This document shows, piece by piece, positions 1 to 64,000 of a stretch of 64,000 nt of DNA. The stretch's first letter is position 1; each line of letters begins with the position of its first letter. The translations under genes and the position numbers were made by a program. The notes beneath the pieces are model-generated. The model did no database searches and was not told the DNA's origin. It worked only from the letters and a program-made list of their open reading frames with translations. The stretch comes from an uncultured Flaviramulus sp. (GTDB lineage: Bacteria; Bacteroidota; Bacteroidia; Flavobacteriales; Flavobacteriaceae), in the NCBI GenBank assembly GCA_947501105.1, contig CANMUP010000002.1, forward strand, positions 806,001 through 870,000, given 5' to 3'.

Positions 1-594
1 TTTTTGAGTGATAATGGAGGGGCTACTACAAATCAATCAACCAACGGAGCTTTAAAAGGGTTTAAAGGAAATCAGTTTGAAGGAGGTCATAGAGTACCTT
101 TTATAGTCCACTGGCCAAAAAGCATAAAAGGGGGAAGGACTTATGATGGATTAACATCCTCACTAGATATTTTTAAAACTTCTATAGTAGCTGCAAGGAT
201 AAAAGAAGATGAAAGTTGGCAATTAGATGGTGTAGACTTATTACCATTTTTTAGTGGAGAAAAGCAAACAGCACCCCATGAGAAATTATTTTGGAGAAAA
301 ATAGGTAACTCTGCAGTGCGTATTGGAAATAATAAACTAATTAGTTTAAGGGGGTATGGTAATGTATTATATGATTTAAAAGAAGATATAGGTGAATCTA
401 ATGATTTATCTAAAACAGATTTTCAAACTTATAACAGACTACTTCAAGAGTATAAAAATTGGGAAATCGAAATGATAGAGCCTTTATGGGAGGAAGGTTC
501 ATATTGGAAGCAGCGGAATCATGAAATACATAAAAATCTAATGAATAATTTATTCAGAGATGTTGAGGGGATGAAAGCTTTTTCTAAAAATTAA
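1..594 (+). CDS. Sulfatase (S1 family), C-terminal part
   Basis: This is the C-terminal part of a type I sulfatase; the frame is open to the window edge, so the N-terminal domain with the formylglycine cysteine lies outside. The visible piece starts at the conserved SDNGG strand and continues with the family segment GHRVPFIVHWP. Near the end, LYDLKEDIGESNDLS is the usual small C-terminal sulfatase subdomain. The stop is at 592-594, right after a run of five A. A T9SS-like sorting domain follows in another frame, so the protein may originally have been longer. The enzyme would remove sulfate esters from a polysaccharide, fitting the two other sulfatases and two glycosidases downstream. Family assignment is secure; the substrate is not known. 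Confidence 0.9.
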   Translation, partial: FLSDNGGATTNQSTNGALKGFKGNQFEGGHRVPFIVHWPKSIKGGRTYDGLTSSLDIFKTSIVAARIKEDESWQLDGVDLLPFFSGEKQTAPHEKLFWRKIGNSAVRIGNNKLISLRGYGNVLYDLKEDIGESNDLSKTDFQTYNRLLQEYKNWEIEMIEPLWEEGSYWKQRNHEIHKNLMNNLFRDVEGMKAFSKN

Positions 595-774
595 AGACCA
601 TTAGAATTTACTCATTAACTGGTCAAAAAATTTATAAGCATCACCCTAAAAATATTGAGGTTGGAAGTCGGTATAAAATGAACATATTAACTCATGAAAT
701 AAACCCTGGAATATATATTAAGACTTGATTTTGAAAACAGAAAGCGCATCATAAGTAAAATAGTAAAGAGATAA
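588..774 (+). pseudogene. Frame-broken T9SS type A C-terminal sorting domain
   Basis: Directly after the sulfatase stop, a second frame (588-728) reads KLKTIRIYSLTGQKIYK and later NPGIYIKT, then stops. A third frame (from about 724) completes it as LDFENRKRIISKIVKR and stops at 772-774. The order IYSLTGQ, then GIYIK, then a basic RIISKIVKR end is the layout of a type IX secretion sorting domain. Two one-base shifts would join it to the sulfatase, one at the A run at 586-590 and one near 724-728. Either the sulfatase gene has decayed, or the assembly has two indels here. Confidence 0.6.
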
Positions 775-944
775 GGGAATGTAAAATAGTTTTATATATT
801 ATTTTGGAAAAGCGCTAAAATTTTAAGTAAATAACCCAATGTTTATTATATAATTAGTTAATAATTTAACTTATAAGGATAAAATGACACCATTGTTTAT
901 TTTATGGATGTTTTTAATCAGTAGGGGCCATTTTTATTAAAAAA

Positions 945-1322
945 ATGAATAAGAATATAAATAAAACAGACTTAGAAAGAATTTTTTGGATATTACGTAT
1001 AGCAGCGTTTCTAACTTTTTTAGGGCATGGGGTTTTTGCTTTATTAGGTAACCCTAGTTGGTTAGTTTATTTAACTACTGTAGGCTTCACCTTAAAAACA
1101 TCACAACATGTAATAGTATTGATAGGTTATTTAGACATAATTGTAGCAACAAGTATACTAGTAAAGCCATTAAAGTATGTAGTTATATGGGCTTTTGTAT
1201 GGGCTTTTGCAACAGCATTAATAAGACCTCTTTCAGGAGAACCTATATGGGCTTTTATTGAACGGGGAGCAAATTGGGGGATTCCGTTAGCATTATATAT
1301 AATATTAAAAAAACAAGAATGA
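945..1322 (+). CDS. Small DoxX-like membrane protein
   Basis: A 125-residue protein with four hydrophobic segments (about residues 14-33, 37-56, 61-80 and 84-118 with a short break). The spacing and the segment FLGHGVFALLGNP resemble DoxX-like four-helix membrane proteins, but no catalytic motif is visible. It probably sits in the inner membrane. Its stop overlaps the start of the phosphatase gene (ATGA at 1319-1322), so the two are co-transcribed and likely translationally coupled. About 350 bp of decayed sequence separate it from the sulfatase upstream. Function is unknown; a role near membrane quinones or in carbohydrate utilization would be guesswork. Confidence 0.75.
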   Translation: MNKNINKTDLERIFWILRIAAFLTFLGHGVFALLGNPSWLVYLTTVGFTLKTSQHVIVLIGYLDIIVATSILVKPLKYVVIWAFVWAFATALIRPLSGEPIWAFIERGANWGIPLALYIILKKQE

Positions 1323-3928
1323 GATTTAGAAGTAAGTTAAAATTAATAGGGCATTTTATAGTAGTAATACTATTAGTTTCACAAACAACAAGCTGTGTAG
1401 ATAGCAAAAAATCAGAAGGCTTTAAAAGTAATTTCAGCACCACGTCTCGGGAATGGATAGGGAGTTCATATTGGGCAAATCCCCTTCAGGATTGGAAAGT
1501 AGAGAATGGGGAGTTGGTATGTTTAGTGAGCAAGCCTAACAGGAACGTTCATTTGTTAACCCATAGGGTAGATTCAACAACTGGTAATTTTTCAACAAAA
1601 GTTAAGTTACAATTTTTAAATTTTAGTGTAAGTGAAAACAATGAGAATTGGGTAGGTTTTAGCCTTGGATCCAAGGGGGTATTTAACGATTATCGCGATA
1701 ATGCAGTTTTTGGAAAGGGTTTAAACTTAGGAGTTTCAACCAATGGTAACTTATTTATAAAAACCTTAGTAGATGATAAAGAAAACCTGTCGGTAAAACC
1801 ATTTTTAAAATCAGAGTTATTGTTAGAAGCACAAGCTAAAGTATACTCAGAAGGCCTATACACAATCACTTTAACATTAACAGATTTAGAAGAAAATAAA
1901 GTTATTTCAACATTAAAAGAAGAAGGTGTTAAGTTAAACGCATTAGTTGGAGATGTTGTATTGGTAAGTAATTATATAGGAGCTAAAAACTCAAAATCCA
2001 CAAGCGTGCATTTTAGAGATTGGGAGTTATTAGGAGATAAACTAGAATCATGTGAGACCTGTTCATTTGGTCCCATATTGTTTTCACAATACACTTTAAG
2101 CAAAAAAGTTTTAAAACTTACGGCTCAGTTAGCACCAGTAAATTTAAACGATGAGACGGTAAAACTTCAAATTAATAAGAATAACAACTGGGTAACCATT
2201 AAAGAGTCAGATATAGATAAAGATGCTAGAATTGCGACGTTTAAAATCCCTGAGTGGGAAGTAACTAAAGATATAGCTTACAGAATAGTCTATACCTTAA
2301 ATGGTACAAACGAAGAAAACAAAACCCACTACAAAGAAGGAATCATAAGAAAAGAACCTATTAATAAAGAAGAGCTTGTAATAGCAGGCTTTACTGGGAA
2401 TGATCATGAAGGGTTTCCAAACACAGATATTGTTAATCAAGTAAAATATCATAATCCAGATGTATTATTTTTCTCAGGAGATCAAATTTACGAACCTACT
2501 GGAGGATTTGGGGCACAACGTTTTCCTTTGGAAAAGGCAAAATTAGATTATTTGCGTAAATGGTATTTGTTTGGTTGGGCATTTGGCGATTTGTTAAAAG
2601 ATAGACCATCTGTTATCATCGTAGATGATCATGATGTTTATCATGGTAATATTTGGGGAGCAGGAGGCAGACCTACCCCAAAAGAATTAGGACAAGGAGC
2701 AAAAGCACAAGATGCAGGGGGCTATAAAATGCCAGTTGAATTTGTAAATGTGGTTGAGCGTACCCAAACTAGCCATTTACCAGATGCCTTTGATTCTACT
2801 CCTATAGACCAAGGTATAGGTGTTTACTATACAGATATGGCATATGGAGGGATAAGCTTTGCTATTACAGAAGACAGAAAGTTTAAATCGGCTCCAAAAG
2901 GATTATTACCAGAAGCTAAAATAAAAAATGGCTGGGCTTTAAATAAAACTTTTGATATTAAAGATGCCGACTTACCAGAAGCCAACTTACTAGGAAAAAG
3001 ACAATTACAATTTTTAGAGTCATGGGTTTCAGACTGGAGCTATCAATCAGAGATGAAAGTATTGTTAAGTCAAACTATTTTTAATAATGTAGCAACGTTG
3101 CCAGAGGAAGCATTAACAGATGCGATAGTACCTAAATTACGAGTTTTAGAAAAAGGAGATTACCCATTAAACGACATACCTGTTTCAGATTTCGATTCTA
3201 ATGCTTGGCCACAAAATAAGAGAAACAAAGCTTTAAGTATATTAAGAAAAGGATTTACATTTCATATGGCTGGCGATCAGCATTTAGGATCCACAATTCA
3301 ATATGGAATAGAGCAGTGGAATGATGCAGGTTTTGCATTTTGTGTACCTTCTATAATCAATCATTGGCCAAGGCGCTGGTTTCCAAAAGATAAAGGGAGA
3401 AGCACACATAAAGGTCAGCCAAAATATACTGGAGAGTTTAAAGATGGTTTTGGAAATAAAATGGATGTATATGCCGTTTCAAATCCAATTTTTACGGAAA
3501 AAAAACCTTCTAAGGTTTACGATAGAGCGGCAGGATATGGTATTGTTAAACTCAATAAGAAAAATAGAAGCATAAAGATTGAGTGTTGGCCATTAGGAGC
3601 AAGCCCAGAAAAAGGAGCTACAGAAATGTATAATGGTTGGCCAATTACCATTACTCAAGATCAAAATTATGGCAGGCAGGCAACTGCACATTTGCCAGAA
3701 GTGCAAATTATAGGTTTAGACAAGCCGGTAATACAAATAATTAACGAATTAACTGGAGAATTGGAGTATAGCTTACGTTTAAATAAGCCATCATATATTC
3801 CAAAAGTATTTAGTAAGAATGGTAGTTATAAAATACGTGTAGGTGAGCCAGATAAAATCTTATGGAAAGAGAAAACAAATGTTGTTGTTGGTAGTGAAGA
3901 TGCAATTATATTCGAATTTAGTAAATAA
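1319..3928 (+). CDS. PhoD-like alkaline phosphatase lipoprotein
   Basis: A secreted metallophosphatase of the PhoD-like group, 869 residues from the ATG at 1319, which overlaps the previous stop. An upstream in-frame ATG at 1274 lies inside the preceding gene and would place 15 extra residues before the signal. The N-terminus is a lipoprotein signal ending TTSC. Residues about 30-250 look like a carbohydrate-binding or lectin-like beta domain. The metallophosphoesterase domain follows: SGDQIYE (Asp near 388), DDHDVYHGN (near 436-444) and AGDQHLGS (Asp 653, His 655). PhoD proteins hydrolyse phosphate esters. Relatives inside sulfated-polysaccharide loci are of uncertain substrate, so the natural ester may not be phosphate. 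It is probably anchored to the outer membrane. Confidence 0.85.
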   Translation: MRFRSKLKLIGHFIVVILLVSQTTSCVDSKKSEGFKSNFSTTSREWIGSSYWANPLQDWKVENGELVCLVSKPNRNVHLLTHRVDSTTGNFSTKVKLQFLNFSVSENNENWVGFSLGSKGVFNDYRDNAVFGKGLNLGVSTNGNLFIKTLVDDKENLSVKPFLKSELLLEAQAKVYSEGLYTITLTLTDLEENKVISTLKEEGVKLNALVGDVVLVSNYIGAKNSKSTSVHFRDWELLGDKLESCETCSFGPILFSQYTLSKKVLKLTAQLAPVNLNDETVKLQINKNNNWVTIKESDIDKDARIATFKIPEWEVTKDIAYRIVYTLNGTNEENKTHYKEGIIRKEPINKEELVIAGFTGNDHEGFPNTDIVNQVKYHNPDVLFFSGDQIYEPTGGFGAQRFPLEKAKLDYLRKWYLFGWAFGDLLKDRPSVIIVDDHDVYHGNIWGAGGRPTPKELGQGAKAQDAGGYKMPVEFVNVVERTQTSHLPDAFDSTPIDQGIGVYYTDMAYGGISFAITEDRKFKSAPKGLLPEAKIKNGWALNKTFDIKDADLPEANLLGKRQLQFLESWVSDWSYQSEMKVLLSQTIFNNVATLPEEALTDAIVPKLRVLEKGDYPLNDIPVSDFDSNAWPQNKRNKALSILRKGFTFHMAGDQHLGSTIQYGIEQWNDAGFAFCVPSIINHWPRRWFPKDKGRSTHKGQPKYTGEFKDGFGNKMDVYAVSNPIFTEKKPSKVYDRAAGYGIVKLNKKNRSIKIECWPLGASPEKGATEMYNGWPITITQDQNYGRQATAHLPEVQIIGLDKPVIQIINELTGELEYSLRLNKPSYIPKVFSKNGSYKIRVGEPDKILWKEKTNVVVGSEDAIIFEFSK

Positions 3929-4014
3929 ATAAATTTGTGATATTAAGAAAACTAAAATCTATTCTGGCATTCATAGTGCTAACTCGTTTTTCGGTAAGCG
4001 ATCAAGTTAATGAT

Positions 4015-5397
4015 ATGTGGAGTTATATAGAAAATAAAACGAAAGCAAACAATTTAGACCTAAAGTATTTACTTCGACTCTTTTTACTTTTATTGTTGAT
4101 AAATAGTAGCTATGGTTGTCGTTATTTTCAAGGGAAGCAGAGTGTAAATAATGGAAAAAAGGAGCAAGAGTTTTTTTCATACATACCACTTTCGGGTAAT
4201 AGTTGGGTGGAAGGTGATTATAGTGCTACTAATCAAGTCGTATCGAACGATGGAGTGATTAACTGTAATGATAGCATTAAAAAAATTAAAATTTATTTTA
4301 TGGCAAAAAATACAGGTGCTATAAAAATTGGTTTAACTGCATCAGTAAGTAAAGATAAATCTTTATTAAAGCTAAGTTTAAATAAAGAATCAAAAGTAGT
4401 AGAAATTAATAGCACTAATCTTAAAGATACTCTTGTTGGTGGATTCAAAATAGAAAGCCCAGGCTATCAAGTTGTCGAATTAGAATATATAAATAAAAAA
4501 GGTACAGAGTGTTCCACAATAACCAATTTAATTATTGGTAGTGATGAGTTAATAAATAATGGTTTATACTACGTAAAGGATGATATATATTGGGGTAGAA
4601 GAGGGCCTTCTGTTCATTTAAACTATGAAGTCCCTAAAGTATCTAGTGATGTAACTTGGTTTTATAATGAAGTTATAGTACCTAAAAGTAATGATATTTT
4701 AGGATCTTACTATATGGCAAATGGATTTGGAGAAGGTTATTTTGGTATGCAGGTAAACTCTGAAACAGAAAGAAGGTTTTTATTTTCTGTTTGGAGTCCT
4801 TTTAAAACCAATAACCCCAAAAAAATCCCAGAAGATCAGAGAATTACTTTGTTGAAAAAAGGTAAAGATGTGATTACTGGTAAATTTGGTAATGAAGGCT
4901 CTGGAGGACAAAGCTATCGTAAGTATATGTGGAAAACGGACACTACCTATAAGTTTTTATTAAAAATAAAACCATCAACAAACAATACTACAAATTATAC
5001 AGCTTATATTTTTGCTCCAGAAATAGGGAGGTGGGAATTAATAGCAAGTTTTAAACGCCCTAAAACATCTACATATTTAAAACGTCCACATTCTTTTTTA
5101 GAAAATTTTAAACCAGACATGGGAGCTATAAGTAGAAAAGTATTTTTTACTAATCAATGGGTATATGATACAAATGGTGTTTGGCATGAATTGGTAAAAG
5201 CGAGGTTTACTGCTGATGCTACAGCAAGAAAGCAAGCAAGATTAGATTACAAAGGAGGTGTGGAAAGGCATAATTTTTATTTAAAAAACTGTGGATTCTT
5301 TAACAACTCGACAGATATAGGCGATTACTTTAATAGACTACCTATAGGAACAGCCCCAGATATAGATTTAAATTTAATAGATAAGTTATCTAAATAA
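4015..5397 (+). CDS. DUF3472-type lipoprotein (DUF5077 + DUF3472)
   Basis: About 460 residues, read as a DUF5077-like N-terminal beta domain (IPLSGNSWVEGDYSATNQV) followed by DUF3472 (WFYNEVIVP, GYFGMQVNSETERRFLFSVW, FLENFKPDMG). These proteins recur in Bacteroidetes glycan loci and are probably carbohydrate-binding; no enzyme activity is established. I chose the ATG at 4015, which gives a hydrophobic run of leucines ending in a lipobox (SSYGC). A GTG at 3937 would add 26 residues with a second hydrophobic stretch. That extra stretch and the following MWSYIENK resemble the N-terminus of the next gene (LWKYIEN), so 3937-4045 may be a remnant of a copied GH2 start. It lies between the phosphatase and the galactosidase with short gaps, consistent with one transcript. 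Confidence 0.78.
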   Translation: MWSYIENKTKANNLDLKYLLRLFLLLLLINSSYGCRYFQGKQSVNNGKKEQEFFSYIPLSGNSWVEGDYSATNQVVSNDGVINCNDSIKKIKIYFMAKNTGAIKIGLTASVSKDKSLLKLSLNKESKVVEINSTNLKDTLVGGFKIESPGYQVVELEYINKKGTECSTITNLIIGSDELINNGLYYVKDDIYWGRRGPSVHLNYEVPKVSSDVTWFYNEVIVPKSNDILGSYYMANGFGEGYFGMQVNSETERRFLFSVWSPFKTNNPKKIPEDQRITLLKKGKDVITGKFGNEGSGGQSYRKYMWKTDTTYKFLLKIKPSTNNTTNYTAYIFAPEIGRWELIASFKRPKTSTYLKRPHSFLENFKPDMGAISRKVFFTNQWVYDTNGVWHELVKARFTADATARKQARLDYKGGVERHNFYLKNCGFFNNSTDIGDYFNRLPIGTAPDIDLNLIDKLSK

Positions 5398-5424
5398 TTA
5401 ACATTAATCATAACTAAATTATAA

Positions 5425-8400
5425 ATGAAACCATATAAAATTTTTATTGCAACAATAGTTCTATTCATTTCTAAACAAGGGTTTACCCAAGGTATAGATT
5501 TATGGAAATATATAGAGAACATAGGAATTATAAGTGAAAACAAAGAGCAAGCACATGCAAGTTTTACTTCTTTTTCAACAGTAACCGAGCGCACGCGTAA
5601 TACTCCAAAATTCAAACAAGTTTTGGATGGAATATGGAAATTTAATTGGGTTAAATCTCCAAAGAATAGACCTACAACATTTATGAATCCTTCTCAGTCT
5701 GTAGATGATTGGAATAATATAAAAGTACCATCTAATTGGGAAGTAGAAGGTTTTGGTGTTCCTATATACGTAAATCATCAATACGAATTCTCAGATTATA
5801 AAGCACCCATCTCTAAAGAGATGGAATTTGCAGATAGAATTTTCCCTAAAAACCCAGGTAAAGTACCACATGATTATAATCCCGTTGGTAGTTATAGAAG
5901 AGATTTTACCATTTCTGATGATTGGGGAGGTAAAGAAATATTTTTGCATATAGGCGCTATGAAATCTGGTGGTTTTGTTTGGGTAAATGGAGAATATATT
6001 GGTTATTCTCAAGGTAGTAAATTGCCAGCTGAGTTTAACATTACCAAACATGCTAAGTCTGGTAAAAATACTATAGCGTTTCAAATATTTAGATGGACAG
6101 ATGGTAGCTATTTAGAATGTCAAGATTTTTGGAGAATAAGTGGTATTGAGCGTAGCGTATTTATTTATGCGCAACCAAAAGTTAGAATACAAGATTTTGA
6201 AGTGGTTTCGACATTAGATAAATCTTATGAAAATGGACTTTTTAACTTAGATGTAAATTTAAAAAATCATTTACTTAAAGACCAAAAAACAACTCTTACA
6301 TTTAAAATTTTAGATGATAAAACTTTGCTGAAAGAAGCAACTAAGAAAGTATCTATAAAAGCAGGTTCTGAAATTTTAACAACTTATGATGCTATAATGC
6401 CATCTGTAAAATTATGGAGTGCAGAAAGCCCTAATTTATATACTTTACTTATTGAATTAAAAGATAAAAAAGGAAAGCTTTTAGAAACAACCATAAGGAA
6501 AATAGGGTTTAGAAGTGTTGAGATTAAAAACGGATTACTGTTGGTTAATGGCCAGCGTATTACTCTAAAAGGAGTAAATGCTCAGGAAGCCGATCCTGAA
6601 ACTGGGCATGTTATGTCTGAAGAAATGATTTTAAAAGATATACGCTTATGGAAAGAAAATAATATCAATGCTGTTAGGCTAAGCCATTATCCAAGAGGAA
6701 GGCGTTTTTATGAGCTTTGTGACGAACATGGAATATATGTAGTAGATGAAGCTAATATAGAATCACATGGTATGTATTATGGCAAACATTCATTAGCCAA
6801 AAAGGAGAATTGGGAAGTACAGCATGTTGATAGAATGGTGCGTATGGTAGAACGCGATAAAAATCATCCGTCGGTAATAATTTGGTCTATGGGTAACGAA
6901 GCAGGTAATGGAATCAATTTTTACGCAGGTTATAAAGCAATAAAAGCTAACGATAAATCTAAAAGACCTGTACAGTATGAAAGACCATATAAAAATCATG
7001 ATGGTAGCTTATACGATATGGATTGGAATACCGATATTATTGTTCCTCAATATCCTTCACCTGCACGTTTTGAAGAAGTAGGAAAATCAAAAACAGATAG
7101 GCCGTTTATACCAAGTGAGTACGCACATGCTATGGGAAATAGCACAGGCAATTTTCAAGATTATTGGGATATTATAGAGCAATACGACAATCTACAAGGT
7201 GGCTTTATTTGGGATTGGGTTGATCAATCTATCTGGAAAACAAATGAAAAAGGCGAGAAATTTTATGCATATGGTGGCGATTATGGACAGAACATGCCAA
7301 CAAATAACACTTTTTTAAATAATGGTATTGTTTTTCCAGATAGAACGCCTCAGCCAGCGTTGTACGAAGTAAAAAAAGCACATGAGTTTATTAATTTTAA
7401 AGACAAAGGAATTAATAAGCATAATGAACTTAGAGTCTTAGTTGAAAATTTATACGATTTCACAAATTTAAATCAATTTGATATTACAGCTAGAATAAAA
7501 GCCGATGGAAAAGTTTTAAAAACCGTTGTTATTCAAGATGTAGATATAGAATCACATACAGGAAAGCTTATTCGCTTACCATTAAAAGATGTAAATTATC
7601 AAAAAAACACAGAGTACTTTATAGAAATAGCAGCTGTAACCAAAAAGGATTGGGGGATGTTACCAAAAGGTTTTGAAGTAGCTCATGAACAACTAAGATT
7701 AGATAATTTATATAAAAGTAAAAAAGTAAAAACAGATAATGGTGCAAAATTAAATATTGAAAATAATAGAGAAATAATAACTGTATTTAATGACATAGTT
7801 AAATTGACTTTTAATAAAAGTAAAGGGAGATTAACGTCTTATAAATATAAAAAAAATGAACTTATAAAAAATGGAAAAGGACCAAAGCCAAATTTTTGGA
7901 GAGCAGTAACCGATAATGATGCAGGGAACAAGATGTATAGGTCTAATATTAAATGGAAAGAGGCATCTTTATTTTCTATAGTTGAAACACTTACAATTAA
8001 TAAAGTAAACGAAAATTTAGTAGAACTAAAAGTAACGTATCAATTACCAGGTGTAAACACAAAATTTTATAGCATTTATACTATTAGAGGAAATGGAATA
8101 GTAGAAGTTAAAAATGCTTTAGATAAAACGGATTACAAAGCAGACATTCCAAGAATAGGAATGCGTATGCAGTTACCTAAGGAATATGATAAAATGACTT
8201 ATTTTGGGAGGGGACCTTGGGAAAATTATAGAGATAGAAAAGTTTCCGCATTTGTAGACCTTTATGAGTCAAAAGTAAGAGATCAATACGTTCCTTATAT
8301 ACGTCCTCAAGAAAATGGTAATAAAACAGATGTAAGATGGGTGGCATTATCTAATAAAAAAGGAGAAGGGTTACTTGTAGTTGCTAAAGACATAAAAAAA

Positions 8401-8739
8401 GGCTTAGGGATAACTGCATTACATATGCCAAATGAAGATTTTGATATGTCTGAAACCTTAGATTATGGAGGTGCTGCTAAAAAAGAAATAGAACATCGAA
8501 TTGATGGAGTTCCAGAATTTAATAAAAGCAAACATACCATTGATATAAAAGAACAAGACTTGGTACAATTAAACATTGATTTGGAGCAAAGAGGAGTGGC
8601 TGGTAATAATAGTTGGGGAGCAAAACCAGAAGGGAAATACCTAGTTAAGGGAGATATTACCTATAATTATACATATTATTTGATACCATTCTCAAAAAGC
8701 ACCACAGCGGAACTTATTGAAATGAGCAAACAATTTTAA
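5425..8739 (+). CDS. Glycoside hydrolase family 2 beta-galactosidase
   Basis: A 1104-residue LacZ-type enzyme with a cleavable signal peptide (ends near GFTQG), so periplasmic. The order is a sugar-binding jelly-roll (about 65-265), immunoglobulin-like domains, a TIM barrel (about 365-670) and a C-terminal beta-sandwich. The barrel carries the acid/base motif WSMGNEAGNG (Glu492) and the nucleophile motif PSEYAHAMGNS (Glu565). The length matches the five-domain LacZ group rather than short GH2 glucuronidases. It would release terminal beta-galactose from oligosaccharides, probably after the neighbouring sulfatases remove sulfate. GH2 also includes glucuronidases and mannosidases, but the LacZ-like layout and the EYAHAMGNS motif favour galactosidase. 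Confidence 0.92.
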   Translation: MKPYKIFIATIVLFISKQGFTQGIDLWKYIENIGIISENKEQAHASFTSFSTVTERTRNTPKFKQVLDGIWKFNWVKSPKNRPTTFMNPSQSVDDWNNIKVPSNWEVEGFGVPIYVNHQYEFSDYKAPISKEMEFADRIFPKNPGKVPHDYNPVGSYRRDFTISDDWGGKEIFLHIGAMKSGGFVWVNGEYIGYSQGSKLPAEFNITKHAKSGKNTIAFQIFRWTDGSYLECQDFWRISGIERSVFIYAQPKVRIQDFEVVSTLDKSYENGLFNLDVNLKNHLLKDQKTTLTFKILDDKTLLKEATKKVSIKAGSEILTTYDAIMPSVKLWSAESPNLYTLLIELKDKKGKLLETTIRKIGFRSVEIKNGLLLVNGQRITLKGVNAQEADPETGHVMSEEMILKDIRLWKENNINAVRLSHYPRGRRFYELCDEHGIYVVDEANIESHGMYYGKHSLAKKENWEVQHVDRMVRMVERDKNHPSVIIWSMGNEAGNGINFYAGYKAIKANDKSKRPVQYERPYKNHDGSLYDMDWNTDIIVPQYPSPARFEEVGKSKTDRPFIPSEYAHAMGNSTGNFQDYWDIIEQYDNLQGGFIWDWVDQSIWKTNEKGEKFYAYGGDYGQNMPTNNTFLNNGIVFPDRTPQPALYEVKKAHEFINFKDKGINKHNELRVLVENLYDFTNLNQFDITARIKADGKVLKTVVIQDVDIESHTGKLIRLPLKDVNYQKNTEYFIEIAAVTKKDWGMLPKGFEVAHEQLRLDNLYKSKKVKTDNGAKLNIENNREIITVFNDIVKLTFNKSKGRLTSYKYKKNELIKNGKGPKPNFWRAVTDNDAGNKMYRSNIKWKEASLFSIVETLTINKVNENLVELKVTYQLPGVNTKFYSIYTIRGNGIVEVKNALDKTDYKADIPRIGMRMQLPKEYDKMTYFGRGPWENYRDRKVSAFVDLYESKVRDQYVPYIRPQENGNKTDVRWVALSNKKGEGLLVVAKDIKKGLGITALHMPNEDFDMSETLDYGGAAKKEIEHRIDGVPEFNKSKHTIDIKEQDLVQLNIDLEQRGVAGNNSWGAKPEGKYLVKGDITYNYTYYLIPFSKSTTAELIEMSKQF

Positions 8740-8883
8740 AAGATTAAAAACAAATGAGGTTTTACACAAAACTTGGCTTACAATAAATAAAAGATAACAA
8801 TCATTTTAAAATTTAAACTACACTTTAATATTTTATATACTTCAAACAAAAAAGCTGGATTAACAACAAATAAAAAAACGAAT

Positions 8884-10428
8884 ATGAAAGCTAGATTAAA
8901 GATAAAATATACACAGGTAGTTTTTACAACACTATTAATTTTGTGTATAACATCATGTGCTACTCATTCAATTAAAAAAGGTAATCCTCCAAATATTATT
9001 GTTTTTCTGGTTGATGATATGGGGTTAATGGATACATCTGTTCCATTTATGACAGATATGAAAGGGAATCTAGTCAAATATCCGTTGAATGATTATTATC
9101 AGACACCCTATATGGAAAAATTAGCAAAACAAGGTGTTAGATTTACAAATTTTTATGCGCATTCGGTTTGCTCTCCTACACGTGCTTCAATTTTAACGGG
9201 GCAAAACTCTGCACGTCATGGAACGACAAATTGGATTAAACCTGAGAGTGATAATGTTACAGAATTTGGACCTCTAAGTTGGAACTGGAAAGGGCTTACC
9301 AAAAGATCTGTGACGCTTCCTAGAGTATTACAGCAGACAGGATATAAAACGATTCATGTAGGTAAAGCTCATTTTGGCCCCTTTGGCAGTGAAGGAGAAG
9401 ATCCACTTAATTTGGGTTTCGATGTAAATATTGCAGGCAGTTCTATTGGGTCTCCGGGCAGTTATTACGGTAAAGATGGTTTCGGACATATTAAAGGGAA
9501 TAAAAAAAGGGCTGTATCTGGTTTAGAAAAGTATCATGGTAAAAATATATTTCTAACAGAGGCATTGACACTAGAAGCCAATTTGGCAATATCTAAAGCT
9601 AAAGAAGAAAAAAAACCATTTTTTCTATATATGGCTCATTATGCTGTACATGGACCTTTTCAGTCTGATCCTCGTTTTGTGGATCATTACAAGGGGTCTG
9701 GTAAAACTAAAAGAGCTCAGGCCTATGCTACTTTAATTGAAGGCATTGATAAATCATTAGGAGATATTATTCAGCATGTTAAAGATTTAGGGTTGGGTGA
9801 AAATACATTAATCCTGTTTATGGGGGATAATGGTTCTGATGCTCCTTTGCCTATTGTAGATGAATATAGCAGTTCCTCACCTTTAAGAGGTAAAAAAGGG
9901 AATCACTGGGAAGGTGGTATGCGAGTTCCGTTTATTGCATCTTGGGTTGCTCCTAATCAGAAAGCATTCTGGCAAGAGAAACTGCCAATATCTAGTGATT
10001 TAGTTCAGCAACAACAGGGTACAGTTTTTGATGTTTTTCCGACCTTATGTCAAATACTTAAGATACCTTTTCCTAAAAGCCATATTATAGATGGCTATAA
10101 TCTTCAAGATCAATTTAAAGGTCAACCAAATGTAAAAAGAAGTGAATTGTTTCTTAATCATTTTCCACATGGCAAGCATCGCTCTAATTATTTTACAAGC
10201 TTAGTTAAATCAAATTGGAAAATAATTTACCACTATCAAATTGAGAATCAACCTCGATATGAATTGTTCAATTTGGAAGAAGACCCGTTTGAAACAAACA
10301 ATTTAGTTAATAAAAACCCAGAACAGTTGAAAATAATGATGAAGATCTTAGCCGGCGAAATGATAAACAAAAAAGCACTCTATCCTGAAAAGGAAGGCAA
10401 GCCTATGGAATTAATAGCGCCTTTATAG
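8884..10428 (+). CDS. Sulfatase lipoprotein (S1 family)
   Basis: A complete 514-residue type I sulfatase. The N-terminal signal ends in a lipobox (CITSC), suggesting an outer-membrane or periplasmic lipoprotein. NIIVFLVDDMG supplies the metal-binding aspartates, and CSPTRASILTG holds Cys96, the residue converted to formylglycine. A second metal site is visible in LFMGDNGSD, and GNHWEGGMRVPF follows. It removes sulfate esters from carbohydrates. S1 subfamily and position specificity cannot be told by eye. It begins 144 bp after the galactosidase and is followed by a decayed 626-bp stretch. Confidence 0.93.
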   Translation: MKARLKIKYTQVVFTTLLILCITSCATHSIKKGNPPNIIVFLVDDMGLMDTSVPFMTDMKGNLVKYPLNDYYQTPYMEKLAKQGVRFTNFYAHSVCSPTRASILTGQNSARHGTTNWIKPESDNVTEFGPLSWNWKGLTKRSVTLPRVLQQTGYKTIHVGKAHFGPFGSEGEDPLNLGFDVNIAGSSIGSPGSYYGKDGFGHIKGNKKRAVSGLEKYHGKNIFLTEALTLEANLAISKAKEEKKPFFLYMAHYAVHGPFQSDPRFVDHYKGSGKTKRAQAYATLIEGIDKSLGDIIQHVKDLGLGENTLILFMGDNGSDAPLPIVDEYSSSSPLRGKKGNHWEGGMRVPFIASWVAPNQKAFWQEKLPISSDLVQQQQGTVFDVFPTLCQILKIPFPKSHIIDGYNLQDQFKGQPNVKRSELFLNHFPHGKHRSNYFTSLVKSNWKIIYHYQIENQPRYELFNLEEDPFETNNLVNKNPEQLKIMMKILAGEMINKKALYPEKEGKPMELIAPL

Positions 10429-11054
10429 TATCTACTAAATAAAAGTGAATACTAATAGATTATAATTTTAATTTACAAATATTCAACAAGCGATTTGCTA
10501 TTTCAGTATATAAATAAGGTTGTTTTTAGTAGAAATATAAATATTTAAGAAATTATATAAGCTAAATAAGCAACGGCTAAGAGATAGTTTACTTATACAA
10601 GAAATATTGAATAACTAAAATAGTACCATTCATAAATGGAAATTAGAAAGGCCACAGAAAAAGATATTGATAGAATTCCCTACGAGAACTATGAGTTTAC
10701 TTTTGTAATCAAATTGATTGAATAGGAATATAGATGTTTTCCATCCGAGTGAAGTCTATTTGTGTCCTGATTACATTTGAGTTAGAAATCCAACAAATTG
10801 TTTTTAACTTGAGTTTGACGTAAGTAAATTTACGTTAATCAGGGATATTTTCGCTAATTACCAAAAATATAGGTGGTTTTTGCATATAAAGTCCACCTTA
10901 TAACTATGTTTTTATAATAAATTTGTACAAATATACTATTGATTATTGAGCATCCAAATCATTCATATTCAAAAGGTATGGGTATCATTATAGTTTCTTT
11001 TTATAATCCCTAAAAAAATAAAGTAAATCAAAAAAAACAAAAGCATCATCTAAT
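10429..11054 (+). other. Gene-poor gap with a GNAT-like fragment
   Basis: 626 bp between the second sulfatase and the GH95 gene. The only recognisable piece is a 29-codon frame at 10636-10725 starting MEIRKATEKDIDRI, the typical opening of a GNAT acetyltransferase, which then loses similarity and stops. No tRNA, terminator or repeat of note was seen, apart from a weak AGGTGG/CCACCT pairing near 10870-10900. Confidence 0.5.
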
Positions 11055-13439
11055 ATGAAATACTTTCAATTATTCTTAGTCTCTCTTTTTTTTATTTCTA
11101 GTTCTGCTCAAGAGAATTTATTATGGTACAATAAACCTGCTAGTAATGATGGAAAAGCAAGTTGGCTAAAAGAAAGCCTTAATAGAAGACATAAAGTAAA
11201 TCCAGATAAAGCCTGGGAGAACTATGCACTACCTATTGGAAATGGTTTTATTGGAGCAATGATATTTGGAGGCATCGAAGAAGAACGAATTCAATTTAAT
11301 GAGAAAACCGTTTGGGAAGGTGGCCCTCGTGTTAAAGGATATCATCCTTCTGACAAAGAGGGTGGTTGGAAACAATTACCAGCAATAAGGAAATTGGTTT
11401 TTGAAAAAAAATACGATGAAGCAGAAGCTCTAGCTTCTAAACATTTTAAAGGAACCTATGAAAATAGTGATCTGGCTAATCCATTTTACGGAAAGTTTCA
11501 AACTTTTGGAGAATTTTATTTTAAAACAGGAATCGAAGAAGGCAAAGTAACAGACTACAAGCGGTTTCTTGATATGGAAAAAGGGATGTCTGGTGTAGAT
11601 TTTAAATATAACGATGCCGTTTTCTCACGACGATATTTTGTTTCTTACCCTGACCAAGTAATGGTGCTGAAGTTTTCAGCAAATAAAGCAGGGCAACAAA
11701 ACATTGTTTTTTGTATGGATTCTCCGCACAAACACAAAATAACTTATTCAAATGATGAGGTCTTTTTTGAAGGAAACTTAGAACATAATAATATGCCTTT
11801 AATAGCTAGAATAAAGGTGAAAGTAAAGGGAGGGAAGATAAAAAGTGTTGGCAATGAAATTCAAATAACTGCAGCAAACGAAGTTATCTTTATATTAAGC
11901 TCAGACACAGATTACAAATTGTCCCCTCCTACCTATTTTGGTGAAAATCCAATTAAAAACACAAAAAAAATAATTACAGAAGCTGCTAAAAAACCTTATC
12001 AAGAACTGCTTGAAAATCATTTAGCAGATTATCAAGGTTTATACAACAGAGTAAAACTAAATTTAAACGGTGAAAATAAAAGTACTATTGCTACAGATGA
12101 AAGGTTAGAAGCCTATGAAAAAAATCCGATAGATAATGGATTAGAGGAATTATATTATAATTATGGAAGATATTTACTTATTAGCTCATCTAGAGAAGGC
12201 AGTTTACCGGCAAATCTTCAAGGAATATGGAGCAATGAAATAGCTCCTGCATGGCAAGCAGATTTTCATTTGAACATAAATCTCCAGATGAATTATTGGA
12301 ACGCAGAACAAGCAAACCTTAGTGAATGTAATATGCCAATGCTTAAATTCATTGAAAACTTAAGTAAAGAAGGTAAAAGTACTGCAAAAGCATATTTTAA
12401 TTCAGATGGTTGGAACTCTAATATTACAACAAATGCGTATGGTTTTACAGCGCCCAATAGTGGCAAACATATGTTCTGGTCCTATTTCCCGTTGAGTGGA
12501 GCTTGGTTAATGCAACACATATGGGATCATTATGAATTTACAATGGACAAAAGTTATCTAAAAGAAATTGGGTATCCCATTTTAAAAGGACAAGCACAAT
12601 TTTTAACAGATTACTTGGTAGAAGATCCTGAAGATGGTACTTTAGTTTCAAATCCATCTTGGTCTCCTGAACATGGTAAAGTTTCTGTAGGTGCAACAAT
12701 GGATCACCAAATGGCTAGAGGAGCATTGCGCTTTGCTTCTGAAGCAGCAACTATCTTAGAAGTGGATTCAGATCTAGCAAAAAAATGGGTTAGTATCTCT
12801 AAAAAAATTAGCCCAGAACGTATTGGGCAATATGGGCAGTTACAAGAATGGAAAGAAGATAGGGATGATCCTAAAAATCAACATAGGCATGTTTCCCATC
12901 TATTTGGAGTTTATCCGGGTAGACAAATAAACCCTACAATAACACCTAAATTAGCAGATGCAGCTATTAAATCACTTGAGTTTAGAGGAGATAAGGCTAC
13001 GGGATGGAGTATTGGTTGGAAAATAAACTTATGGGCACGATTCTTAAAGGGAAATAGGGCACATAAACTATTAGAAAATATGTTACGATATAGAACCGCA
13101 AAGAATTTATTTTGTCTACACCCACCCTTTCAAATTGATGGAAATTTTGGAGCTGCGGCTGGTATTTCCGAAATGTTATTACAATCACAAAATGGAGAAG
13201 TTCATCTATTGCCAGCACTTCCTAATATTTGGAATAAAGGATCTGTCAAAGGTCTAAAAACTAGAGGAAATTATATTATTGATATACAATGGGATGAAGG
13301 CAAACTATTATCTGCTAAAATTAAATCAAACATTGGGGGTATTTGCAAAATACGCTATAAAGATAAAACAGTAAAAATTAAAATGAATATTGAAGAAGTA
13401 GTAACACTAGACGGGAATTTAAATCGAATGCCTCTATAA
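11055..13439 (+). CDS. Glycoside hydrolase family 95 enzyme (alpha-L-fucosidase or alpha-L-galactosidase)
   Basis: A 794-residue enzyme with a signal peptide (cleavage near SSSAQ), full length for GH95. The N-terminal beta-domain has the family opening ENYALPIGNGFIGAMIFGG. The (alpha/alpha)6 barrel contains NLQGIW, then HLNINLQMNYWNAEQ with Asn407 and Asn409, PSWSPEHG with Glu539 and HPPFQIDGNFG with Asp695. These correspond to the Asn pair, the general acid Glu and the Asp known from Bifidobacterium AfcA. It would invert and release terminal alpha-1,2-fucose, or alpha-L-galactose, which the family also cleaves. The pairing with a beta-galactosidase and three sulfatases points to a sulfated fucose- or galactose-containing algal glycan. 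Confidence 0.93.
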   Translation: MKYFQLFLVSLFFISSSAQENLLWYNKPASNDGKASWLKESLNRRHKVNPDKAWENYALPIGNGFIGAMIFGGIEEERIQFNEKTVWEGGPRVKGYHPSDKEGGWKQLPAIRKLVFEKKYDEAEALASKHFKGTYENSDLANPFYGKFQTFGEFYFKTGIEEGKVTDYKRFLDMEKGMSGVDFKYNDAVFSRRYFVSYPDQVMVLKFSANKAGQQNIVFCMDSPHKHKITYSNDEVFFEGNLEHNNMPLIARIKVKVKGGKIKSVGNEIQITAANEVIFILSSDTDYKLSPPTYFGENPIKNTKKIITEAAKKPYQELLENHLADYQGLYNRVKLNLNGENKSTIATDERLEAYEKNPIDNGLEELYYNYGRYLLISSSREGSLPANLQGIWSNEIAPAWQADFHLNINLQMNYWNAEQANLSECNMPMLKFIENLSKEGKSTAKAYFNSDGWNSNITTNAYGFTAPNSGKHMFWSYFPLSGAWLMQHIWDHYEFTMDKSYLKEIGYPILKGQAQFLTDYLVEDPEDGTLVSNPSWSPEHGKVSVGATMDHQMARGALRFASEAATILEVDSDLAKKWVSISKKISPERIGQYGQLQEWKEDRDDPKNQHRHVSHLFGVYPGRQINPTITPKLADAAIKSLEFRGDKATGWSIGWKINLWARFLKGNRAHKLLENMLRYRTAKNLFCLHPPFQIDGNFGAAAGISEMLLQSQNGEVHLLPALPNIWNKGSVKGLKTRGNYIIDIQWDEGKLLSAKIKSNIGGICKIRYKDKTVKIKMNIEEVVTLDGNLNRMPL

Positions 13440-13837
13440 TCTGTCATATAACTGTAAAAACCGGATTTTGAACTTGCAACAAAAAGTGGACAATTAGTTT
13501 TAATTATGGGTAATAAACTTCAAAGAAAGGAGTTCAAAATTAAAGCACCGTAAAATTAATTAAATTTGAATTGTATATCCGCAAACACTAATAGTTGGGG
13601 CAATAATAATGCAAAGAAAACTTCAAGTATAATAACAAAGTTTAGTATAAAAAAATGAGATTCAGCAGAAAATAAAGTTAGAACCTAATTTTAAAATATA
13701 AATAAAGCAGAAAAATCCTATAAATTAGATCCTATCAATGTATAGTGAAAACTTGTTAATATTATGATTTTCAGTTTTTTTATCAATCGATTATCGAGCA
13801 AATAATTATCAATAATTCTAAAATAAATATAAAAAGA
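13440..13837. other. Intergenic stretch, nothing recognised
   Basis: 398 bp between GH95 and the third sulfatase. It is AT-rich with no open frame of note, no clear hairpin terminator and no match to the Bacteroidetes promoter form that I trust. It probably holds the promoter of the next gene. Confidence 0.4.
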
Positions 13838-15241
13838 ATGAATCATTTGAGTAAGCTATTCTGCTTTACCATTTTAATAATTTGTGTTTTTAAAGTGAAT
13901 GCTCAACAGCAAATATTAGAAAAGCCAAACATTATATTTATCCTTGCAGATGATTTAGGCTGGGGTGATGTTGGTTTTAATGGACAAACCAAAATAAAAA
14001 CACCAAACATAGACAAACTAGCAAAAGAAGGAATAGTTTTTAATAATTTCTATGCAGGAAGCACAGTTTGTGGGCCTTCAAGAGCCTCTTTGCTAACCGG
14101 CATGCATACAGGGCATTCTACAGTTCGAGGAAATCCTAGGTGGACAGCATCAGGAAAACCTGTAGACATTAAGGATGAAGATATAACCATTGCAGAAGAA
14201 TTAAAAAAAGCAGGATATAGAACCGGTATTATTGGCAAATGGGGATTAGCAGAGAACTTAGATAAAGGAAAACCAAATAATCAGGGGTTTGATTATTTCT
14301 ACGGCTTTAATAAGCATTTGCCAGCACATCATTACTATCCAGATTCAATATGGGAAAACAATAAAAAAGTTATAATTGATGGCAATAATTGGAAGTTAAA
14401 AAAGAAACACTATGTTCAAGATTTGTTTACTCAAAAAGCAAAAGAATTTGTTGATAACAATAAAGAAAAACCTTTCTTTCTTTATTTAGCTTATACTACG
14501 CCACATTTTGAATTAACAGTGCCTGAGGATTCAAAAAAACAATACTTAAATAAAGAATGGCCATTAAGAGAAATGAAGCCTAGGCATTATTTACACGATA
14601 AGAATGGCCATGTTACGTATGCTGCTATGATTTCTAGATTGGATGAACATGTTGGAGAGTTAATGGTGCAATTAAAGCGTTTAAATATCGACAAAAATAC
14701 GTTGGTTATTTTTACTAGCGATAATGGGCATGAATATGATAATTTAAACAAAGAGTTTTTTAATAGTAATGGACCTTATAGAGGTCGTAAAAGAGACTTA
14801 TATGAAGGCGGTGTAAAAGTTCCTTTTGTGGCTAAATGGCCTAATATAATAAAACCAAGTAAACAAAGTAATCACATTTCAGCATTTTGGGATGTATTGC
14901 CTACACTTTGTGAAATTGCTGATATTAAGCCAACAACAAAAGCTGACGGAATTTCTTTTTTACCTTCTTTAAAAGGATCTAAGTCGAAACAAGATTCTCA
15001 TGAATATTTATATTGGGAATTTAATGAGTCAAAAGGTCCTATTCAAGCAATTAGATGTGGAAAGTGGAAAGCCTTAAAATATTATAATAAACCAATCGAA
15101 TTATACAATTTAAAAAAGGATAAAGAGGAGACTAATAATATAGCAATTAAGTACCCTTCAAAAATATCTAAATTCAAAGATTTATTTATAACAGCAAGAA
15201 CAGATAATCCAGAATTTCCTTTAGTTAAAAAGAGGAGATAA
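13838..15241 (+). CDS. Arylsulfatase-like sulfatase (S1 family)
   Basis: A complete 467-residue sulfatase with a signal peptide (ends near VNAQQ). Motifs in order are NIIFILADDLGWGDVG (metal Asp pair), VCGPSRASLLTG with Cys78 as formylglycine precursor, IGKWGL, and TSDNGHEYDN (second metal site). EGGVKVPFVAKWP and the C-terminal LYNLKKDKEETNN complete the fold. The CGPSR form differs from the CSPTR form of the previous sulfatase, so the two are not recent duplicates and likely cut different sulfate positions. It is the last recognisable gene of the glycan block before the mobile element. Confidence 0.93.
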   Translation: MNHLSKLFCFTILIICVFKVNAQQQILEKPNIIFILADDLGWGDVGFNGQTKIKTPNIDKLAKEGIVFNNFYAGSTVCGPSRASLLTGMHTGHSTVRGNPRWTASGKPVDIKDEDITIAEELKKAGYRTGIIGKWGLAENLDKGKPNNQGFDYFYGFNKHLPAHHYYPDSIWENNKKVIIDGNNWKLKKKHYVQDLFTQKAKEFVDNNKEKPFFLYLAYTTPHFELTVPEDSKKQYLNKEWPLREMKPRHYLHDKNGHVTYAAMISRLDEHVGELMVQLKRLNIDKNTLVIFTSDNGHEYDNLNKEFFNSNGPYRGRKRDLYEGGVKVPFVAKWPNIIKPSKQSNHISAFWDVLPTLCEIADIKPTTKADGISFLPSLKGSKSKQDSHEYLYWEFNESKGPIQAIRCGKWKALKYYNKPIELYNLKKDKEETNNIAIKYPSKISKFKDLFITARTDNPEFPLVKKRR

Positions 15242-16203
15242 CAATTTATTAGGCTCAAAAGTAGTTAAAACGATGTACTGAAGTTCCATTTCTCTATTAT
15301 ATGATAAAAAATAATGAAATTCATAAAAAAAATCAGATTAGAAGTATTTATGTTTATTCTTTATGCCCTCTTGACACTAAGTATTATTTATATTTTTTGA
15401 GGATAATCAAAAACATTTTAAAATATATGTTATTATTCATAAATGATAGAATTTCAAAGAATATTAATAAAATCTCTTAACTAACTGTCCTATTTTTTGG
15501 ACTTACTATATTAGACTGGACATATGGTTGCGAGATTTAGAATAGGCAGAGTTCGAACCTATTTTTTAAACAGTTGATAATCAAAAAGTTAATACGTTAT
15601 TTGCAAATATAGTCACCGATTAATGCACCTTATTGAGTTTTAAAATTTAATGTGCTTAAAATGAATGTAATAACATTAATTTTAGCTTAGTTTCTTAACC
15701 AATTATCCTTTTTTTCTTGCAAGTTCAGATAAGTCCGTTCCAAAATGGCAAATACAGAACTCAGCACATTTTCCTGCATTACGCTGCGCTCCATGTCGTA
15801 AAAAGAGCTTCAATAATACGATCTTAAACACAATCCCAAAGTTTTAGCTTTCCGCTTTACTAATTGCTATCGGATCCCGATAATCATGAGGATCTGGAAC
15901 ACGTCGTTCCCAATATAAAACTTTGAGATAGCGTTCGCTTCATAGGAATAATATATTTATCATGGTATCCCACTTCCTATGCTTTTTATACTTCACAAGA
16001 GGTTTAGACTGACATCCTAAGCCATCACTGCTATACCTTTTTTTGACAGCAAAATAACAACATTCAGTTTTGTACGACAGCATAACCAGGCTCGTGCCTC
16101 GCACTTTTTATATGTCTTAACAAATCTGAATATTGAATAGCACCAAGCAACAAAAAAAGGTAACAGCGGTGGCACTATGGGAAGTAAATCTAAAATAAAA
16201 CTT
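15242..16203. other. Presumed left junction of the mobile element
   Basis: About 960 bp with no convincing gene. The first half (to about 15690) is AT-rich like the glycan block; the second half is richer in GC and resembles ICE leader DNA. At 15541-15563, AATAGG and CCTATT flank a TTCGAA core, which looks like a tRNA T-arm on the minus strand but lacks the full stem. CAAATATA at 15604-15611 reads TATATTTG on the minus strand, a possible -7 box. The left att site is expected here. Confidence 0.45.
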
Positions 16204-16311
16204 ATGAAATCTTACAACATCAATAAAAAGGAAGCGCAACAAAAGTTAAAAAAACAACAAAAGGAAAACGCTCCGGATATAATAAGTAAATCCATTTTAA
16301 AACCTTTCTGA
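16204..16311 (+). CDS. Possible 35-residue basic peptide
   Basis: A short frame reading MKSYNINKKEAQQKLKKQ and ending ILKPF. It is strongly charged, with predicted helix in the middle, and ends 42 bp before ssb. The composition is more gene-like than chance AT-rich sequence, and small conserved peptides are common at this place in such elements. No family is recognised, and it may not be translated. Confidence 0.4.
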   Translation: MKSYNINKKEAQQKLKKQQKENAPDIISKSILKPF

Positions 16312-16353
16312 AGGGTTCAGTTAGGTACATATTAATCTTTAAATTTTTTAATT

Positions 16354-16710
16354 ATGAGTACACTTAAAAACAAAGTACAGTTAATTGGTAACGTTGGAAA
16401 CGAACCAGAAATCACGAACCTAGACAGCGGTAAGACAATCGCTAAATTTTCAATCGCTACTAACGAGTTTTACAAAAACTCTGATGGTGAGAAACAGCAG
16501 AACACGCAATGGCACAATATTGTGGCTTGGGGCAAGATTGCTGGAATCGTAGAAAAATATGTAGGTAAAGGGAAAGAAGTTGCCATAGAAGGTAAATTGA
16601 CCTCTAGAAGCTATGAGGATAAAGATGGTGTGAAACGCTATATAACCGAAGTGGTAGCTAATGAGATCCTGCTTTTAGGAATGAAAAGTGAAAACAATGC
16701 AAGTGAATAG
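16354..16710 (+). CDS. ssb: Single-stranded DNA-binding protein (ICE copy)
   Basis: A 118-residue SSB made of one OB fold: MSTLKNKVQLIGNVGNEPEI, then AKFSIATNEFYKNSDGEKQ, TQWHNIVAWGK and a strand ending RSYEDKDGVKRYITEVVA. It is shorter than chromosomal SSBs because it lacks the long acidic C-terminal tail, which is usual for plasmid and ICE copies. It would coat the single DNA strand during conjugative transfer or element replication. It is the first clear ICE gene from the left and is followed by a strong terminator, so it forms its own unit, perhaps with the small peptide frame just upstream. Confidence 0.93.
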   Translation: MSTLKNKVQLIGNVGNEPEITNLDSGKTIAKFSIATNEFYKNSDGEKQQNTQWHNIVAWGKIAGIVEKYVGKGKEVAIEGKLTSRSYEDKDGVKRYITEVVANEILLLGMKSENNASE

Positions 16711-16720
16711 TTGAAAAAAT

Positions 16721-16766
16721 AAAGAGGGTGTTTCATGTTTGAGAGAGACATACACCCTCTTTTTAT
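16721..16766 (+). terminator. Rho-independent terminator after ssb
   Basis: AAAGAGGGTGT (16721-16731) pairs perfectly with ACACCCTCTTT (16752-16762), followed by a T-rich tract. It begins 10 bp after the ssb stop. Confidence 0.85.
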
Positions 16767-16793
16767 TATTAACCTCAAATTAAGGAAATAACA

Positions 16794-17243
16794 ATGAAGA
16801 ACAAAGTTAACGAAATAAAAATTAGCTATAGAGAAAAGCTAAATATGTCAAAAGCCCTGGTCATCAAAAGTTCTGCCGATGCTGCGCAATTGATTTTTAA
16901 GCAATGGAATCGAGATACGATTGGTTTTCAAGAGTCTTTTAAAGTGTTACTTCTTAATAATGCTAATAAGATTAAAGGAATATATCAAGTATCAACGGGA
17001 AGTATTACAGGAACCATTGTAGATATGCGGATTTTATTTGCCGTTATTATCAAGACTTTATCTGTAGGTGTCATTTTAGTACACAATCATCCTAGTGGTA
17101 AATTAAAACCCAGTGAAGCGGATAAACAATTAACAAACAAGATTCAAAACGCTTCAAAATTGTTTGATGTCAATGTGCTGGACCATTTAATCATTACACC
17201 CAATGGCGAGTATTACAGTTTTGCTGATAATGACTTATTATAA
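16794..17243 (+). CDS. RadC-like JAB-domain protein
   Basis: A 149-residue protein with the RadC/JAB metalloprotease-like core and no helix-hairpin-helix region. Visible motifs are the ESFKVLLLN strand, STGSITGTIVD and the metal motif HNHPSGKLKPSEADKQLT (H-x-H with later Ser and Asp). RadC-like proteins are common on ICEs and plasmids of this phylum. The molecular role is unproven; despite the name it is not an established DNA-repair enzyme. An inner ATG at 16845 would give a shorter form beginning at MSKAL, so the start is open. It is followed after 30 bp by a small conserved gene. Confidence 0.88.
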   Translation: MKNKVNEIKISYREKLNMSKALVIKSSADAAQLIFKQWNRDTIGFQESFKVLLLNNANKIKGIYQVSTGSITGTIVDMRILFAVIIKTLSVGVILVHNHPSGKLKPSEADKQLTNKIQNASKLFDVNVLDHLIITPNGEYYSFADNDLL

Positions 17244-17273
17244 TTTAAGGGTCAATGACCTTAATTTAAATCA

Positions 17274-17477
17274 ATGCTCATGGTCTATTTGAATTATAAT
17301 AATCTCGATGCTGAAACCCAAAACCGTTTGCTTCAAAACTCGAAGCTGGATGTGGAACAACAATCTGGAAATGATTTAAAAGCTTATGCCAAAGAACATC
17401 ATTTGGATTATGATACGCTACTAGAAGAAGAAGCGATACGCAACTTGTACAGTTATCAATATGTATTTAATATATAG
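17274..17477 (+). CDS. Small hypothetical ICE protein
   Basis: A 67-residue soluble, acidic, probably helical protein (NNLDAETQNRLLQNSKLDVE). It starts 30 bp after radC and is closed by a terminator at 17509, so it probably shares a transcript with radC. No domain is recognised. The residues YAKEHHLDYDTLLEEEAI give it the look of a real, charge-balanced coding sequence rather than a chance frame. A second ATG two codons in (MVYLNY) is an equally good start. Confidence 0.6.
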   Translation: MLMVYLNYNNLDAETQNRLLQNSKLDVEQQSGNDLKAYAKEHHLDYDTLLEEEAIRNLYSYQYVFNI

Positions 17478-17508
17478 ATAAATGAAGAAAAATTATTTAA
17501 TATAAATG

Positions 17509-17541
17509 AGACTTTTGAAAAATTCAAGAGTCTTTTTTTTT
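17509..17541 (+). terminator. Terminator after radC and the small gene
   Basis: AGACTTTTGAA (17509-17519) pairs with TTCAAGAGTCT (17523-17533) with one mismatch, followed by a run of nine T. Confidence 0.8.
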
Positions 17542-17940
17542 GTAAAACTTTAATGGATGCAAAACTAAATCCTAGTTATTTAAAATCTGACGTTTCGTTT
17601 TTAAGTTTTTGGTGAAATCATAGGTTTTAATACGAAATCGAAGCATTTGGGACTAACTCACGTTTTAATTCTATCTCTCAAATCCATACCTTTAAATAGG
17701 GCGTTGAGACCGAAAAAAGCAACTGATTTTTTATCAGGTGGTTTGGAATTTTGTCACGCTGAAGCGTGACGAAATGGAGAAGCAAGAGGGTAGCGTGCTC
17801 ACGCACCGCTACATAGTTTATTTACTTCGTAAAGCTACTGTTTATAAGGGATTTAAGCGATTAGGGTAAAAGAGGGACTGTTTGATTTTTATGAAAAATC
17901 GCTATCAGCTCAGTAAAATCAATGAATTTTTTATGAAAAA
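17542..17940 (+). other. oriT-like region upstream of the mobilization genes
   Basis: About 400 bp without a gene, just before the mobilization and relaxase genes, where the transfer origin is expected. ATTTTGTCACGC (17748-17759) faces GCGTGACGAAAT (17764-17775) with a TGAA loop and one mismatch. About 20 bp further, TAGCGTGC and GCACCGCTA form a second, imperfect hairpin around 17791-17811. CTGAT and ATCAG pair at 17723-17736. Clustered inverted repeats next to a relaxase gene are typical of oriT. The nick site cannot be read directly. Confidence 0.5.
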
Positions 17941-18522
17941 ATGGATATAGGATATGAAAATGAAAAATTCGCTGGAATGCGAATTAAAATATCTGTAGCT
18001 AGAAAATTTAGAAAGTTTTCTAGAAAACAAGGGATCTCTCAATCAATGGCATTACTTAAAATGATAGATTTTTTTTCAATCAATGGTGTGTCTCCAGGTG
18101 ATGATTTGGGTGAGACCATATCCAGTTTGAAGCATCAAATGAAAACACGATTTAATGCTCTAATAGCCATCGTCAGAAGTATCGAAAAAGATCAAACCTT
18201 ACCAACGGTAGCTATGTTGCAATCCTTGTTTGAGCAACAGTTTGAGTCAGAACATGATAACGAATTTCTTGACGACGATTTTGAATTTATAGAGACCAAG
18301 TTTGAGAACGTTGAGAGGGGGGAAGCATGTACAGAAGAAACAACCATTCCCAAAATACGATATGATCGGTTGGAGGAAAAAATGGAAGGGCTTAAAGCCG
18401 ATTTTAGTTATGTGCTAGGTAAAGTAAAAGCAGTCAAACATAGTTTTGGGAAAGATTATTTAAAACTGGAGCTTTCACCTGAAGAAATAGAAAAGTATAA
18501 ACGTAGTATCAAAAATGTATAA
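17941..18522 (+). CDS. BfmA/BtgA-type mobilization accessory protein
   Basis: A 193-residue protein whose N-terminal part (FAGMRIKISVARKFRKFSRK, then GISQSMALLKMIDFF) looks like the DNA-binding domain of BfmA/BtgA mobilization proteins. The rest is predicted helical and coiled, with a charged C-terminus. In related Bacteroidetes elements this protein binds oriT and helps the relaxase. The gene order (oriT-like region, this gene, relaxase, coupling protein) supports that role. It ends 2 bp before the relaxase start, so the two are translated together. The family call rests on the N-terminus, size and context. Confidence 0.75.
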   Translation: MDIGYENEKFAGMRIKISVARKFRKFSRKQGISQSMALLKMIDFFSINGVSPGDDLGETISSLKHQMKTRFNALIAIVRSIEKDQTLPTVAMLQSLFEQQFESEHDNEFLDDDFEFIETKFENVERGEACTEETTIPKIRYDRLEEKMEGLKADFSYVLGKVKAVKHSFGKDYLKLELSPEEIEKYKRSIKNV

Positions 18523-18524
18523 GG

Positions 18525-19544
18525 ATGTATATAGCCATTAGTAAACAACAACAAGGCGAAAATTTTAGCGGCAGTGTACGGGATTTTGTTCAATATCTGG
18601 AAAAAGAAAATGGTGAAAAGCATCCAGAGCTTCAGGAATCTTTTTTTGACCAGTACCATGATCACATCAGTTCAGAAGAAGTCATAGCTCAAATAGATTC
18701 TAACACGGCCAAACTTAATAAGAAAGACCCCAATTTTTACTCTATGGTAGTTAGTCCCTCTCAAAGCGAATTGAAAGCCATCAATAATGATCCTGAGAAA
18801 CTGCGGCAATATGTAAGAGCACTTATGAAGGATTATGCGGGGTCTTTCCATAGAAATGAGCAGGTTGAGGTTGATGCTATAAAATACTATGCTAAAATTG
18901 AAAAGGAAAGAACGTTTAAAGGTACCGATAAGGAAATTCAGGAGAACCAACCATATGCCACGAAAATATTAAAACTCAAAAAGGACATACGGGCTATTGA
19001 AAAAGGGGAATCAACAGGCGATATAAAACGTATTATAAAAGAAATCGACCGTTTGGAAACCGATGCGCCTCATAAGATTGATGGGCAGCGCATTGTTCGG
19101 GGTATGAAAAAGGAAGGGATGCAGAATCATGTCCATATTATCCTTAGTCATAAAAATGTAACTAACACGTTCAAGTTATCGCCCTTATCTCAGCATAAAG
19201 CGGCTGAGACCATTTTAAATGGAAAAACAATAAAGCAAGGGTTTAATCGGGACCAATTTTATAAGGCGGCAGAACAGACCTTCGATAGGACCTTTGGTTA
19301 TAAACGAAACTTTGTCGAAACTTATAAGGCAAGAAATGTATTGGATAAGGACCCTAAGCAGTTTTTCGCTATGCTGGCAGGATTGCCGACCACAGAAAAG
19401 CAAGCGGCATTTAAAATGTTATTTAAGGCTGGGGTTCATGTGCCAACTATTCCAACTAATAAAGTACAACTAGCCTATAAAGCCCTTATGAAACTCAAAA
19501 GAGGTGTGGAAACCGCCATTAGTTCGAGTTCCATAGGCGTTTAA
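18525..19544 (+). CDS. MobB-family relaxase
   Basis: A 339-residue relaxase. It opens MYIAISKQQQGENFSGSVRD, with the expected early aromatic and charged residues. The central histidine motif is GMQNHVHIILSHKNVTN, where H-x-H would bind the metal needed for nicking. The basic C-terminal half likely contacts DNA. The likely catalytic tyrosines are around residues 92-135 (YVRALMKDYAG and IKYYAKIEKER), but which one acts cannot be fixed by eye. It would nick oriT, attach to the 5' end and pilot the strand through the tra channel. It is two bases downstream of the BfmA-like gene and 10 bp upstream of the coupling protein. Confidence 0.85.
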   Translation: MYIAISKQQQGENFSGSVRDFVQYLEKENGEKHPELQESFFDQYHDHISSEEVIAQIDSNTAKLNKKDPNFYSMVVSPSQSELKAINNDPEKLRQYVRALMKDYAGSFHRNEQVEVDAIKYYAKIEKERTFKGTDKEIQENQPYATKILKLKKDIRAIEKGESTGDIKRIIKEIDRLETDAPHKIDGQRIVRGMKKEGMQNHVHIILSHKNVTNTFKLSPLSQHKAAETILNGKTIKQGFNRDQFYKAAEQTFDRTFGYKRNFVETYKARNVLDKDPKQFFAMLAGLPTTEKQAAFKMLFKAGVHVPTIPTNKVQLAYKALMKLKRGVETAISSSSIGV

Positions 19545-19554
19545 ATAAAGTATT

Positions 19555-21135
19555 ATGATAAACTTACAATTACTAATTCCGTCATTGATCTTAGGAGGGC
19601 TTATGTCCTATATAGTCAACAAATATGTGCGTCAAGGGGCTTTTATGATATTCATGTGCCTGATTCTGGCTTCGGTTATTATCGGGGTGATTATGGACTT
19701 TCAAGCCTTATTAAAAGCCATACTCCTTATGGTTGTACCCTGGCAATTTATAAACCTGGTGTGCTATGCTTATGGCGGGAACAGCGAAGACCAAATCATC
19801 CGAAAAGAATATAAAGTGGTGATCAAAACTCGGGGAGCTAATCTCGTTCTGGAAAATATTAGACGCGGCATCTCAGTCATTGCAGCAGCAGGCAGTGGCA
19901 AAACGGAAAGTATTATCTACGGCTTGATGAAGCACTTTAAAGATCATAAATTTTGTGGTGTTATCCATGACTATAAGCATTTTGAAATCACCGAAATGGC
20001 ATATCCCTTATACCTAAATAGTGGAAACAAATTTTATATTGTTTCTTTTGATCCCATTCATTACAGAGTCAACCCCATTGCTCCAAAATATTTGCCTGAT
20101 GAAGAGAGCGTTTATGAAGTGTCTAGAGTGCTTCTGGAAAATCTAATGGAGACCAAAGAAGCGGATAATAATAGTACCTCACGTTTTTTTAAAGATGCCG
20201 TAGAAGGACTTATCAGTGGGCTGATTTGGCGTTTAAGAACAGATTATAAGGACTATTGTACGATACCACACTTAATAGCCCTTTATCAGCAATTGGGGAC
20301 CAAAGGACTCCTGAAATTTTTAAAGGCTGATTTGACCGCCAGAGCCATGGCAGATGCCTTTATTAGCGGGGTAGGATCCGAACGGCAAACCGCTGGCGTG
20401 AAAAGTACCTTAGCGAATGCCTTTAAAAAAATCAGTACTAAAAAAATATTCATGGCCTTGTCCTCCGATGATATTCCACTTGATATCAATAACCCAGAAG
20501 ACCCTGCTGTTATTTGTGTGGTCAATAACCCCAAAAAGGATGCCTCGTTATCACCAATCATAGCCACCATTTTGCATACCATAACCAAACAAATAAGTGA
20601 GCGAAAGCGGTTGCCTTCATTTATGTTATTAGAGGAAGCGCCGACCATCCGGCTTTTGCATATGCACCGCATCCCAGCGACTTTGAGAAGCTATGATATC
20701 GCAACGGTGTATGTGATGCAAGATAAAATTCAGAATGATATGCTCTATGGTGAAAAGGCCAGTAGAGCCATACTCAGTAATCTGTCCTATCAGTTCTTTG
20801 GGAAAGTTAATGATCCAGATACAGCCAAGTACTATGAGCGTTTTTTCGAAATCGTGAAGAATCCAACCAAAAGTATAAGTAAAGGAACCGGGCTGACCTG
20901 GGAAGCCCGAATTACTAAAGGCGAACGAGAAGTGCCTAAACGACGAGCAGAAATCTTTTTTAGATTGAAGCAAGGGGAGTTTATAGTGTTTGCGGATGGC
21001 AAGGATAAAAAAGTGCGGTTTAAACGTCCACATATTATTAAGGAACTTCCAGAGCCTCCAAGAGGGTATACCGAGAAGGATTTACAATTAAACTTTAACA
21101 GGATCTATAGCGAGGTAAAATCTATGTTTAAATAG
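19555..21135 (+). CDS. VirD4/TraG-type coupling ATPase
   Basis: A 526-residue type IV coupling protein (often called MobC in these elements). Hydrophobic segments at about residues 3-20 and 28-70 anchor it in the inner membrane. The ATPase follows, with Walker A AAAGSGKTESI (Gly113 to Thr117) and a Walker B-like strand FMLLEEAPTIRLL. NLSYQFFGKVNDPDTAKYYE and the later arginine-rich part match the VirD4 fold. It would deliver the relaxase-DNA complex to the TraG channel ATPase encoded about 35 kb to the right. Mobilization genes and channel genes sit at opposite ends of this ICE, with cargo between them. Confidence 0.9.
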   Translation: MINLQLLIPSLILGGLMSYIVNKYVRQGAFMIFMCLILASVIIGVIMDFQALLKAILLMVVPWQFINLVCYAYGGNSEDQIIRKEYKVVIKTRGANLVLENIRRGISVIAAAGSGKTESIIYGLMKHFKDHKFCGVIHDYKHFEITEMAYPLYLNSGNKFYIVSFDPIHYRVNPIAPKYLPDEESVYEVSRVLLENLMETKEADNNSTSRFFKDAVEGLISGLIWRLRTDYKDYCTIPHLIALYQQLGTKGLLKFLKADLTARAMADAFISGVGSERQTAGVKSTLANAFKKISTKKIFMALSSDDIPLDINNPEDPAVICVVNNPKKDASLSPIIATILHTITKQISERKRLPSFMLLEEAPTIRLLHMHRIPATLRSYDIATVYVMQDKIQNDMLYGEKASRAILSNLSYQFFGKVNDPDTAKYYERFFEIVKNPTKSISKGTGLTWEARITKGEREVPKRRAEIFFRLKQGEFIVFADGKDKKVRFKRPHIIKELPEPPRGYTEKDLQLNFNRIYSEVKSMFK

Positions 21136-21160
21136 TAGGGTTTGGTAAAATTTATCTCTA

Positions 21161-21190
21161 AAGGATAGGAAGTTGACTGTAAAGGATTAA
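21161..21190 (+). promoter_or_regulatory. Operator-like motif, copy A
   Basis: GGAT at 21163-21166, TTGACT at 21173-21178 and GGAT at 21184-21187, so the GGAT words are 21 bp apart. The same pattern with identical spacing occurs at 45322 and 46904. It lies 87 bp before the small gene at 21277. A two-turn direct repeat suits a dimeric AraC-type activator, and one is encoded at 45375-46358. Confidence 0.55.
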
Positions 21191-21276
21191 ATAGGATGAA
21201 CCTGATTAAAAGGACTTGTTTTGTTTGAAGCGCAGCTCAAATCTTTCTAAATTTAAATACTTGAGTTACGAATCAT

Positions 21277-21525
21277 ATGGGACATCCTGAACTAACATAC
21301 ATACTATCTGCGAATAAAACGGCTATGGCATTATTTAAAACATCTAAAGAAACCTTGATGCATTCTACTAGCTATGATTTTATGGTGTATAGGTTTTCTC
21401 AGTGGGATGAAGTTCTTGAAGAATTAGAAGACTGGGAAGACTATATTGATATTGATGAAGCGACATATCATGCCCTATATAGTAACCTGTGCCTCAAGTT
21501 TAGAGGGCTTATTAAATATCTCTAA
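21277..21525 (+). CDS. Small acidic hypothetical protein with a degenerate copy elsewhere
   Basis: An 82-residue acidic protein with no recognised domain (WDEVLEELEDWEDYIDIDEA). Its last 45 codons recur in degraded form at 28971-29105, with 29 of 44 residues identical and a stop where this gene has Trp. That similarity shows that the frame here is real. It lies 87 bp downstream of operator-like copy A, so it may belong to the regulon of the AraC protein at 45375-46358. Its position just left of the SOS polymerase module makes it one flank of that module. Function is unknown. Confidence 0.7.
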   Translation: MGHPELTYILSANKTAMALFKTSKETLMHSTSYDFMVYRFSQWDEVLEELEDWEDYIDIDEATYHALYSNLCLKFRGLIKYL

Positions 21526-21628
21526 TAGTGTGAGATGACTATGTTGATAGTTTTTTCTACGTTATATGGAAGTAGATCTTAGGGTTAAATAGTGAAGCTA
21601 TTCATTACTATTTTAGTATCTTTAGAAT

Positions 21629-21760
21629 ATGAAATGGCCCAAAAAATACAAGGATTATTATGAGTACTATGCAGATAGGATACCCTTGCCCAACTTGACA
21701 GGTCTTATTTTTATTATCATTTGTCTGGTGGCTTTTGGATTTTATTTTTTACTGAACTAA
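21629..21760 (+). CDS. Possible 43-residue single-span membrane protein
   Basis: A short frame beginning MKWPKKYKDYYEYYADRIPL with one strong hydrophobic span (LTGLIFIIICLVAFGFYFLL) ending at the C-terminus. The basic, tyrosine-rich head followed by a clean membrane helix looks deliberate. It lies between the 82-residue gene and the exonuclease gene, which reads toward it. No family is recognised. Confidence 0.45.
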   Translation: MKWPKKYKDYYEYYADRIPLPNLTGLIFIIICLVAFGFYFLLN

Positions 21761-21779
21761 TCCAATTTTTTACTGCATC

Positions 21780-23111
21780 TTAAAGCATGATGTGGCGACG
21801 TAAAAATTTCTGAATATCAACATTATCCTTTTGAGGGATTAAAAACGGTTCCAATTCGTCCTGGTTGGTGATTTGCTCCGAACCTTCAATAAATCCATAA
21901 CCTAAATACACACCATTTTTTATCAGAATAAACCCGGCTTCATCTAAATGACGCCCTTTTTCTTTTAGAACCACATCTTGAGAAGCTTCTGTAATATAAT
22001 GTAAAGCTTTCGAAACACGGTTGTTATAGGATGAAACAGCTTCTAAATCTCTACATACGCCATGGCAGGTTTTTATCTTGAAATGGGAACACTGTGAGAC
22101 CCCTTCCTGTAAATGACAATATTTTGGGCATAATTCAAATTGTGTACATAGCTTCTCTAAAAATTGACGGCAATCTGTAATATTATAAAAGGTTAGTAAG
22201 GGATTTGGCGTCAATTTAAGAGCATTATAAGCCAAATGAACAATACCATGTCGGTCTTCATATTTAAAAATAGCATAGGCCTTTGGTTGGCGTTTTGATG
22301 CTTGATTATATTCAGGGAAATAATGTTTGATAGCAGCATCTTCCATGAGTAGAGCGATAAGTTCACTGCCCGATAATTCAAAATCAATATCGGCCGTTTC
22401 TCTACATAAATTCAGTTCTTTTTCCGTTTTATTATAAAAATGACCTAACACACGCTTTTTTAAATCTTTGGCTTTGCCCACATAAATGACTTTTCCTTTT
22501 TTGTTTTTAAAATAATAAATCCCTGGAGCATTAGGAATATTATTGAAGACTGAACTTGGTAAATGTGGCGGAAGCGTCGCTTCTTTGGATGATTTTTTTA
22601 AAAAATCACGAAATACCTGTTCTGAATCCTCTTGAGATAATAAAAGTTCAAATAATATAACCGTGGCTTCCGCATCACCACGTGCACGATGTCTTCCTTG
22701 AATAGTTATAGAAAGATTGCTGCAAAGCTTTCCTAAACTATAGGATTTGTAACCCGGAAGTAATTTGCGAGAAAGACGCACGGTACATAATTTACGTCTT
22801 GTAAAATCAATACCTATGGTTTTGAATTCATTTCGGATGACGTTATAATCAAAATTGACACTGTGGGCTACAAAAATAGTCCCTTCAGTAATGGCTAAAA
22901 CGGCATCTGCCACTTCTGAAAACGTGGGTGCATCAGCCACCATGGCATCGTCTATGCCTGTTAAGGCTGTAATGTAGGGAGGTATAGGAATTTCTGGATT
23001 GACTAAGGACGTAAACTCATCAATAACCTGATTACCATCATACTTGAATATAGATATCTCAGTAATTCTATTCCCTTGACCCGTCGTTTCAACATCTATA
23101 ATGGTGTACAT
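21780..23111 (-). CDS. DnaQ-like exonuclease fused to a GIY-YIG (UvrC/Cho-like) nuclease
   Basis: A 443-residue fusion. Residues 1-165 are a DEDD exonuclease of the DNA polymerase III epsilon type: IIDVETTG (Exo I), AHSVNFDYNVI (Exo II) and HRARGDAEATVILF (Exo III). Residues about 195-280 are a GIY-YIG domain: NAPGIYYFKNKKGKVIYVGKAKDLKKRV. A cysteine- and histidine-containing stretch follows (CPKYCHLQEGVSQC). The same fusion is known from chromosomal homologs of the UvrC/Cho kind and should proofread or incise DNA. Its gene lies one base beyond the stop of the S24 repressor gene, in the same direction, so repressor and nuclease are one operon. That places it in the SOS-like module. Confidence 0.88.
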   Translation of the reverse strand: MYTIIDVETTGQGNRITEISIFKYDGNQVIDEFTSLVNPEIPIPPYITALTGIDDAMVADAPTFSEVADAVLAITEGTIFVAHSVNFDYNVIRNEFKTIGIDFTRRKLCTVRLSRKLLPGYKSYSLGKLCSNLSITIQGRHRARGDAEATVILFELLLSQEDSEQVFRDFLKKSSKEATLPPHLPSSVFNNIPNAPGIYYFKNKKGKVIYVGKAKDLKKRVLGHFYNKTEKELNLCRETADIDFELSGSELIALLMEDAAIKHYFPEYNQASKRQPKAYAIFKYEDRHGIVHLAYNALKLTPNPLLTFYNITDCRQFLEKLCTQFELCPKYCHLQEGVSQCSHFKIKTCHGVCRDLEAVSSYNNRVSKALHYITEASQDVVLKEKGRHLDEAGFILIKNGVYLGYGFIEGSEQITNQDELEPFLIPQKDNVDIQKFLRRHIML

Positions 23112-23112
23112 G

Positions 23113-23883
23113 TTATGATAGCTTTTGCAAGGCTTTCAACTCCACACCCAAATTATTAAACATACTGATGATGCTACTAATCTTTAATTCTTCTTCATCA
23201 TATTCTTGGGTATTAATGCTACAAGTAAACTCCCATATTTCAAGAACTTCGTTTATAGGTACGCTATAATCATGATACATTTTGTTATCAGAGATCAAGA
23301 GCAAGGAATTATTTAAATCAATGTTATTCATCACCCGTTTATAAACCATCCCATCATTAAGCGTGACAAGCACATAGGTTTTCCCCGTTTTAATATCATT
23401 CCGGTCTTCAATAAACTTACCCACCACATAAGAACCACTTTTTATAGGTAACATAGAATCGCCTTTTATGGGAAAAGCACGGTGCTTACCCGTTGGTAAA
23501 AAAGGCAGTTTAATTTTATCTAAGTGCTCAATATATTCTGGGTCGTCATATCCATTTAAATACCCAGCTGAGGCTTTTGTTGGAACGACCTCGATGAGGT
23601 TTTCATTATCGGAATCTACCAGGATAGGGAATAACACACGCTGATTTCCGATTTCAATAAATGAGGATTCTTTGGACTTGGTCAAGTCCTTTTTAATGAG
23701 AATATCTACAGGGATTTTAAAATAATCAGATAGTTTGATGAGCATCTCAATAGTGGGTGCCGACCGGTTTTCTTCATAAGATCCTATTCTTGAACGCGTC
23801 ACGTCAAGCTCGTCCGCAAGCCCTTCCTGTGATAGTCCTTTGAGCGATCGTAAGTGTTTGATGTTTTTTGCTATAATTTTCAT
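23113..23883 (-). CDS. LexA-like repressor (XRE helix-turn-helix + S24 peptidase)
   Basis: A 256-residue self-cleaving repressor. The helix-turn-helix is at residues 8-60 (LSQEGLADELDVTRSRIGSY). The S24 domain shows the Ala-Gly cleavage site in TKASAGY, the catalytic serine in KGDSMLP and the lysine in MVYKRVM. Such proteins cleave themselves on RecA filaments and then release their targets. It is divergent from the Y-family polymerase gene with only 52 bp between, so it most likely controls that operon and its own. It heads a two-gene minus-strand operon with the exonuclease. This is the clearest regulator of the module. Confidence 0.9.
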   Translation of the reverse strand: MKIIAKNIKHLRSLKGLSQEGLADELDVTRSRIGSYEENRSAPTIEMLIKLSDYFKIPVDILIKKDLTKSKESSFIEIGNQRVLFPILVDSDNENLIEVVPTKASAGYLNGYDDPEYIEHLDKIKLPFLPTGKHRAFPIKGDSMLPIKSGSYVVGKFIEDRNDIKTGKTYVLVTLNDGMVYKRVMNNIDLNNSLLLISDNKMYHDYSVPINEVLEIWEFTCSINTQEYDEEELKISSIISMFNNLGVELKALQKLS

Positions 23884-23935
23884 AATACTACAAATATAAG
23901 CAATAAATACTTAAAATTGTAGCTAATTTTGTGAT
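23884..23935. promoter_or_regulatory. Divergent SOS-type operator/promoter
   Basis: In the 52 bp between the S24 repressor and the polymerase gene, CTACAA (23888-23893) faces TTGTAG (23917-23922). CAAATATA at 23891-23898 reads TATATTTG on the minus strand, and TAATTTTG lies at 23924-23931 on the plus strand. Both fit TAnnTTTG, the Bacteroidetes -7 box. Both genes would have very short leaders, and a repressor on the repeat would cover both starts. Confidence 0.6.
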
Positions 23936-25150
23936 ATGAAAAAGAGCATATTGCATATGGATTTGGATACCTTTTTTGTGTCCTGTGAGCGACTCATTGA
24001 TAGTAAACTGCAGAAACGACCGTTGTTGGTTGGTGGTACTGGAGACCGCGGCGTTGTATCCGCATGCAGCTATGAGACCCGTAAGTTTGGAGTGCATTCT
24101 GGGATGTCCATGAAGCTAGCCAAACGCTTATGTCCTGAAGCCGTAGTCATTCGTGGAAACGCGTCAACCTATTCAAAATATTCCCATCTGGTGACCGATA
24201 TTATTAAAGAAAGCGTACCCATTTTTGAAAAAGCAAGTATTGATGAATTTTATGCCGATTTAAGTGGTATGGATAAGTTTTTTGGGAGCTATAAATATGC
24301 CTCTGAACTCCGAGCAACCATCATAAAAGAAACAGGACTGCCTATTTCTTTTGGATTGTCCCAAAATAAGATCGTGTCTAAAGTTGCCACTGGTGAGGCA
24401 AAACCTAATAACCAGCTGCGGATAGATCATGGGTTTGAAAAATCTTTTTTAGCCCCCTTATCCATTAGGAAGATCCCTTCAGTAGGTGAAAAAACATATA
24501 AAATACTTAGGAATCTGGGGATTGATAAAGTTCAGGTCATACAGCAAATGCCTGTGGAAATGATGACCAGTGTTTTAGGTGTTAATGGATTGACCATTTG
24601 GAAACGTGCCCAAGGGATTGATAATCCGCCATTAATTCCGTTTCATGAACGAAAATCAATTTCTATAGAACGCACTTTTACTAAAGATACCATTGATATG
24701 GTGAAACTGCGCACCACTATTTTTGCTATGGCTGAAAGTTTAGCCTACCAATTGCGTAGTGGTGATAAACTAGCTGCCTGTATTAGTGTAAAGATTAGGT
24801 ACTCCGATTTTAATACCTATAGCAAGCAACAAAAAATAGCCTATACCAGTGCCGATCATGTGATTATTCCAAAAGTGCTAGACCTCTTTGATAGTCTATA
24901 TCAACGACGTTTATTAATTCGATTAGTAGGCGTGAAGCTTAGTCATATTGTGAGTGGTAATTATCAGATTAATTTATTTGATGATACCCAAGAGATGCTC
25001 AGTTTGTATAAAGCCATGGATACCATTAGAAGTCGGTATGGAGAGCATAGCATTCAAAAAGCATCTGGGATGGGCGCCAAAACTATAGGTGGATCTCATA
25101 ATCCTTTTAATGGGGAGCCTCCTATAATCTTAGCACATAGAAAGCAATAA
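23936..25150 (+). CDS. Y-family DNA polymerase (DinB/UmuC type)
   Basis: A 404-residue translesion polymerase. The palm has MDLDTFFVSCER and SIDEFYADLSG (catalytic Asp and Glu). The finger region VGGTGDRGVVSACSYETRKFGVHSGM and the helix-hairpin-helix at about 180-205 (IPSVGEKTYKILRNLGI) are present, followed by a little-finger domain. It would insert bases across lesions and raise mutation rate. It lies just after the divergent operator, and its stop overlaps the start of the polymerase III gene (TAATG), so the two are translated together. DinB and UmuC are not easily separated by eye; pairing with an S24 repressor is more UmuC-like. Confidence 0.92.
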   Translation: MKKSILHMDLDTFFVSCERLIDSKLQKRPLLVGGTGDRGVVSACSYETRKFGVHSGMSMKLAKRLCPEAVVIRGNASTYSKYSHLVTDIIKESVPIFEKASIDEFYADLSGMDKFFGSYKYASELRATIIKETGLPISFGLSQNKIVSKVATGEAKPNNQLRIDHGFEKSFLAPLSIRKIPSVGEKTYKILRNLGIDKVQVIQQMPVEMMTSVLGVNGLTIWKRAQGIDNPPLIPFHERKSISIERTFTKDTIDMVKLRTTIFAMAESLAYQLRSGDKLAACISVKIRYSDFNTYSKQQKIAYTSADHVIIPKVLDLFDSLYQRRLLIRLVGVKLSHIVSGNYQINLFDDTQEMLSLYKAMDTIRSRYGEHSIQKASGMGAKTIGGSHNPFNGEPPIILAHRKQ

Positions 25151-28107
25151 TGTATTTAAATTGTCACTCTTATTATTCCTTGCGTTATGGTACATTTTCT
25201 GAAGTGGACCTATTGCAATTGGCTCAAGAATATGGGGTGAAGACCTTAGCACTTACCGATATTAATAATACATCAGCCTGTTTGAATTTTATCAGAAAAT
25301 CTAAAGAATTTAATATCAAACCCGTTGTGGGGATCGATTTTAGAAATGGAAATACGCAACAGTTTGTGGGACTCGCCAAAAACAATCAAGGGTTTCAGGA
25401 GCTAAACGCTTTTTTATCTGAGCATAGTCATCAACATAAAGCGATACCTGATACAGCGCCTCATTTTAAGCATGCCTATGTGATTTATCCTTTTGAGCGG
25501 GTTTTACAACAAGAACGAACAGCATTCAAATCCCATGAATTTATAGGGGTTTCTATTGAAGAACTCCGGAAATTACCCTTTACAACCTATAAGCGGTTTA
25601 AGAATAAATTAGTCATTCAGCAACAGGTGACTATCAGGAGTAAGCGTGATTTTAATGCCCATCGATTACTGAGAGCTATAGGTAACAATATCCTCTTAAG
25701 TAAGCTTCAAAAAAGTGACGAGTGCAAAGAAACAGATATGATGCTCGATCTGGATGCTCTCAAAAAAGCGTTTGCCGAATACCCGCATATCATTTCAAAT
25801 ACAGAAAAAATATTAGAAGCCTGTCAAATTGATTTCAGCTTCGGAGCAGATCGAAACTCCCAAAACCAAAGCTTGTATTTAGACTCAAAAGAGGCCGATT
25901 ATCAATTATTAGTCAAGCTCTGCCATTCGAATCTAAACAGTCGCTATGCCAATCCGAACCAAAAGGTAAGGTCACGATTGCAAACCGAATTAAAGACCAT
26001 CAAAGCCATGGACTTTGTGTCTTACTTTTTAATCAATCATGATATTGTGTCTTATTCCAAACGTATGGGGTATATCCACGTGGGCAGGGGCAGTGGTGCC
26101 AACAGTATTGTAGCCTATATTATAGGCATTACCGATGTAGACCCTATTGAATTGGATTTGTATTTTGAACGTTTTATCAATCCTTTTAGAGCCTCCCCAC
26201 CAGATTTTGATATTGATTTTTCATGGAAGGACCGCGAGGATATTACCCAGTACATATTTAGACGGTTTAAGCATACCGCCTTATTAGCAACCTATAACAC
26301 CTTTAAATATAAAGGAGTGGTTAGGGAACTCGGTAAAGTGTTCGGATTGCCTAAAGAAGAGATCGATAAATTAAGCTCAGGCCATTTTATCTCGGATGAG
26401 TTGGATGAGATGTCAAAACTCGTTTTAAAGTATGGGAAACTCATACAGGGATTTCCGAATCATTTAAGCGTGCATTCCTGTGGTATTTTAATTTTAGACC
26501 AGCCCATTCATTATTATTCGGCTACCGATCTACCACCAAAAGGGTTTCCAACGGTACAGTTTGATATGATCATTGCCGAAGACGTCGGCGTGTTTAAGTT
26601 TGATATTCTAGGGCAACGGGGGTTGGCGAAAATTAAAGAAGCTATTGAAATTATTGCATACAACCAACCCGAATTACCGCCCATAGATATTAACCAAGTA
26701 GAGCGTTTTAAACAAGATCCAAAGATTAATAATTTATTGAAAAGGGGTAAAGCCATTGGTGCTTATTATGTCGAGTCTCCTGCCATGCGCGGTTTGATGC
26801 AAAAACTACAAACTCAGGATTATTTGGGTTTGGTAGCTGCAAGTTCCATCATTAGACCTGGGGTGTCGAGCTCCGGCATGAAAAAGGAATTTATTATAAG
26901 ACAGCGTTTTCCCGAAAAACGACAGGATGCCAACCCCATGCTGCTCAAAATTATGCCTGAGACCTATGGAATTATGGTCTATCAGGAAGATGTGCTTAAA
27001 GTAGCCAATCAATTTGCGGGTTTAACCTTAGGTGAAGCCGATGTACTCCGTCGCGGGATGAGTGGTAAGTTCAGATCCCGAACCGAGTTTATAGCCGTAG
27101 AAGAAAAGTTTATTGCCAATTGTAAAGCCAAAGGTTATCCAGAAACATTGACTAATGAAGTTTGGAATCAAATTAAAAGTTTTGCGGGTTATGCTTTTGC
27201 CAAAGGACATTCCGCATCCTATGCCGTGGAGAGCTACCAGAGTTTGTATCTTAAGTGTTATTTCCCCTTGGAGTTTATGGTGGCGGTCTTAAATAACGGT
27301 GGTGGATTTTATAGTGCAGCCCACTATATCCATGAGGCGCGCATGTGTGGTGGAATTATTAATGCACCATGTATTAATACCAGCGATCATGCTAATATTA
27401 TAAAAGGGAAACATATTTATTTAGGTTTTGGGTATTTAAAAAGCCTAGAGGTCTTAACCATTAAACGCATATTAAGTGAAAGGCAGCTTTATGGCAGCTT
27501 TAAATCCTTAGATGATTTTATCGATCGAGTCATCATAAGTATTGAACAGCTTACCATTCTTATTAGAATTGATGCCTTTAGATTTACCCGTCAATCCAAA
27601 ACAGAATTGTTATGGCAGGCTATTTTTAAGTTACAGGCCACCAAAGTCCGAACCACACAAGCCAAATTGTTTAAACCAAAGCATAAACAGTTTCAGTTAC
27701 CTAGTTTAAAGACCTCCTTAGTAGAAAACGCATACGATCAATTGGAATTATTGGGGTTTCCACTTTGTAATTACTTCGATTTAATTGATGACCCCTTGCA
27801 TAAACATATCCTAGCAAAGGACATGAAAAATCATATTAATCAAAAGGTGCTGCTTTATGGGACTTTGGTAAATACCCGTTTTCATAAATCATCTCAAGGG
27901 AAACTCATGCGATTTTGCACCTTTACCGATAGGGAAGGGGCTTACTTTGATACGGTGCATTTTACTAAAGTGGTTGATAGATATCCCATTACAGGGATAG
28001 GGGTTTATGCCTGTTATGCGAAAGTTACCGAGGAATTTGATTTTTGTAGCTTGGATATTATATGGTCCAAAAAACTGGCTTTTAAACCAGACCCTAGAAG
28101 TTTATAG
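25150..28107 (+). CDS. DNA polymerase III alpha-like (DnaE2-type) polymerase
   Basis: A 985-residue family C polymerase, shorter than the replicative DnaE (about 1150-1450 residues). The N-terminal PHP domain starts MYLNCHSYYSLRYGTFSE. The palm has HVGRGSGANSIVAYIIGITD and the catalytic aspartates in PPDFDIDFSW. It ends soon after an OB-like segment, so the C-terminal beta-clamp/tau region is reduced. Such short DnaE forms are encoded next to Y-family polymerases in mutagenesis cassettes. Overlap with the upstream gene, and an S24 repressor at the head of the divergent operon, support damage-induced expression. A replicative role for an ICE-borne copy is unlikely. Confidence 0.88.
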   Translation: MYLNCHSYYSLRYGTFSEVDLLQLAQEYGVKTLALTDINNTSACLNFIRKSKEFNIKPVVGIDFRNGNTQQFVGLAKNNQGFQELNAFLSEHSHQHKAIPDTAPHFKHAYVIYPFERVLQQERTAFKSHEFIGVSIEELRKLPFTTYKRFKNKLVIQQQVTIRSKRDFNAHRLLRAIGNNILLSKLQKSDECKETDMMLDLDALKKAFAEYPHIISNTEKILEACQIDFSFGADRNSQNQSLYLDSKEADYQLLVKLCHSNLNSRYANPNQKVRSRLQTELKTIKAMDFVSYFLINHDIVSYSKRMGYIHVGRGSGANSIVAYIIGITDVDPIELDLYFERFINPFRASPPDFDIDFSWKDREDITQYIFRRFKHTALLATYNTFKYKGVVRELGKVFGLPKEEIDKLSSGHFISDELDEMSKLVLKYGKLIQGFPNHLSVHSCGILILDQPIHYYSATDLPPKGFPTVQFDMIIAEDVGVFKFDILGQRGLAKIKEAIEIIAYNQPELPPIDINQVERFKQDPKINNLLKRGKAIGAYYVESPAMRGLMQKLQTQDYLGLVAASSIIRPGVSSSGMKKEFIIRQRFPEKRQDANPMLLKIMPETYGIMVYQEDVLKVANQFAGLTLGEADVLRRGMSGKFRSRTEFIAVEEKFIANCKAKGYPETLTNEVWNQIKSFAGYAFAKGHSASYAVESYQSLYLKCYFPLEFMVAVLNNGGGFYSAAHYIHEARMCGGIINAPCINTSDHANIIKGKHIYLGFGYLKSLEVLTIKRILSERQLYGSFKSLDDFIDRVIISIEQLTILIRIDAFRFTRQSKTELLWQAIFKLQATKVRTTQAKLFKPKHKQFQLPSLKTSLVENAYDQLELLGFPLCNYFDLIDDPLHKHILAKDMKNHINQKVLLYGTLVNTRFHKSSQGKLMRFCTFTDREGAYFDTVHFTKVVDRYPITGIGVYACYAKVTEEFDFCSLDIIWSKKLAFKPDPRSL

Positions 28108-28156
28108 ATTTATGTAAAGTAATTATTTAGTAACTTTATAACACAAAAGATTCATT

Positions 28157-28894
28157 ATGTGCTTTCATACCAGTACAACTCATAAAACTAAAAAATTAGA
28201 AGCGCATTTTAAAGTGGATTTGGCAAGTGAAAATCTACGCCCCATTTTTGATAAGCCAAACTATCATTTAAACGGTTTTGCACATCCTAATATGCTCGTT
28301 ATACCACAGGAAAAGAATACCGTTATTGCTCCAGGCGTATGGGGCATCGTGCCATCAAATAAATCTTCAAACGAAATTAAGGACTATTATAAAGAAGCTG
28401 TGAAATATGGTGGTGGACTAAATGCCCGATCCGAAAAACTGTTTAATCATTTTATATATCGAGAATCGGTTATGGAGCGCCGCTGTATTATTCCTGTGTC
28501 CGGTTTTTTTGAACCACATGAGCATAATAAAAAGAAATATCCGTTTTATATTAAAAACAAAAATGAAGAACCTTTAGCTTTAGCGGGTCTGTATACCGTT
28601 ATTGATACCTATATCACCTTTACCATTTTAACTAAAGCAGCCTCTCCTTTATTTGAGAAAATACATAATGTAAAAAAGCGACAACCCATTATTTTAAATG
28701 ATGACCTGACTGAAAATTGGTTGTCTCATGATTTGAATACAGACGATATCAAAGACGTTATCAATACCAACTTTATTGATGATAACTTAGAAACTTATAC
28801 GGTTAGTAAAGATTTGTTTAGCCCTAAAGTTGATAGTAATGTGGAGTCTATTTTGGATAGCACGATGTATGAGGGCTTACCTACCTATACATAA
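28157..28894 (+). CDS. SOS response-associated peptidase / SRAP (YedK/HMCES) protein
   Basis: A 245-residue SRAP protein. The essential Cys2 follows the initiator Met (MCFHTSTT). Conserved residues appear as NARSEKLFNH (Asn) and GFFEPHEHNKKKYPFYI (Glu-containing motif). SRAP proteins form a thiazolidine crosslink to abasic sites in single-stranded DNA, protecting them from error-prone processing. The gene starts 49 bp after the DnaE gene, so it probably belongs to the same operon. It completes a damage-response set of S24 repressor, nuclease, two polymerases and abasic-site shield. The name peptidase is historical. Confidence 0.9.
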   Translation: MCFHTSTTHKTKKLEAHFKVDLASENLRPIFDKPNYHLNGFAHPNMLVIPQEKNTVIAPGVWGIVPSNKSSNEIKDYYKEAVKYGGGLNARSEKLFNHFIYRESVMERRCIIPVSGFFEPHEHNKKKYPFYIKNKNEEPLALAGLYTVIDTYITFTILTKAASPLFEKIHNVKKRQPIILNDDLTENWLSHDLNTDDIKDVINTNFIDDNLETYTVSKDLFSPKVDSNVESILDSTMYEGLPTYT

Positions 28895-29302
28895 TGTAAC
28901 TAGGTGCTGAAATGTTCCAGGGTGGAGAATCCCTCTTTCTCCGAAAATACAATGACTCTTAATCTAATATTGGTTTTCTAAAAGGGGTGAAGTTTTTGAA
29001 GAATTAGAGGAATAGGAGGACTATATTGATATAGATGAAGCTACGTATCATGAATTGTATGATAATCTTTGTTTGAAATTTTGGGTGCTTACTTTTTTAA
29101 CCTAAAATGCTACCTTTAATTTATACTTAAATAGTTATTGATTAGAGAGTGATTCTTTAAAAAAAGTATTGATAATCAATTATCTAAGTTTTTGGGGCAA
29201 GTGGTTCTAATATGACTTATTATATTATAACACATGTTCATCTATTTTGTCAAAAAAGATTTATATTTTAGGAGCTACTTTAAAGTAAAAGCCAATCAAT
29301 AA
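28895..29302. other. Junction between SOS module and restriction locus
   Basis: 408 bp with no intact gene. It contains the degenerate gene copy at 28971-29105. At 29199-29216, AAGTGGTTCTA is followed three bases later by TGAC. The same word and TGAC, one base apart, occur where the tRNA-Lys 3' end meets its flank (62916-62931). The last 90 bp should hold the hsdM promoter. Confidence 0.55.
28971..29105 (+). pseudogene. Degenerate copy of the 3' half of the gene at 21277
   Basis: Aligned without a gap to 21391-21525, the 45 codons match 29 of 44 residues and end at the same stop. At 29013-29015 the Trp codon TGG has become TAG. No start or upstream half is present. The copy lies directly downstream of the SRAP gene, so the SOS module is bounded by direct repeats of this gene's end. 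Confidence 0.8.
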
Positions 29303-30850
29303 ATGACAAGCACAAGCCAAAGAGCAGAATTACAAGCTCAAATATGGAAAATAGCCAATGATGTACGTGGGTCTGTAGATGGATGGGATTTCAAACACTT
29401 TGTATTAGGTACACTTTTCTATCGTTTTATTAGCGAGAATTTCATCAATTATATTGAAGCTGGCGATGAGAGTGTAAATTATGCTAACCTGCCAGATGAT
29501 GTAATTACACCTGAAATAAAAGATGACGCCATAAAAACTAAAGGATATTTTATTTATCCAAGTCAATTGTTTGTTAACATTGCTAAAAATGCTAACGATA
29601 ACGAAAACCTAAATACCGATTTAGCAGCTATATTTTCAGCTATTGAAAGTTCTGCAAATGGCTATCCATCAGAGCAAGATATAAAAGGGTTATTTGCAGA
29701 TTTTGATACCACAAGTAACCGACTAGGAAATACCGTTGAAAATAAAAACAGTCGTCTTGCATCAGTTTTAAAAGGTGTTGAAGGCTTAAATTTTGGAAAT
29801 TTTGAGGATAACCAAATTGATTTGTTTGGTGATGCTTATGAGTTTCTTATCTCTAATTATGCGGCAAATGCAGGTAAGTCTGGTGGTGAATTTTTCACAC
29901 CTCAAAAGGTTTCTAAGCTTATTGCACAATTGGCAATGCACAAGCAAGAAAAGGTAAATAAAATTTACGACCCAGCTGCAGGTTCAGGTTCTTTACTATT
30001 ACAAGCTAAAAAACACTTTGATAGCCATATTATAGAAGAAGGTTTTTATGGGCAAGAAATAAACCATACCACCTATAACTTAGCACGTATGAATATGTTC
30101 TTACATAATATCAACTACGATAAGTTTCATATAGTATTGGGTAATACGCTTGAGAATCCGCATTTAGGCGATGAAAAACCATTTGATGCTATTGTATCTA
30201 ATCCACCGTATTCAGTAAAATGGAAAGGGAGTGATGACCCAACATTGATTAACGATGACCGTTTTGCACCTGCAGGTGTATTAGCACCAAAATCTAAAGC
30301 AGATTTTGCATTTGTACTACATTCATTAAGTTACTTGTCCAGCAAAGGTAGAGCAGCTTTGGTTTGTTTTCCTGGCGTTTTTTATCGTGGTGGTGCAGAA
30401 CAAAAAATAAGAAAATATTTAGTAGATAATAATTACGTAGAAACGATTATTGCTTTAGCGCCAAATCTCTTTTTTGGTACTTCTATATCAGTAGATATTC
30501 TAGTGCTTTCAAAAAACAAAACTGTTAATACAACTCAATTTATAAATGTAAGTGGTGAAGATTTCTTTAAAAAAGAGGGAAATATTAACATTCTTAAAGA
30601 TGAACACATTGTCCAAATAATGGAGATGTTTGATAGTAAGGAAGATGTTAAATATATAGCAAAATCAGTAGACAATATTAAAATTGCCGAAAACGATTAT
30701 AACCTCTCTGTAAGTTCTTATGTTGAACCTAAAGACATGCGTAAGAAAGTAAATATTATAGAGCTTAATAAAGAAGTAGAAGTAACAGTTAAGAAGATAG
30801 TTAAACTTCGTGCTGATATTGATAAGATTGTAAACGAAATTGAAGTATGA
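29303..30850 (+). CDS. hsdM: Type I restriction-modification methyltransferase HsdM
   Basis: A 515-residue N6-adenine methyltransferase subunit. The N-terminal helical domain opens with the segment [17 protein letters not shown]. The SAM-binding motif [11 protein letters not shown] is at residues 223-233, and the catalytic motif NPPYSV begins at residue 300. Together with HsdS it methylates the recognition site and protects the host. It starts a compact five-gene unit and overlaps hsdS by four bases (ATGA). The gene order and the HsdS layout below suggest a type IC (EcoR124-like) enzyme. The locus has cargo-like AT composition relative to the ICE core. Confidence 0.95.
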
Positions 30851-32040
30851 GTAAGTTAGAGAGTTCGTTGGATGGTATTTATATTGAATGGAAATGTTTA
30901 GGTGATGTAGCTGAATTAAAAAGAGGTAAGACAATAACAAAAAAAAACAAAAAGGATGGTGATATTCCTGTAATTAGTGGCGGGCAAAAACCTGCATATT
31001 ACAATGGAGATTATAACAGAGATGGTGAAACAATTACTATTGCTGGTAGTGGTGCATCCGCAGGTTATGTAATGTATTGGAATCAACCAATCTTCGTCTC
31101 TGATGCTTTTTCAGTATTACCCGAACCTTCTGTATTAGAAATAAGGTATATCTATCATTTATTGTTAAACAAACAGTCATGGATATATAAATTACAAAAA
31201 GGTGTTGGTGTACCGCATGTATATCCTAAAGATTTAGCTAAACTCGAAATCCCAATCCCATGTCCGGATAATCCAGAAAAATCACTAAAAATCCAAAAGG
31301 AAATAGTTCGTATTTTAGATACTTTTACAGAACTTACTAAAGAACTTACTAAAGAACTTACAGCACGTAAAAAACAGTATAATTATTACCGTGAGCAGTT
31401 ATTAACTTTTGATGAAAAAGAAGTAAAATATTTACCTATGGATGATGATAATGTGGGTGAATTTATTAGAGGTAAACGATTTGTAAAAACCGATATGATT
31501 AATGAAGGTGTCCCATGTATACACTATGGTGAAATGTATACCCATTATGGTACATGGGCAGACAAAACCAAATCATTTGTTAGTAAAGATTTAGTAGAAA
31601 ATAAAAATCTTAGGCTTGCCGAAAAAAATGATGTTATAATCGTGGCTGCTGGAGAAACAATTGAAGATATAGGTCAAGGAACGGCGTGGTTAGGTCAAGA
31701 AGGTGTTGTTATTCACGATGCTTGCTTTTATTATAGGAGTACATTGAACCCTAAATATGTAGCTTATTTTACTAAAACAAGGCAATTTCATAACCAAATT
31801 AGAAAACATATTCGTACAGGAAAAATTTCTGCAATTAATGCTAAGGGTTTAGGTAAAACCTTAATTCCTATTCCACCTATTGAAGAACAAAAACGTATAG
31901 TGAAAATATTAGATAAATTTAATATTCTCACCAATTCTGTAAGTGAAGGTTTGCCTAAAGAAATAGAACTGCGTAAAAAACAATACGAGTATTATAGAAA
32001 TAAGCTACTAACATTTCCTAAAGATACTGTAGAAGTATAA
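30847..32040 (+). CDS. hsdS: Type I restriction specificity subunit HsdS, type IC-like
   Basis: A 397-residue specificity subunit with two target-recognition domains (about 1-155 and 185-350). Each is followed by a coiled conserved region: [15 protein letters not shown] and [15 protein letters not shown]. Just before the first coil, residues about 161-173 read [13 protein letters not shown], with two exact 12-bp units ACTAAAGAACTT (31336-31359). In the type IC enzyme EcoR124 a TAEL repeat at this place changes the length of the site's spacer when its copy number changes. The gene overlaps hsdM by four bases and ends four bases before the PrrC-like gene. Confidence 0.93.
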
Positions 32041-32044
32041 GTAT

Positions 32045-33274
32045 ATGAGTCAGTCATTAACAGAAATAGCACAATCACTAAAAGATAGCCCTAAAAAAGT
32101 ACAATTAATATATGCTTTTAATGGTACAGGGAAAACACGCTTATCACGTAAATTTAGATTATTAGTAGACCCAAAAGATACAGATGAGGAGCAGGAAGAA
32201 CAAGAAACGTCAGGTATTAAAGTAATGTATTACAATGCTTTTACAGAAGACCTTTTTTATTGGGATAATGATTTAGATGCAGACACCAATAGAAAATTAA
32301 TCATACGCCCTAATAACTTTACGGATTTGGCCTTAGGTTTTTTGAAAGACCAAGGATTAGATAATAATATCGTTACCAATTTTCAGCATTTTACCAGCGA
32401 TTCTTTAACACCTCTTTTTAATGAAGAGTATACTACTCAAGATAACAATGGGAATGATATTGTTGTAAAAGCATATTCGGAAGTAACATTTTCAATAACA
32501 AGCGGTGATGACCAAGGTTTGCCAAATATTAAAATTTCAAAAGGAGAAGAAAGTAATTTTATATGGTGTGTATACTATAGTTTAATAGAACAAGTAGTTG
32601 AGCTTTTAAATACCCCAGAACTTGAAGATAGAGCAACCAATCAATTCAATGATGTAGAGTATGTGTTTATTGATGACCCAATAAGTTCACTTGATGAAAA
32701 TCATTTAATCGAATTAGCAGTAAATTTAGCTGAATTGATTAAGAAATCAAATGGAATAAAATTTATAATTTCAACACACAGCCCACTTTTTTACAATGTT
32801 TTATATAACGAGCTAGGTCTTAAAAGCAAGAAAAATTCTTGTTTTATGTTAAGCAAAAATGAGGATGGCACGTATGATTTCGATAACAAATATGGGGATT
32901 CAAATAAAAGCTTTTCATATCATTTATATCTAAAGGAGACAATTGAAGAAGCAATAGAATCAAATTCTATTGAGAAGTATCATTTTATGTTACTTCGTAA
33001 TTTATACGAAAAAACGGCTAATTTTTTAGGGTATCCAAAATGGTCAGATTTATTACCAGATGACAAACAAACCTATTATAATAGAGTAATTCAATTTACA
33101 AGTCATTCAACGTTATCAAATGAAGTTGTTCCTGAACCAACGGAGCCGGAAAAACAGATTGTGAAGTTTTTACTAGACCATTTAATTGAAAGTAATTATT
33201 GGAAAGAAGAAATAGCAGTTGAACCTGCAACAGAGGAAGCCTCAACAATAGAAACAGAAAATGAAACACTATAA
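32045..33274 (+). CDS. PrrC-like anticodon nuclease
   Basis: A 409-residue ABC-type ATPase with a C-terminal nuclease region. Walker A is YAFNGTGKT, and the signature and Walker B region is ISKGEESNF followed by [14 protein letters not shown], as in PrrC. In the C-terminal part, Arg318 and Glu322 (LLRNLYEKT) and His354 (FTSHST) reproduce the catalytic triad of E. coli PrrC (R320, E324, H356), with identical spacing of 4 and 32. The gene sits between hsdS and hsdR, as prrC does in the prr locus. E. coli PrrC (396 residues) cleaves tRNA-Lys in the anticodon loop when phage disables the restriction enzyme it is held by. The target here is inferred. Confidence 0.85.
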
Positions 33275-36200
33275 AACCATAGCAGAATCAAACAATTTTA
33301 TTGTTTTAGATAAATACAAAAAGTTTTCAGAACTTAATGAAGCACCTGCGGGATATCAAACAGAGGCAGACTTAGAAAAAGAACTCGTACAGGATTTAAT
33401 AAATCAAGGCTATGAGTATGTAAAAAGCTTAACCACACCTACCGAAATGTTAGCTAATGTTCGTGTACAATTGCAACAATTGAATGATATGCAATTTACA
33501 GACAAAGAATGGGAACGCTTTGTATTAGAGTATTTAGATAAGCCTAGTGATAACTTAGTGGATAAAACAAGAAAGTTACACGATAATTATATCTATGATT
33601 TTGTTTTTGATGATGGTCATATTCAAAATATTTATTTAGTAGATAAAAAAAACATAGTACGTAATAAATTACAAGTTATTTCTCAGTTCGAGCAAAAAGG
33701 TACAAATGCCAATCGTTATGATGTTACCATATTAGTGAACGGTTTACCTTTAGTACAAGTAGAATTAAAAAAACGTGGTGTAGCTATTCGTGAAGCTTTT
33801 AATCAGGTGCATCGCTATACCAAAGAAAGTTTTAATACTTCAAACTCACTTTTTAAATACTTGCAAATATTTGTAATATCTAATGGTACAGATAGTCGTT
33901 ATTTTGCTAATACAGTAGAGCGTAGTAAAAACAGCTTTGATTTTACCATGAATTGGGCAAAGGCTGATAATTCACTTATAAAAGATATAAAAGACTTTAC
34001 AACTACATTTTTTGATAAACGAACACTTTTAAACGTATTGCTTACCTATTCTGTTTTTGACGTTAGTAATACGCTATTAGTAATGCGACCGTATCAAATT
34101 GCAGCAACAGAAAGAATCTTATGGAAAATAGAAAGTTCATATAACTCTAAAAATTGGGCTACAACAGAAAGCGGAGGTTTTATTTGGCATACAACAGGGT
34201 CTGGTAAAACATTAACAAGTTTTAAGGCAGCACGTTTAGCAAAAGACCTAAGCTTTATAGATAAAGTATTTTTTGTGGTAGATAGAAAAGATTTAGATTT
34301 TCAAACCATGAAAGAATATCAACGCTTTTCACCAGATAGTGTAAACGGTTCAGATAGTACAGCTGGTTTAAAAAGAAATATAGATAAAACAGATAATAAA
34401 ATTATTGTTACCACCATTCAGAAGCTGAATAACTTAATAAAAAGTGAAAATGACTTAGATATTTACCAAAAGCAAGTAGTCTTTATTTTTGATGAAGCAC
34501 ACCGTTCGCAATTTGGGGAAGCACAAAAGAACTTAAAGAAGAAGTTTAAAAAATACTATCAGTTTGGCTTTACAGGAACACCTATTTTTCCTGAAAATGC
34601 ATTAGGTTCAGAAACTACAGCAAGCGTATTCGGTAGAGAACTACATTCTTACGTAATCACAGATGCTATTAGAGATGAAAAAGTACTAAAGTTTAAAGTA
34701 GATTATAATGATGTTCGTCCAAAGTTTAAAGGCATTGAGACAGAGCAAGATTTAAAAAAATTGTCAGCAGCAGAAAACAAAAAAGCTTTATTACATCCTG
34801 TTCGTATTAACGAAATCTCTCAATATGTTTTACAACATTTCAGACAAAAAACACACCGAACAAAAGGGAGCAATAGCGGTTTTAATGCGATGTTTGCAGT
34901 AAGTAGTGTTGATGCAGCAAAATGTTACTACGAGGCGTTAAATAAGCTTCAAATAGATAGAGATAAGCCTTTAAAAATAGCGACTATTTTTTCTTTTGCA
35001 GCCAATGAAGAACAGAGTGCAATTGGTGAAATTCTAGATGAAACGTTTGAGCCTACTGCAATGAACAGTAGCGCAAAGGAGTTTTTGTCTAAAGCTATTG
35101 ATGATTATAATGCTGCCTTTAAGATGAATTATAGTATTGATAGCAAAGGCTTTCAAGATTATTATCGAGACCTTGCAAAACGAGTAAAAAGTAAAGAAGT
35201 TGATTTATTGATAGTGGTAGGTATGTTCTTAACTGGTTTTGATGCACCTACCTTAAATACTTTATTTGTAGATAAAAATTTACGTTATCACGGTTTAATG
35301 CAAGCTTTTTCACGTACTAATCGTATTTATGATGCTACCAAGACTTTTGGAAATATTATTACGTTTAGAGATTTAGAAAAAGCTACCATAGATGCGATTA
35401 CTCTTTTTGGTGATAGTAGCACTAAAAATGTAGTATTAGAAAAAAGCTATAAAGAATATTTAGAAGGGTTTACAGATATTGCAACGGGTAAAGCTAGTAG
35501 AGGTTATGTAGAAGTGATAAATGAGTTAAATGAAAAATTTCCTAACCCTGATAAAATTGTAACAGAAAAGGATAGAAAAGCATTTGCTAAACTATTTGGA
35601 GAGTATTTACGTGTAGAAAACATACTTCAAAATTATGACGAGTTTGTTTATTTAAAAGAACTTCAAAGCATCGATAAAACTGATACAGTTGCAATAGAAG
35701 AGTTTAAAGAAGATAATTTTTTGTCAGACGACGATATTGCTAATATGCAAGGTATTGTAGTACCAGCAGAAAGAACAATTCAAGATTATCGCTCTACTTA
35801 TAATGATATACGTGATTGGTTGCGACGAGAGAAAAAAGGTAATGAAGCTGAAGAATCAGATATTGATTGGGATGATGTTGTATTTGAAGTAGATTTATTA
35901 AAATCACAAGAAATAAACTTAGACTATATTCTTGAATTGATTTTTGATAGTCATAAGAAAACTAAAGACAAATCAGAATTAGTAGAAGAAATAAGACGTG
36001 TAATACGTGCAAGCATTGGAAATAGAGCAAAAGAAAGTTTGGTAGTAGACTTCATCAATGAAACTGATTTAGATGATATAAAAGAAAAAGCCAATATTAT
36101 AGATGCTTTCTTTGGATATGCACAAGCCAAACAGAAAAAAGAAGCTTCTGAATTAATTACAAATGAAAATTTAAATGAAGAAGAAGCGAAACGTTACATA

Positions 36201-36368
36201 ACAACATCATTAAAACGTGAATACGCTAGTGAAAACGGTACTGAATTAAATTCAGTTTTACCTAAAATGAGTCCTTTAAACCCTCAGTACTTAACTAAAA
36301 AACAAAGTGTTTTTCAGAAGATTTCCTCTTTTGTAGAGAAGTTTAAGGGTGTTGGTGGGCGTTTATAA
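33261..36368 (+). CDS. hsdR: Type I restriction endonuclease/translocase HsdR
   Basis: A 1035-residue restriction subunit. The N-terminal nuclease has a PD-(D/E)xK signature ([22 protein letters not shown]). The translocase shows Walker A TTGSGKT (residues 311-317), DEAHRSQFG (411-419), GFTGTPIF and a later helicase motif QAFSRTNR. The C-terminal helical part should bind the methylase core. It overlaps the PrrC-like gene by 14 bases and is followed 14 bp later by another nuclease-like gene, so expression is coupled. It would cut unmodified incoming DNA, and its complex with HsdM and HsdS is the expected holder of the PrrC-like toxin. Confidence 0.95.
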
Positions 36369-36382
36369 TAGAAATATATTTT

Positions 36383-37288
36383 ATGCACTTATATAATTTA
36401 AAATCAAAAGAGTCTATTGCTATCTTAAAGGAGAAACCTTTTAAATTAGAAAAGGAAATACAATCGCTTTTTGAAAGTAATTTAAATGAGTTAATGAATT
36501 TACAATTAGTAAAATCAGAGTTCTCAATCAAAAACAAACGTATAGATACGTTAGCTTATGATGCACAATCAAATGCATTTATAATTATCGAATATAAGCG
36601 TAGTAAAAATATTAGTGTTGTTGACCAGGGTTTTACCTATTTGAGTTTAATGCTCGAAAACAAAGCAGATTTTATTGTAGAGTATAATGAAACGCTAAAG
36701 CAAAATTTACAGCGTACAGATGTAGATTGGAGTCAAACAAGAGTTGTGTTTGTTTCAACAGGCTTTACTGAAAATCAAAAAACTGCAACAAACTTTAAAG
36801 ATATTGCTATTGAATTGTGGGAAGTAAAACGATATGAAAATAACCTAATTAGTGTTAATCAAATAAAGAAAAGTAAGTCGGCTGAAAGTATAAAACCAAT
36901 TACATCAAGTAATGAGCAATTAAATAATATCACTAAAGAAATAAAGGTTTATTCAGAAGAAGATCATACATTAAATAAGTCTGATAGTGCTGTAGAGTTG
37001 TATGAGACTTTTAGAGACTCTATTTTAAATTTCAAAGAAGACATAGAAATAATACCACGAAAGAAAAGAATTGCGTTTAAAGGTAACCGTATTATTTGCG
37101 ATATTTTAATTCAAAAAAGCGGTATAAAGCTATGGGTAAACTTAAAAAGTGGTGAACTCGACGATCCTAAAAATTTAATGCGTGACGTTTCTAATATAGG
37201 TCACTGGGGAAATGGTGATTATGAACTAGTAATAAAAAATACTGACGATTTAGAATATATTATGAGCTTAATAAAACAAGCAATATAA
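36383..37288 (+). CDS. Accessory PD-(D/E)xK-type nuclease (DUF5655-like end)
   Basis: A 301-residue protein in the same unit as hsdR. The N-terminal half has the order KRIDTLAYD (Asp), then FIIIEYKRSKN (Glu and Lys), which is the PD-(D/E)xK nuclease core. The C-terminal segment (DILIQKSGIKLWVNLK, then NIGHWGNGDYELVI) resembles the DUF5655 tail found in predicted endonucleases and transporters. It begins 14 bp after hsdR. It may be an extra defence nuclease or an accessory of the type I complex; it is not part of the classical prr locus. No active site beyond the motif can be proven by eye. Confidence 0.7.
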   Translation: MHLYNLKSKESIAILKEKPFKLEKEIQSLFESNLNELMNLQLVKSEFSIKNKRIDTLAYDAQSNAFIIIEYKRSKNISVVDQGFTYLSLMLENKADFIVEYNETLKQNLQRTDVDWSQTRVVFVSTGFTENQKTATNFKDIAIELWEVKRYENNLISVNQIKKSKSAESIKPITSSNEQLNNITKEIKVYSEEDHTLNKSDSAVELYETFRDSILNFKEDIEIIPRKKRIAFKGNRIICDILIQKSGIKLWVNLKSGELDDPKNLMRDVSNIGHWGNGDYELVIKNTDDLEYIMSLIKQAI

Positions 37289-37469
37289 AAGTCAGTAACA
37301 ATACCTGTAAAATGTTTGTAGATGTATTGGGAGGTTTATCCATTTTTCATTCTTTCAGAAGCAAATCTCAAATGTATCGAGGGCATATTTAGGACGACAG
37401 TTCACATCGCAAAAATCATATATAGACTTGAGTAATAAAACTGTCAATAACCAGATACCATTCTATTAA

Positions 37470-37709
37470 CTAACTATGTTTTACCTCAAAATCAAATAAT
37501 TCTTTCGGATGTATATCTAGACCTCTAGATAATTCAGCCAAAGTGGTGATTTGAATACTAATCAATCCTTTTTCAATTTTGCTAATTTGGCTGTGGTCTA
37601 CATCACATAATTGAGCTAGCTCCCTATAACTAAGTCCTTTTCCTTTTCTTATCTTTTTCAAATTAATACCAAATGACTTTAATAATGATTTTTTTGATGC
37701 TTCCTCCAT
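37470..37709 (-). CDS. Short XRE-family DNA-binding protein
   Basis: A 79-residue helix-turn-helix protein, read from the ATG at 37709 (MEEASKKSLLKSFGINLKKI). A longer frame starting upstream is unlikely because its extra 46 residues are hydrophobic and not conserved-looking. The helix-turn-helix is LSYRELAQLCDVDHSQISKIEKG. Such short Cro/C-type proteins control restriction loci or mobile elements. It lies right of the restriction unit and faces it tail to tail, so it may be a controller of this locus or of the SusC unit on its other side. TATATTTG-like sequence was not found upstream. Confidence 0.75.
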   Translation of the reverse strand: MEEASKKSLLKSFGINLKKIRKGKGLSYRELAQLCDVDHSQISKIEKGLISIQITTLAELSRGLDIHPKELFDFEVKHS

Positions 37710-38560
37710 TTTGATTAAGATATTGAGGTAATATCCAAGAATTCTAAATAAATTTTGTAGTATCATTATACTACAAATAAAATATTTTCTTATCTTAGCC
37801 TCAGAATTATTAAATTTGCGATTCTTCATATAAAATATTTGAAGCATTCGCTTTGAATCTCGCCTTAGAAAACTGGTAATTTTTGCAACGAGATGATAAG
37901 TAAGATGCTCACGTCTAAGGGCGTGGGCTCACTTATTGTTGCATGGTATACCAGTACCTCTAGGGCAGTAAGCTGAGTTCCGCGCCTTTTTGTATCTATA
38001 CATTTTGGTTTATACTCAACAGTTCTTAGCATTGTTTTCATAATTTTTGGAATTGTAAACATGGTTTAAATTTTAATTAGAATGCAAAACATATTTTGTA
38101 TACCAAAACATAGTGTCTATCTCCAGCTCTTTTACGAGTTAGGAGTTTCTGTGTTAGACATTCTCTTTAAGAAAAAACCTAAAGGCCCGATATAGGCCAA
38201 TTTTGCTATGGGATGTACGCTACATCTATTCTGGATTTTATTATTTACTCCTTTTTATCCCATAGCCACGACATTCATATTTTAATGGTATCCAGACCAA
38301 TCACGTTACATAAAGCCTAAAGCTTATATGCTTTCAGATGCCCTTTTGTGCATTCGTTTGAGTTAGTCATTTACACCAAATAGGTGTGTAAAAGAATGAC
38401 CCCAAGGACTTATGAAGGCTATATCAAATGAATACTAACATAACACAACATTGCCTATGATGAGACACTAAAAAACAAAAAGCCTCCTAACAAACTTTCG
38501 AACGGTCAATAGGAGGCTTATACCGATTAAACAAATTAATGTTCAACCTAATTCAAAATT
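37710..38560. other. Long leader between the XRE gene and SusC
   Basis: About 850 bp. It contains GCTATGGGAT (38205-38214) facing ATCCCATAGC (38257-38266), a perfect 10-bp pair 42 bp apart. Around 37885-37942 there is an imperfect pairing of GATAAGTAAGATGCTCACG with CGTGGGCTCACTTATT. The stretch is GC-richer than flanking genes and resembles leader DNA of this kind of ICE. An open frame on the minus strand (37865-38062) does not look like a gene. Confidence 0.5.
38480..38519 (+). promoter_or_regulatory. Leader hairpin before SusC
   Basis: AAGCCTCCTA (38480-38489) and TAGGAGGCTT (38510-38519) are perfect inverted repeats with a 20-base loop, 41 bp before the SusC start. No T run follows, so it is more likely a leader element than a terminator. 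Confidence 0.6.
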
Positions 38561-41500
38561 ATGAAAAATAATTATATAAGTCAGGGTAGGCGTGTACTAT
38601 TCTTTACTTTTTGCTTAATACTTTCCCCATTTTTTACCGATGCTTTAAATCCTACTGATGTTTTGCCTACGCATGTGTTAAATCATGCACATGTTCAACA
38701 GTCTGAAATTCATGGAACAATTTCGGATGCATCTGGTGTACCATTAGCCGGTGCACATATTATGGTAAAGACCACCAAACAAGGCGTGGTTTCAGATTTC
38801 GATGGCTCTTTTACCATTAAAGCCCAATCAAATGATGTGTTAATAGTTTCAGCACTTGGCTTTGTAACAGAGACGATTTCTGTTAACAATCAATCAGAAA
38901 TCAATATTCAATTAGAAGTAGATTTCACCCAATTAGATGCCGTGACCCTTAATGCTGGCTACTATTCTGTAAAAGAAAAAGAGCGTACTGGTAGTATTGC
39001 CAAAATAAGTGCTAAAACCATTGAAAAACAGCCTGTAAATAATCCCTTAGCCGCTATGCAAGGACATTTAACAGGTGTAAACATTGTACAGACTACAGGT
39101 GTGCCAGGTGGCGGCTACAACATTGAAATTCGTGGCAAGAATTTTATAAATGGCAATACGGAGCCTTTATATATTGTGGATGGTGTGCCTTTTGGCCCAG
39201 AGTCCTTAGGTTCCATAGATGTATCTGGGCAAATAAATGGCGGAAATATAAGTCCGTTAAATGCCATAAACCCCAATAATATTGCAAGTATTGAAGTATT
39301 AAAGGATGCCGATGCCACAGCTATTTATGGGTCGCGCGGTGCTAATGGTGTGATACTAATAACAACAAAAAAAGGAAAAGCAGGTAAAACACAATTCAAA
39401 GCCAACATGAGCAGTACGCTAGGGCGCGTATCTAACTTTTTAGAACTCATGAATACCGAGCAGTATTTGGAGTTAAGAAGAGAGGGGGTAACAAATGATG
39501 GTTTTGGTCCTTTTCTGGACAATCCGGGATTCGATTTTTTCTGGCCTGATATTAAATCTTGGGATAATAACCGTTATACGGACTGGCAAAAGGAGTTAAT
39601 AGGCGGAACAGCCTATCGGAACAATGTGCAGCTCTCAGTGTCGGGAGGTAGTGCGCAGACGCAGTTTTTAATTAGTGGGGCTTACCAAAAAGAAACAACT
39701 GTGTTTCCAGGGGATTCAAACTATAAAAAGGCTTCGGTACACAGTAATATAAATCATCAATCCAGTGATAATCGGTTTAAGGTAAATCTATCTACCATTT
39801 ATACAGACGAGAAAAACCAATTACCTAGGACAGACTTTACCCTTGCAGCATATACCTTAGAACCCAATGCGCCTGCCTTATATGACGATGAAGGGAATAT
39901 TAATTGGGAAAACAATACATGGAAGAATCCTTTAGCCGCTTTGGAAGAAGCTTATCAAGTAAAAATTAATACCCTAATTTCTAATGCTAGAATGTCCTAT
40001 ATGGTATTACCAAATCTAGAGTTCAAGACTAGCTTGGGTTATAACACGTATAGCTTGGAATCCTATAGGACATTACCTAGTTCTGCTAGAAATCCACGGT
40101 TTGGCTTTACTCCAGAAAATTATTCGTCTATTTCAACCAATAATTCCAAACGCCAATCGTGGATTGTAGAACCTCAATTGAATTGGAATAAAAATTGGAG
40201 TAAAGCGAAACTTAATATTTTGTTAGGAACAACATTTCAACAAGAGAATACCCAACAATTAGTTCAAAAAGGAACGGGCTTTCCTAATAATGGATTAATA
40301 CAAAACCTGTCAGCAGCAAAGACGCTAGAAGTAAGACAAGATGCAGATAGCCAGTACAACTACCAAGCATACTTTGGACGATTTAATTTCAGTTGGAACG
40401 ATAAATATATTATTAATCTTACTGGACGTAGAGATGGATCGTCTCGTTTTGGTCCAGGGAAACAGTTTGGGAACTTTGGTGCTGTTGGGTTTGCATGGCT
40501 TTTTTCTGAAGAGGGTATTTTCAGGGAGAGCTCCATTTTGAGTTTTGGTAAACTTCGAGGTAGTTTCGGTACTACTGGTAGTGATAATATTGGCGATTAC
40601 AAGTTTTTGGATACCTATAGTGTGACTGGTCTAGACTATAACGGAACTTCTATAATAGCCCCAACAGGAATTTTTAATCCCCTTTTTGGATGGGAAGCAA
40701 ACCAAAAATTGGAAGCTGCCTTGGCATTGGGGTTTTTTAATGATCGTTTGTTATTAAATACGTCTTGGTATCAAAATCGATCGTCTAATCAGCTCATTGG
40801 GATTCCACTCGCTGCAACCACAGGCTTTAATAGTTTAACAGGGAATTTTGATGCTACTGTTGAGAACACTGGTTTTGAAGTGGATTTACAAACCATAAAT
40901 CTTCAGGGAAAGCATTTTAAATGGACGACAACATTCAATATTACAGTACCAAAGAATAGATTGGTGAAATTTGGCGATCTGGAAAACTCCACATTTGCAA
41001 ATAGACTTGAAATAGGAAAACCTTTGACTATTGTAAAGCTCTATAATGCATTGGGCGTTGATTCTGAAACTGGAATCTATCAGTTTGAAGATTATAATAA
41101 TGACGGCGCCATAAGTAGGACAGATGACAGACAGTGGGTGGAGGACTTTGAGCCTAAATTTTATGGCGGTCTTGGGAATGTACTAAGCTATAAAAATGTG
41201 TCTTTTGACTTCTTTTTTCAGTTTAAAAAACAAAGCGCATTCAATAATTTAAGATGGAGGGCAACCCCAGGATTTAGAGGTAATGGTCCAGTGAGTTTGC
41301 TCGATCGTTGGCAGCAAGAAGGCGATACAAATTTGGTACAACTAGCTTCTGGAGGACTTTCTCCTAGTGTTGGTCCAAGTGACCTAAATCAAAGTGATAG
41401 TAATGCAGCCGTATCTGACGCCTCCTTTATTCGTCTTCGTAATATTTCTTTGAATTATAGGATTCCCACCATAAATAACAGCCTTGACATAAACGTATAC

Positions 41501-41620
41501 CTGCAAGGGCAAAACGTGTTGACCATAACAAACTATGATGGCGCTGACCCAGAACAATCTTTTAAAAATGCGCTCCCTCCACTGCAACAGTTTACGCTAG
41601 GACTTCAAATAGGATTTTAA
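38561..41620 (+). CDS. SusC/RagA TonB-dependent outer membrane transporter
   Basis: A 1019-residue SusC-like receptor. A signal sequence is followed by a carboxypeptidase-regulatory-like domain (IHGTISDASGVPLAGAHIMV). The bridging segment YYSVKEKERTGSIAKISAKTIEKQP leads to the plug (AAMQGHLTGVNIVQTTGVPGGG) and then SIEVLKDADATAIYGSRGANGVILITTKKG. The beta-barrel ends in LQIGF with the terminal aromatic. It imports a substrate in partnership with the SusD protein 16 bp downstream. Pairing with a TlpA-like protein is a known ICE arrangement and suggests uptake of something other than a polysaccharide, since no glycosidase lies nearby. Confidence 0.95.
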   Translation: MKNNYISQGRRVLFFTFCLILSPFFTDALNPTDVLPTHVLNHAHVQQSEIHGTISDASGVPLAGAHIMVKTTKQGVVSDFDGSFTIKAQSNDVLIVSALGFVTETISVNNQSEINIQLEVDFTQLDAVTLNAGYYSVKEKERTGSIAKISAKTIEKQPVNNPLAAMQGHLTGVNIVQTTGVPGGGYNIEIRGKNFINGNTEPLYIVDGVPFGPESLGSIDVSGQINGGNISPLNAINPNNIASIEVLKDADATAIYGSRGANGVILITTKKGKAGKTQFKANMSSTLGRVSNFLELMNTEQYLELRREGVTNDGFGPFLDNPGFDFFWPDIKSWDNNRYTDWQKELIGGTAYRNNVQLSVSGGSAQTQFLISGAYQKETTVFPGDSNYKKASVHSNINHQSSDNRFKVNLSTIYTDEKNQLPRTDFTLAAYTLEPNAPALYDDEGNINWENNTWKNPLAALEEAYQVKINTLISNARMSYMVLPNLEFKTSLGYNTYSLESYRTLPSSARNPRFGFTPENYSSISTNNSKRQSWIVEPQLNWNKNWSKAKLNILLGTTFQQENTQQLVQKGTGFPNNGLIQNLSAAKTLEVRQDADSQYNYQAYFGRFNFSWNDKYIINLTGRRDGSSRFGPGKQFGNFGAVGFAWLFSEEGIFRESSILSFGKLRGSFGTTGSDNIGDYKFLDTYSVTGLDYNGTSIIAPTGIFNPLFGWEANQKLEAALALGFFNDRLLLNTSWYQNRSSNQLIGIPLAATTGFNSLTGNFDATVENTGFEVDLQTINLQGKHFKWTTTFNITVPKNRLVKFGDLENSTFANRLEIGKPLTIVKLYNALGVDSETGIYQFEDYNNDGAISRTDDRQWVEDFEPKFYGGLGNVLSYKNVSFDFFFQFKKQSAFNNLRWRATPGFRGNGPVSLLDRWQQEGDTNLVQLASGGLSPSVGPSDLNQSDSNAAVSDASFIRLRNISLNYRIPTINNSLDINVYLQGQNVLTITNYDGADPEQSFKNALPPLQQFTLGLQIGF

Positions 41621-41636
41621 TTTAAAAACAAACATT

Positions 41637-43067
41637 ATGAAACATAAACAAAGCAGAATATACTTGAAAAAGTTTGTAAGCGACTTTTCTTTATATAGGA
41701 TTAGAATGATAAAATTACGGTCCCTATTCTTTTTAGTAATTGGAATGACCTCTTGTAGCGATTTTGTAGAAGCGGAACCACCAAAGAACTTATTGATATC
41801 AGAAACGGTATTTAATGACCCTGCAACAGTTGAATCTGCCCTTGCCAATATTTACTATAATATGCGGGAACAGGGTATGATATCTGGAAGATTTGGCTTG
41901 ACCACATTAATGGGAATTTACAGTGATGAACTGGATTATTATGGTTTTGATGTGAATAGTGCCGAATTGTACAATCATAACGTAGTTGCTTTAAATCCAA
42001 TTATTTTGGGGTGGTGGAGCAATGCATACAATCTGATATATGCAGCTAATGACATTATTGTAGGAGTAGAAAATTCCAATTCATTAAACACTGTTGACAA
42101 AGAAAGATTTAAAGGACAGGCTTTATTTGTTCGAGCTTTTATGCATAGTTTATTATCTAATATTTATGGTGATATTCCTTATATCACTTCAACCAATTAT
42201 TTAGAAAATAATTCAGTAGAGCGTTTACCCGTATCTATTGTGACTGGTAATATTATTTCTGACCTAACAAAATCAGTAACACTATTGGAAAACACCGCTA
42301 TTATTGGAGAACGGCTAACGCCAAATCTTTCAGCGTCTAAGGCTCTGTTGGCAAGAATGTATTTATACACAGAAAATTGGGAGTTAGCCGAAATGATTTC
42401 AAGCGACCTTATCAATAGGCACACTTTGGAGTCAGACATTAATGGTGTATTTCTAAAAGAATCTCCTGAAACCTTGTGGCAGTTGAAACCTGGCGATAGT
42501 CCGAGAAATACTCATGAAGCTAATGAACTAATAATTCAAGTGATTCCTGGACAACAGTTCGCATTAAGCAATGTCTTATTAGATGCTTTTGAACCTGGAG
42601 ATTTACGGTTAAATAACTGGACTGGCAGTACAACAAGCACGGATGGAACAATCACTTTACATTTTGCTGATAAGTTCAAAGCGACCTTTGCTGAAACCGA
42701 GTCATTGGAATATTCCATCATTTTCCGGTTGTCAGAACAATATTTGATAAGAGCAGAGGCTAGAGTGAAACTGGGAAATATTTCAGGTGCACAACAGGAT
42801 TTAAATGCCATCAGAAATCGGGCAGGGTTGACCAATACAACAGCAAATTTAATGAATGATTTACTGAAAGCCATCCATCAAGAACGACGTGTAGAATTAT
42901 TTGCAGAACAAGGTCACCGTTGGTTTGATTTAAAACGAACAGGTAATGCCAATGACGTTTTAAGCCCTATTAAACCAAATTGGAAGGAAACACATATGTT
43001 GCTTCCAATTCCTGAGTCGGAATTAGAGATCAATCCTAATTTATTACCCCAAAATTTAGGGTATTAG
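41637..43067 (+). CDS. SusD/RagB substrate-binding lipoprotein
   Basis: A 476-residue SusD-type lipoprotein. The lipobox is in GMTSCSDFVEAEPPKN. The body has the N-terminal helical motif (SALANIYYNMREQGM) and the C-terminal LLPIPESELEINPNL common to the family; RAEARVKLGNISGAQQDLNAIRNRAGL is the characteristic repeat. The first ATG at 41637 gives a long N-region before the lipobox; the ATG at 41706 gives a more normal signal, so the start may be 41706. It would cap the SusC barrel on the cell surface. Stop and start spacing to SusC (16 bp) and to TlpA (24 bp) indicates an operon. Confidence 0.93.
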   Translation: MKHKQSRIYLKKFVSDFSLYRIRMIKLRSLFFLVIGMTSCSDFVEAEPPKNLLISETVFNDPATVESALANIYYNMREQGMISGRFGLTTLMGIYSDELDYYGFDVNSAELYNHNVVALNPIILGWWSNAYNLIYAANDIIVGVENSNSLNTVDKERFKGQALFVRAFMHSLLSNIYGDIPYITSTNYLENNSVERLPVSIVTGNIISDLTKSVTLLENTAIIGERLTPNLSASKALLARMYLYTENWELAEMISSDLINRHTLESDINGVFLKESPETLWQLKPGDSPRNTHEANELIIQVIPGQQFALSNVLLDAFEPGDLRLNNWTGSTTSTDGTITLHFADKFKATFAETESLEYSIIFRLSEQYLIRAEARVKLGNISGAQQDLNAIRNRAGLTNTTANLMNDLLKAIHQERRVELFAEQGHRWFDLKRTGNANDVLSPIKPNWKETHMLLPIPESELEINPNLLPQNLGY

Positions 43068-43091
43068 GTTGAGTTTTTAAAAACATAAACT

Positions 43092-44435
43092 ATGGTTAAA
43101 ATGAATTTTAAAATATATACAACAATTCTATTGGTTCAAATAATGTTTCTATTTATATCATGCTCAGATGATAAAATATCGCATAAGGAGAATCAAAGCG
43201 TTATTACAGCTATAAATCCTCAGGCAGAAAAGGATTTTAAACAAATTGATTCTTTAAAGTCACATTTTTGTGATTATCCAGAAGAATGTGAACGTTATGA
43301 AGCATTTACATTTTTAGAAAAGCGAAGGTTTGAAGAAAGAGTGTCGAAAAATCGAGTACGTTTAGCTCAGAATTTTTTGGAAGCCTATCCTGACGATCCT
43401 CGATATTTTGAAGTGCTAAAGTTTTTCTTTCATCTAAATTTTGAACCTCGTTTTTTAGTTGAAAAAATACCAGATAGTTTAGCTGTTTTTCTTTCCAAAA
43501 AGACCCAATATGGTACAGATGAATATTTTAAAAAGCTACGATCACTTCCGATAGATAAGGACGCACAAGATGACTGGTTGGATAAGAGCTATGAATTAGC
43601 TTCAAAATTTCTACAATCCGAAGCACCTATAGAAAAAAAATTGGAAATAGAGATTGCTGTTTTAGGACGAGATTTTCGTGGGGCACTTGTGCTATATAAT
43701 AGTCTGAACAAACAGAAAAAAGGTATGGAAACAGTTTTTTGGATGCAATTCGACAAGCATTACTGGGAACCCTTTAGATTGAGAATGATTGACCTTATTG
43801 AAAAATATTCTGATTTAGAAATAATGGCTACATATTTGGAGCAACTAATAGCTTTGATTACAAAATTCTCACCACATTTGGCGGAACCATATTGGGAGGG
43901 GTTTTTACAAATAACTGATGTAAACCATTCTTTTTCCAATAATAAAGGATTTAGAGCTGTTCATGAAAAGGCCAAGGCAAATTTGAAGGTCCTAAAAAAT
44001 ATTGATGACTCCAAGCCATTGAAAATGACATTTACCACTATTGATGGTACAAAAGTTAATCTAGCTGATATGCGAGGAAAAGTAGTATTGATTGATTTTT
44101 GGACCATTAGGTGCGCACCATGTATAAAAGAAATGCCACATGTTCAGACGATGTATGATAAATACCGAAATAAAGGATTTGAAGTCATTGGTTTGGTAGG
44201 AGATGATGATACGGCTAAACAACAAGTACTAAAAATTATTAAGAGACAAAACGCTACTTGGCCTCAATATTTAGATAAAGGAGAAGATGCGGTTGTTAGT
44301 TATCACTCTTTATATAATATTAAATCATATCCAACGGTATGGCTATTAAACAAGGATGGAATAGTAGTGGATAGAAATGCAAGAGGAGGGCGCCTAGAAC
44401 CACTCATAAGGAAGTATTTGGAATTGGATAATTAA
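43092..44435 (+). CDS. TlpA-like thioredoxin-fold lipoprotein
   Basis: A 447-residue lipoprotein (signal LFISCSDD) with a helical N-terminal part of about 300 residues and a C-terminal thioredoxin domain. The domain has LADMRGKVVLIDFW, the active site RCAPCIKEMP, and the late cis-Pro segment SYPTVWLL. CxxC reductants of this type work in the periplasm. As the third gene of the SusCD unit it may reduce disulfides in the transporter or in an imported substrate. A terminator follows at 44469. The N-terminal part has no recognised domain. The CAPC motif is intact. Confidence 0.85.
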   Translation: MVKMNFKIYTTILLVQIMFLFISCSDDKISHKENQSVITAINPQAEKDFKQIDSLKSHFCDYPEECERYEAFTFLEKRRFEERVSKNRVRLAQNFLEAYPDDPRYFEVLKFFFHLNFEPRFLVEKIPDSLAVFLSKKTQYGTDEYFKKLRSLPIDKDAQDDWLDKSYELASKFLQSEAPIEKKLEIEIAVLGRDFRGALVLYNSLNKQKKGMETVFWMQFDKHYWEPFRLRMIDLIEKYSDLEIMATYLEQLIALITKFSPHLAEPYWEGFLQITDVNHSFSNNKGFRAVHEKAKANLKVLKNIDDSKPLKMTFTTIDGTKVNLADMRGKVVLIDFWTIRCAPCIKEMPHVQTMYDKYRNKGFEVIGLVGDDDTAKQQVLKIIKRQNATWPQYLDKGEDAVVSYHSLYNIKSYPTVWLLNKDGIVVDRNARGGRLEPLIRKYLELDN

Positions 44436-44468
44436 CTTTTTATTTAGTTTTTTATTTGAATTAGTCAA

Positions 44469-44498
44469 GAAAAGGTGTCTTTATGAAGACACCTTTTC
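44469..44498. terminator. Bidirectional terminator
   Basis: GAAAAGGTGTCTT (44469-44481) pairs perfectly with AAGACACCTTTTC (44486-44498) around a 4-base loop. It separates the SusCD-TlpA unit on the plus strand from the convergent small peptide gene on the minus strand. Confidence 0.85.
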
Positions 44499-44518
44499 AT
44501 TTGATTTACAATTCTTTC

Positions 44519-44755
44519 TTACTGTGATTTTTTTAAAGGAATTGATAGCCCTGTATCTTGAAAAACTTCTTGACCAAGATAGTAACACTGATCTTGAGTG
44601 GTATTATTACAATCAACTTGAACGGGTATTGCACCAGTTGGACCTTCAATGTATCCAGTGTTAGAGAAGGAATCAGTTTCAGTAGCAAATGATAAGCTTA
44701 TTGCTAATAAAATAGCAAAAGCTGGTAAAACGAATTTTAAAATTTTTGTTTTCAT
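44519..44755 (-). CDS. DUF6520-type small exported peptide
   Basis: A 78-residue precursor with signal sequence MKTKILKFVLPAFAILLAIS and likely cleavage near FATETD. The mature part (about 55 residues) contains two cysteines (VDCNNTTQDQCYYLG) and ends in a basic tail. This is the DUF6520 form common in Flavobacteriaceae, function unknown. It is the last gene of a minus-strand unit after the MauE-like gene, with 61 bp between them. A small secreted cysteine-containing peptide beside a redox membrane protein suggests that its disulfide is formed or reduced at the membrane. Confidence 0.8.
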   Translation of the reverse strand: MKTKILKFVLPAFAILLAISLSFATETDSFSNTGYIEGPTGAIPVQVDCNNTTQDQCYYLGQEVFQDTGLSIPLKKSQ

Positions 44756-44816
44756 AATATTAAATTTAAATAATTAATGACTTCTCTTTTTTATACAGGT
44801 TTTTGGTCTTTCCCTG

Positions 44817-45272
44817 TCACTGCGCAGTATTTTTATTTAGTAAATGTTTCTTGCTTTTTTTTATTAATAATATTCCTAAAAGAGCAAGTGCTATAAATAC
44901 TATATTGAAGATCAGATGTTCTTTCCAGTTCAGGGCTTGCAAAATGCCTCCACACGAACAGGGTATGTCATTGCTTAAGTTTAGAACTAGCATGATATAG
45001 ATGGTAAATATTGACATTAATGAAAAACTGGCATACAATGCCGTTAAAGTATATTTAGGAAAAAAGAATAGTATTGAAATTAAAACCTCAATTATTGGTA
45101 CTCCCCAAGCGATCCATATAGCATATGAAGAAATCATTGGAAATCGTTCCAATCTCAAACAGAATTGTTTAATATCAATAAATTTACTCGTGGCTGTATA
45201 AACAAACAGTACAATAAATAGAAAACTGACTATTTTTGGTGTAATTTGATATAGAATTTTTGAACCTGTCAT
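44817..45272 (-). CDS. MauE/DoxX-type redox membrane protein
   Basis: A 151-residue protein with four membrane helices (about residues 12-30, 45-68, 75-100 and 118-140). It has a CSCGG motif in a loop (DIPCSCGGILQ), typical of MauE/DoxX proteins that handle thiols or quinones. It sits in the inner membrane. It lies upstream of the DUF6520 peptide in the same direction. Operator-like copy B begins 47 bp before its start codon, so it is a likely target of the AraC regulator next to it. The redox partner is not known. Confidence 0.82.
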   Translation of the reverse strand: MTGSKILYQITPKIVSFLFIVLFVYTATSKFIDIKQFCLRLERFPMISSYAIWIAWGVPIIEVLISILFFFPKYTLTALYASFSLMSIFTIYIMLVLNLSNDIPCSCGGILQALNWKEHLIFNIVFIALALLGILLIKKSKKHLLNKNTAQ

Positions 45273-45318
45273 ATCTTTTGATTCGATATGGTAAAGTTCC
45301 GTAGTAATATTTATTTTT

Positions 45319-45350
45319 AAGGGATAAGTATTTGACTGTAAAGGATTTAA
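45319..45350 (+). promoter_or_regulatory. Operator-like motif, copy B
   Basis: GGAT at 45322-45325, TTGACT at 45332-45337 and GGAT at 45343-45346, with the same 21-bp spacing as copies A and C. It lies between the MauE-like gene start and the end of the AraC gene. The orientation is toward the AraC gene, that is, opposite to MauE transcription. Confidence 0.55.
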
Positions 45351-45374
45351 TTAAAAAATGAAGATTTTAGACAC

Positions 45375-46358
45375 TTATTTGTCTCTGTTTAATGATTTTT
45401 TGCGTAGGTCGCTTGGTGTATATTCGTAATGCTTTTTAAAGGTTCTGGAAAAGTGTGAGATGCTTTTAAAGCCAGTCATGTGTGCAATGGACTTAATGGA
45501 TTGATCCGAAAATTGAATCAACATTTTTGATTTTCGCATCCGTTCTGCCATTAGGAAGCGATGGACTGAAGTGCCATATAATTCTTTAAAACCGTACTTT
45601 AATTTGAATTCATTAGTTCCTAGCTGAAGCGCAAAGTCTTTTAATGAAGGAAGCTCCTTTTCGAGATTGTTTATGATGATATCATGACCTTTGCGTATTT
45701 TTCGTATGTCCTCAAAACTTAATCGGAGTTTTGGTTTTTGTGAATCAATTTCTGCTTCATTTTGTGATGGATTATGATTTTCATGGAATTGAAACACGCT
45801 CTGTTTTAGATCATTTTCTAATTTATCTTGACTCGTGGCATGATGAATAACAGTTATAAGCACTTTTCTTTCGTCAATGTTTTCACCTTTAAAGATTGTG
45901 AAGTAACACATTTTGGGAACCACCAAACTGCCTTTGGTTTTAAAATTTAATTCTAGGGCGGTGTCATAAAACTCTTTTTGCATTAATGATTTCCAGAGCG
46001 TTTGCCATTTCGTTAGAGAGGTTTCGGTTAAAAAATCAGTGAAATGGGCTCCAATGATATCTGTATGCAGTACAGATAGAATATTACAGGTTTGTTGATT
46101 GGCCATTTGAATCTGTCCTTTCTCATCAAGAATAACACTCATCTGAATAGTTTCTAGTATGGGATTATTCGAATTTGCATAACCTTGATGTAGCATGGTT
46201 TCCTGTATTTCTTCTGCCAGTATATTCAGTGCAATAACAAGCGATTCTAAGCTATCGTTTTTTGTAGAACGTTCTAAGCGATAAAAGAAATTACCCGATG
46301 CCATTTCCAATAGCATTTGGTTAATTCGCTGCATTCTTTGTTTTTTACTGTTGCTCAC
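45375..46358 (-). CDS. AraC-family regulator with PAS-like sensor
   Basis: A 327-residue regulator. Residues 1-60 are helical and resemble a linker or dimerization part, 65-190 look like a PAS domain (MSVILDEKGQIQMANQQT), and the C-terminal 95 residues are an AraC helix-turn-helix pair (DFALQLGTNEFKLKYGFKELYG, then SIKSIAHMTGFKSISHFSRTFKKHY). PAS-AraC proteins sense a small ligand and bind direct repeats. Three candidate sites with 21-bp spacing exist in the ICE (copies A, B and C). Its own start is 51 bp from the end of the STAS-like gene, so it follows that gene in one minus-strand operon. Confidence 0.85.
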   Translation of the reverse strand: MSNSKKQRMQRINQMLLEMASGNFFYRLERSTKNDSLESLVIALNILAEEIQETMLHQGYANSNNPILETIQMSVILDEKGQIQMANQQTCNILSVLHTDIIGAHFTDFLTETSLTKWQTLWKSLMQKEFYDTALELNFKTKGSLVVPKMCYFTIFKGENIDERKVLITVIHHATSQDKLENDLKQSVFQFHENHNPSQNEAEIDSQKPKLRLSFEDIRKIRKGHDIIINNLEKELPSLKDFALQLGTNEFKLKYGFKELYGTSVHRFLMAERMRKSKMLIQFSDQSIKSIAHMTGFKSISHFSRTFKKHYEYTPSDLRKKSLNRDK

Positions 46359-46409
46359 ATTCGAGGAATTATGGTTTATGTAGTTATTATCTGAGAGAAA
46401 TAAAGGTTT

Positions 46410-46820
46410 TTAAACTACAGCTTTGTATTCATTTAAAAATAGTAATGCCTCTTCAATATGCTCAAAGGACTGTGTTGGGATAGGAGGATTACTGGTACGG
46501 ATATAAAGTTCAGATAACATTTCGGAAACAGGAGGTTCAACAATAACAGCCACAGCTTTTATTAATGTTGATCCTTCCATAGCCACGTAAGCCCTTGCCG
46601 ACTTATTAATAATTTTAATACCTCGGATATCGCACAGTACAGGTAAGAACCGTCCTTCATGTAATAACAGCCTGTCTTTGACAACTTGAATAGCAGCATC
46701 TAAGTCTATAGTAACACCTTGGTGGTATACGATATGTAAGATGCCATCGTCAAGGAATCTATAGGATGCATAGTCATTTTCAAAATAATTTCGCATGATG
46801 GTAGAAAACTGGTTTTTCAA
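46410..46820 (-). CDS. STAS-like regulator (DUF7793-type)
   Basis: A 136-residue soluble protein with alternating strands and helices: ILHIVYHQGVTIDLDAAIQVV, then RFLPVLCDIRGIKIINKSARAYV, and a C-terminal helix. This is the SpoIIAA/STAS-like form seen in Bacteroidetes sensor or anti-sigma-antagonist systems, and the DUF7793 label is the best fit. It heads a minus-strand pair with the AraC gene. It diverges from the PLP-enzyme gene at 47000 across about 180 bp containing operator-like copy C. It may feed a partner-protein signal into the AraC step. The partner is not visible. Confidence 0.65.
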   Translation of the reverse strand: MKNQFSTIMRNYFENDYASYRFLDDGILHIVYHQGVTIDLDAAIQVVKDRLLLHEGRFLPVLCDIRGIKIINKSARAYVAMEGSTLIKAVAVIVEPPVSEMLSELYIRTSNPPIPTQSFEHIEEALLFLNEYKAVV

Positions 46821-46900
46821 TATAAACTTACAAAATTATCAACACAATCATTACCCGTACATCGAATAACATCGATTAACATTGGCTTTTGTTTGTCTAA

Positions 46901-46930
46901 AGAGGATTAAAAGTTGACTCTAAGGGATTA
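46901..46930 (+). promoter_or_regulatory. Operator-like motif, copy C
   Basis: GGAT at 46904-46907, TTGACT at 46914-46919 and GGAT at 46925-46928, with the 21-bp spacing of copies A and B. It lies 71 bp before the PLP-enzyme gene and 80 bp from the divergent STAS-like gene, so it may serve either. Confidence 0.55.
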
Positions 46931-46999
46931 TGGAATGCCGTTATTTCCCAATCTCCTACAAATTCAACTAAATTAAATGACATTTAAATATATAATCAG

Positions 47000-49396
47000 A
47001 TGGCAAAAATAAAACATAACAATTTTTTGGACACCGTAAACGAAGTTTTTACGGATGCAAAACAAGAAGGTGTCATGCATTTGTATGCAGAAGGCGACGA
47101 TTTTTCTGGAAGAACAATCGGTATCAATAACAGGAAATTATTTCATTTTGGAACGACTGGTTACTTAGGATTGGAACAAGATCCTAGATTGAAAGCAGCA
47201 GCCATAGAGGCCATTACGAAATACGGTACTCAGTTTCCTTTGTCTAAATCTTATATCTCCAATCCACTCTATAAAGCGTTGGAAGAGAAATTGACCTCGA
47301 TGTACCAGAATCCTATAATAATTACTAAAAATAGTACTTTGGGACATATGGGCGTGATACCCAATGCGGTTAGTGATCAAGATGCTATCATACTAGACCA
47401 TCAAGTACATTGGAGTGTACAAAGTGCTGCTAAGGTCTTAAAAAATAGGAGTGTGCCTATAGATATGATTCGCCATAATGATTTAAATATGCTGGAGGAT
47501 AAGATCAAGTCACTTTCTGATAAGCATAAAAGAATCTGGTACATGGCTGATGGGATCTATTCTATGTATGGCGATTTCGCACCACTTAAGGATTTAAAAA
47601 CCTTGAGTTTAAAATATCCACAATTACATCTCTATATTGACGATGTACATGGGATGAGTTGGATAGGAAAAAATGGAACAGGTTATGCTCTCAGCCAACT
47701 GGGCGCTCTTTCTGAAAATATTTTGTTATTTGGAACACTGAGTAAAACCTTTGGAGCTAGTGGCGCCGTCTTGGTCTGTTCGAATAAGAAAATGTATCAT
47801 GAAATAAAAACCTTTGGAGGCCCTTTGACATTTTCAGCACAGCTAGAACCGGCTTCGGTTGCCGCTGCCACGGCTTCTGCCAAAATTCACTTAACACCGG
47901 AAATCTATGAGATTCAAAATGATTTGAGGGAGCGGGTAGAATACTTTAATGATTTATTGCAAGAGACCGATCTACCACTTATAGATAAAAATAATTCTCC
48001 AGTATTTTTTATTGGAACAGGAATGCCAAAAACGGGTTACAATTTTGTTAGCCGACTCATGAAGGAGGGTTTTTATGTAAACCTAGGTATATTTCCAGCA
48101 GTACCCGTTAAAAATACAGGTGTACGCATAACGATATCTCGGCACAATGAGAAACAGGAAATCAAGGATTTGGTTGCAGCTATGGTGTATCATTATCCAA
48201 AAGCTTTAGAGGATACGCATACTAACATCCATCGGGTTTGCAAAGCATTTAAGTTGGAAGCAAAAACAAAAGAAGAGGATGGCGTGCAGACTGACCTTAT
48301 TGTTCAAACTGAAGATTCTATTTCAAAAATTGATAAAACCCTTTGGGATGACCATGTTGGTAAACATGGTGTTTATGATTGTGAAGGGCTTAAATTCTTG
48401 GAACACGTATTTAGTGATAATGATTTAAAAGAGCATAATTGGACGTTTCAATATCTGATTATTTATGACCATAATCAGACCCCAGTTTTAGCAACTTTTT
48501 TTACGATCGGGTTGTGGAAAGATGATATGCTGGCAAAGGTAAATGCTTCTAAGATTATTGAGAAAGAACGAAAAACAAACCCCTATTATTTAACATCCAA
48601 AGTGCTCAGTATAGGTTCGCTTTTTACTGAAGGAAATCATTTATACATAGATGCTGCCCATCCGTTGAAACAACAAGCATTGGATATATTTACGAAATCT
48701 ATGGAAACCATGGAACAACACTTTAAAGCTAAAATGGTAGTGCTTCGAGATTTTTCTGAACAAGACCCTTTACATCCTTATTTTCAGGGTCAGGGTTTTG
48801 TAAGAGTACAAATGCCTAATTCGTGTACCATTGATTTAGAAACAGATATCACCATTGAAAATTATGTTGCAAAACTGTCTTCAAGAAATAGGCAACATGT
48901 AAGAAAGGAAATTTTGGCGTTTGAGCCATTATTGAAGATCGAGGTATTGCAAAAAGGAAACAACAATCAATTAAAACAAATTCAAGAATTGTATACTAAC
49001 GTGCATCAAAATAATTTAGGACTGAACACCTTTTCTTTTCCAGGAAAACTATTTGAGAGCATGTCGGAGCATTCAAATTGGGAATTTATTACAGTTAGTT
49101 TGTTGGATCATCCTGAAAAATTGATTGGTGTTATGCTTTGTTATAATAATCGAAACGAAACCTATGTCCCTGCGTTTATAGGAATGGACTATGACTATCT
49201 TTCTGAGTTTTATACCTATCGCCAATTGTTGTATCAAACCATAAAGCGCGCTATTGATTTGAAATTCCAACATATTGATTTGGGAATGACCGCTTCTTTT
49301 GAAAAAAGAAAACTAGGCGCTACAGTTGAAGAAAAGTATGCCTACATACAAACGTCTGACAATTATACCATGGAACTTATGGGTGTTTTAGAATGA
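47000..49396 (+). CDS. PLP-dependent alpha-oxoamine synthase-like enzyme fused to a GNAT domain
   Basis: A 798-residue fusion. Residues about 35-400 resemble the AONS/SPT/CqsA class: FGTTGYLGLEQDPR, then YIDDVHGMSWIGKNGTGY and the PLP lysine in GTLSKTFGASG (Lys249). Enzymes of this class condense an amino acid with an acyl-CoA. Residues about 430-798 have a FemAB/GNAT-like form (SSRNRQHVRKEILAF, IGVMLCYNN, DLGMTASFEKRKLG). The fusion would make an acylated amino-ketone and then modify it. Downstream of operator copy C and next to an AraC/PAS regulator, a signal molecule or sphingoid-like lipid is plausible. No ICE transfer gene is close by on this side. Confidence 0.75.
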   Translation: MAKIKHNNFLDTVNEVFTDAKQEGVMHLYAEGDDFSGRTIGINNRKLFHFGTTGYLGLEQDPRLKAAAIEAITKYGTQFPLSKSYISNPLYKALEEKLTSMYQNPIIITKNSTLGHMGVIPNAVSDQDAIILDHQVHWSVQSAAKVLKNRSVPIDMIRHNDLNMLEDKIKSLSDKHKRIWYMADGIYSMYGDFAPLKDLKTLSLKYPQLHLYIDDVHGMSWIGKNGTGYALSQLGALSENILLFGTLSKTFGASGAVLVCSNKKMYHEIKTFGGPLTFSAQLEPASVAAATASAKIHLTPEIYEIQNDLRERVEYFNDLLQETDLPLIDKNNSPVFFIGTGMPKTGYNFVSRLMKEGFYVNLGIFPAVPVKNTGVRITISRHNEKQEIKDLVAAMVYHYPKALEDTHTNIHRVCKAFKLEAKTKEEDGVQTDLIVQTEDSISKIDKTLWDDHVGKHGVYDCEGLKFLEHVFSDNDLKEHNWTFQYLIIYDHNQTPVLATFFTIGLWKDDMLAKVNASKIIEKERKTNPYYLTSKVLSIGSLFTEGNHLYIDAAHPLKQQALDIFTKSMETMEQHFKAKMVVLRDFSEQDPLHPYFQGQGFVRVQMPNSCTIDLETDITIENYVAKLSSRNRQHVRKEILAFEPLLKIEVLQKGNNNQLKQIQELYTNVHQNNLGLNTFSFPGKLFESMSEHSNWEFITVSLLDHPEKLIGVMLCYNNRNETYVPAFIGMDYDYLSEFYTYRQLLYQTIKRAIDLKFQHIDLGMTASFEKRKLGATVEEKYAYIQTSDNYTMELMGVLE

Positions 49397-49430
49397 TGTC
49401 CTTTTTAGGGCGACCAAGGTTTGTGTCTGT

Positions 49431-50270
49431 GTGAAATATCAAAAACATATATTAGAATTTGAAACCAAGTTAGAATCTTTAGAAGATTCCAAAGAGGATA
49501 TTTTGCACAAGGCTGAACATGGTATTACCCATACTGAAATATGCATTAAAAAACTCCGTAACGAAGTCGTCCAAAAAGGTTTTATTTCTACTCAAGAAGA
49601 AATTCATTTCTTTAAACATGTCAAGCCACAAATCTTCAGTAAGCTCATCTACTATGTTAAATTATTTAATATTGAAAGCAAACGCCCTAGAAGCAGCTCA
49701 AAATTTCAAGTCAAATACTTAAATCACCAAATAAACAAACTTCAACTCTATTTTAATGATAATTTAGAGTTCTACCACTATTATCGCAGAGGCGCAACAA
49801 CCTTGGACGAACAATACTTTGTTCGAGGGAAATCAGATTTGCGATCTTCAACAGAATCCTTTCACGCTTTTATAGACGAGCAATTCTCAACTTGTCAAGA
49901 TAGCACTGTAGCTACTATTATAGCTTTTGATATGCTGATTGTATATCTCAAGCAGGAAATAGAAAAGTTAGAAGCGGATAAGGATACTATAAAAACATTT
50001 ACTATGAGGGAATCATCTAAACTTTTCTGGACGGGAAGCAAGACGGAATTAATCGAACTAATCTATGCCTTGGACAGCAGCGGAGCCATTAATAGTGGCA
50101 CTGCTGATATTAAAAAATTAGCATCTGCATTTGAACAACTATTCAATATAGATTTAGGGCATTACTACCATACGTTTATCGAAATTAGGGCACGAAAATG
50201 CAGCAAAACAAAGTTTTTAGACAAACTGATTGACTTACTAAAGCGACGTTTTGATGAAGCCGATGGGTAA
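49431..50270 (+). CDS. rteC: RteC-type excision regulator
   Basis: A 279-residue protein read from GTG at 49431 (KYQKHILEFETKLESL). The N-terminal part is coiled. The second half has the RteC-domain features LFWTGSKTELIELIYALDSSGAI, then IKKLASAFEQLFNIDLGHYY and IRARKCSKTKFLDKLIDLLKRRF. In CTnDOT, RteC activates excision genes. The gene lies 34 bp beyond the PLP enzyme and before an excisionase-like gene, as expected for an ICE control region. The weak start codon and lack of an ATG are the only odd points. Confidence 0.88.
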   Translation: MKYQKHILEFETKLESLEDSKEDILHKAEHGITHTEICIKKLRNEVVQKGFISTQEEIHFFKHVKPQIFSKLIYYVKLFNIESKRPRSSSKFQVKYLNHQINKLQLYFNDNLEFYHYYRRGATTLDEQYFVRGKSDLRSSTESFHAFIDEQFSTCQDSTVATIIAFDMLIVYLKQEIEKLEADKDTIKTFTMRESSKLFWTGSKTELIELIYALDSSGAINSGTADIKKLASAFEQLFNIDLGHYYHTFIEIRARKCSKTKFLDKLIDLLKRRFDEADG

Positions 50271-50295
50271 TCCCAACCTGACCCCAAGTTGGGAT
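50270..50295 (+). terminator. Possible terminator after rteC
   Basis: ATCCCAAC (50270-50277) pairs with GTTGGGAT (50288-50295). The downstream sequence is AT-rich but has no long T run. A related CCCAC/GTTGGG stretch occurs at 50409-50425. Confidence 0.5.
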
Positions 50296-50542
50296 ATTAT
50301 TTAAGAGCATTGAAATCATATAATTTATAGAGAATTGTGTTTTTATTTTATAAAAGCACTTATTATTTAACAACAAAACCCATCAAATTAAATTCAAGAA
50401 AAAGCACCCCACCTTGGGGTTGGGTATAGATGATAACTTAAAATAGTATCTCAGATTTGTAGAACGAAAGTCAAATCCAAACAAAGTAGTCCATAATAAA
50501 TGGCATTATTGGCGGCTTTGTTTAACTAAAACACATTTTTCT

Positions 50543-50821
50543 ATGTCTGCAACAGTTATCACTACCGAAGATCTACATGAGTTCAAACTGGAACTTTTAG
50601 ATGAGATCAAAGAATTAATCAACAATCAATCAGGTCGAATGAAAAAGAAATGGTTGAAGTCTCCAGAAGTTAGGAAATTTTTAGGGATTTCTCCAGGAAC
50701 CCTGCAAAATTTAAGAATCAATGGAACGCTACCTTATACCAGAATTGGTGGTGTATTGTATTATGATTATCAAGAAATCATGCAGGTATTAGAAAAAAAC
50801 AGAATTAATAAAAAACGTTAA
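50543..50821 (+). CDS. Excisionase-like helix-turn-helix protein
   Basis: A 92-residue protein with a helix-turn-helix of the excisionase/MerR kind: KSPEVRKFLGISPGTLQNLRINGTL, followed by GGVLYYDYQEIM. The N-terminus is an acidic helix (TTEDLHEFKLELLDEIKELI). Proteins of this size and motif bind att DNA and steer integrase toward excision. It lies right of rteC, whose known role in related ICEs is to activate excision genes. The stop is followed directly by ATG, but the next gene uses a different frame, so coupling is uncertain. Confidence 0.8.
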   Translation: MSATVITTEDLHEFKLELLDEIKELINNQSGRMKKKWLKSPEVRKFLGISPGTLQNLRINGTLPYTRIGGVLYYDYQEIMQVLEKNRINKKR

Positions 50822-50827
50822 TGGGTT

Positions 50828-51367
50828 TTGGAAGACATCAATTATATCAAACATCTGAATGCAATGTTTGTACATATTTCCAAAGACTCTCGTTTAAATC
50901 CAACCCACATTAGCTTGTATATGGCTTTGTTCTACTTATGGAATACCAACTTCTTTAGAGGTGAATTTTACATCAATAGAGACGATGTGATGAAGCTTTC
51001 TAAAATTGGTTCAAGAACCACTTATCATCGCTGTATAAAGGAGTTAAACCATTGGAGATACTTTGACTACTTGCCCTCACACAATGCATTTCATGGCAGC
51101 AAAATTAGGATGTTCAATTTTTGTACTAGCGGTGGACAAGCTATGGACTCAAGCCAGACCAAAATTTGTACTAGCGATGGACAAGCGCTGGTATCTATAA
51201 ACAAACCTATACAAACAGTAACAAACCAAAAAAACAATAGCAAATCTGAAATTTTTAAAAATTCAAATTTTCAAGATTTTCAAAATAGAATCAAACAGCA
51301 TGAGGTAGACCAATATCTGGACAACCTAAAGACCAGTTCTGATAAAAATTATGATGAGCCATTATGA
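50828..51367 (+). CDS. Winged-helix-like ICE protein
   Basis: A 179-residue protein with an N-terminal winged-helix look: THISLYMALFYLWNTNFFRGEFYINRDD, then VMKLSKIGSRTTYHRCIKEL. The second half is polar and low in order. Such proteins precede the DnaC-like ATPase in many related elements and may initiate or regulate element replication. The start is a TTG at 50828; an in-frame ATG exists at 50864, so the beginning is uncertain. Its stop overlaps the next gene by four bases (ATGA), so both are translated together. Confidence 0.6.
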   Translation: MEDINYIKHLNAMFVHISKDSRLNPTHISLYMALFYLWNTNFFRGEFYINRDDVMKLSKIGSRTTYHRCIKELNHWRYFDYLPSHNAFHGSKIRMFNFCTSGGQAMDSSQTKICTSDGQALVSINKPIQTVTNQKNNSKSEIFKNSNFQDFQNRIKQHEVDQYLDNLKTSSDKNYDEPL

Positions 51368-52026
51368 AAAAAATAAGCCCACATATCATTATTGAAGGCA
51401 AGACCCAGTATTGCTTAGGAGAATTAAAAGTGAATGAAATTATTTATGATTTTGATATGATGCTAGCGTATCTCAATACCAAAGGCAAATTATTGTTTGG
51501 AGAAAAATTTAAAATAATAGAGGCCGATCGAGAGATTATTTTTAAGCTATGTAATTATTTTATCAAGGATGAAGAAAATTGTAAGCATTTTGATATTGAT
51601 ATCAATAAGGGTATTCTATTGTCTGGTCCTGTGGGTTGTGGGAAAACCAGTTTGATGAAACTATTGAGGTATATTGTGCCACATCAAAAACCATATAAAA
51701 TGATTCCAGCAAGAAACATTGTTTTTGGATTTAATCATTTAGGCTATAAAACTATACAAGATTATGGGAATACCAACTATTTTTGTTTTGATGATTTAGG
51801 GGTGGAGCCCATGGGTAGGCACTATGGTAAGGATTGTAATGTGATTGGTGAAATTATATTGTCTCGGTATGATTTGTTTCTAGAGTATCATATTAAAACC
51901 CATGCAACCACCAATTTGAATGCTCAGGAATTGGAAGAACGTTATGGAAGTCGTGTGCGTTCTAGAATGCGTCAATTGTTTAACTTAATTGCTTTTGATA
52001 AGGGGAGTGAGGATAAACGTAAATAA
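51364..52026 (+). CDS. DnaC/IstB-like AAA+ ATPase
   Basis: A 220-residue ATPase. Walker A is GPVGCGKTS (Gly88 to Ser96) and Walker B is YFCFDDLGVEP. The sensor-1 region (HATTNLNAQELEERYG) and the arginine finger (SRVRSRMRQLFNLI) are clear. DnaC-like proteins load helicase or assist strand opening. In this ICE it follows a winged-helix gene that it overlaps by four bases, suggesting a replication pair that could copy the excised element. It is followed by the HipB promoter. Confidence 0.88.
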   Translation: MKKISPHIIIEGKTQYCLGELKVNEIIYDFDMMLAYLNTKGKLLFGEKFKIIEADREIIFKLCNYFIKDEENCKHFDIDINKGILLSGPVGCGKTSLMKLLRYIVPHQKPYKMIPARNIVFGFNHLGYKTIQDYGNTNYFCFDDLGVEPMGRHYGKDCNVIGEIILSRYDLFLEYHIKTHATTNLNAQELEERYGSRVRSRMRQLFNLIAFDKGSEDKRK

Positions 52027-52035
52027 ACGATTGAT

Positions 52036-52092
52036 TAAATGATTGTTATTTCAGTCAAAAATGTTATATTTGTATGAAATAACAATCATTTA
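52036..52092 (+). promoter_or_regulatory. HipBA operator and promoter
   Basis: TAAATGATTGTTATTTCA (52036-52053) and its perfect reverse complement (52075-52092) are separated by 21 bp. TATATTTG (52065-52072) inside the spacer fits the Bacteroidetes -7 box, and TTG at 52043-52045 lies 19 bp upstream as a -33 element within the left arm. HipB bound to both arms would block the promoter. The hipB ATG is 4 bp past the repeat. Confidence 0.8.
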
Positions 52093-52095
52093 GTA

Positions 52096-52383
52096 ATGAA
52101 CAAGAAGAAACAAATACTATTTCCCAAGCATAAAGATGTTCTTAAACAAATGGGAGAGAATATAAAATTAGCTCGTAAGAGAAGGAAGTTTACCCAGGTG
52201 CAAGTGGCGGAAAGAGCTGATATTGTAAGAAGCACATTGTATCTTATAGAAACGGGTAGCCCAAGTGTGACCATGGGGGCTTATTTCAACGTTTTACGTG
52301 TATTGGGCTTACAGGATGACTTTTTAAAATTGGCGTCTGATGATGAATTTGGTAGAAAGTTACAAGATTTAGATTTATTATAA
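52096..52383 (+). CDS. hipB: HipB-like antitoxin
   Basis: A 95-residue XRE protein with helix-turn-helix MGENIKLARKRRKFTQVQVAERADIVR and a dimerization tail. HipB binds its own operator as a dimer and neutralises HipA. The operator is an 18-bp inverted repeat just upstream. The gene ends one base before the hipA start codon, so the pair is translated together. Order and size match the HipBA toxin-antitoxin family. Confidence 0.92.
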   Translation: MNKKKQILFPKHKDVLKQMGENIKLARKRRKFTQVQVAERADIVRSTLYLIETGSPSVTMGAYFNVLRVLGLQDDFLKLASDDEFGRKLQDLDLL

Positions 52384-52384
52384 A

Positions 52385-53635
52385 ATGGCAAAGGGAAAAC
52401 TTGACATATTTGTATTTGCACATTGGATAGGAATGGAAGCACCTAAATTTATAGGCACACTATCTGCGCTTTACGCTAAAGGAAAAAAAGCATTTAGTTT
52501 TGAGTATGACAAAGATTGGATAAGATCCAAACAGCAAATGCTACTGGATCCAGATATACAATTTTACAGTGGTCCACAATACCCAAACAATAAAGAAAAC
52601 TTTGGAATATTCTTGGATAGTATGCCAGATACATGGGGCAGAACATTAATGAAACGAAAAGCAGCTCAAGAGGCAATTGAAAAAGGAGAGAGCGCAAAAA
52701 CACTCTATGAAATTGATTATTTATTAGGGGTATATGACGAAAGTCGTATGGGAGCATTGCGCTTTAAAACGGATATAAATGGGCCATTTTTAGATGATAA
52801 TAATCAAACACCTACACCACCATGGTCATCCGTTCGAGAGTTACAAGACGCTGCTAAAAATTTTGAAAATGATGAAGGAGATGATAATGTAAAAAAATGG
52901 TTAGCAGTACTAATGGCTCCAGGATCTTCTTTGGGAGGAGCCAGACCTAAAGCAAACATCTTGGACCAAAACAAAGACCTTTGGATAGCCAAGTTCCCAT
53001 CTAAAAATGACACCATAGATAAAGCAGCATGGGAGTTTCTGGCCTACCAATTGGCATTAAAAGCAGGAGTACATATGTCACCTTCAAAGATTGACATAAT
53101 TACGGGAACTTTTAATACTTTTTTTACCAAACGTTTTGATAGGGAAGAAGGTGAACGTGTTCATTTTGCATCTGCAATGACCATGACTGGAAATACTGAA
53201 GATACCATTAGAGATAATCCAGGGAGCTATTTAGAGTTGGCAGAGTTTATTCAGAACCATGGCGCTATGGTTAATGAAAACTTAGAACAATTATGGAGAC
53301 GGATCGTATTTAATATAGCCGTTTCAAATACAGATGATCACTTACGGAATCATGGATTCATATTAACGAGCAAAGGATGGGTACTATCCCCAGCATATGA
53401 TTTAAATCCATCTATTGATAAAGATGGATTGGCATTAAATATTGATATGGATAACAATGCTTTAGATTATGATTTAGCAAAAAGTGTGGGCGACTATTTT
53501 AGGTTAGATGATGATCAAATGAACAGAATAATAGAAGAAGTGACAACAGTTGTTAAAAAATGGGATGCATTAGCTACAAAATGTGGTATTCCAAAAAGCG
53601 AACAGCAAATCATGAGTAAGGCGTTTAATGTTTAA
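52385..53635 (+). CDS. hipA: HipA-like kinase toxin
   Basis: A 416-residue HipA-type protein kinase, close to E. coli HipA (440 residues). It has the HipA N-terminal beta domain, then the ATP loop SSLGGARPKANI. The catalytic segment is VSNTDDHLRNHGFI (Asp and Asn residues), with PAYDLNPS as the metal motif. It would phosphorylate a tRNA synthetase or related target when not bound by HipB, slowing growth. On an ICE it can act as an addiction module, stopping loss of the element. The nucleotide-binding residues look intact, so it is probably active. Confidence 0.92.
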   Translation: MAKGKLDIFVFAHWIGMEAPKFIGTLSALYAKGKKAFSFEYDKDWIRSKQQMLLDPDIQFYSGPQYPNNKENFGIFLDSMPDTWGRTLMKRKAAQEAIEKGESAKTLYEIDYLLGVYDESRMGALRFKTDINGPFLDDNNQTPTPPWSSVRELQDAAKNFENDEGDDNVKKWLAVLMAPGSSLGGARPKANILDQNKDLWIAKFPSKNDTIDKAAWEFLAYQLALKAGVHMSPSKIDIITGTFNTFFTKRFDREEGERVHFASAMTMTGNTEDTIRDNPGSYLELAEFIQNHGAMVNENLEQLWRRIVFNIAVSNTDDHLRNHGFILTSKGWVLSPAYDLNPSIDKDGLALNIDMDNNALDYDLAKSVGDYFRLDDDQMNRIIEEVTTVVKKWDALATKCGIPKSEQQIMSKAFNV

Positions 53636-53757
53636 AAGAGGTAAGTAATGTCTTTTAATAATTTAGCAATCATTTTTAGTAAACCAACACACAAACTCCT
53701 TTAAAATGGTTTGTAATATGTCCTTAATACTCTTAACAATCTCAAAAAACAACACTT

Positions 53758-54417
53758 TCATAATTCCATATTTAAATGATTAGTGATACCGATCAAAATA
53801 GCTAGTGCCATTGCTTTTATATTTTGGGGTTTTAAAAAATAATAGGCTTCATCCATATTGGTAACAAATCCCATTTCTATGAGTATAGCAGGACAGATAT
53901 TAATTGTTTCTCGAAGTACCTGAAAATTGGCGAACTTTATACCCCGCTTTTTAAAACCCAATTTTTCATGGCATACTTTTAGAATGGATTGACCTAATCT
54001 TTTTGAATAGTTTTTGTGCCCTTTTATAGGTGTTGTGTCGGTGTTATGTAAATAAATATCCATACCTCTAGCGATTTTTATTGAAGCATTACAATGTAAA
54101 GACACAAATACATCTGCATTTAAATGTTTAGCCAATCTGCTTCTGTCTGACAAAGAAATTAAAGTGTCTTTATATCGTGTTAGATAAATTTCAAAAGCAT
54201 TATCTAAAACCATTTTGTTAAGTCCAATAATTTCTTTTGCAATATTCAAAACCACCTCTTTTTCTAGAATGTTATTTATACCTATTGCACCAGAATCTTT
54301 TCCACCATGTCCGACATCAATTACAACCACTTTTTTCTGACTAAAAACAAGACACATTTTGAGTAGTAAAATCACAAAACTGACGTTTTTGAACCTTATT
54401 TTCCATTTTATTTTCAT
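53758..54417 (-). CDS. N-acetylmuramoyl-L-alanine amidase (amidase_3)
   Basis: A 219-residue murein amidase with a signal peptide (ending near VFSQ), so it acts in the periplasm. Zinc ligands are His in DVGHGGKDSG, Glu in KEVVLN and His in SLHCNAS, and ILIEMGFVTN has the catalytic Glu. It cuts the amide bond between MurNAc and the stem peptide. Lying alone on the minus strand right before traE, it probably opens the wall for the conjugation channel. The divergent 160 bp to traE should hold both promoters. Confidence 0.9.
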   Translation of the reverse strand: MKIKWKIRFKNVSFVILLLKMCLVFSQKKVVVIDVGHGGKDSGAIGINNILEKEVVLNIAKEIIGLNKMVLDNAFEIYLTRYKDTLISLSDRSRLAKHLNADVFVSLHCNASIKIARGMDIYLHNTDTTPIKGHKNYSKRLGQSILKVCHEKLGFKKRGIKFANFQVLRETINICPAILIEMGFVTNMDEAYYFLKPQNIKAMALAILIGITNHLNMEL

Positions 54418-54583
54418 AATCGAGTCGTTTTTTTACGTCAATTTTCATACGATTTGGTTCGCTTTGTTTTCAATTAAAACCAAAGGAACTCAATTAATAT
54501 TTTATTCATAATTTATTGATAATCAGTAATTTATATTCAAATATAATGTATTTTTCAGATAACAAAAACTTAAACTTTTTATC

Positions 54584-54871
54584 ATGAAAAAATCATTTTA
54601 TCTAACCGCCGGATTACTATGTATTTCCAATGCCATTTTTGCACAAATTGGTGGGATTGAAGATTCTGTTAATGATGTTTCTGATACTATCAGAAGCATT
54701 TTTCCAATCATTTTAGGCGTCATATTTCTTATCGGTTTTCTTTTTAATGCAGGCCATTTCTTTGGCGAAAATGCCGATTTAAAAAAGGGCATCACTCGTG
54801 TACTCGTCTTTGTACTCATCGCAGGCGCAGTAGTAGGCATTTTTACTTATCTAATAAGTATCGTAGTCTAG
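54584..54871 (+). CDS. traE: TraE-like conjugal transfer protein (DUF4134)
   Basis: A 95-residue precursor with signal sequence (LLCISNAIFAQ) and two hydrophobic segments (PIILGVIFLIGFLFNAGHFF and VLVFVLIAGAVVGIFTYLI). This is the small DUF4134 protein that opens the tra operon of Bacteroidetes ICEs and resembles VirB2-like pilin or TraE. It likely forms part of the transfer structure in the inner membrane or periplasm. It starts the eight-gene plus-strand operon that ends at 61451. Confidence 0.85.
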   Translation: MKKSFYLTAGLLCISNAIFAQIGGIEDSVNDVSDTIRSIFPIILGVIFLIGFLFNAGHFFGENADLKKGITRVLVFVLIAGAVVGIFTYLISIVV

Positions 54872-54909
54872 TCTACTAAGCAACATTAGGTAATAAAGCA
54901 CTAGTGACT

Positions 54910-55194
54910 ATGAAGAGATATGAAGTCTATAAAAACATTAGAAAGCGTGCAGTGATTATGGGTTTGCCTATAGCATTGTTCGCTCTGATGATGACATCGG
55001 TAATTGGTTCCTTGTTATTTATCATTTTCTCTTTTAGTTTTTCGGTTGTTATTGCCGTATTTGTGATCAATGCTTCACTATATATAGCTTTAACTCGCTT
55101 TTCTAAAAATCCTGGGATATTACATTTCAAAAAGGTGTTTCCACAAACAATCAGTAACAAAAAAGAAACTCGATTAAATTATGACGAAGATTAA
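54910..55194 (+). CDS. traF: TraF-like conjugal transfer protein (DUF4133)
   Basis: A 94-residue protein with two membrane helices (residues about 19-38 and 41-65) and a cytoplasmic tail. Size and location match DUF4133/TraF, the VirB3-like partner of the TraG ATPase. I read the start at ATG 54910; a GTG six bases upstream (54904) is also possible. Its last 14 bases overlap traG, which shows tight coupling. Confidence 0.82.
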   Translation: MKRYEVYKNIRKRAVIMGLPIALFALMMTSVIGSLLFIIFSFSFSVVIAVFVINASLYIALTRFSKNPGILHFKKVFPQTISNKKETRLNYDED

Positions 55195-57577
55195 CCTATC
55201 TGCACATCATCCCATTTTGGATATTCAAGACCATATGATATTTGCCAATAATGGCAATGTGGTACTGTGCTATAAAGCTAATTTTCCTGAAATCTATAGC
55301 TTATCAGAACAAGATTTTGAAGATATGCATGGGGTTTGGTTTCAAGCATTTAAGTCATTACCAGTAAGTACTATTATTCATAAACAGGATGTTTATCGGA
55401 AAGCTTTATATGATGCCAAGAATATTCCCAATACCAGTTTCTTAGAAAAGGCCACCTATGATTATTTCAATGGAAGAAATTATTTGCAACACAGTTGCTA
55501 TGTGTTCTTTGTCTTACCGCTAAATAAAATATTAAATGCTTCCAAATTTATGAACCCATTCCGCAAGGTTGAAAAGGGCATTCATAAGAAGTTGGATCAC
55601 AATGTAAACGAGTTTAGGGCTGCAGTTAGTGATGCTGTTTCTTTTATAAATAATAGTAGAAAAGTAAAACTCATACCACTGAATGAGAATCAAATTGTAT
55701 GTATTACTGATGCATATTTTAATGGTTTTAATGAGGGTTTTGATACGGATATACAGCTCAAAAAATCAAACATAGGGATTGGCAGACATCATTTCGATGT
55801 ATTGGCAGTAAATAGTGAACTCTGTTTTGGAGATGTGGTACAAAGCAGTAAAACCAATGATAAATTTACCTCGGATGATTTTGTATTTCATCAAGGTTTT
55901 ATGGATGGACTGGGATTGAACCTCAATGAAAATCATATCGTCAATCAAATCATCTATTTAGATGATAAACACAAATGGCGCAAACTACTGGATAAGAAAA
56001 TAGAAGAACTCAATAAAAGTTCCAATTTCGGAACTCAAAATAAAGTCATCCTAAAAAAGATTGAAGCCATTGTTGCTAAAATAAACCAAGATGATTCATC
56101 CCGAATCATTCGAGGCCATCTCAATGTTCTTTTTTGGTGCCCAGAAATAGGACAGCTAGATCACATAGCTTCAAAAATCAAAACAGAATTTAAAGAACTC
56201 GATATTGTGCCTTACTATCCAAAAGGCGAAGAACGAAAGCATTATTTCTTGAATTCCTATTGTTGTTTTACCTCTAATTTTTCAAATGAAGATTTATACG
56301 TTACCGATTTGAAACATGCCTTGTGCTTATATATCAATAACACAAATTACAAATCTGATGAAACCGGTATTATTTTTAATGATCGACAGCATAATATTCC
56401 CGTATTAAAAGATGTTTGGGATGAACACAAAAAACGAATCAAAGCCCGGAACTTTGCCATTTTTGCACCAACTGGGGAAGGAAAGTCTTTTTTAGCGAAT
56501 AATATATTACGCCAGTATTTTGAGCAACAAGTCAGATTGGTTATTATCGACTTAGGAGGCTCATACTCTAAGTTTGCAAAACTGTATCCCAATGACCATG
56601 TTATACTTCGTTATGAACAAGGCAAGAGTTTAGGGATCAATCCTTTTTTTATTTCAGATATAGATGATTTAACACCAGAGCGTTTCGAAGACCTCGCTAT
56701 TTTTCTTTTGGAACTATTGGCAGACCATCAAGTTACCAAGTCCAAAGAAGTGGCCATTAAGAAAGTACTAAGCTATTATTATGCAGCAGCAATAAGGAAT
56801 CATTCCTTGGAAAATCTGTATGAATTTGTAGATGAAAAAAAAGACACACTTCTTAAAGAGCTAAATATCTCGGAAGAAGATTTTAGTGTTTACAATTTTT
56901 TGCACATCCTTTCGGAATATGTAAATGATGGCTTGTACAGTTTTCTTTTTAGTTTAAGTGAAGATCAAACTTATAAGATTGAGGATAAGCGATTGATTGT
57001 TTTTGAACTCGATGAAGTCAAGGATAATAAGGAAATCCTGTCCGTGATGTTGAAGCTTATTAAATCAGCTATACAGCGCACCATTTGGCGTAACAAAGCA
57101 GAAAGAGGGATTATTCTTTTTGATGAGTTTGCCAAACAACTCAAATTCGAGAATGTATTGGAAAGCGTGGAATTCTATTACCAAGCCATCCGAAAGCAGA
57201 ATGGAGCCATCGGGATTATTTTGCAATCCATAAACCAACTACCCAACAATTCAACATCTGCAAGTATTCTAGAAAACACTCAGGTTATTTATAGCTTAAA
57301 CAATGAGAAAGGGTACGAAGAGCTTCAAAAACGATTGAACTTATCGCGCCATGATCTTAATCAATTAAAATCCATTCGAAACAATCTTTCTGGAGAACGA
57401 AAATATACAGAGATGTTTATCAAAATTGGCAAGGAAAGCAACATTTTCAGATTGGAAGTGCCTAAAGAAGTTTATGCCGCTTACCTCACAGATGGCAAAG
57501 ACAGTGAAGCCATAATGACCATTTATGAAGAAACTCAAAATATGGAAACGGCCATTAACACATTTATTAATCCTTAA
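55181..57577 (+). CDS. traG: TraG conjugation ATPase (VirB4-like)
   Basis: A 798-residue ATPase. Walker A is PTGEGKSFLAN (residues 430-440) and Walker B is RGIILFDEFAKQL near residue 645. The long N-terminal part (about 1-410) includes the YNFEGD-like fold typical of VirB4 proteins. The VirB4 family energises assembly of the transfer channel. It overlaps traF by 14 bases and precedes traI by 13 bp. It is distinct from the VirD4 coupling ATPase at 19555, which has no equivalent here. Confidence 0.93.
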   Translation: MTKINLSAHHPILDIQDHMIFANNGNVVLCYKANFPEIYSLSEQDFEDMHGVWFQAFKSLPVSTIIHKQDVYRKALYDAKNIPNTSFLEKATYDYFNGRNYLQHSCYVFFVLPLNKILNASKFMNPFRKVEKGIHKKLDHNVNEFRAAVSDAVSFINNSRKVKLIPLNENQIVCITDAYFNGFNEGFDTDIQLKKSNIGIGRHHFDVLAVNSELCFGDVVQSSKTNDKFTSDDFVFHQGFMDGLGLNLNENHIVNQIIYLDDKHKWRKLLDKKIEELNKSSNFGTQNKVILKKIEAIVAKINQDDSSRIIRGHLNVLFWCPEIGQLDHIASKIKTEFKELDIVPYYPKGEERKHYFLNSYCCFTSNFSNEDLYVTDLKHALCLYINNTNYKSDETGIIFNDRQHNIPVLKDVWDEHKKRIKARNFAIFAPTGEGKSFLANNILRQYFEQQVRLVIIDLGGSYSKFAKLYPNDHVILRYEQGKSLGINPFFISDIDDLTPERFEDLAIFLLELLADHQVTKSKEVAIKKVLSYYYAAAIRNHSLENLYEFVDEKKDTLLKELNISEEDFSVYNFLHILSEYVNDGLYSFLFSLSEDQTYKIEDKRLIVFELDEVKDNKEILSVMLKLIKSAIQRTIWRNKAERGIILFDEFAKQLKFENVLESVEFYYQAIRKQNGAIGIILQSINQLPNNSTSASILENTQVIYSLNNEKGYEELQKRLNLSRHDLNQLKSIRNNLSGERKYTEMFIKIGKESNIFRLEVPKEVYAAYLTDGKDSEAIMTIYEETQNMETAINTFINP

Positions 57578-57590
57578 ACCATAACACATT

Positions 57591-58172
57591 ATGAAAAGCA
57601 CCATTAAAACATTAATTATCGTACTTAGTTTAACTCTTTTATTGCCTGCACGCGCTGCGTGCCAAGGGATGCCCGTTTATGACAATACCAATTTTGTCAG
57701 CTTTACAAAATCTTTGATAGAATCAGCAAAACAGACGTCACAGCTATTAAAAACCGTTCAATTTCTTAAAACCCAAAAGGAGAATATAGAAAAAGTCAAT
57801 AATGTTATCAAACAATTGAAGGCCGTTCGTGAATTGGCTAAGAACAATCAACGGTTGTTCAATATTATTCAAGATGATTTACGAGAAATTTTGAACTCCC
57901 CATATATTAAATCTTATGAGGTTAATCGGGTTTCAGAATCCTTTAATGCCATTATTGAAAACTCACTTTATGGTATGGAGTATATCGACCAAATTCTATC
58001 TAGTAATACCTTAAAAATGACAGATGCTGAACGTGCAGCGGTTTTAAAGGAAATGGAACTTAAGTCGAAAGAAATGGTCGTGGAAATTGAATCGAAAACA
58101 AAACGTTATAAAGAGATTATTGCTTTCCGTGAAATGCAGGATAAGATCAATAATAGAGAAACCAATTACTAA
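57591..58172 (+). CDS. traI: TraI-like transfer protein (DUF4141)
   Basis: A 193-residue protein with a signal peptide (LLPARAACQG) and a long helical body that predicts coiled coil (ENIEKVNNVIKQLKAVRELAKN). This is the DUF4141/TraI position in Bacteroides tra operons, resembling VirB5-like minor pilin proteins. It acts outside the inner membrane. Its stop overlaps the traJ start (TAATG), so the two are translated together. Confidence 0.8.
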   Translation: MKSTIKTLIIVLSLTLLLPARAACQGMPVYDNTNFVSFTKSLIESAKQTSQLLKTVQFLKTQKENIEKVNNVIKQLKAVRELAKNNQRLFNIIQDDLREILNSPYIKSYEVNRVSESFNAIIENSLYGMEYIDQILSSNTLKMTDAERAAVLKEMELKSKEMVVEIESKTKRYKEIIAFREMQDKINNRETNY

Positions 58173-59014
58173 TGGCAGGGTACTTTTTAGGTATAGGGTT
58201 AGAATATGTTGATGCGGTTTTTACCACCATTAAGAACAGTGATTTTTCACAGTATACCATTACGGGCATGAAAACACTGGCCATTCTATTTTTTCTCATT
58301 AATATCTTAAAAAAATACAATGAAGGTGTGGCTAACAATGAAGGTTATACCTGGGGTTTGACACCTTCAGAACTGGCAAAAAATTTCGCCGTAGTCATTT
58401 TAGTGATTTTTTCAACACAGGTTTTAGATGTTTTTGATACCATTTTAGTGGCTATTGAGAGTCAATATCGGGACATGGCTCCAGCACTCCTTCCGTTACA
58501 GATGCAAGACATTGATTTGGAACAGGATGTGGGTGCCTTGGAAGCCGCCAAAAAAGCATTCGCTTTGTTATACGAAGCTTTAGTAACACCCTTATATGGA
58601 TTAAAGCTTATTGCTTTTATCATGGGAATATTTCTTTGGCTATTGGATTTGTTTATTTATCCATTGTTTTTGGCAGAACGTTATTTCTTGTTAGGCATCA
58701 TGCAGGCTTTTTTTCCTTTAGTGATCAGTTTAGCGGTGTTCGAAAAGTTCAGAGCCTTGGCCTATAATTTCTTTAAGCTCTATGCAGGTGTTTATATGTT
58801 GGTTCCGGCCTTTTTCCTGGTCAATGTGTTTGTAAATAATCTCTACACGGAAATCAATACTAATTTCTGGGCGGATTTATTTGGAACAAATTGGGGGAGC
58901 AATTTTTTTGCACCGCTCTTGCAGTTTGGTTCTATAGGCTTCATTGTCCTTCTCAAATTTAAACTCTATCGCCGTGCCACTTCTTTTGTGTTTAAACTAT
59001 TTAGTGGAGGATAA
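58172..59014 (+). CDS. traJ: TraJ-like membrane channel protein
   Basis: A 280-residue protein with about six membrane segments (residues 22-38, 63-83, 130-165, 170-195, 200-230 and 240-265), the profile of TraJ, which resembles VirB6. TraJ forms part of the inner membrane channel for DNA. It lies between traI and traK with a one-base overlap at the start. No catalytic motif is expected. Confidence 0.85.
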   Translation: MAGYFLGIGLEYVDAVFTTIKNSDFSQYTITGMKTLAILFFLINILKKYNEGVANNEGYTWGLTPSELAKNFAVVILVIFSTQVLDVFDTILVAIESQYRDMAPALLPLQMQDIDLEQDVGALEAAKKAFALLYEALVTPLYGLKLIAFIMGIFLWLLDLFIYPLFLAERYFLLGIMQAFFPLVISLAVFEKFRALAYNFFKLYAGVYMLVPAFFLVNVFVNNLYTEINTNFWADLFGTNWGSNFFAPLLQFGSIGFIVLLKFKLYRRATSFVFKLFSGG

Positions 59015-59056
59015 GTGCCCAAGGTAAATTGGAAAATTAAAACAGTAAACTAAAAA

Positions 59057-59674
59057 ATGAAAACACCCTATAAAAACATATATAACATATTAAAGCTAAA
59101 TCGTTTCATTGTATTGGCGGTCATAATTGGCGCAGTGCTTACTTGTATAGTTTCAGTGTTGATAGTTGTAAAACTTTATAAAGAAACAGTAAATAATGCT
59201 TTTGTGGTCAATACTGATGGAAATGTGATTCCATTAAAACTGGTTTCACTACAAGAAAATCTAGAGGTAGAAACCTTAGCACATTTGGAGTTGTTCCATA
59301 ACTACTTCTATAACATTGATGCCAGCAATTATGAAAAGAACTTGGAGAAATCACTTTGGTTAGGCAATAGTTCTGTAGATGCTCTTTACAGACAGAAAAA
59401 AGCAGATGGCGTTTACAATCGCTTGTTACAATATTCACTGGTTCAAAAAGTCATTAATATAGAATCCAAAATTGATATACAACATGAACCTTATGAGTTT
59501 GTAACCACAACCATTTTTGAAATCAATCGTGGATCGATAACGGATACTTACGAATTGACTACAACTGGAAATTTAATTCATGTGGATAGAAATTTCCCCA
59601 ATAATACTCACGGGCTTTTGGTTACCAATTTTTTTGAAAAGAAATTGAAACGTATTGAAAATGAAAGTACATAA
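59057..59674 (+). CDS. traK: TraK-like transfer protein (VirB8-like)
   Basis: A 205-residue bitopic protein. A single membrane helix at about residues 17-38 is followed by a periplasmic domain with VirB8-like secondary structure (VKLYKETVNNAFVV, then YEFVTTTIFEINRG). TraK links the channel parts across the periplasm. It starts 42 bp after traJ, the widest gap in the operon, and ends 23 bp before traM. Confidence 0.88.
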   Translation: MKTPYKNIYNILKLNRFIVLAVIIGAVLTCIVSVLIVVKLYKETVNNAFVVNTDGNVIPLKLVSLQENLEVETLAHLELFHNYFYNIDASNYEKNLEKSLWLGNSSVDALYRQKKADGVYNRLLQYSLVQKVINIESKIDIQHEPYEFVTTTIFEINRGSITDTYELTTTGNLIHVDRNFPNNTHGLLVTNFFEKKLKRIENEST

Positions 59675-59697
59675 TGGGCATTTAAAAATAAAACAAA

Positions 59698-60633
59698 ATG
59701 AAGATAGAAAAAAACAAAAAAGTGTTCGCTTTAGTACTGATTTTTATCATCCTATTTATAGGAGCATATACCATGTTAGTATTAGGAGAAGATGAAGCAC
59801 CGACCATTGAAAATAATCAAATCCCTGTTCCTGAATTAGAAGATGAACAAAAGGAATATAAGTCGAAATTAGAAGCGTTGGATGACCTTAAAGAAGTTAG
59901 GCAAACCAATGCGCCAAGTATTTATGATGAACGTTTGTTGGATTCCACAGGAGTTTATGATCCTGATTTATTGGAGAAGGAAAAGATACGTATTGTAGAT
60001 AGCATATATAATGAAGGACGGATTAGTTATTCCGATAGAAATTTTAGAACACCAGAGACTATAATTCAACCTAAAGTAGTCGAAAGGGATTCAATCTTAA
60101 AGAAAGACATTAAGGAAAAAGAAATAGAATCGAAGGAATTGGCTTTGGAACATCACTTGTTTTTTGCTTCGAATCCTTTGGATAATGTAAAGGTAAATCC
60201 TAAAATCACCGATAGTCTTATCTATGCTAGAGTAGATGGAACGCAAACCGTACAAACCAATTATCGATTGCAGATGCGGTTAGTCAAAGCCGCAAAAATT
60301 GATAATACCATTTTACCCAAAAATACCGCTATCTATGGGTTTATCAGTTTTAAACCAAACAGAACCATAATAAAAATAGAAAATATTAATCACCAGCCAG
60401 TAAAACTAAAAGCCTTTGATTTTCAAGATGGGAGTGAAGGCATATACATTGAGAATAGTTTTCGTGCTGAAGCCAGTCAGGAAGTTCTGGGAGATGTGGT
60501 GGATGATATCAATATAGCCGGAGTTCCTCAAGTAACTGGAGTAAAAAAAATATTTCAGCGAAATAACCGAAACGTTAAGGTTACGGTCACAGATAATTAC
60601 AAACTTATATTAAAAGCCGATAATCAGAAATAA
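59698..60633 (+). CDS. traM: TraM-like transfer protein (VirB10-like)
   Basis: A 311-residue protein with an N-terminal helix (VFALVLIFIILFIGAYTMLVL), a proline- and charge-rich middle (about 35-150) and a C-terminal beta domain (LQMRLVKAAKIDNTILPKNT, then GIYIENSFRAEASQEVLGD). This is the layout of TraM, which spans inner and outer membranes like VirB10. It starts 23 bp after traK and ends 17 bp before traN. Confidence 0.88.
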   Translation: MKIEKNKKVFALVLIFIILFIGAYTMLVLGEDEAPTIENNQIPVPELEDEQKEYKSKLEALDDLKEVRQTNAPSIYDERLLDSTGVYDPDLLEKEKIRIVDSIYNEGRISYSDRNFRTPETIIQPKVVERDSILKKDIKEKEIESKELALEHHLFFASNPLDNVKVNPKITDSLIYARVDGTQTVQTNYRLQMRLVKAAKIDNTILPKNTAIYGFISFKPNRTIIKIENINHQPVKLKAFDFQDGSEGIYIENSFRAEASQEVLGDVVDDINIAGVPQVTGVKKIFQRNNRNVKVTVTDNYKLILKADNQK

Positions 60634-60650
60634 TTTAAAACCAAATAAAA

Positions 60651-61451
60651 ATGAAAACATATAGCATCATAATATTTATAATTTTATCAAATTACGTAAT
60701 TGCACAAAAACCGCTAGATACTATTTATGCTAACGAAAGCAAAAATGTTACGCTGTTTTTTCCAGACCAAATTCGTCAAGGTATAACGGGCTCAGAACAT
60801 TTTGTATTTACCTATAACCGTGAAAAATTGCAACATTTTGGGTTATTGCAAGCGACTCCAGGAGATGAAAGCAATTTGCTTGCCATTACCAACGACGGCA
60901 AAGTGTATGCTTATATCTTGAAGTATGCTGAAGCTCTTAGTAAGCTCAATTATTTCATATCTGATAAAACATGTATTGGAAATGAAAAACCTATAATGAT
61001 AGTTCCAAAAAAGAAGCCTCTAATAGATACTATAATTGCTAATGAGAATAATCACTATAAAAATTTAGGAGACTATCTTCTTAAATTTAAATATCATACT
61101 ATCGCTTCCAAACGTAAAAAAGGAATGGTACTACGATTAAAAAACAAATTGTATCATAATTCTGAAGTGTATCTGGTTTTTGAAATTAAAAATAATTCTG
61201 GAATCGATTTTGAAATTGATTTTTTGAATGTTTACAGAACTAATGGGAACAAAAAACGTAAGTCATCGTTTCAAAAATTGCAGCTCCACCCAATTTATAA
61301 ATATAAGTTGCCTTATGGGATTATGCACAGACATGCCTATAAATTTGTTTATGTGATGCCAAAGTTTGTTCTGGGCAATCATGAGAAACTACAAATTGAA
61401 TTGAAGGAGCTGAAGGGGAGTAGGAGTATGATTTTAAAAACAAGATTATAA
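60651..61451 (+). CDS. traN: TraN-like transfer protein (VirB9-like, DUF4138)
   Basis: A 266-residue periplasmic protein with a signal peptide (NYVIAQ). The N-terminal half has the DUF4138 pattern (ESKNVTLFFPDQIRQGITGSEHF, then YNREKLQHFGLLQATPGDESNLLA). The C-terminal half is a beta-rich domain. TraN forms the outer-membrane side of the channel with TraM. It is the last tra gene; its stop is one base from the stop of the convergent integrase gene. Genes equivalent to TraH, TraL, TraO, TraP and TraQ are absent here. Confidence 0.88.
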   Translation: MKTYSIIIFIILSNYVIAQKPLDTIYANESKNVTLFFPDQIRQGITGSEHFVFTYNREKLQHFGLLQATPGDESNLLAITNDGKVYAYILKYAEALSKLNYFISDKTCIGNEKPIMIVPKKKPLIDTIIANENNHYKNLGDYLLKFKYHTIASKRKKGMVLRLKNKLYHNSEVYLVFEIKNNSGIDFEIDFLNVYRTNGNKKRKSSFQKLQLHPIYKYKLPYGIMHRHAYKFVYVMPKFVLGNHEKLQIELKELKGSRSMILKTRL

Positions 61452-61452
61452 A

Positions 61453-62691
61453 TTAGACGATATTATTAATGTCTTTCTTAATTTGAAATTTATTTCGTAA
61501 AACTTTCATGTCATCACTCACTTTTCTATCTATTATTTTAGCGTAATGTTGAGTTGTTTTTAGAGATTTATGGCCTAGCATTTTGCTTACAGATTCTATA
61601 GGAACACCATTAGTAAGTGTAACTGTAGTAGCAAAAGTATGGCGAGCTAAATGAAATGTTAGGTTTTTATTGATTCCACATAAGTCTGCTATTTCTTTTA
61701 AATAGGCATTCATTTTTTGATTGCTTAAAACAGGAAGAACCCGTTCACTATCAATGATATCAACATGTTTGGTGTACTTATTTAGAATAGCTTCTGCAGT
61801 TGGGAGAATAGGGATATTACTTCTCGTGTTTGTCTTTTTTCTTTTAGTTTTAATCCAGCGTTCACCATCAATCCCAACGACTATATCATTTTGCGAAAGT
61901 TTTTGGACATCGACATACGCTAATCCAGTGAAGCAACTAAATACAAAGATATCCTTAACTAAATCTAAGCGCGGAATATTAAACTCTTTCTTAATCATTT
62001 TTTGAACATCTAATTCACTCAAAAAATCACGTTCCACAATTTTCCATTTAGCTTTCCAATGAAAAAACGGATCCTTGCTTATCCAATCATTAGCATAGGC
62101 AATTCTTGTAATTTTTTTTAAATTGGTTAAATATTTAGTGATTGTGTTTTGATTTCCTATATCTTTTATTTTTAAATAGTACTCAAATCCATTAATGAAC
62201 TTTAAATCTATATCCTGAATAAAAATATCATTCACACTGTACTCTTTTTGAATATAGCATTGTAAATGGTTACTGGTTCTAACATAACGCTTATAACAGC
62301 CTGAAGAATAACTTTTGCCCACTAACGTTTCAATTTGATTATTATGCTCCGTGAAAATCTGTAAAATTGTTTTTCTTGTATCTTCTTTATTCAGGAACTT
62401 ATTTTTAATCATTAAAGCCGTAAATGGCTTGTCTTCAATGACAAATGTTTCTTGAATTTTGTAAAGTTTTGAACTGATTGAATTAATATACTTATTAAGC
62501 TGATAAGCTTCTTCACTATTCCCGTTTAACTTTCCAGAAATGGAGTTCCACTTGGTTGGATCAATTTTACGATTTATACTTATTTCACAGCGCTTGCCAT
62601 TAACCGTTATCCTAAGATATATGGAAATTCTCCCATTTTTACTTTTGCCTTTTTTCTTTGGATAAAACAAAATTGAAAATCTATTATTCAT
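61453..62691 (-). CDS. int: Tyrosine site-specific integrase
   Basis: A 412-residue tyrosine recombinase. The N-terminal arm-binding and SAM-like domains (about 1-210) precede the catalytic domain. Visible catalytic residues are His347 and Arg350 in FHLARHTFAT, His374 in LGHKSLKTTQ and the nucleophile Tyr383. The first arginine of the usual tetrad is not at its normal position (CFTGLAYVDVQKL), as is known for IntDOT-type integrases. It lies next to tRNA-Lys on the minus strand and would insert and excise the ICE there. The start codon at 62691 is the first Met in frame. Confidence 0.95.
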   Translation of the reverse strand: MNNRFSILFYPKKKGKSKNGRISIYLRITVNGKRCEISINRKIDPTKWNSISGKLNGNSEEAYQLNKYINSISSKLYKIQETFVIEDKPFTALMIKNKFLNKEDTRKTILQIFTEHNNQIETLVGKSYSSGCYKRYVRTSNHLQCYIQKEYSVNDIFIQDIDLKFINGFEYYLKIKDIGNQNTITKYLTNLKKITRIAYANDWISKDPFFHWKAKWKIVERDFLSELDVQKMIKKEFNIPRLDLVKDIFVFSCFTGLAYVDVQKLSQNDIVVGIDGERWIKTKRKKTNTRSNIPILPTAEAILNKYTKHVDIIDSERVLPVLSNQKMNAYLKEIADLCGINKNLTFHLARHTFATTVTLTNGVPIESVSKMLGHKSLKTTQHYAKIIDRKVSDDMKVLRNKFQIKKDINNIV

Positions 62692-62774
62692 AATTGGGTT
62701 TATTTATGTTATTAAGTTACAATTTTCTTGCTTAAGTTCAAACTATAAAACATTAAAAATCAAAACATTAACCC

Positions 62775-62819
62775 CTATTCGGTGAGTCTTTTTAGTTTTA
62801 AAAAAGACTCACCGAATAG
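62775..62819. repeat. 19-bp perfect hairpin near the ICE end
   Basis: CTATTCGGTGAGTCTTTTT (62775-62793) faces its exact reverse complement (62801-62819) with a 7-base loop. It lies between the integrase and tRNA-Lys, so it could be an ICE end structure or a bidirectional terminator. No T run follows the right arm. Confidence 0.75.
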
Positions 62820-62869
62820 CGCACCTATTTGATGCTATTAATTGATATCAACTGAAAGTAATTAAAATG

Positions 62870-62904
62870 AAAAAGCCTGAAAACATTAAGTTTCAGGCTT
62901 TTTG
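62870..62904 (-). terminator. Terminator downstream of tRNA-Lys
   Basis: AAAAAGCCTGAAA (62870-62882) pairs perfectly with TTTCAGGCTTTTT (62892-62904). On the minus strand it follows the tRNA 3' end by about 23 bases and ends in a T run, so it should end the tRNA transcript. Its A and T runs would also serve plus-strand transcription. Confidence 0.8.
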
Positions 62905-62927
62905 AATAATTTTGAAGTGGTTCTAGT

Positions 62928-62999
62928 GACCGGGCTGGGGCTCGAACCCAGGACCCTCTCCTTAAAAGGGAGATGCTCTACCAACTGAGCTACCAGGTC
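62928..62999 (-). tRNA. tRNA-Lys (UUU)
   Basis: The cloverleaf reads on the minus strand with anticodon stem TCTCC/GGAGA and loop CTTTTAA, giving anticodon UUU. D-arm GCTC/GAGC and T-arm CTGGG/CCCAG pair fully. Two irregularities are visible. The T-loop is TTCGAG, one base short, so the gene is 72 nt instead of 73. In the acceptor stem GACCTGG/CCCGGTC, T5 faces C68. The 3' half may have been supplied by the ICE. The CCA end is not encoded. It is the likely attachment site of the element. Confidence 0.85.
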
Positions 63000-63039
63000 A
63001 TTATTTCAATACTACTAACATTATTACTGTTAGCGGGTG

Positions 63040-63069
63040 CAAATATAAAATGTTTAATTAATAAAACAA
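63040..63069 (-). promoter_or_regulatory. Promoter of tRNA-Lys
   Basis: On the minus strand TTG (63069-63067) is followed after 19 bp by TATATTTG (63047-63040), which fits the Bacteroidetes -33/-7 form. It lies about 40 bp upstream of the tRNA. Confidence 0.75.
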
Positions 63070-63145
63070 TACTTTTTTTAAAGAAATTTTTGTTTTTTTG
63101 CAGGACTTAATCGTATGTTTTTAATAATCAATTTATAGCGTAAAA

Positions 63146-63667
63146 ATGATCATAGTTTTAATTGGATATATGGCTTCTGGAAAGACATCCTTAGGGAAGA
63201 AATTAGCTGAAAAATTAAATTATAATTTTATTGATTTAGATGATTTTATTGAAGATAAAGAAAACCTGTCTGTAAGTGAGGTATTTAAAGTTAAAGGAGA
63301 GATTTATTTTAGAAAACAAGAATCTTACTATTTAAAACAATTATTACAATCTGAAAGCAATATAATATTATCAGTTGGAGGAGGTACACCTTGCTATAGC
63401 GGTAATATGGATGTTCTGTTAAATGCTAAAAATGTTAAGAGTATATATTTAAAAGCATCTTTACCAACCTTAGTGAATAAATTAATGAAGAAAAAAGCAA
63501 AACGCCCATTAATTGCTCATATTGAAACAGAAGAGGAAATGACTGAGTTTATTGGTAAGCATTTATTCGAGCGTGTACAGTTTTATAATCAAGCTCAAAT
63601 TCATGTAACAATAGATAATAAAACTAAAGATGATGTTCTTGAAGATATTATTTTAGAATTATTCTAA
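63146..63667 (+). CDS. aroK: Shikimate kinase
   Basis: A 173-residue shikimate kinase. The P-loop GYMASGKTSLGKK is at residues 7-19. Substrate-binding DLDDFIE, the FRKQE segment and the GGGTPC motif are present, with KAKRPLI as the lid region and a C-terminal arginine-containing helix. It phosphorylates shikimate in aromatic amino acid synthesis and is a chromosomal housekeeping gene, marking the end of the ICE. It overlaps the convergent phosphoribosyltransferase gene by nine bases at the stops. Confidence 0.95.
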   Translation: MIIVLIGYMASGKTSLGKKLAEKLNYNFIDLDDFIEDKENLSVSEVFKVKGEIYFRKQESYYLKQLLQSESNIILSVGGGTPCYSGNMDVLLNAKNVKSIYLKASLPTLVNKLMKKKAKRPLIAHIETEEEMTEFIGKHLFERVQFYNQAQIHVTIDNKTKDDVLEDIILELF

Positions 63668-64000
63668 AACCGCTTCAAAATTTTTACCTTCTAGAACTAC
63701 ATTAACATGTTCGTGTAAAGATGTTGATAAAGAAATTCCTTTAAAATCTGCTTTTACAGGATACTTTTTATGATTTCTATTTACTAAAACCGCTGTTTTA
63801 AATTGTTTTAAAGGTACGTTTAAAAAGTGTTTTACTCCATAAATTAGTGTAGTACCAGAGTTTAAAACATCATCAATTAAAATCAGAGATTTGTTTTTAT
63901 AATCATTAGCTGTAATAGACGTTTTAATTTCTGATGAAGGATTCTTTTTGTCTATACTAACTTTACAAAGTACAGGATTAATATCTGATATTTTACTAAG
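63659..64000 (-). CDS. Phosphoribosyltransferase (partial)
   Basis: The minus-strand frame is open to the window edge, so the N-terminus is missing. The visible 113 residues include the PRPP-binding motif LILIDDVLNSGTTLIYG. The remaining strands and the C-terminal end (HVNVVLEGKNFEAVLE) fit a PyrR- or hypoxanthine-type phosphoribosyltransferase. It transfers a phosphoribosyl group to a base, or acts as a regulator if PyrR-like. It is a chromosomal gene next to aroK. Confidence 0.88.
   Translation of the reverse strand, partial: LSKISDINPVLCKVSIDKKNPSSEIKTSITANDYKNKSLILIDDVLNSGTTLIYGVKHFLNVPLKQFKTAVLVNRNHKKYPVKADFKGISLSTSLHEHVNVVLEGKNFEAVLE

Follow-up and report, generated by a model that had tools for sequence, protein, structure and literature searches.

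A prr-type restriction locus encoding a putative anticodon nuclease, PrrC, and a fifth, exchangeable gene on a flavobacterial integrative element

The stretch of DNA analyzed here (hereafter the window) comprises 64,000 nucleotides from the genome of an uncultured Flaviramulus sp. Positions 29303-37288 of the window contain five closely packed open reading frames, all on the + strand. The first, hsdM (29303..30850), encodes a type I DNA methyltransferase subunit of 515 aa, which matches TIGR00497 with 636 bits (cut-off 243) and contains N6_Mtase and HsdM_N domains. It is followed by hsdS (30847..32040), encoding a DNA specificity subunit of 397 aa with Methylase_S in two stretches and a PADLOC Specificity_I match of 416 bits. 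The third gene is prrC (32045..33274), which encodes a putative latent anticodon nuclease of 409 aa. The restriction subunit of 1035 aa is encoded by hsdR (33261..36368) and is recognized by TIGR00348 (667 bits) and by the EcoR124_C, SWI2/SNF2 and HSDR_N domains. The fifth gene (36383..37288) begins 14 bases past hsdR and encodes a protein of 301 aa.

At 29303-36368 the genes are ordered hsdM-hsdS-prrC-hsdR, as in the prr locus of E. coli (EcoprrI and PrrC), with prrC located inside a type IC hsd locus. A preliminary description of this DNA had proposed a complete prr-like locus, and the reading frames, family models and gene order bear this out. The E. coli locus used for comparison is the prr locus of an E. 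coli plasmid (L002); its hsdM and hsdR are 78% and 74% identical to those of the window. Among 80 prr loci collected from genome contigs, 72 have the full order. Of the remaining eight, six start on a contig edge or close to one; in the other two (L045 and L066) there is no hsdR match up to the contig end. We also considered a helix-turn-helix gene at 37470-37847 as a possible R-M control protein. It has no homologue in the 80 prr loci at an E-value of 1e-5 and was therefore left out of the locus.

The product of prrC consists of an N-terminal ABC NTPase domain (N-domain, residues ~1-265) and a C-terminal nuclease domain (C-domain, ~266-390). It is 55-59% identical to products of plasmid genes annotated as anticodon nucleases; for the E. 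coli plasmid gene, which itself lies within an M-S-prrC-R locus, the identity is 56% over 95% of the protein. The NTPase motifs known from E. coli PrrC are all present, i.e., Walker A, the signature, Walker B and the linchpin histidine H245. The residues F25, G29, K30, T31, D210, D211 and H245 are invariant in the first 83 rows of our PrrC alignment, and G27 is replaced by A in seven of these rows. The Walker A and B motifs are PrrC-like, as had been suggested. The proposed catalytic residues R318, E322 and H354 (32996..33106, prrC codons 318-354) align exactly with R320, E324 and H356 of the E. coli plasmid PrrC, with the same spacing of 4 and 32. This triad is kept in all 99 aligned rows, which include the window and one locus entered twice (L021=L216); homologs lacking the triad, which would have spoken for an ordinary AAA protein, were thus not found among them. 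An R-E-H catalytic triad of PrrC is described in PMC2610378 and PMC3014915.

It could be argued that the third gene encodes a generic AAA/ABC protein or RloC. Its best Pfam match is the broad AAA_13 family, and Foldseek retrieves NTPases of the Rad50, SMC and PtuA types. The anticodon nuclease RloC also combines an ABC NTPase with an R-E-H nuclease domain (PMC2610378). However, PADLOC assigns the protein to PrrC (PDLC02360) with 464 bits against 51 bits for the next model, and the spacing of the triad is that of PrrC. Unlike RloC, the protein has no zinc-hook CXXC anywhere in its 409 residues, is shorter and is encoded inside a type I locus; at least one hsd gene adjoins prrC in every locus examined. 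We therefore give the generic or RloC reading practically no credence and regard it as refuted at the level of sequence. By these homologies, the third protein is a real PrrC-type anticodon nuclease and the locus is a further example of the already known prr kind. As points against, confidence in the structure predicted for PrrC is low near the catalytic histidine (residues 353-361), and sequence searches of the PDB returned no PrrC-like chain; one of them gave three matches, with E-values above 0.1.

The fifth gene has no counterpart in the E. coli prr locus. Its product matches the PADLOC model of the phage defense candidate PDC-S18 (PDLC04945, 463 bits) over residues 1-301 of 301 and carries a DUF5655 domain (4e-11); unlike PDC-S18 as such, the window copy trails an R-M operon. 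A PD-(D/E)xK core had been proposed for this gene. At the level of residues the proposal holds up: all 10 aligned proteins, that of the window among them, have D55, E70, K72 and Q82, an N-terminal D...ExK core with a supporting Q as in PD-(D/E)xK nucleases. As to the fold, the predicted model of this N-terminal domain has pLDDT values mostly below 50. Its resemblance to the NucS/EndoMS nuclease is weak and remains below the curated cut-offs (NucS_C, E=0.0018; NCBIfam NucS, 2e-4), and NucS differs in that DUF5655 is attached in the window protein. Foldseek gave weak matches of the NucS and YjbR types (NucS probability at most 0.57, E > 1), none with an E-value below 0.001. A full-text literature search found no paper naming PDC-S18 or DUF5655.

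The close spacing of the fifth gene to hsdR on the same strand might indicate a prr system enlarged to five genes, whose fifth product would work with PrrC or HsdR. The gene directly follows hsdR in L008, L009, L010, L013, L018 and L043 and lies ~1.2 kb further downstream in L011, and the DNA homology of the window with L008, L009 and L010 extends across hsdR and the fifth gene. Yet it is present at full length in only seven of 67 prr loci (those of the 80 with at least 1 kb past hsdR) and has shrunk to 22 residues in L006. Of 21 full-length relatives in its family, 11 lie in R-M operons, only three of these 11 with prrC; among the partners are a type III system and type I systems of other kinds. 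L182 and L183, type I loci that are unrelated and lack prr, have only this gene in common with the window, at 94-97% protein identity. On this distribution and single-gene homology, the gene was rejected as a prr component, and we consider the enlarged system unlikely. Judged by its relatives, the fifth gene is an exchangeable R-M accessory and no defining part of prr. As an uncharacterized companion of R-M operons, it is worth a test of its own.

The probable target of PrrC is indicated by codons 282-292 of prrC (32888..32920), a putative tRNA-Lys recognition peptide. Its 11 residues are the same, letter by letter, as positions 284-294 in the PrrC of the E. coli plasmid. In E. coli PrrC these residues are reported as the tRNA-Lys recognition peptide, whose D was placed at the modified wobble base of the tRNA (PMC3014915). 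The target of the window PrrC is likely tRNA-Lys(UUU). It speaks against this reading that at least two genes for tRNA-Lys(UUU) are present in the host genome, and that the tRNA-Lys copy in the window has an anticodon stem more G+C-rich than that of E. coli. A stable anticodon stem is stated to inhibit PrrC (PMC3014915).

Alternatively, PrrC may be intact and directed at another tRNA or several, if recognition lies partly outside the peptide while the catalytic core is conserved. PrrC substrates may vary among proteins according to PMC3014915, and in the window's own family 15 of 19 PrrCs combine this triad with another recognition region. Such a target is nevertheless quite improbable for the window protein, whose peptide equals that of the E. 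coli plasmid PrrC in every letter, including the D assigned to the wobble base.

With tRNA-Lys(UUU) as the preferred target, the locus very probably encodes a two-tier defense of the prr type, to which the fifth gene is a separate accessory. HsdM, HsdS and HsdR would form a type IC R-M enzyme, which protects self DNA by methylation and cuts DNA lacking the modification. PrrC would dock on this complex via its N-terminal NTPase domain and be kept inactive. An invader that inhibits the restriction enzyme (as T4 Stp does in E. coli), or a rise of dTTP, would serve as the trigger; NTP hydrolysis would then free the C-terminal nuclease, which would cut the anticodon loop 5' of the wobble base and stop translation. 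The fifth product may be a separate nuclease-like protein, whose gene moves among R-M operons. We infer silencing, trigger, tRNA-Lys cleavage and phage exclusion from the E. coli system; the PrrC mechanism has been published in PMC3014915, PMC2610378, PMC3710099 and PMC3874168. The window would thus hold the classic E. coli system with its working parts nearly unchanged (PrrC has 409 residues vs 396) on a flavobacterial mobile element.

The comparison of PrrC proteins, drawn from sequences, is the most interesting part of the analysis. The DSN core of the recognition peptide is kept in only four of the 19 PrrCs of the window's family, which points to different tRNA targets elsewhere in the family. 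PrrC is mosaic: a breakpoint scan, with triples picked after the mosaic pattern was already visible, places a recombination breakpoint at residues 283-286, where the recognition peptide begins. Two triples served as controls, and one of them, W/L007/L043, also showed a break, weaker and close to residue 21 (p 0.002). Over 71 loci, divergence of the N-domain correlates with that of HsdR and of HsdM (r=0.66 for both), and divergence of the nuclease domain more weakly (r=0.28 and 0.38, respectively). This is consistent with the N-domain being the interface to the R-M enzyme. The co-divergence is loose, since the HsdR tree is also rejected by the N-domain data.

The argument that conflict between N- and C-domain trees is by itself proof of a domain swap lost strength in a control, in which each half of the N-domain rejected the tree of the other half as well, with lnL losses of 370-398 vs 492-910 in the C-domain comparisons. 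Therefore prrC recombines elsewhere too; L070 has a second drop inside the N-domain. The comparison of related loci suggests that the tRNA-cutting half passes from one locus to another more readily than does the half matched to the restriction enzyme. We see an even chance that PrrC is a modular exchangeable toxin, in which the NTPase half stays matched to HsdM and HsdR, and recombination at the domain boundary brings in a new nuclease half together with its recognition peptide. Under this model prr loci would switch the tRNA under attack in much the way that hsdS switches DNA specificity, and in the flavobacterial family most PrrCs would cut tRNAs not of the E. coli type. Should the nuclease half be exchanged and the NTPase half keep to its restriction enzyme, tRNA choice could be tested with natural chimeras, and phage countermeasures by tRNA repair or phage tRNAs would meet a changing target.

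The locus is carried by an element with conjugation genes and a tyrosine recombinase gene (61453..62691, - strand; Phage_integrase, Arm-DNA-bind_5 and Phage_int_SAM_5), adjoining a tRNA-Lys (UUU) gene (62926..62999, - strand), the probable insertion site. To the left on the same contig there are partial copies of the 3' end of this tRNA gene, with exact matches of 25 bp at C2:704615 and 18 bp at C2:773256. These features agree with the integrative conjugative element at tRNA-Lys that had been described; three genomes of the same genus offered no clear case of an empty site. The accompanying idea of an adaptive link between PrrC and its tRNA-Lys site found no support and was abandoned. tRNA-Lys occurs in the flanks of one of the 80 prr loci (L017), flanks of at most 9 kb being a weak test because the window's own tRNA-Lys lies ~26 kb from the locus. 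Within at most 40 kb on each side, none of the 18 other prr loci of the window's family has a tRNA-Lys gene (10 readable over the full 80 kb, the others cut by contig ends), and so the site in the window looks coincidental. Eleven of these 18 loci do have tRNA genes nearby, but for other tRNAs.

The region 29303-37288 holds five tightly spaced genes, all on the forward strand: hsdM, hsdS, prrC (gene 3, 32045-33274, 409 aa), hsdR and gene 5 (36383-37288, 301 aa). HsdM, HsdS and HsdR were assigned by Pfam and NCBIfam, and the EcoR124_C domain present in HsdR is taken to indicate a type IC enzyme. PADLOC models identify gene 3 as PrrC (464 bits) and gene 5 as PDC-S18 (463 bits). The triad claimed for PrrC in the preliminary description, R318, E322 and H354, is found at these positions and aligns with residues 320, 324 and 356 of an E. 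coli plasmid PrrC; it is kept in all 99 aligned rows, a count that takes in the window and one locus entered twice. Protein families, triad and gene order thus confirm a prr-like locus with a PrrC-type nuclease: it is a well preserved prr locus of a kind already known. In addition, R347-x6-H354 fits the HEPN motif Rx4-6H, R347 is nearly invariant in 31 PrrC rows, and PMC3710099 places PrrC in HEPN. The predicted model (mean pLDDT 75) resembles Rad50, SMC and PtuA-type NTPases. A phmmer search of PDB sequences found no PrrC-like chain, and a PDB profile search with PrrC gave three matches, all with E above 0.1.

Related loci were collected from the genome_contigs database: its 449 relatives were ranked by similarity to the query, and the best 80 were retained. 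The order M-S-prrC-R is complete in 72 of these 80 loci; six of the remaining eight start at or near contig edges, and two have no hsdR match. Because such a ranking favours query-like loci, 397 genomes of the window's family were also searched with the PADLOC PrrC model, which gave a match at E 0.001 in 75 genomes and exceeded 300 bits at 19 places. Two architectures occur among these 19: M-S-prrC-R at eight (one of which, in genome G051, starts inside hsdS at a contig edge) and hsdR-hsdS-prrC-hsdM at 11 (loci L218 and L222-L231). PrrC proteins of the second architecture are only 30-36% identical to that of the window and differ from it in the recognition region. An HsdS gene, identified by BLAST and in the ten loci L222-L231 also by Pfam Methylase_S, directly precedes prrC in 18 of the 19 family loci, with two genes intervening in L218. 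This agrees with PMC3874168, according to which linkage of prrC with a type IC locus is invariable.

At residues 282-292 the window PrrC ([11 protein letters not shown]) has the same letters as the E. coli plasmid protein at 284-294, a stretch for which PMC3014915 gives a role in tRNA-Lys recognition. Of the sequence evidence, this identity speaks most strongly for tRNA-Lys being the probable PrrC target. The core letters of the peptide, DSN, stand at 285-287 in 82 of the 83 rows aligned first, window counted (the exception is L070), and in only one of 16 family loci aligned later. In the family sample, four of 19 PrrCs have DSN (those of the window's genome, G329, G060 and G051), and the triad is kept with or without it. 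The alignments show that the recognition peptide is not general among PrrCs, and the 15 other family proteins may read a different tRNA.

The part of the locus worth following is PrrC itself, which the comparisons indicate to be a mosaic. Identities of the NTPase (N) domain, residues 1-265, and the nuclease (C) domain, 266-385, to the window are discordant in both directions: 61 and 88% in L216, as against 87 and 62% in L008, 67 and 37% in L219, 67 and 32% in L221, and 79 and 38% in L070, while hsdR of the same five loci is 72-91% identical. In triples selected after this pattern was already known, maximum chi-square scans of DNA placed a break at residues 283-286 for the window, L216 and L008 (statistic 103 vs at most 24 in 2000 permutations), at 284-286 for L216 against the window and L043, and at 300-301 for the window, L216 and L004. 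One of two control triples had no break (p 0.096), the other a weaker one near residue 21 (p 0.002).

Pairwise distances among 71 loci in which hsdM and hsdR both have a long match point the same way. For the N-domain, distances correlate with those of both HsdR and HsdM at r=0.66; for the C-domain, r is 0.28 with HsdR and 0.38 with HsdM. Once the N-domain share is removed, the C-domain correlation with HsdR disappears (0.01, p 0.45), whereas for HsdM a slight correlation remains (0.16, p 0.04). The length of the domains is not the cause of this contrast, since N-domain blocks of approximately equal length (120 residues) still give 0.57-0.63 with HsdR; the contrast is smaller in the 66 DSN loci alone (0.71 vs 0.49). 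N- and C-domain trees are mutually rejected, but so, less strongly, are the trees of the two N-domain halves, and the N-domain data reject the HsdR tree. Recombination therefore affects the gene as a whole, the N-domain being only loosely tied to its R-M partner and the nuclease domain less tied still. A limited literature search that took in PMC2610378, PMC3014915, PMC3710099, PMC3874168, PMC12707154 and PMC9296519 gave no description of PrrC domain exchange, and we claim no priority.

Gene 5, initially described as an extra nuclease of the locus, is not part of it, judging by its distribution over R-M and other loci. Its profile matches in 34 of 397 family genomes, at full length at 21 places (20 neighbourhoods from fetched stretches and the window). 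Eleven of the 21 lie inside an R-M operon: with prr (window, G329, G060), with a type IC system minus prrC (G071), with other type I systems (G228, G153, G168, G134, G366, G154) or with a type III system (G273). For the remaining ten, an R-M operon is absent or not visible. Window DNA 33000-39000 matches L182 (from G153) and L183 (from G168) over gene 5 only, at 90% and 88%, and the gene 5 proteins of these loci are 97% and 94% identical to that of the window, vs 80-81% in the prr loci L008-L010. A phylum sample has gene 5 at E 1e-30 in 21 of 296 genomes; an R-M gene lies within four genes of it in nine of the 19 new ones, six of these neighbours being Pfam-confirmed (L254, L255, L258, L259, L262, L268). 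Among the 80 genome_contigs loci, full-length gene 5 follows prr in seven, all from Flavobacteriia, or in seven of the 67 having at least 1 kb after hsdR; in L006 a 22-residue remnant (13370-13468) lies 3' of hsdR, followed by unrelated sequence. From this scattered distribution and the single-gene match in L182 and L183, gene 5 is an accessory that is exchanged between loci. All ten aligned gene 5 proteins share D55, E70, K72 and Q82 without exception. Only the DUF5655 part is well modelled by AlphaFold2, and it is weakly YjbR-like; a weak likeness of the N-terminal part to NucS/EndoMS falls in a poorly modelled region. We propose that gene 5 encodes a putative DNA nuclease acting beside, not within, the PrrC switch. 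In L183, two genes (7106-9164), one with DUF4062 and one with a Schlafen AlbA_2 domain, separate the PDC-S18 gene from the type I operon.

The carrying element, in a genome of 4.19 Mb (window at C2:806001-870000), has genes for a coupling protein (19555-21135), a TraG-type ATPase (55181-57577) and a tyrosine recombinase (61453-62691) that adjoins tRNA-Lys(UUU) (62926-62999); a second tRNA-Lys(UUU) gene lies elsewhere in the genome. The tRNA-Lys 3' end occurs in three copies in one contig, at window 62924-62948, C2:704615 (25 bp exact) and C2:773256 (18 bp exact), and the surroundings of the latter two are alike (83% over 260 bases). This arrangement fits one or two elements in tRNA-Lys, of ~95.7 kb or together 164 kb, and the three copies suggest tandem or accreted elements. 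Two Fic-domain genes (L203, 1672-2757 and 3578-5125) flank the partial copy at C2:773256. GH2 and GH95 glycoside hydrolases and two sulfatases at window 5425-15241 are predicted polysaccharide-use cargo.

An adaptive link between a tRNA-Lys-cleaving nuclease and this integration site had been suggested; it finds no echo in 18 other family prr loci (from L270-L328, L218 and L228), none of which has tRNA-Lys within up to 40 kb on either side, ten being covered over 80 kb and the rest up to the ends of contigs or fetched stretches. The tRNA-Lys site is best taken as chance and, like gene 5, is not part of the prr locus. Some tRNA gene (Leu, Asn, Pro, Met, Arg, His, Glu, Gly, Asp or Ser) lies within up to 40 kb in 11 of the 18, seven within 10 kb of prrC, and prr may often be carried on tRNA-linked islands.

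Upstream of prr, at window 23113-28107, are genes for an S24-type regulator, an ImuB-type (IMS) polymerase and a DnaE-type polymerase. An S24-type regulator and an IMS polymerase also lie three to four genes after a second-architecture prr locus (L226, 2573-4607), and in L251 (8599-13076) IMS and DnaE-type genes immediately precede a PDC-S18 gene. Such a region may be a hotspot at which defence genes insert.
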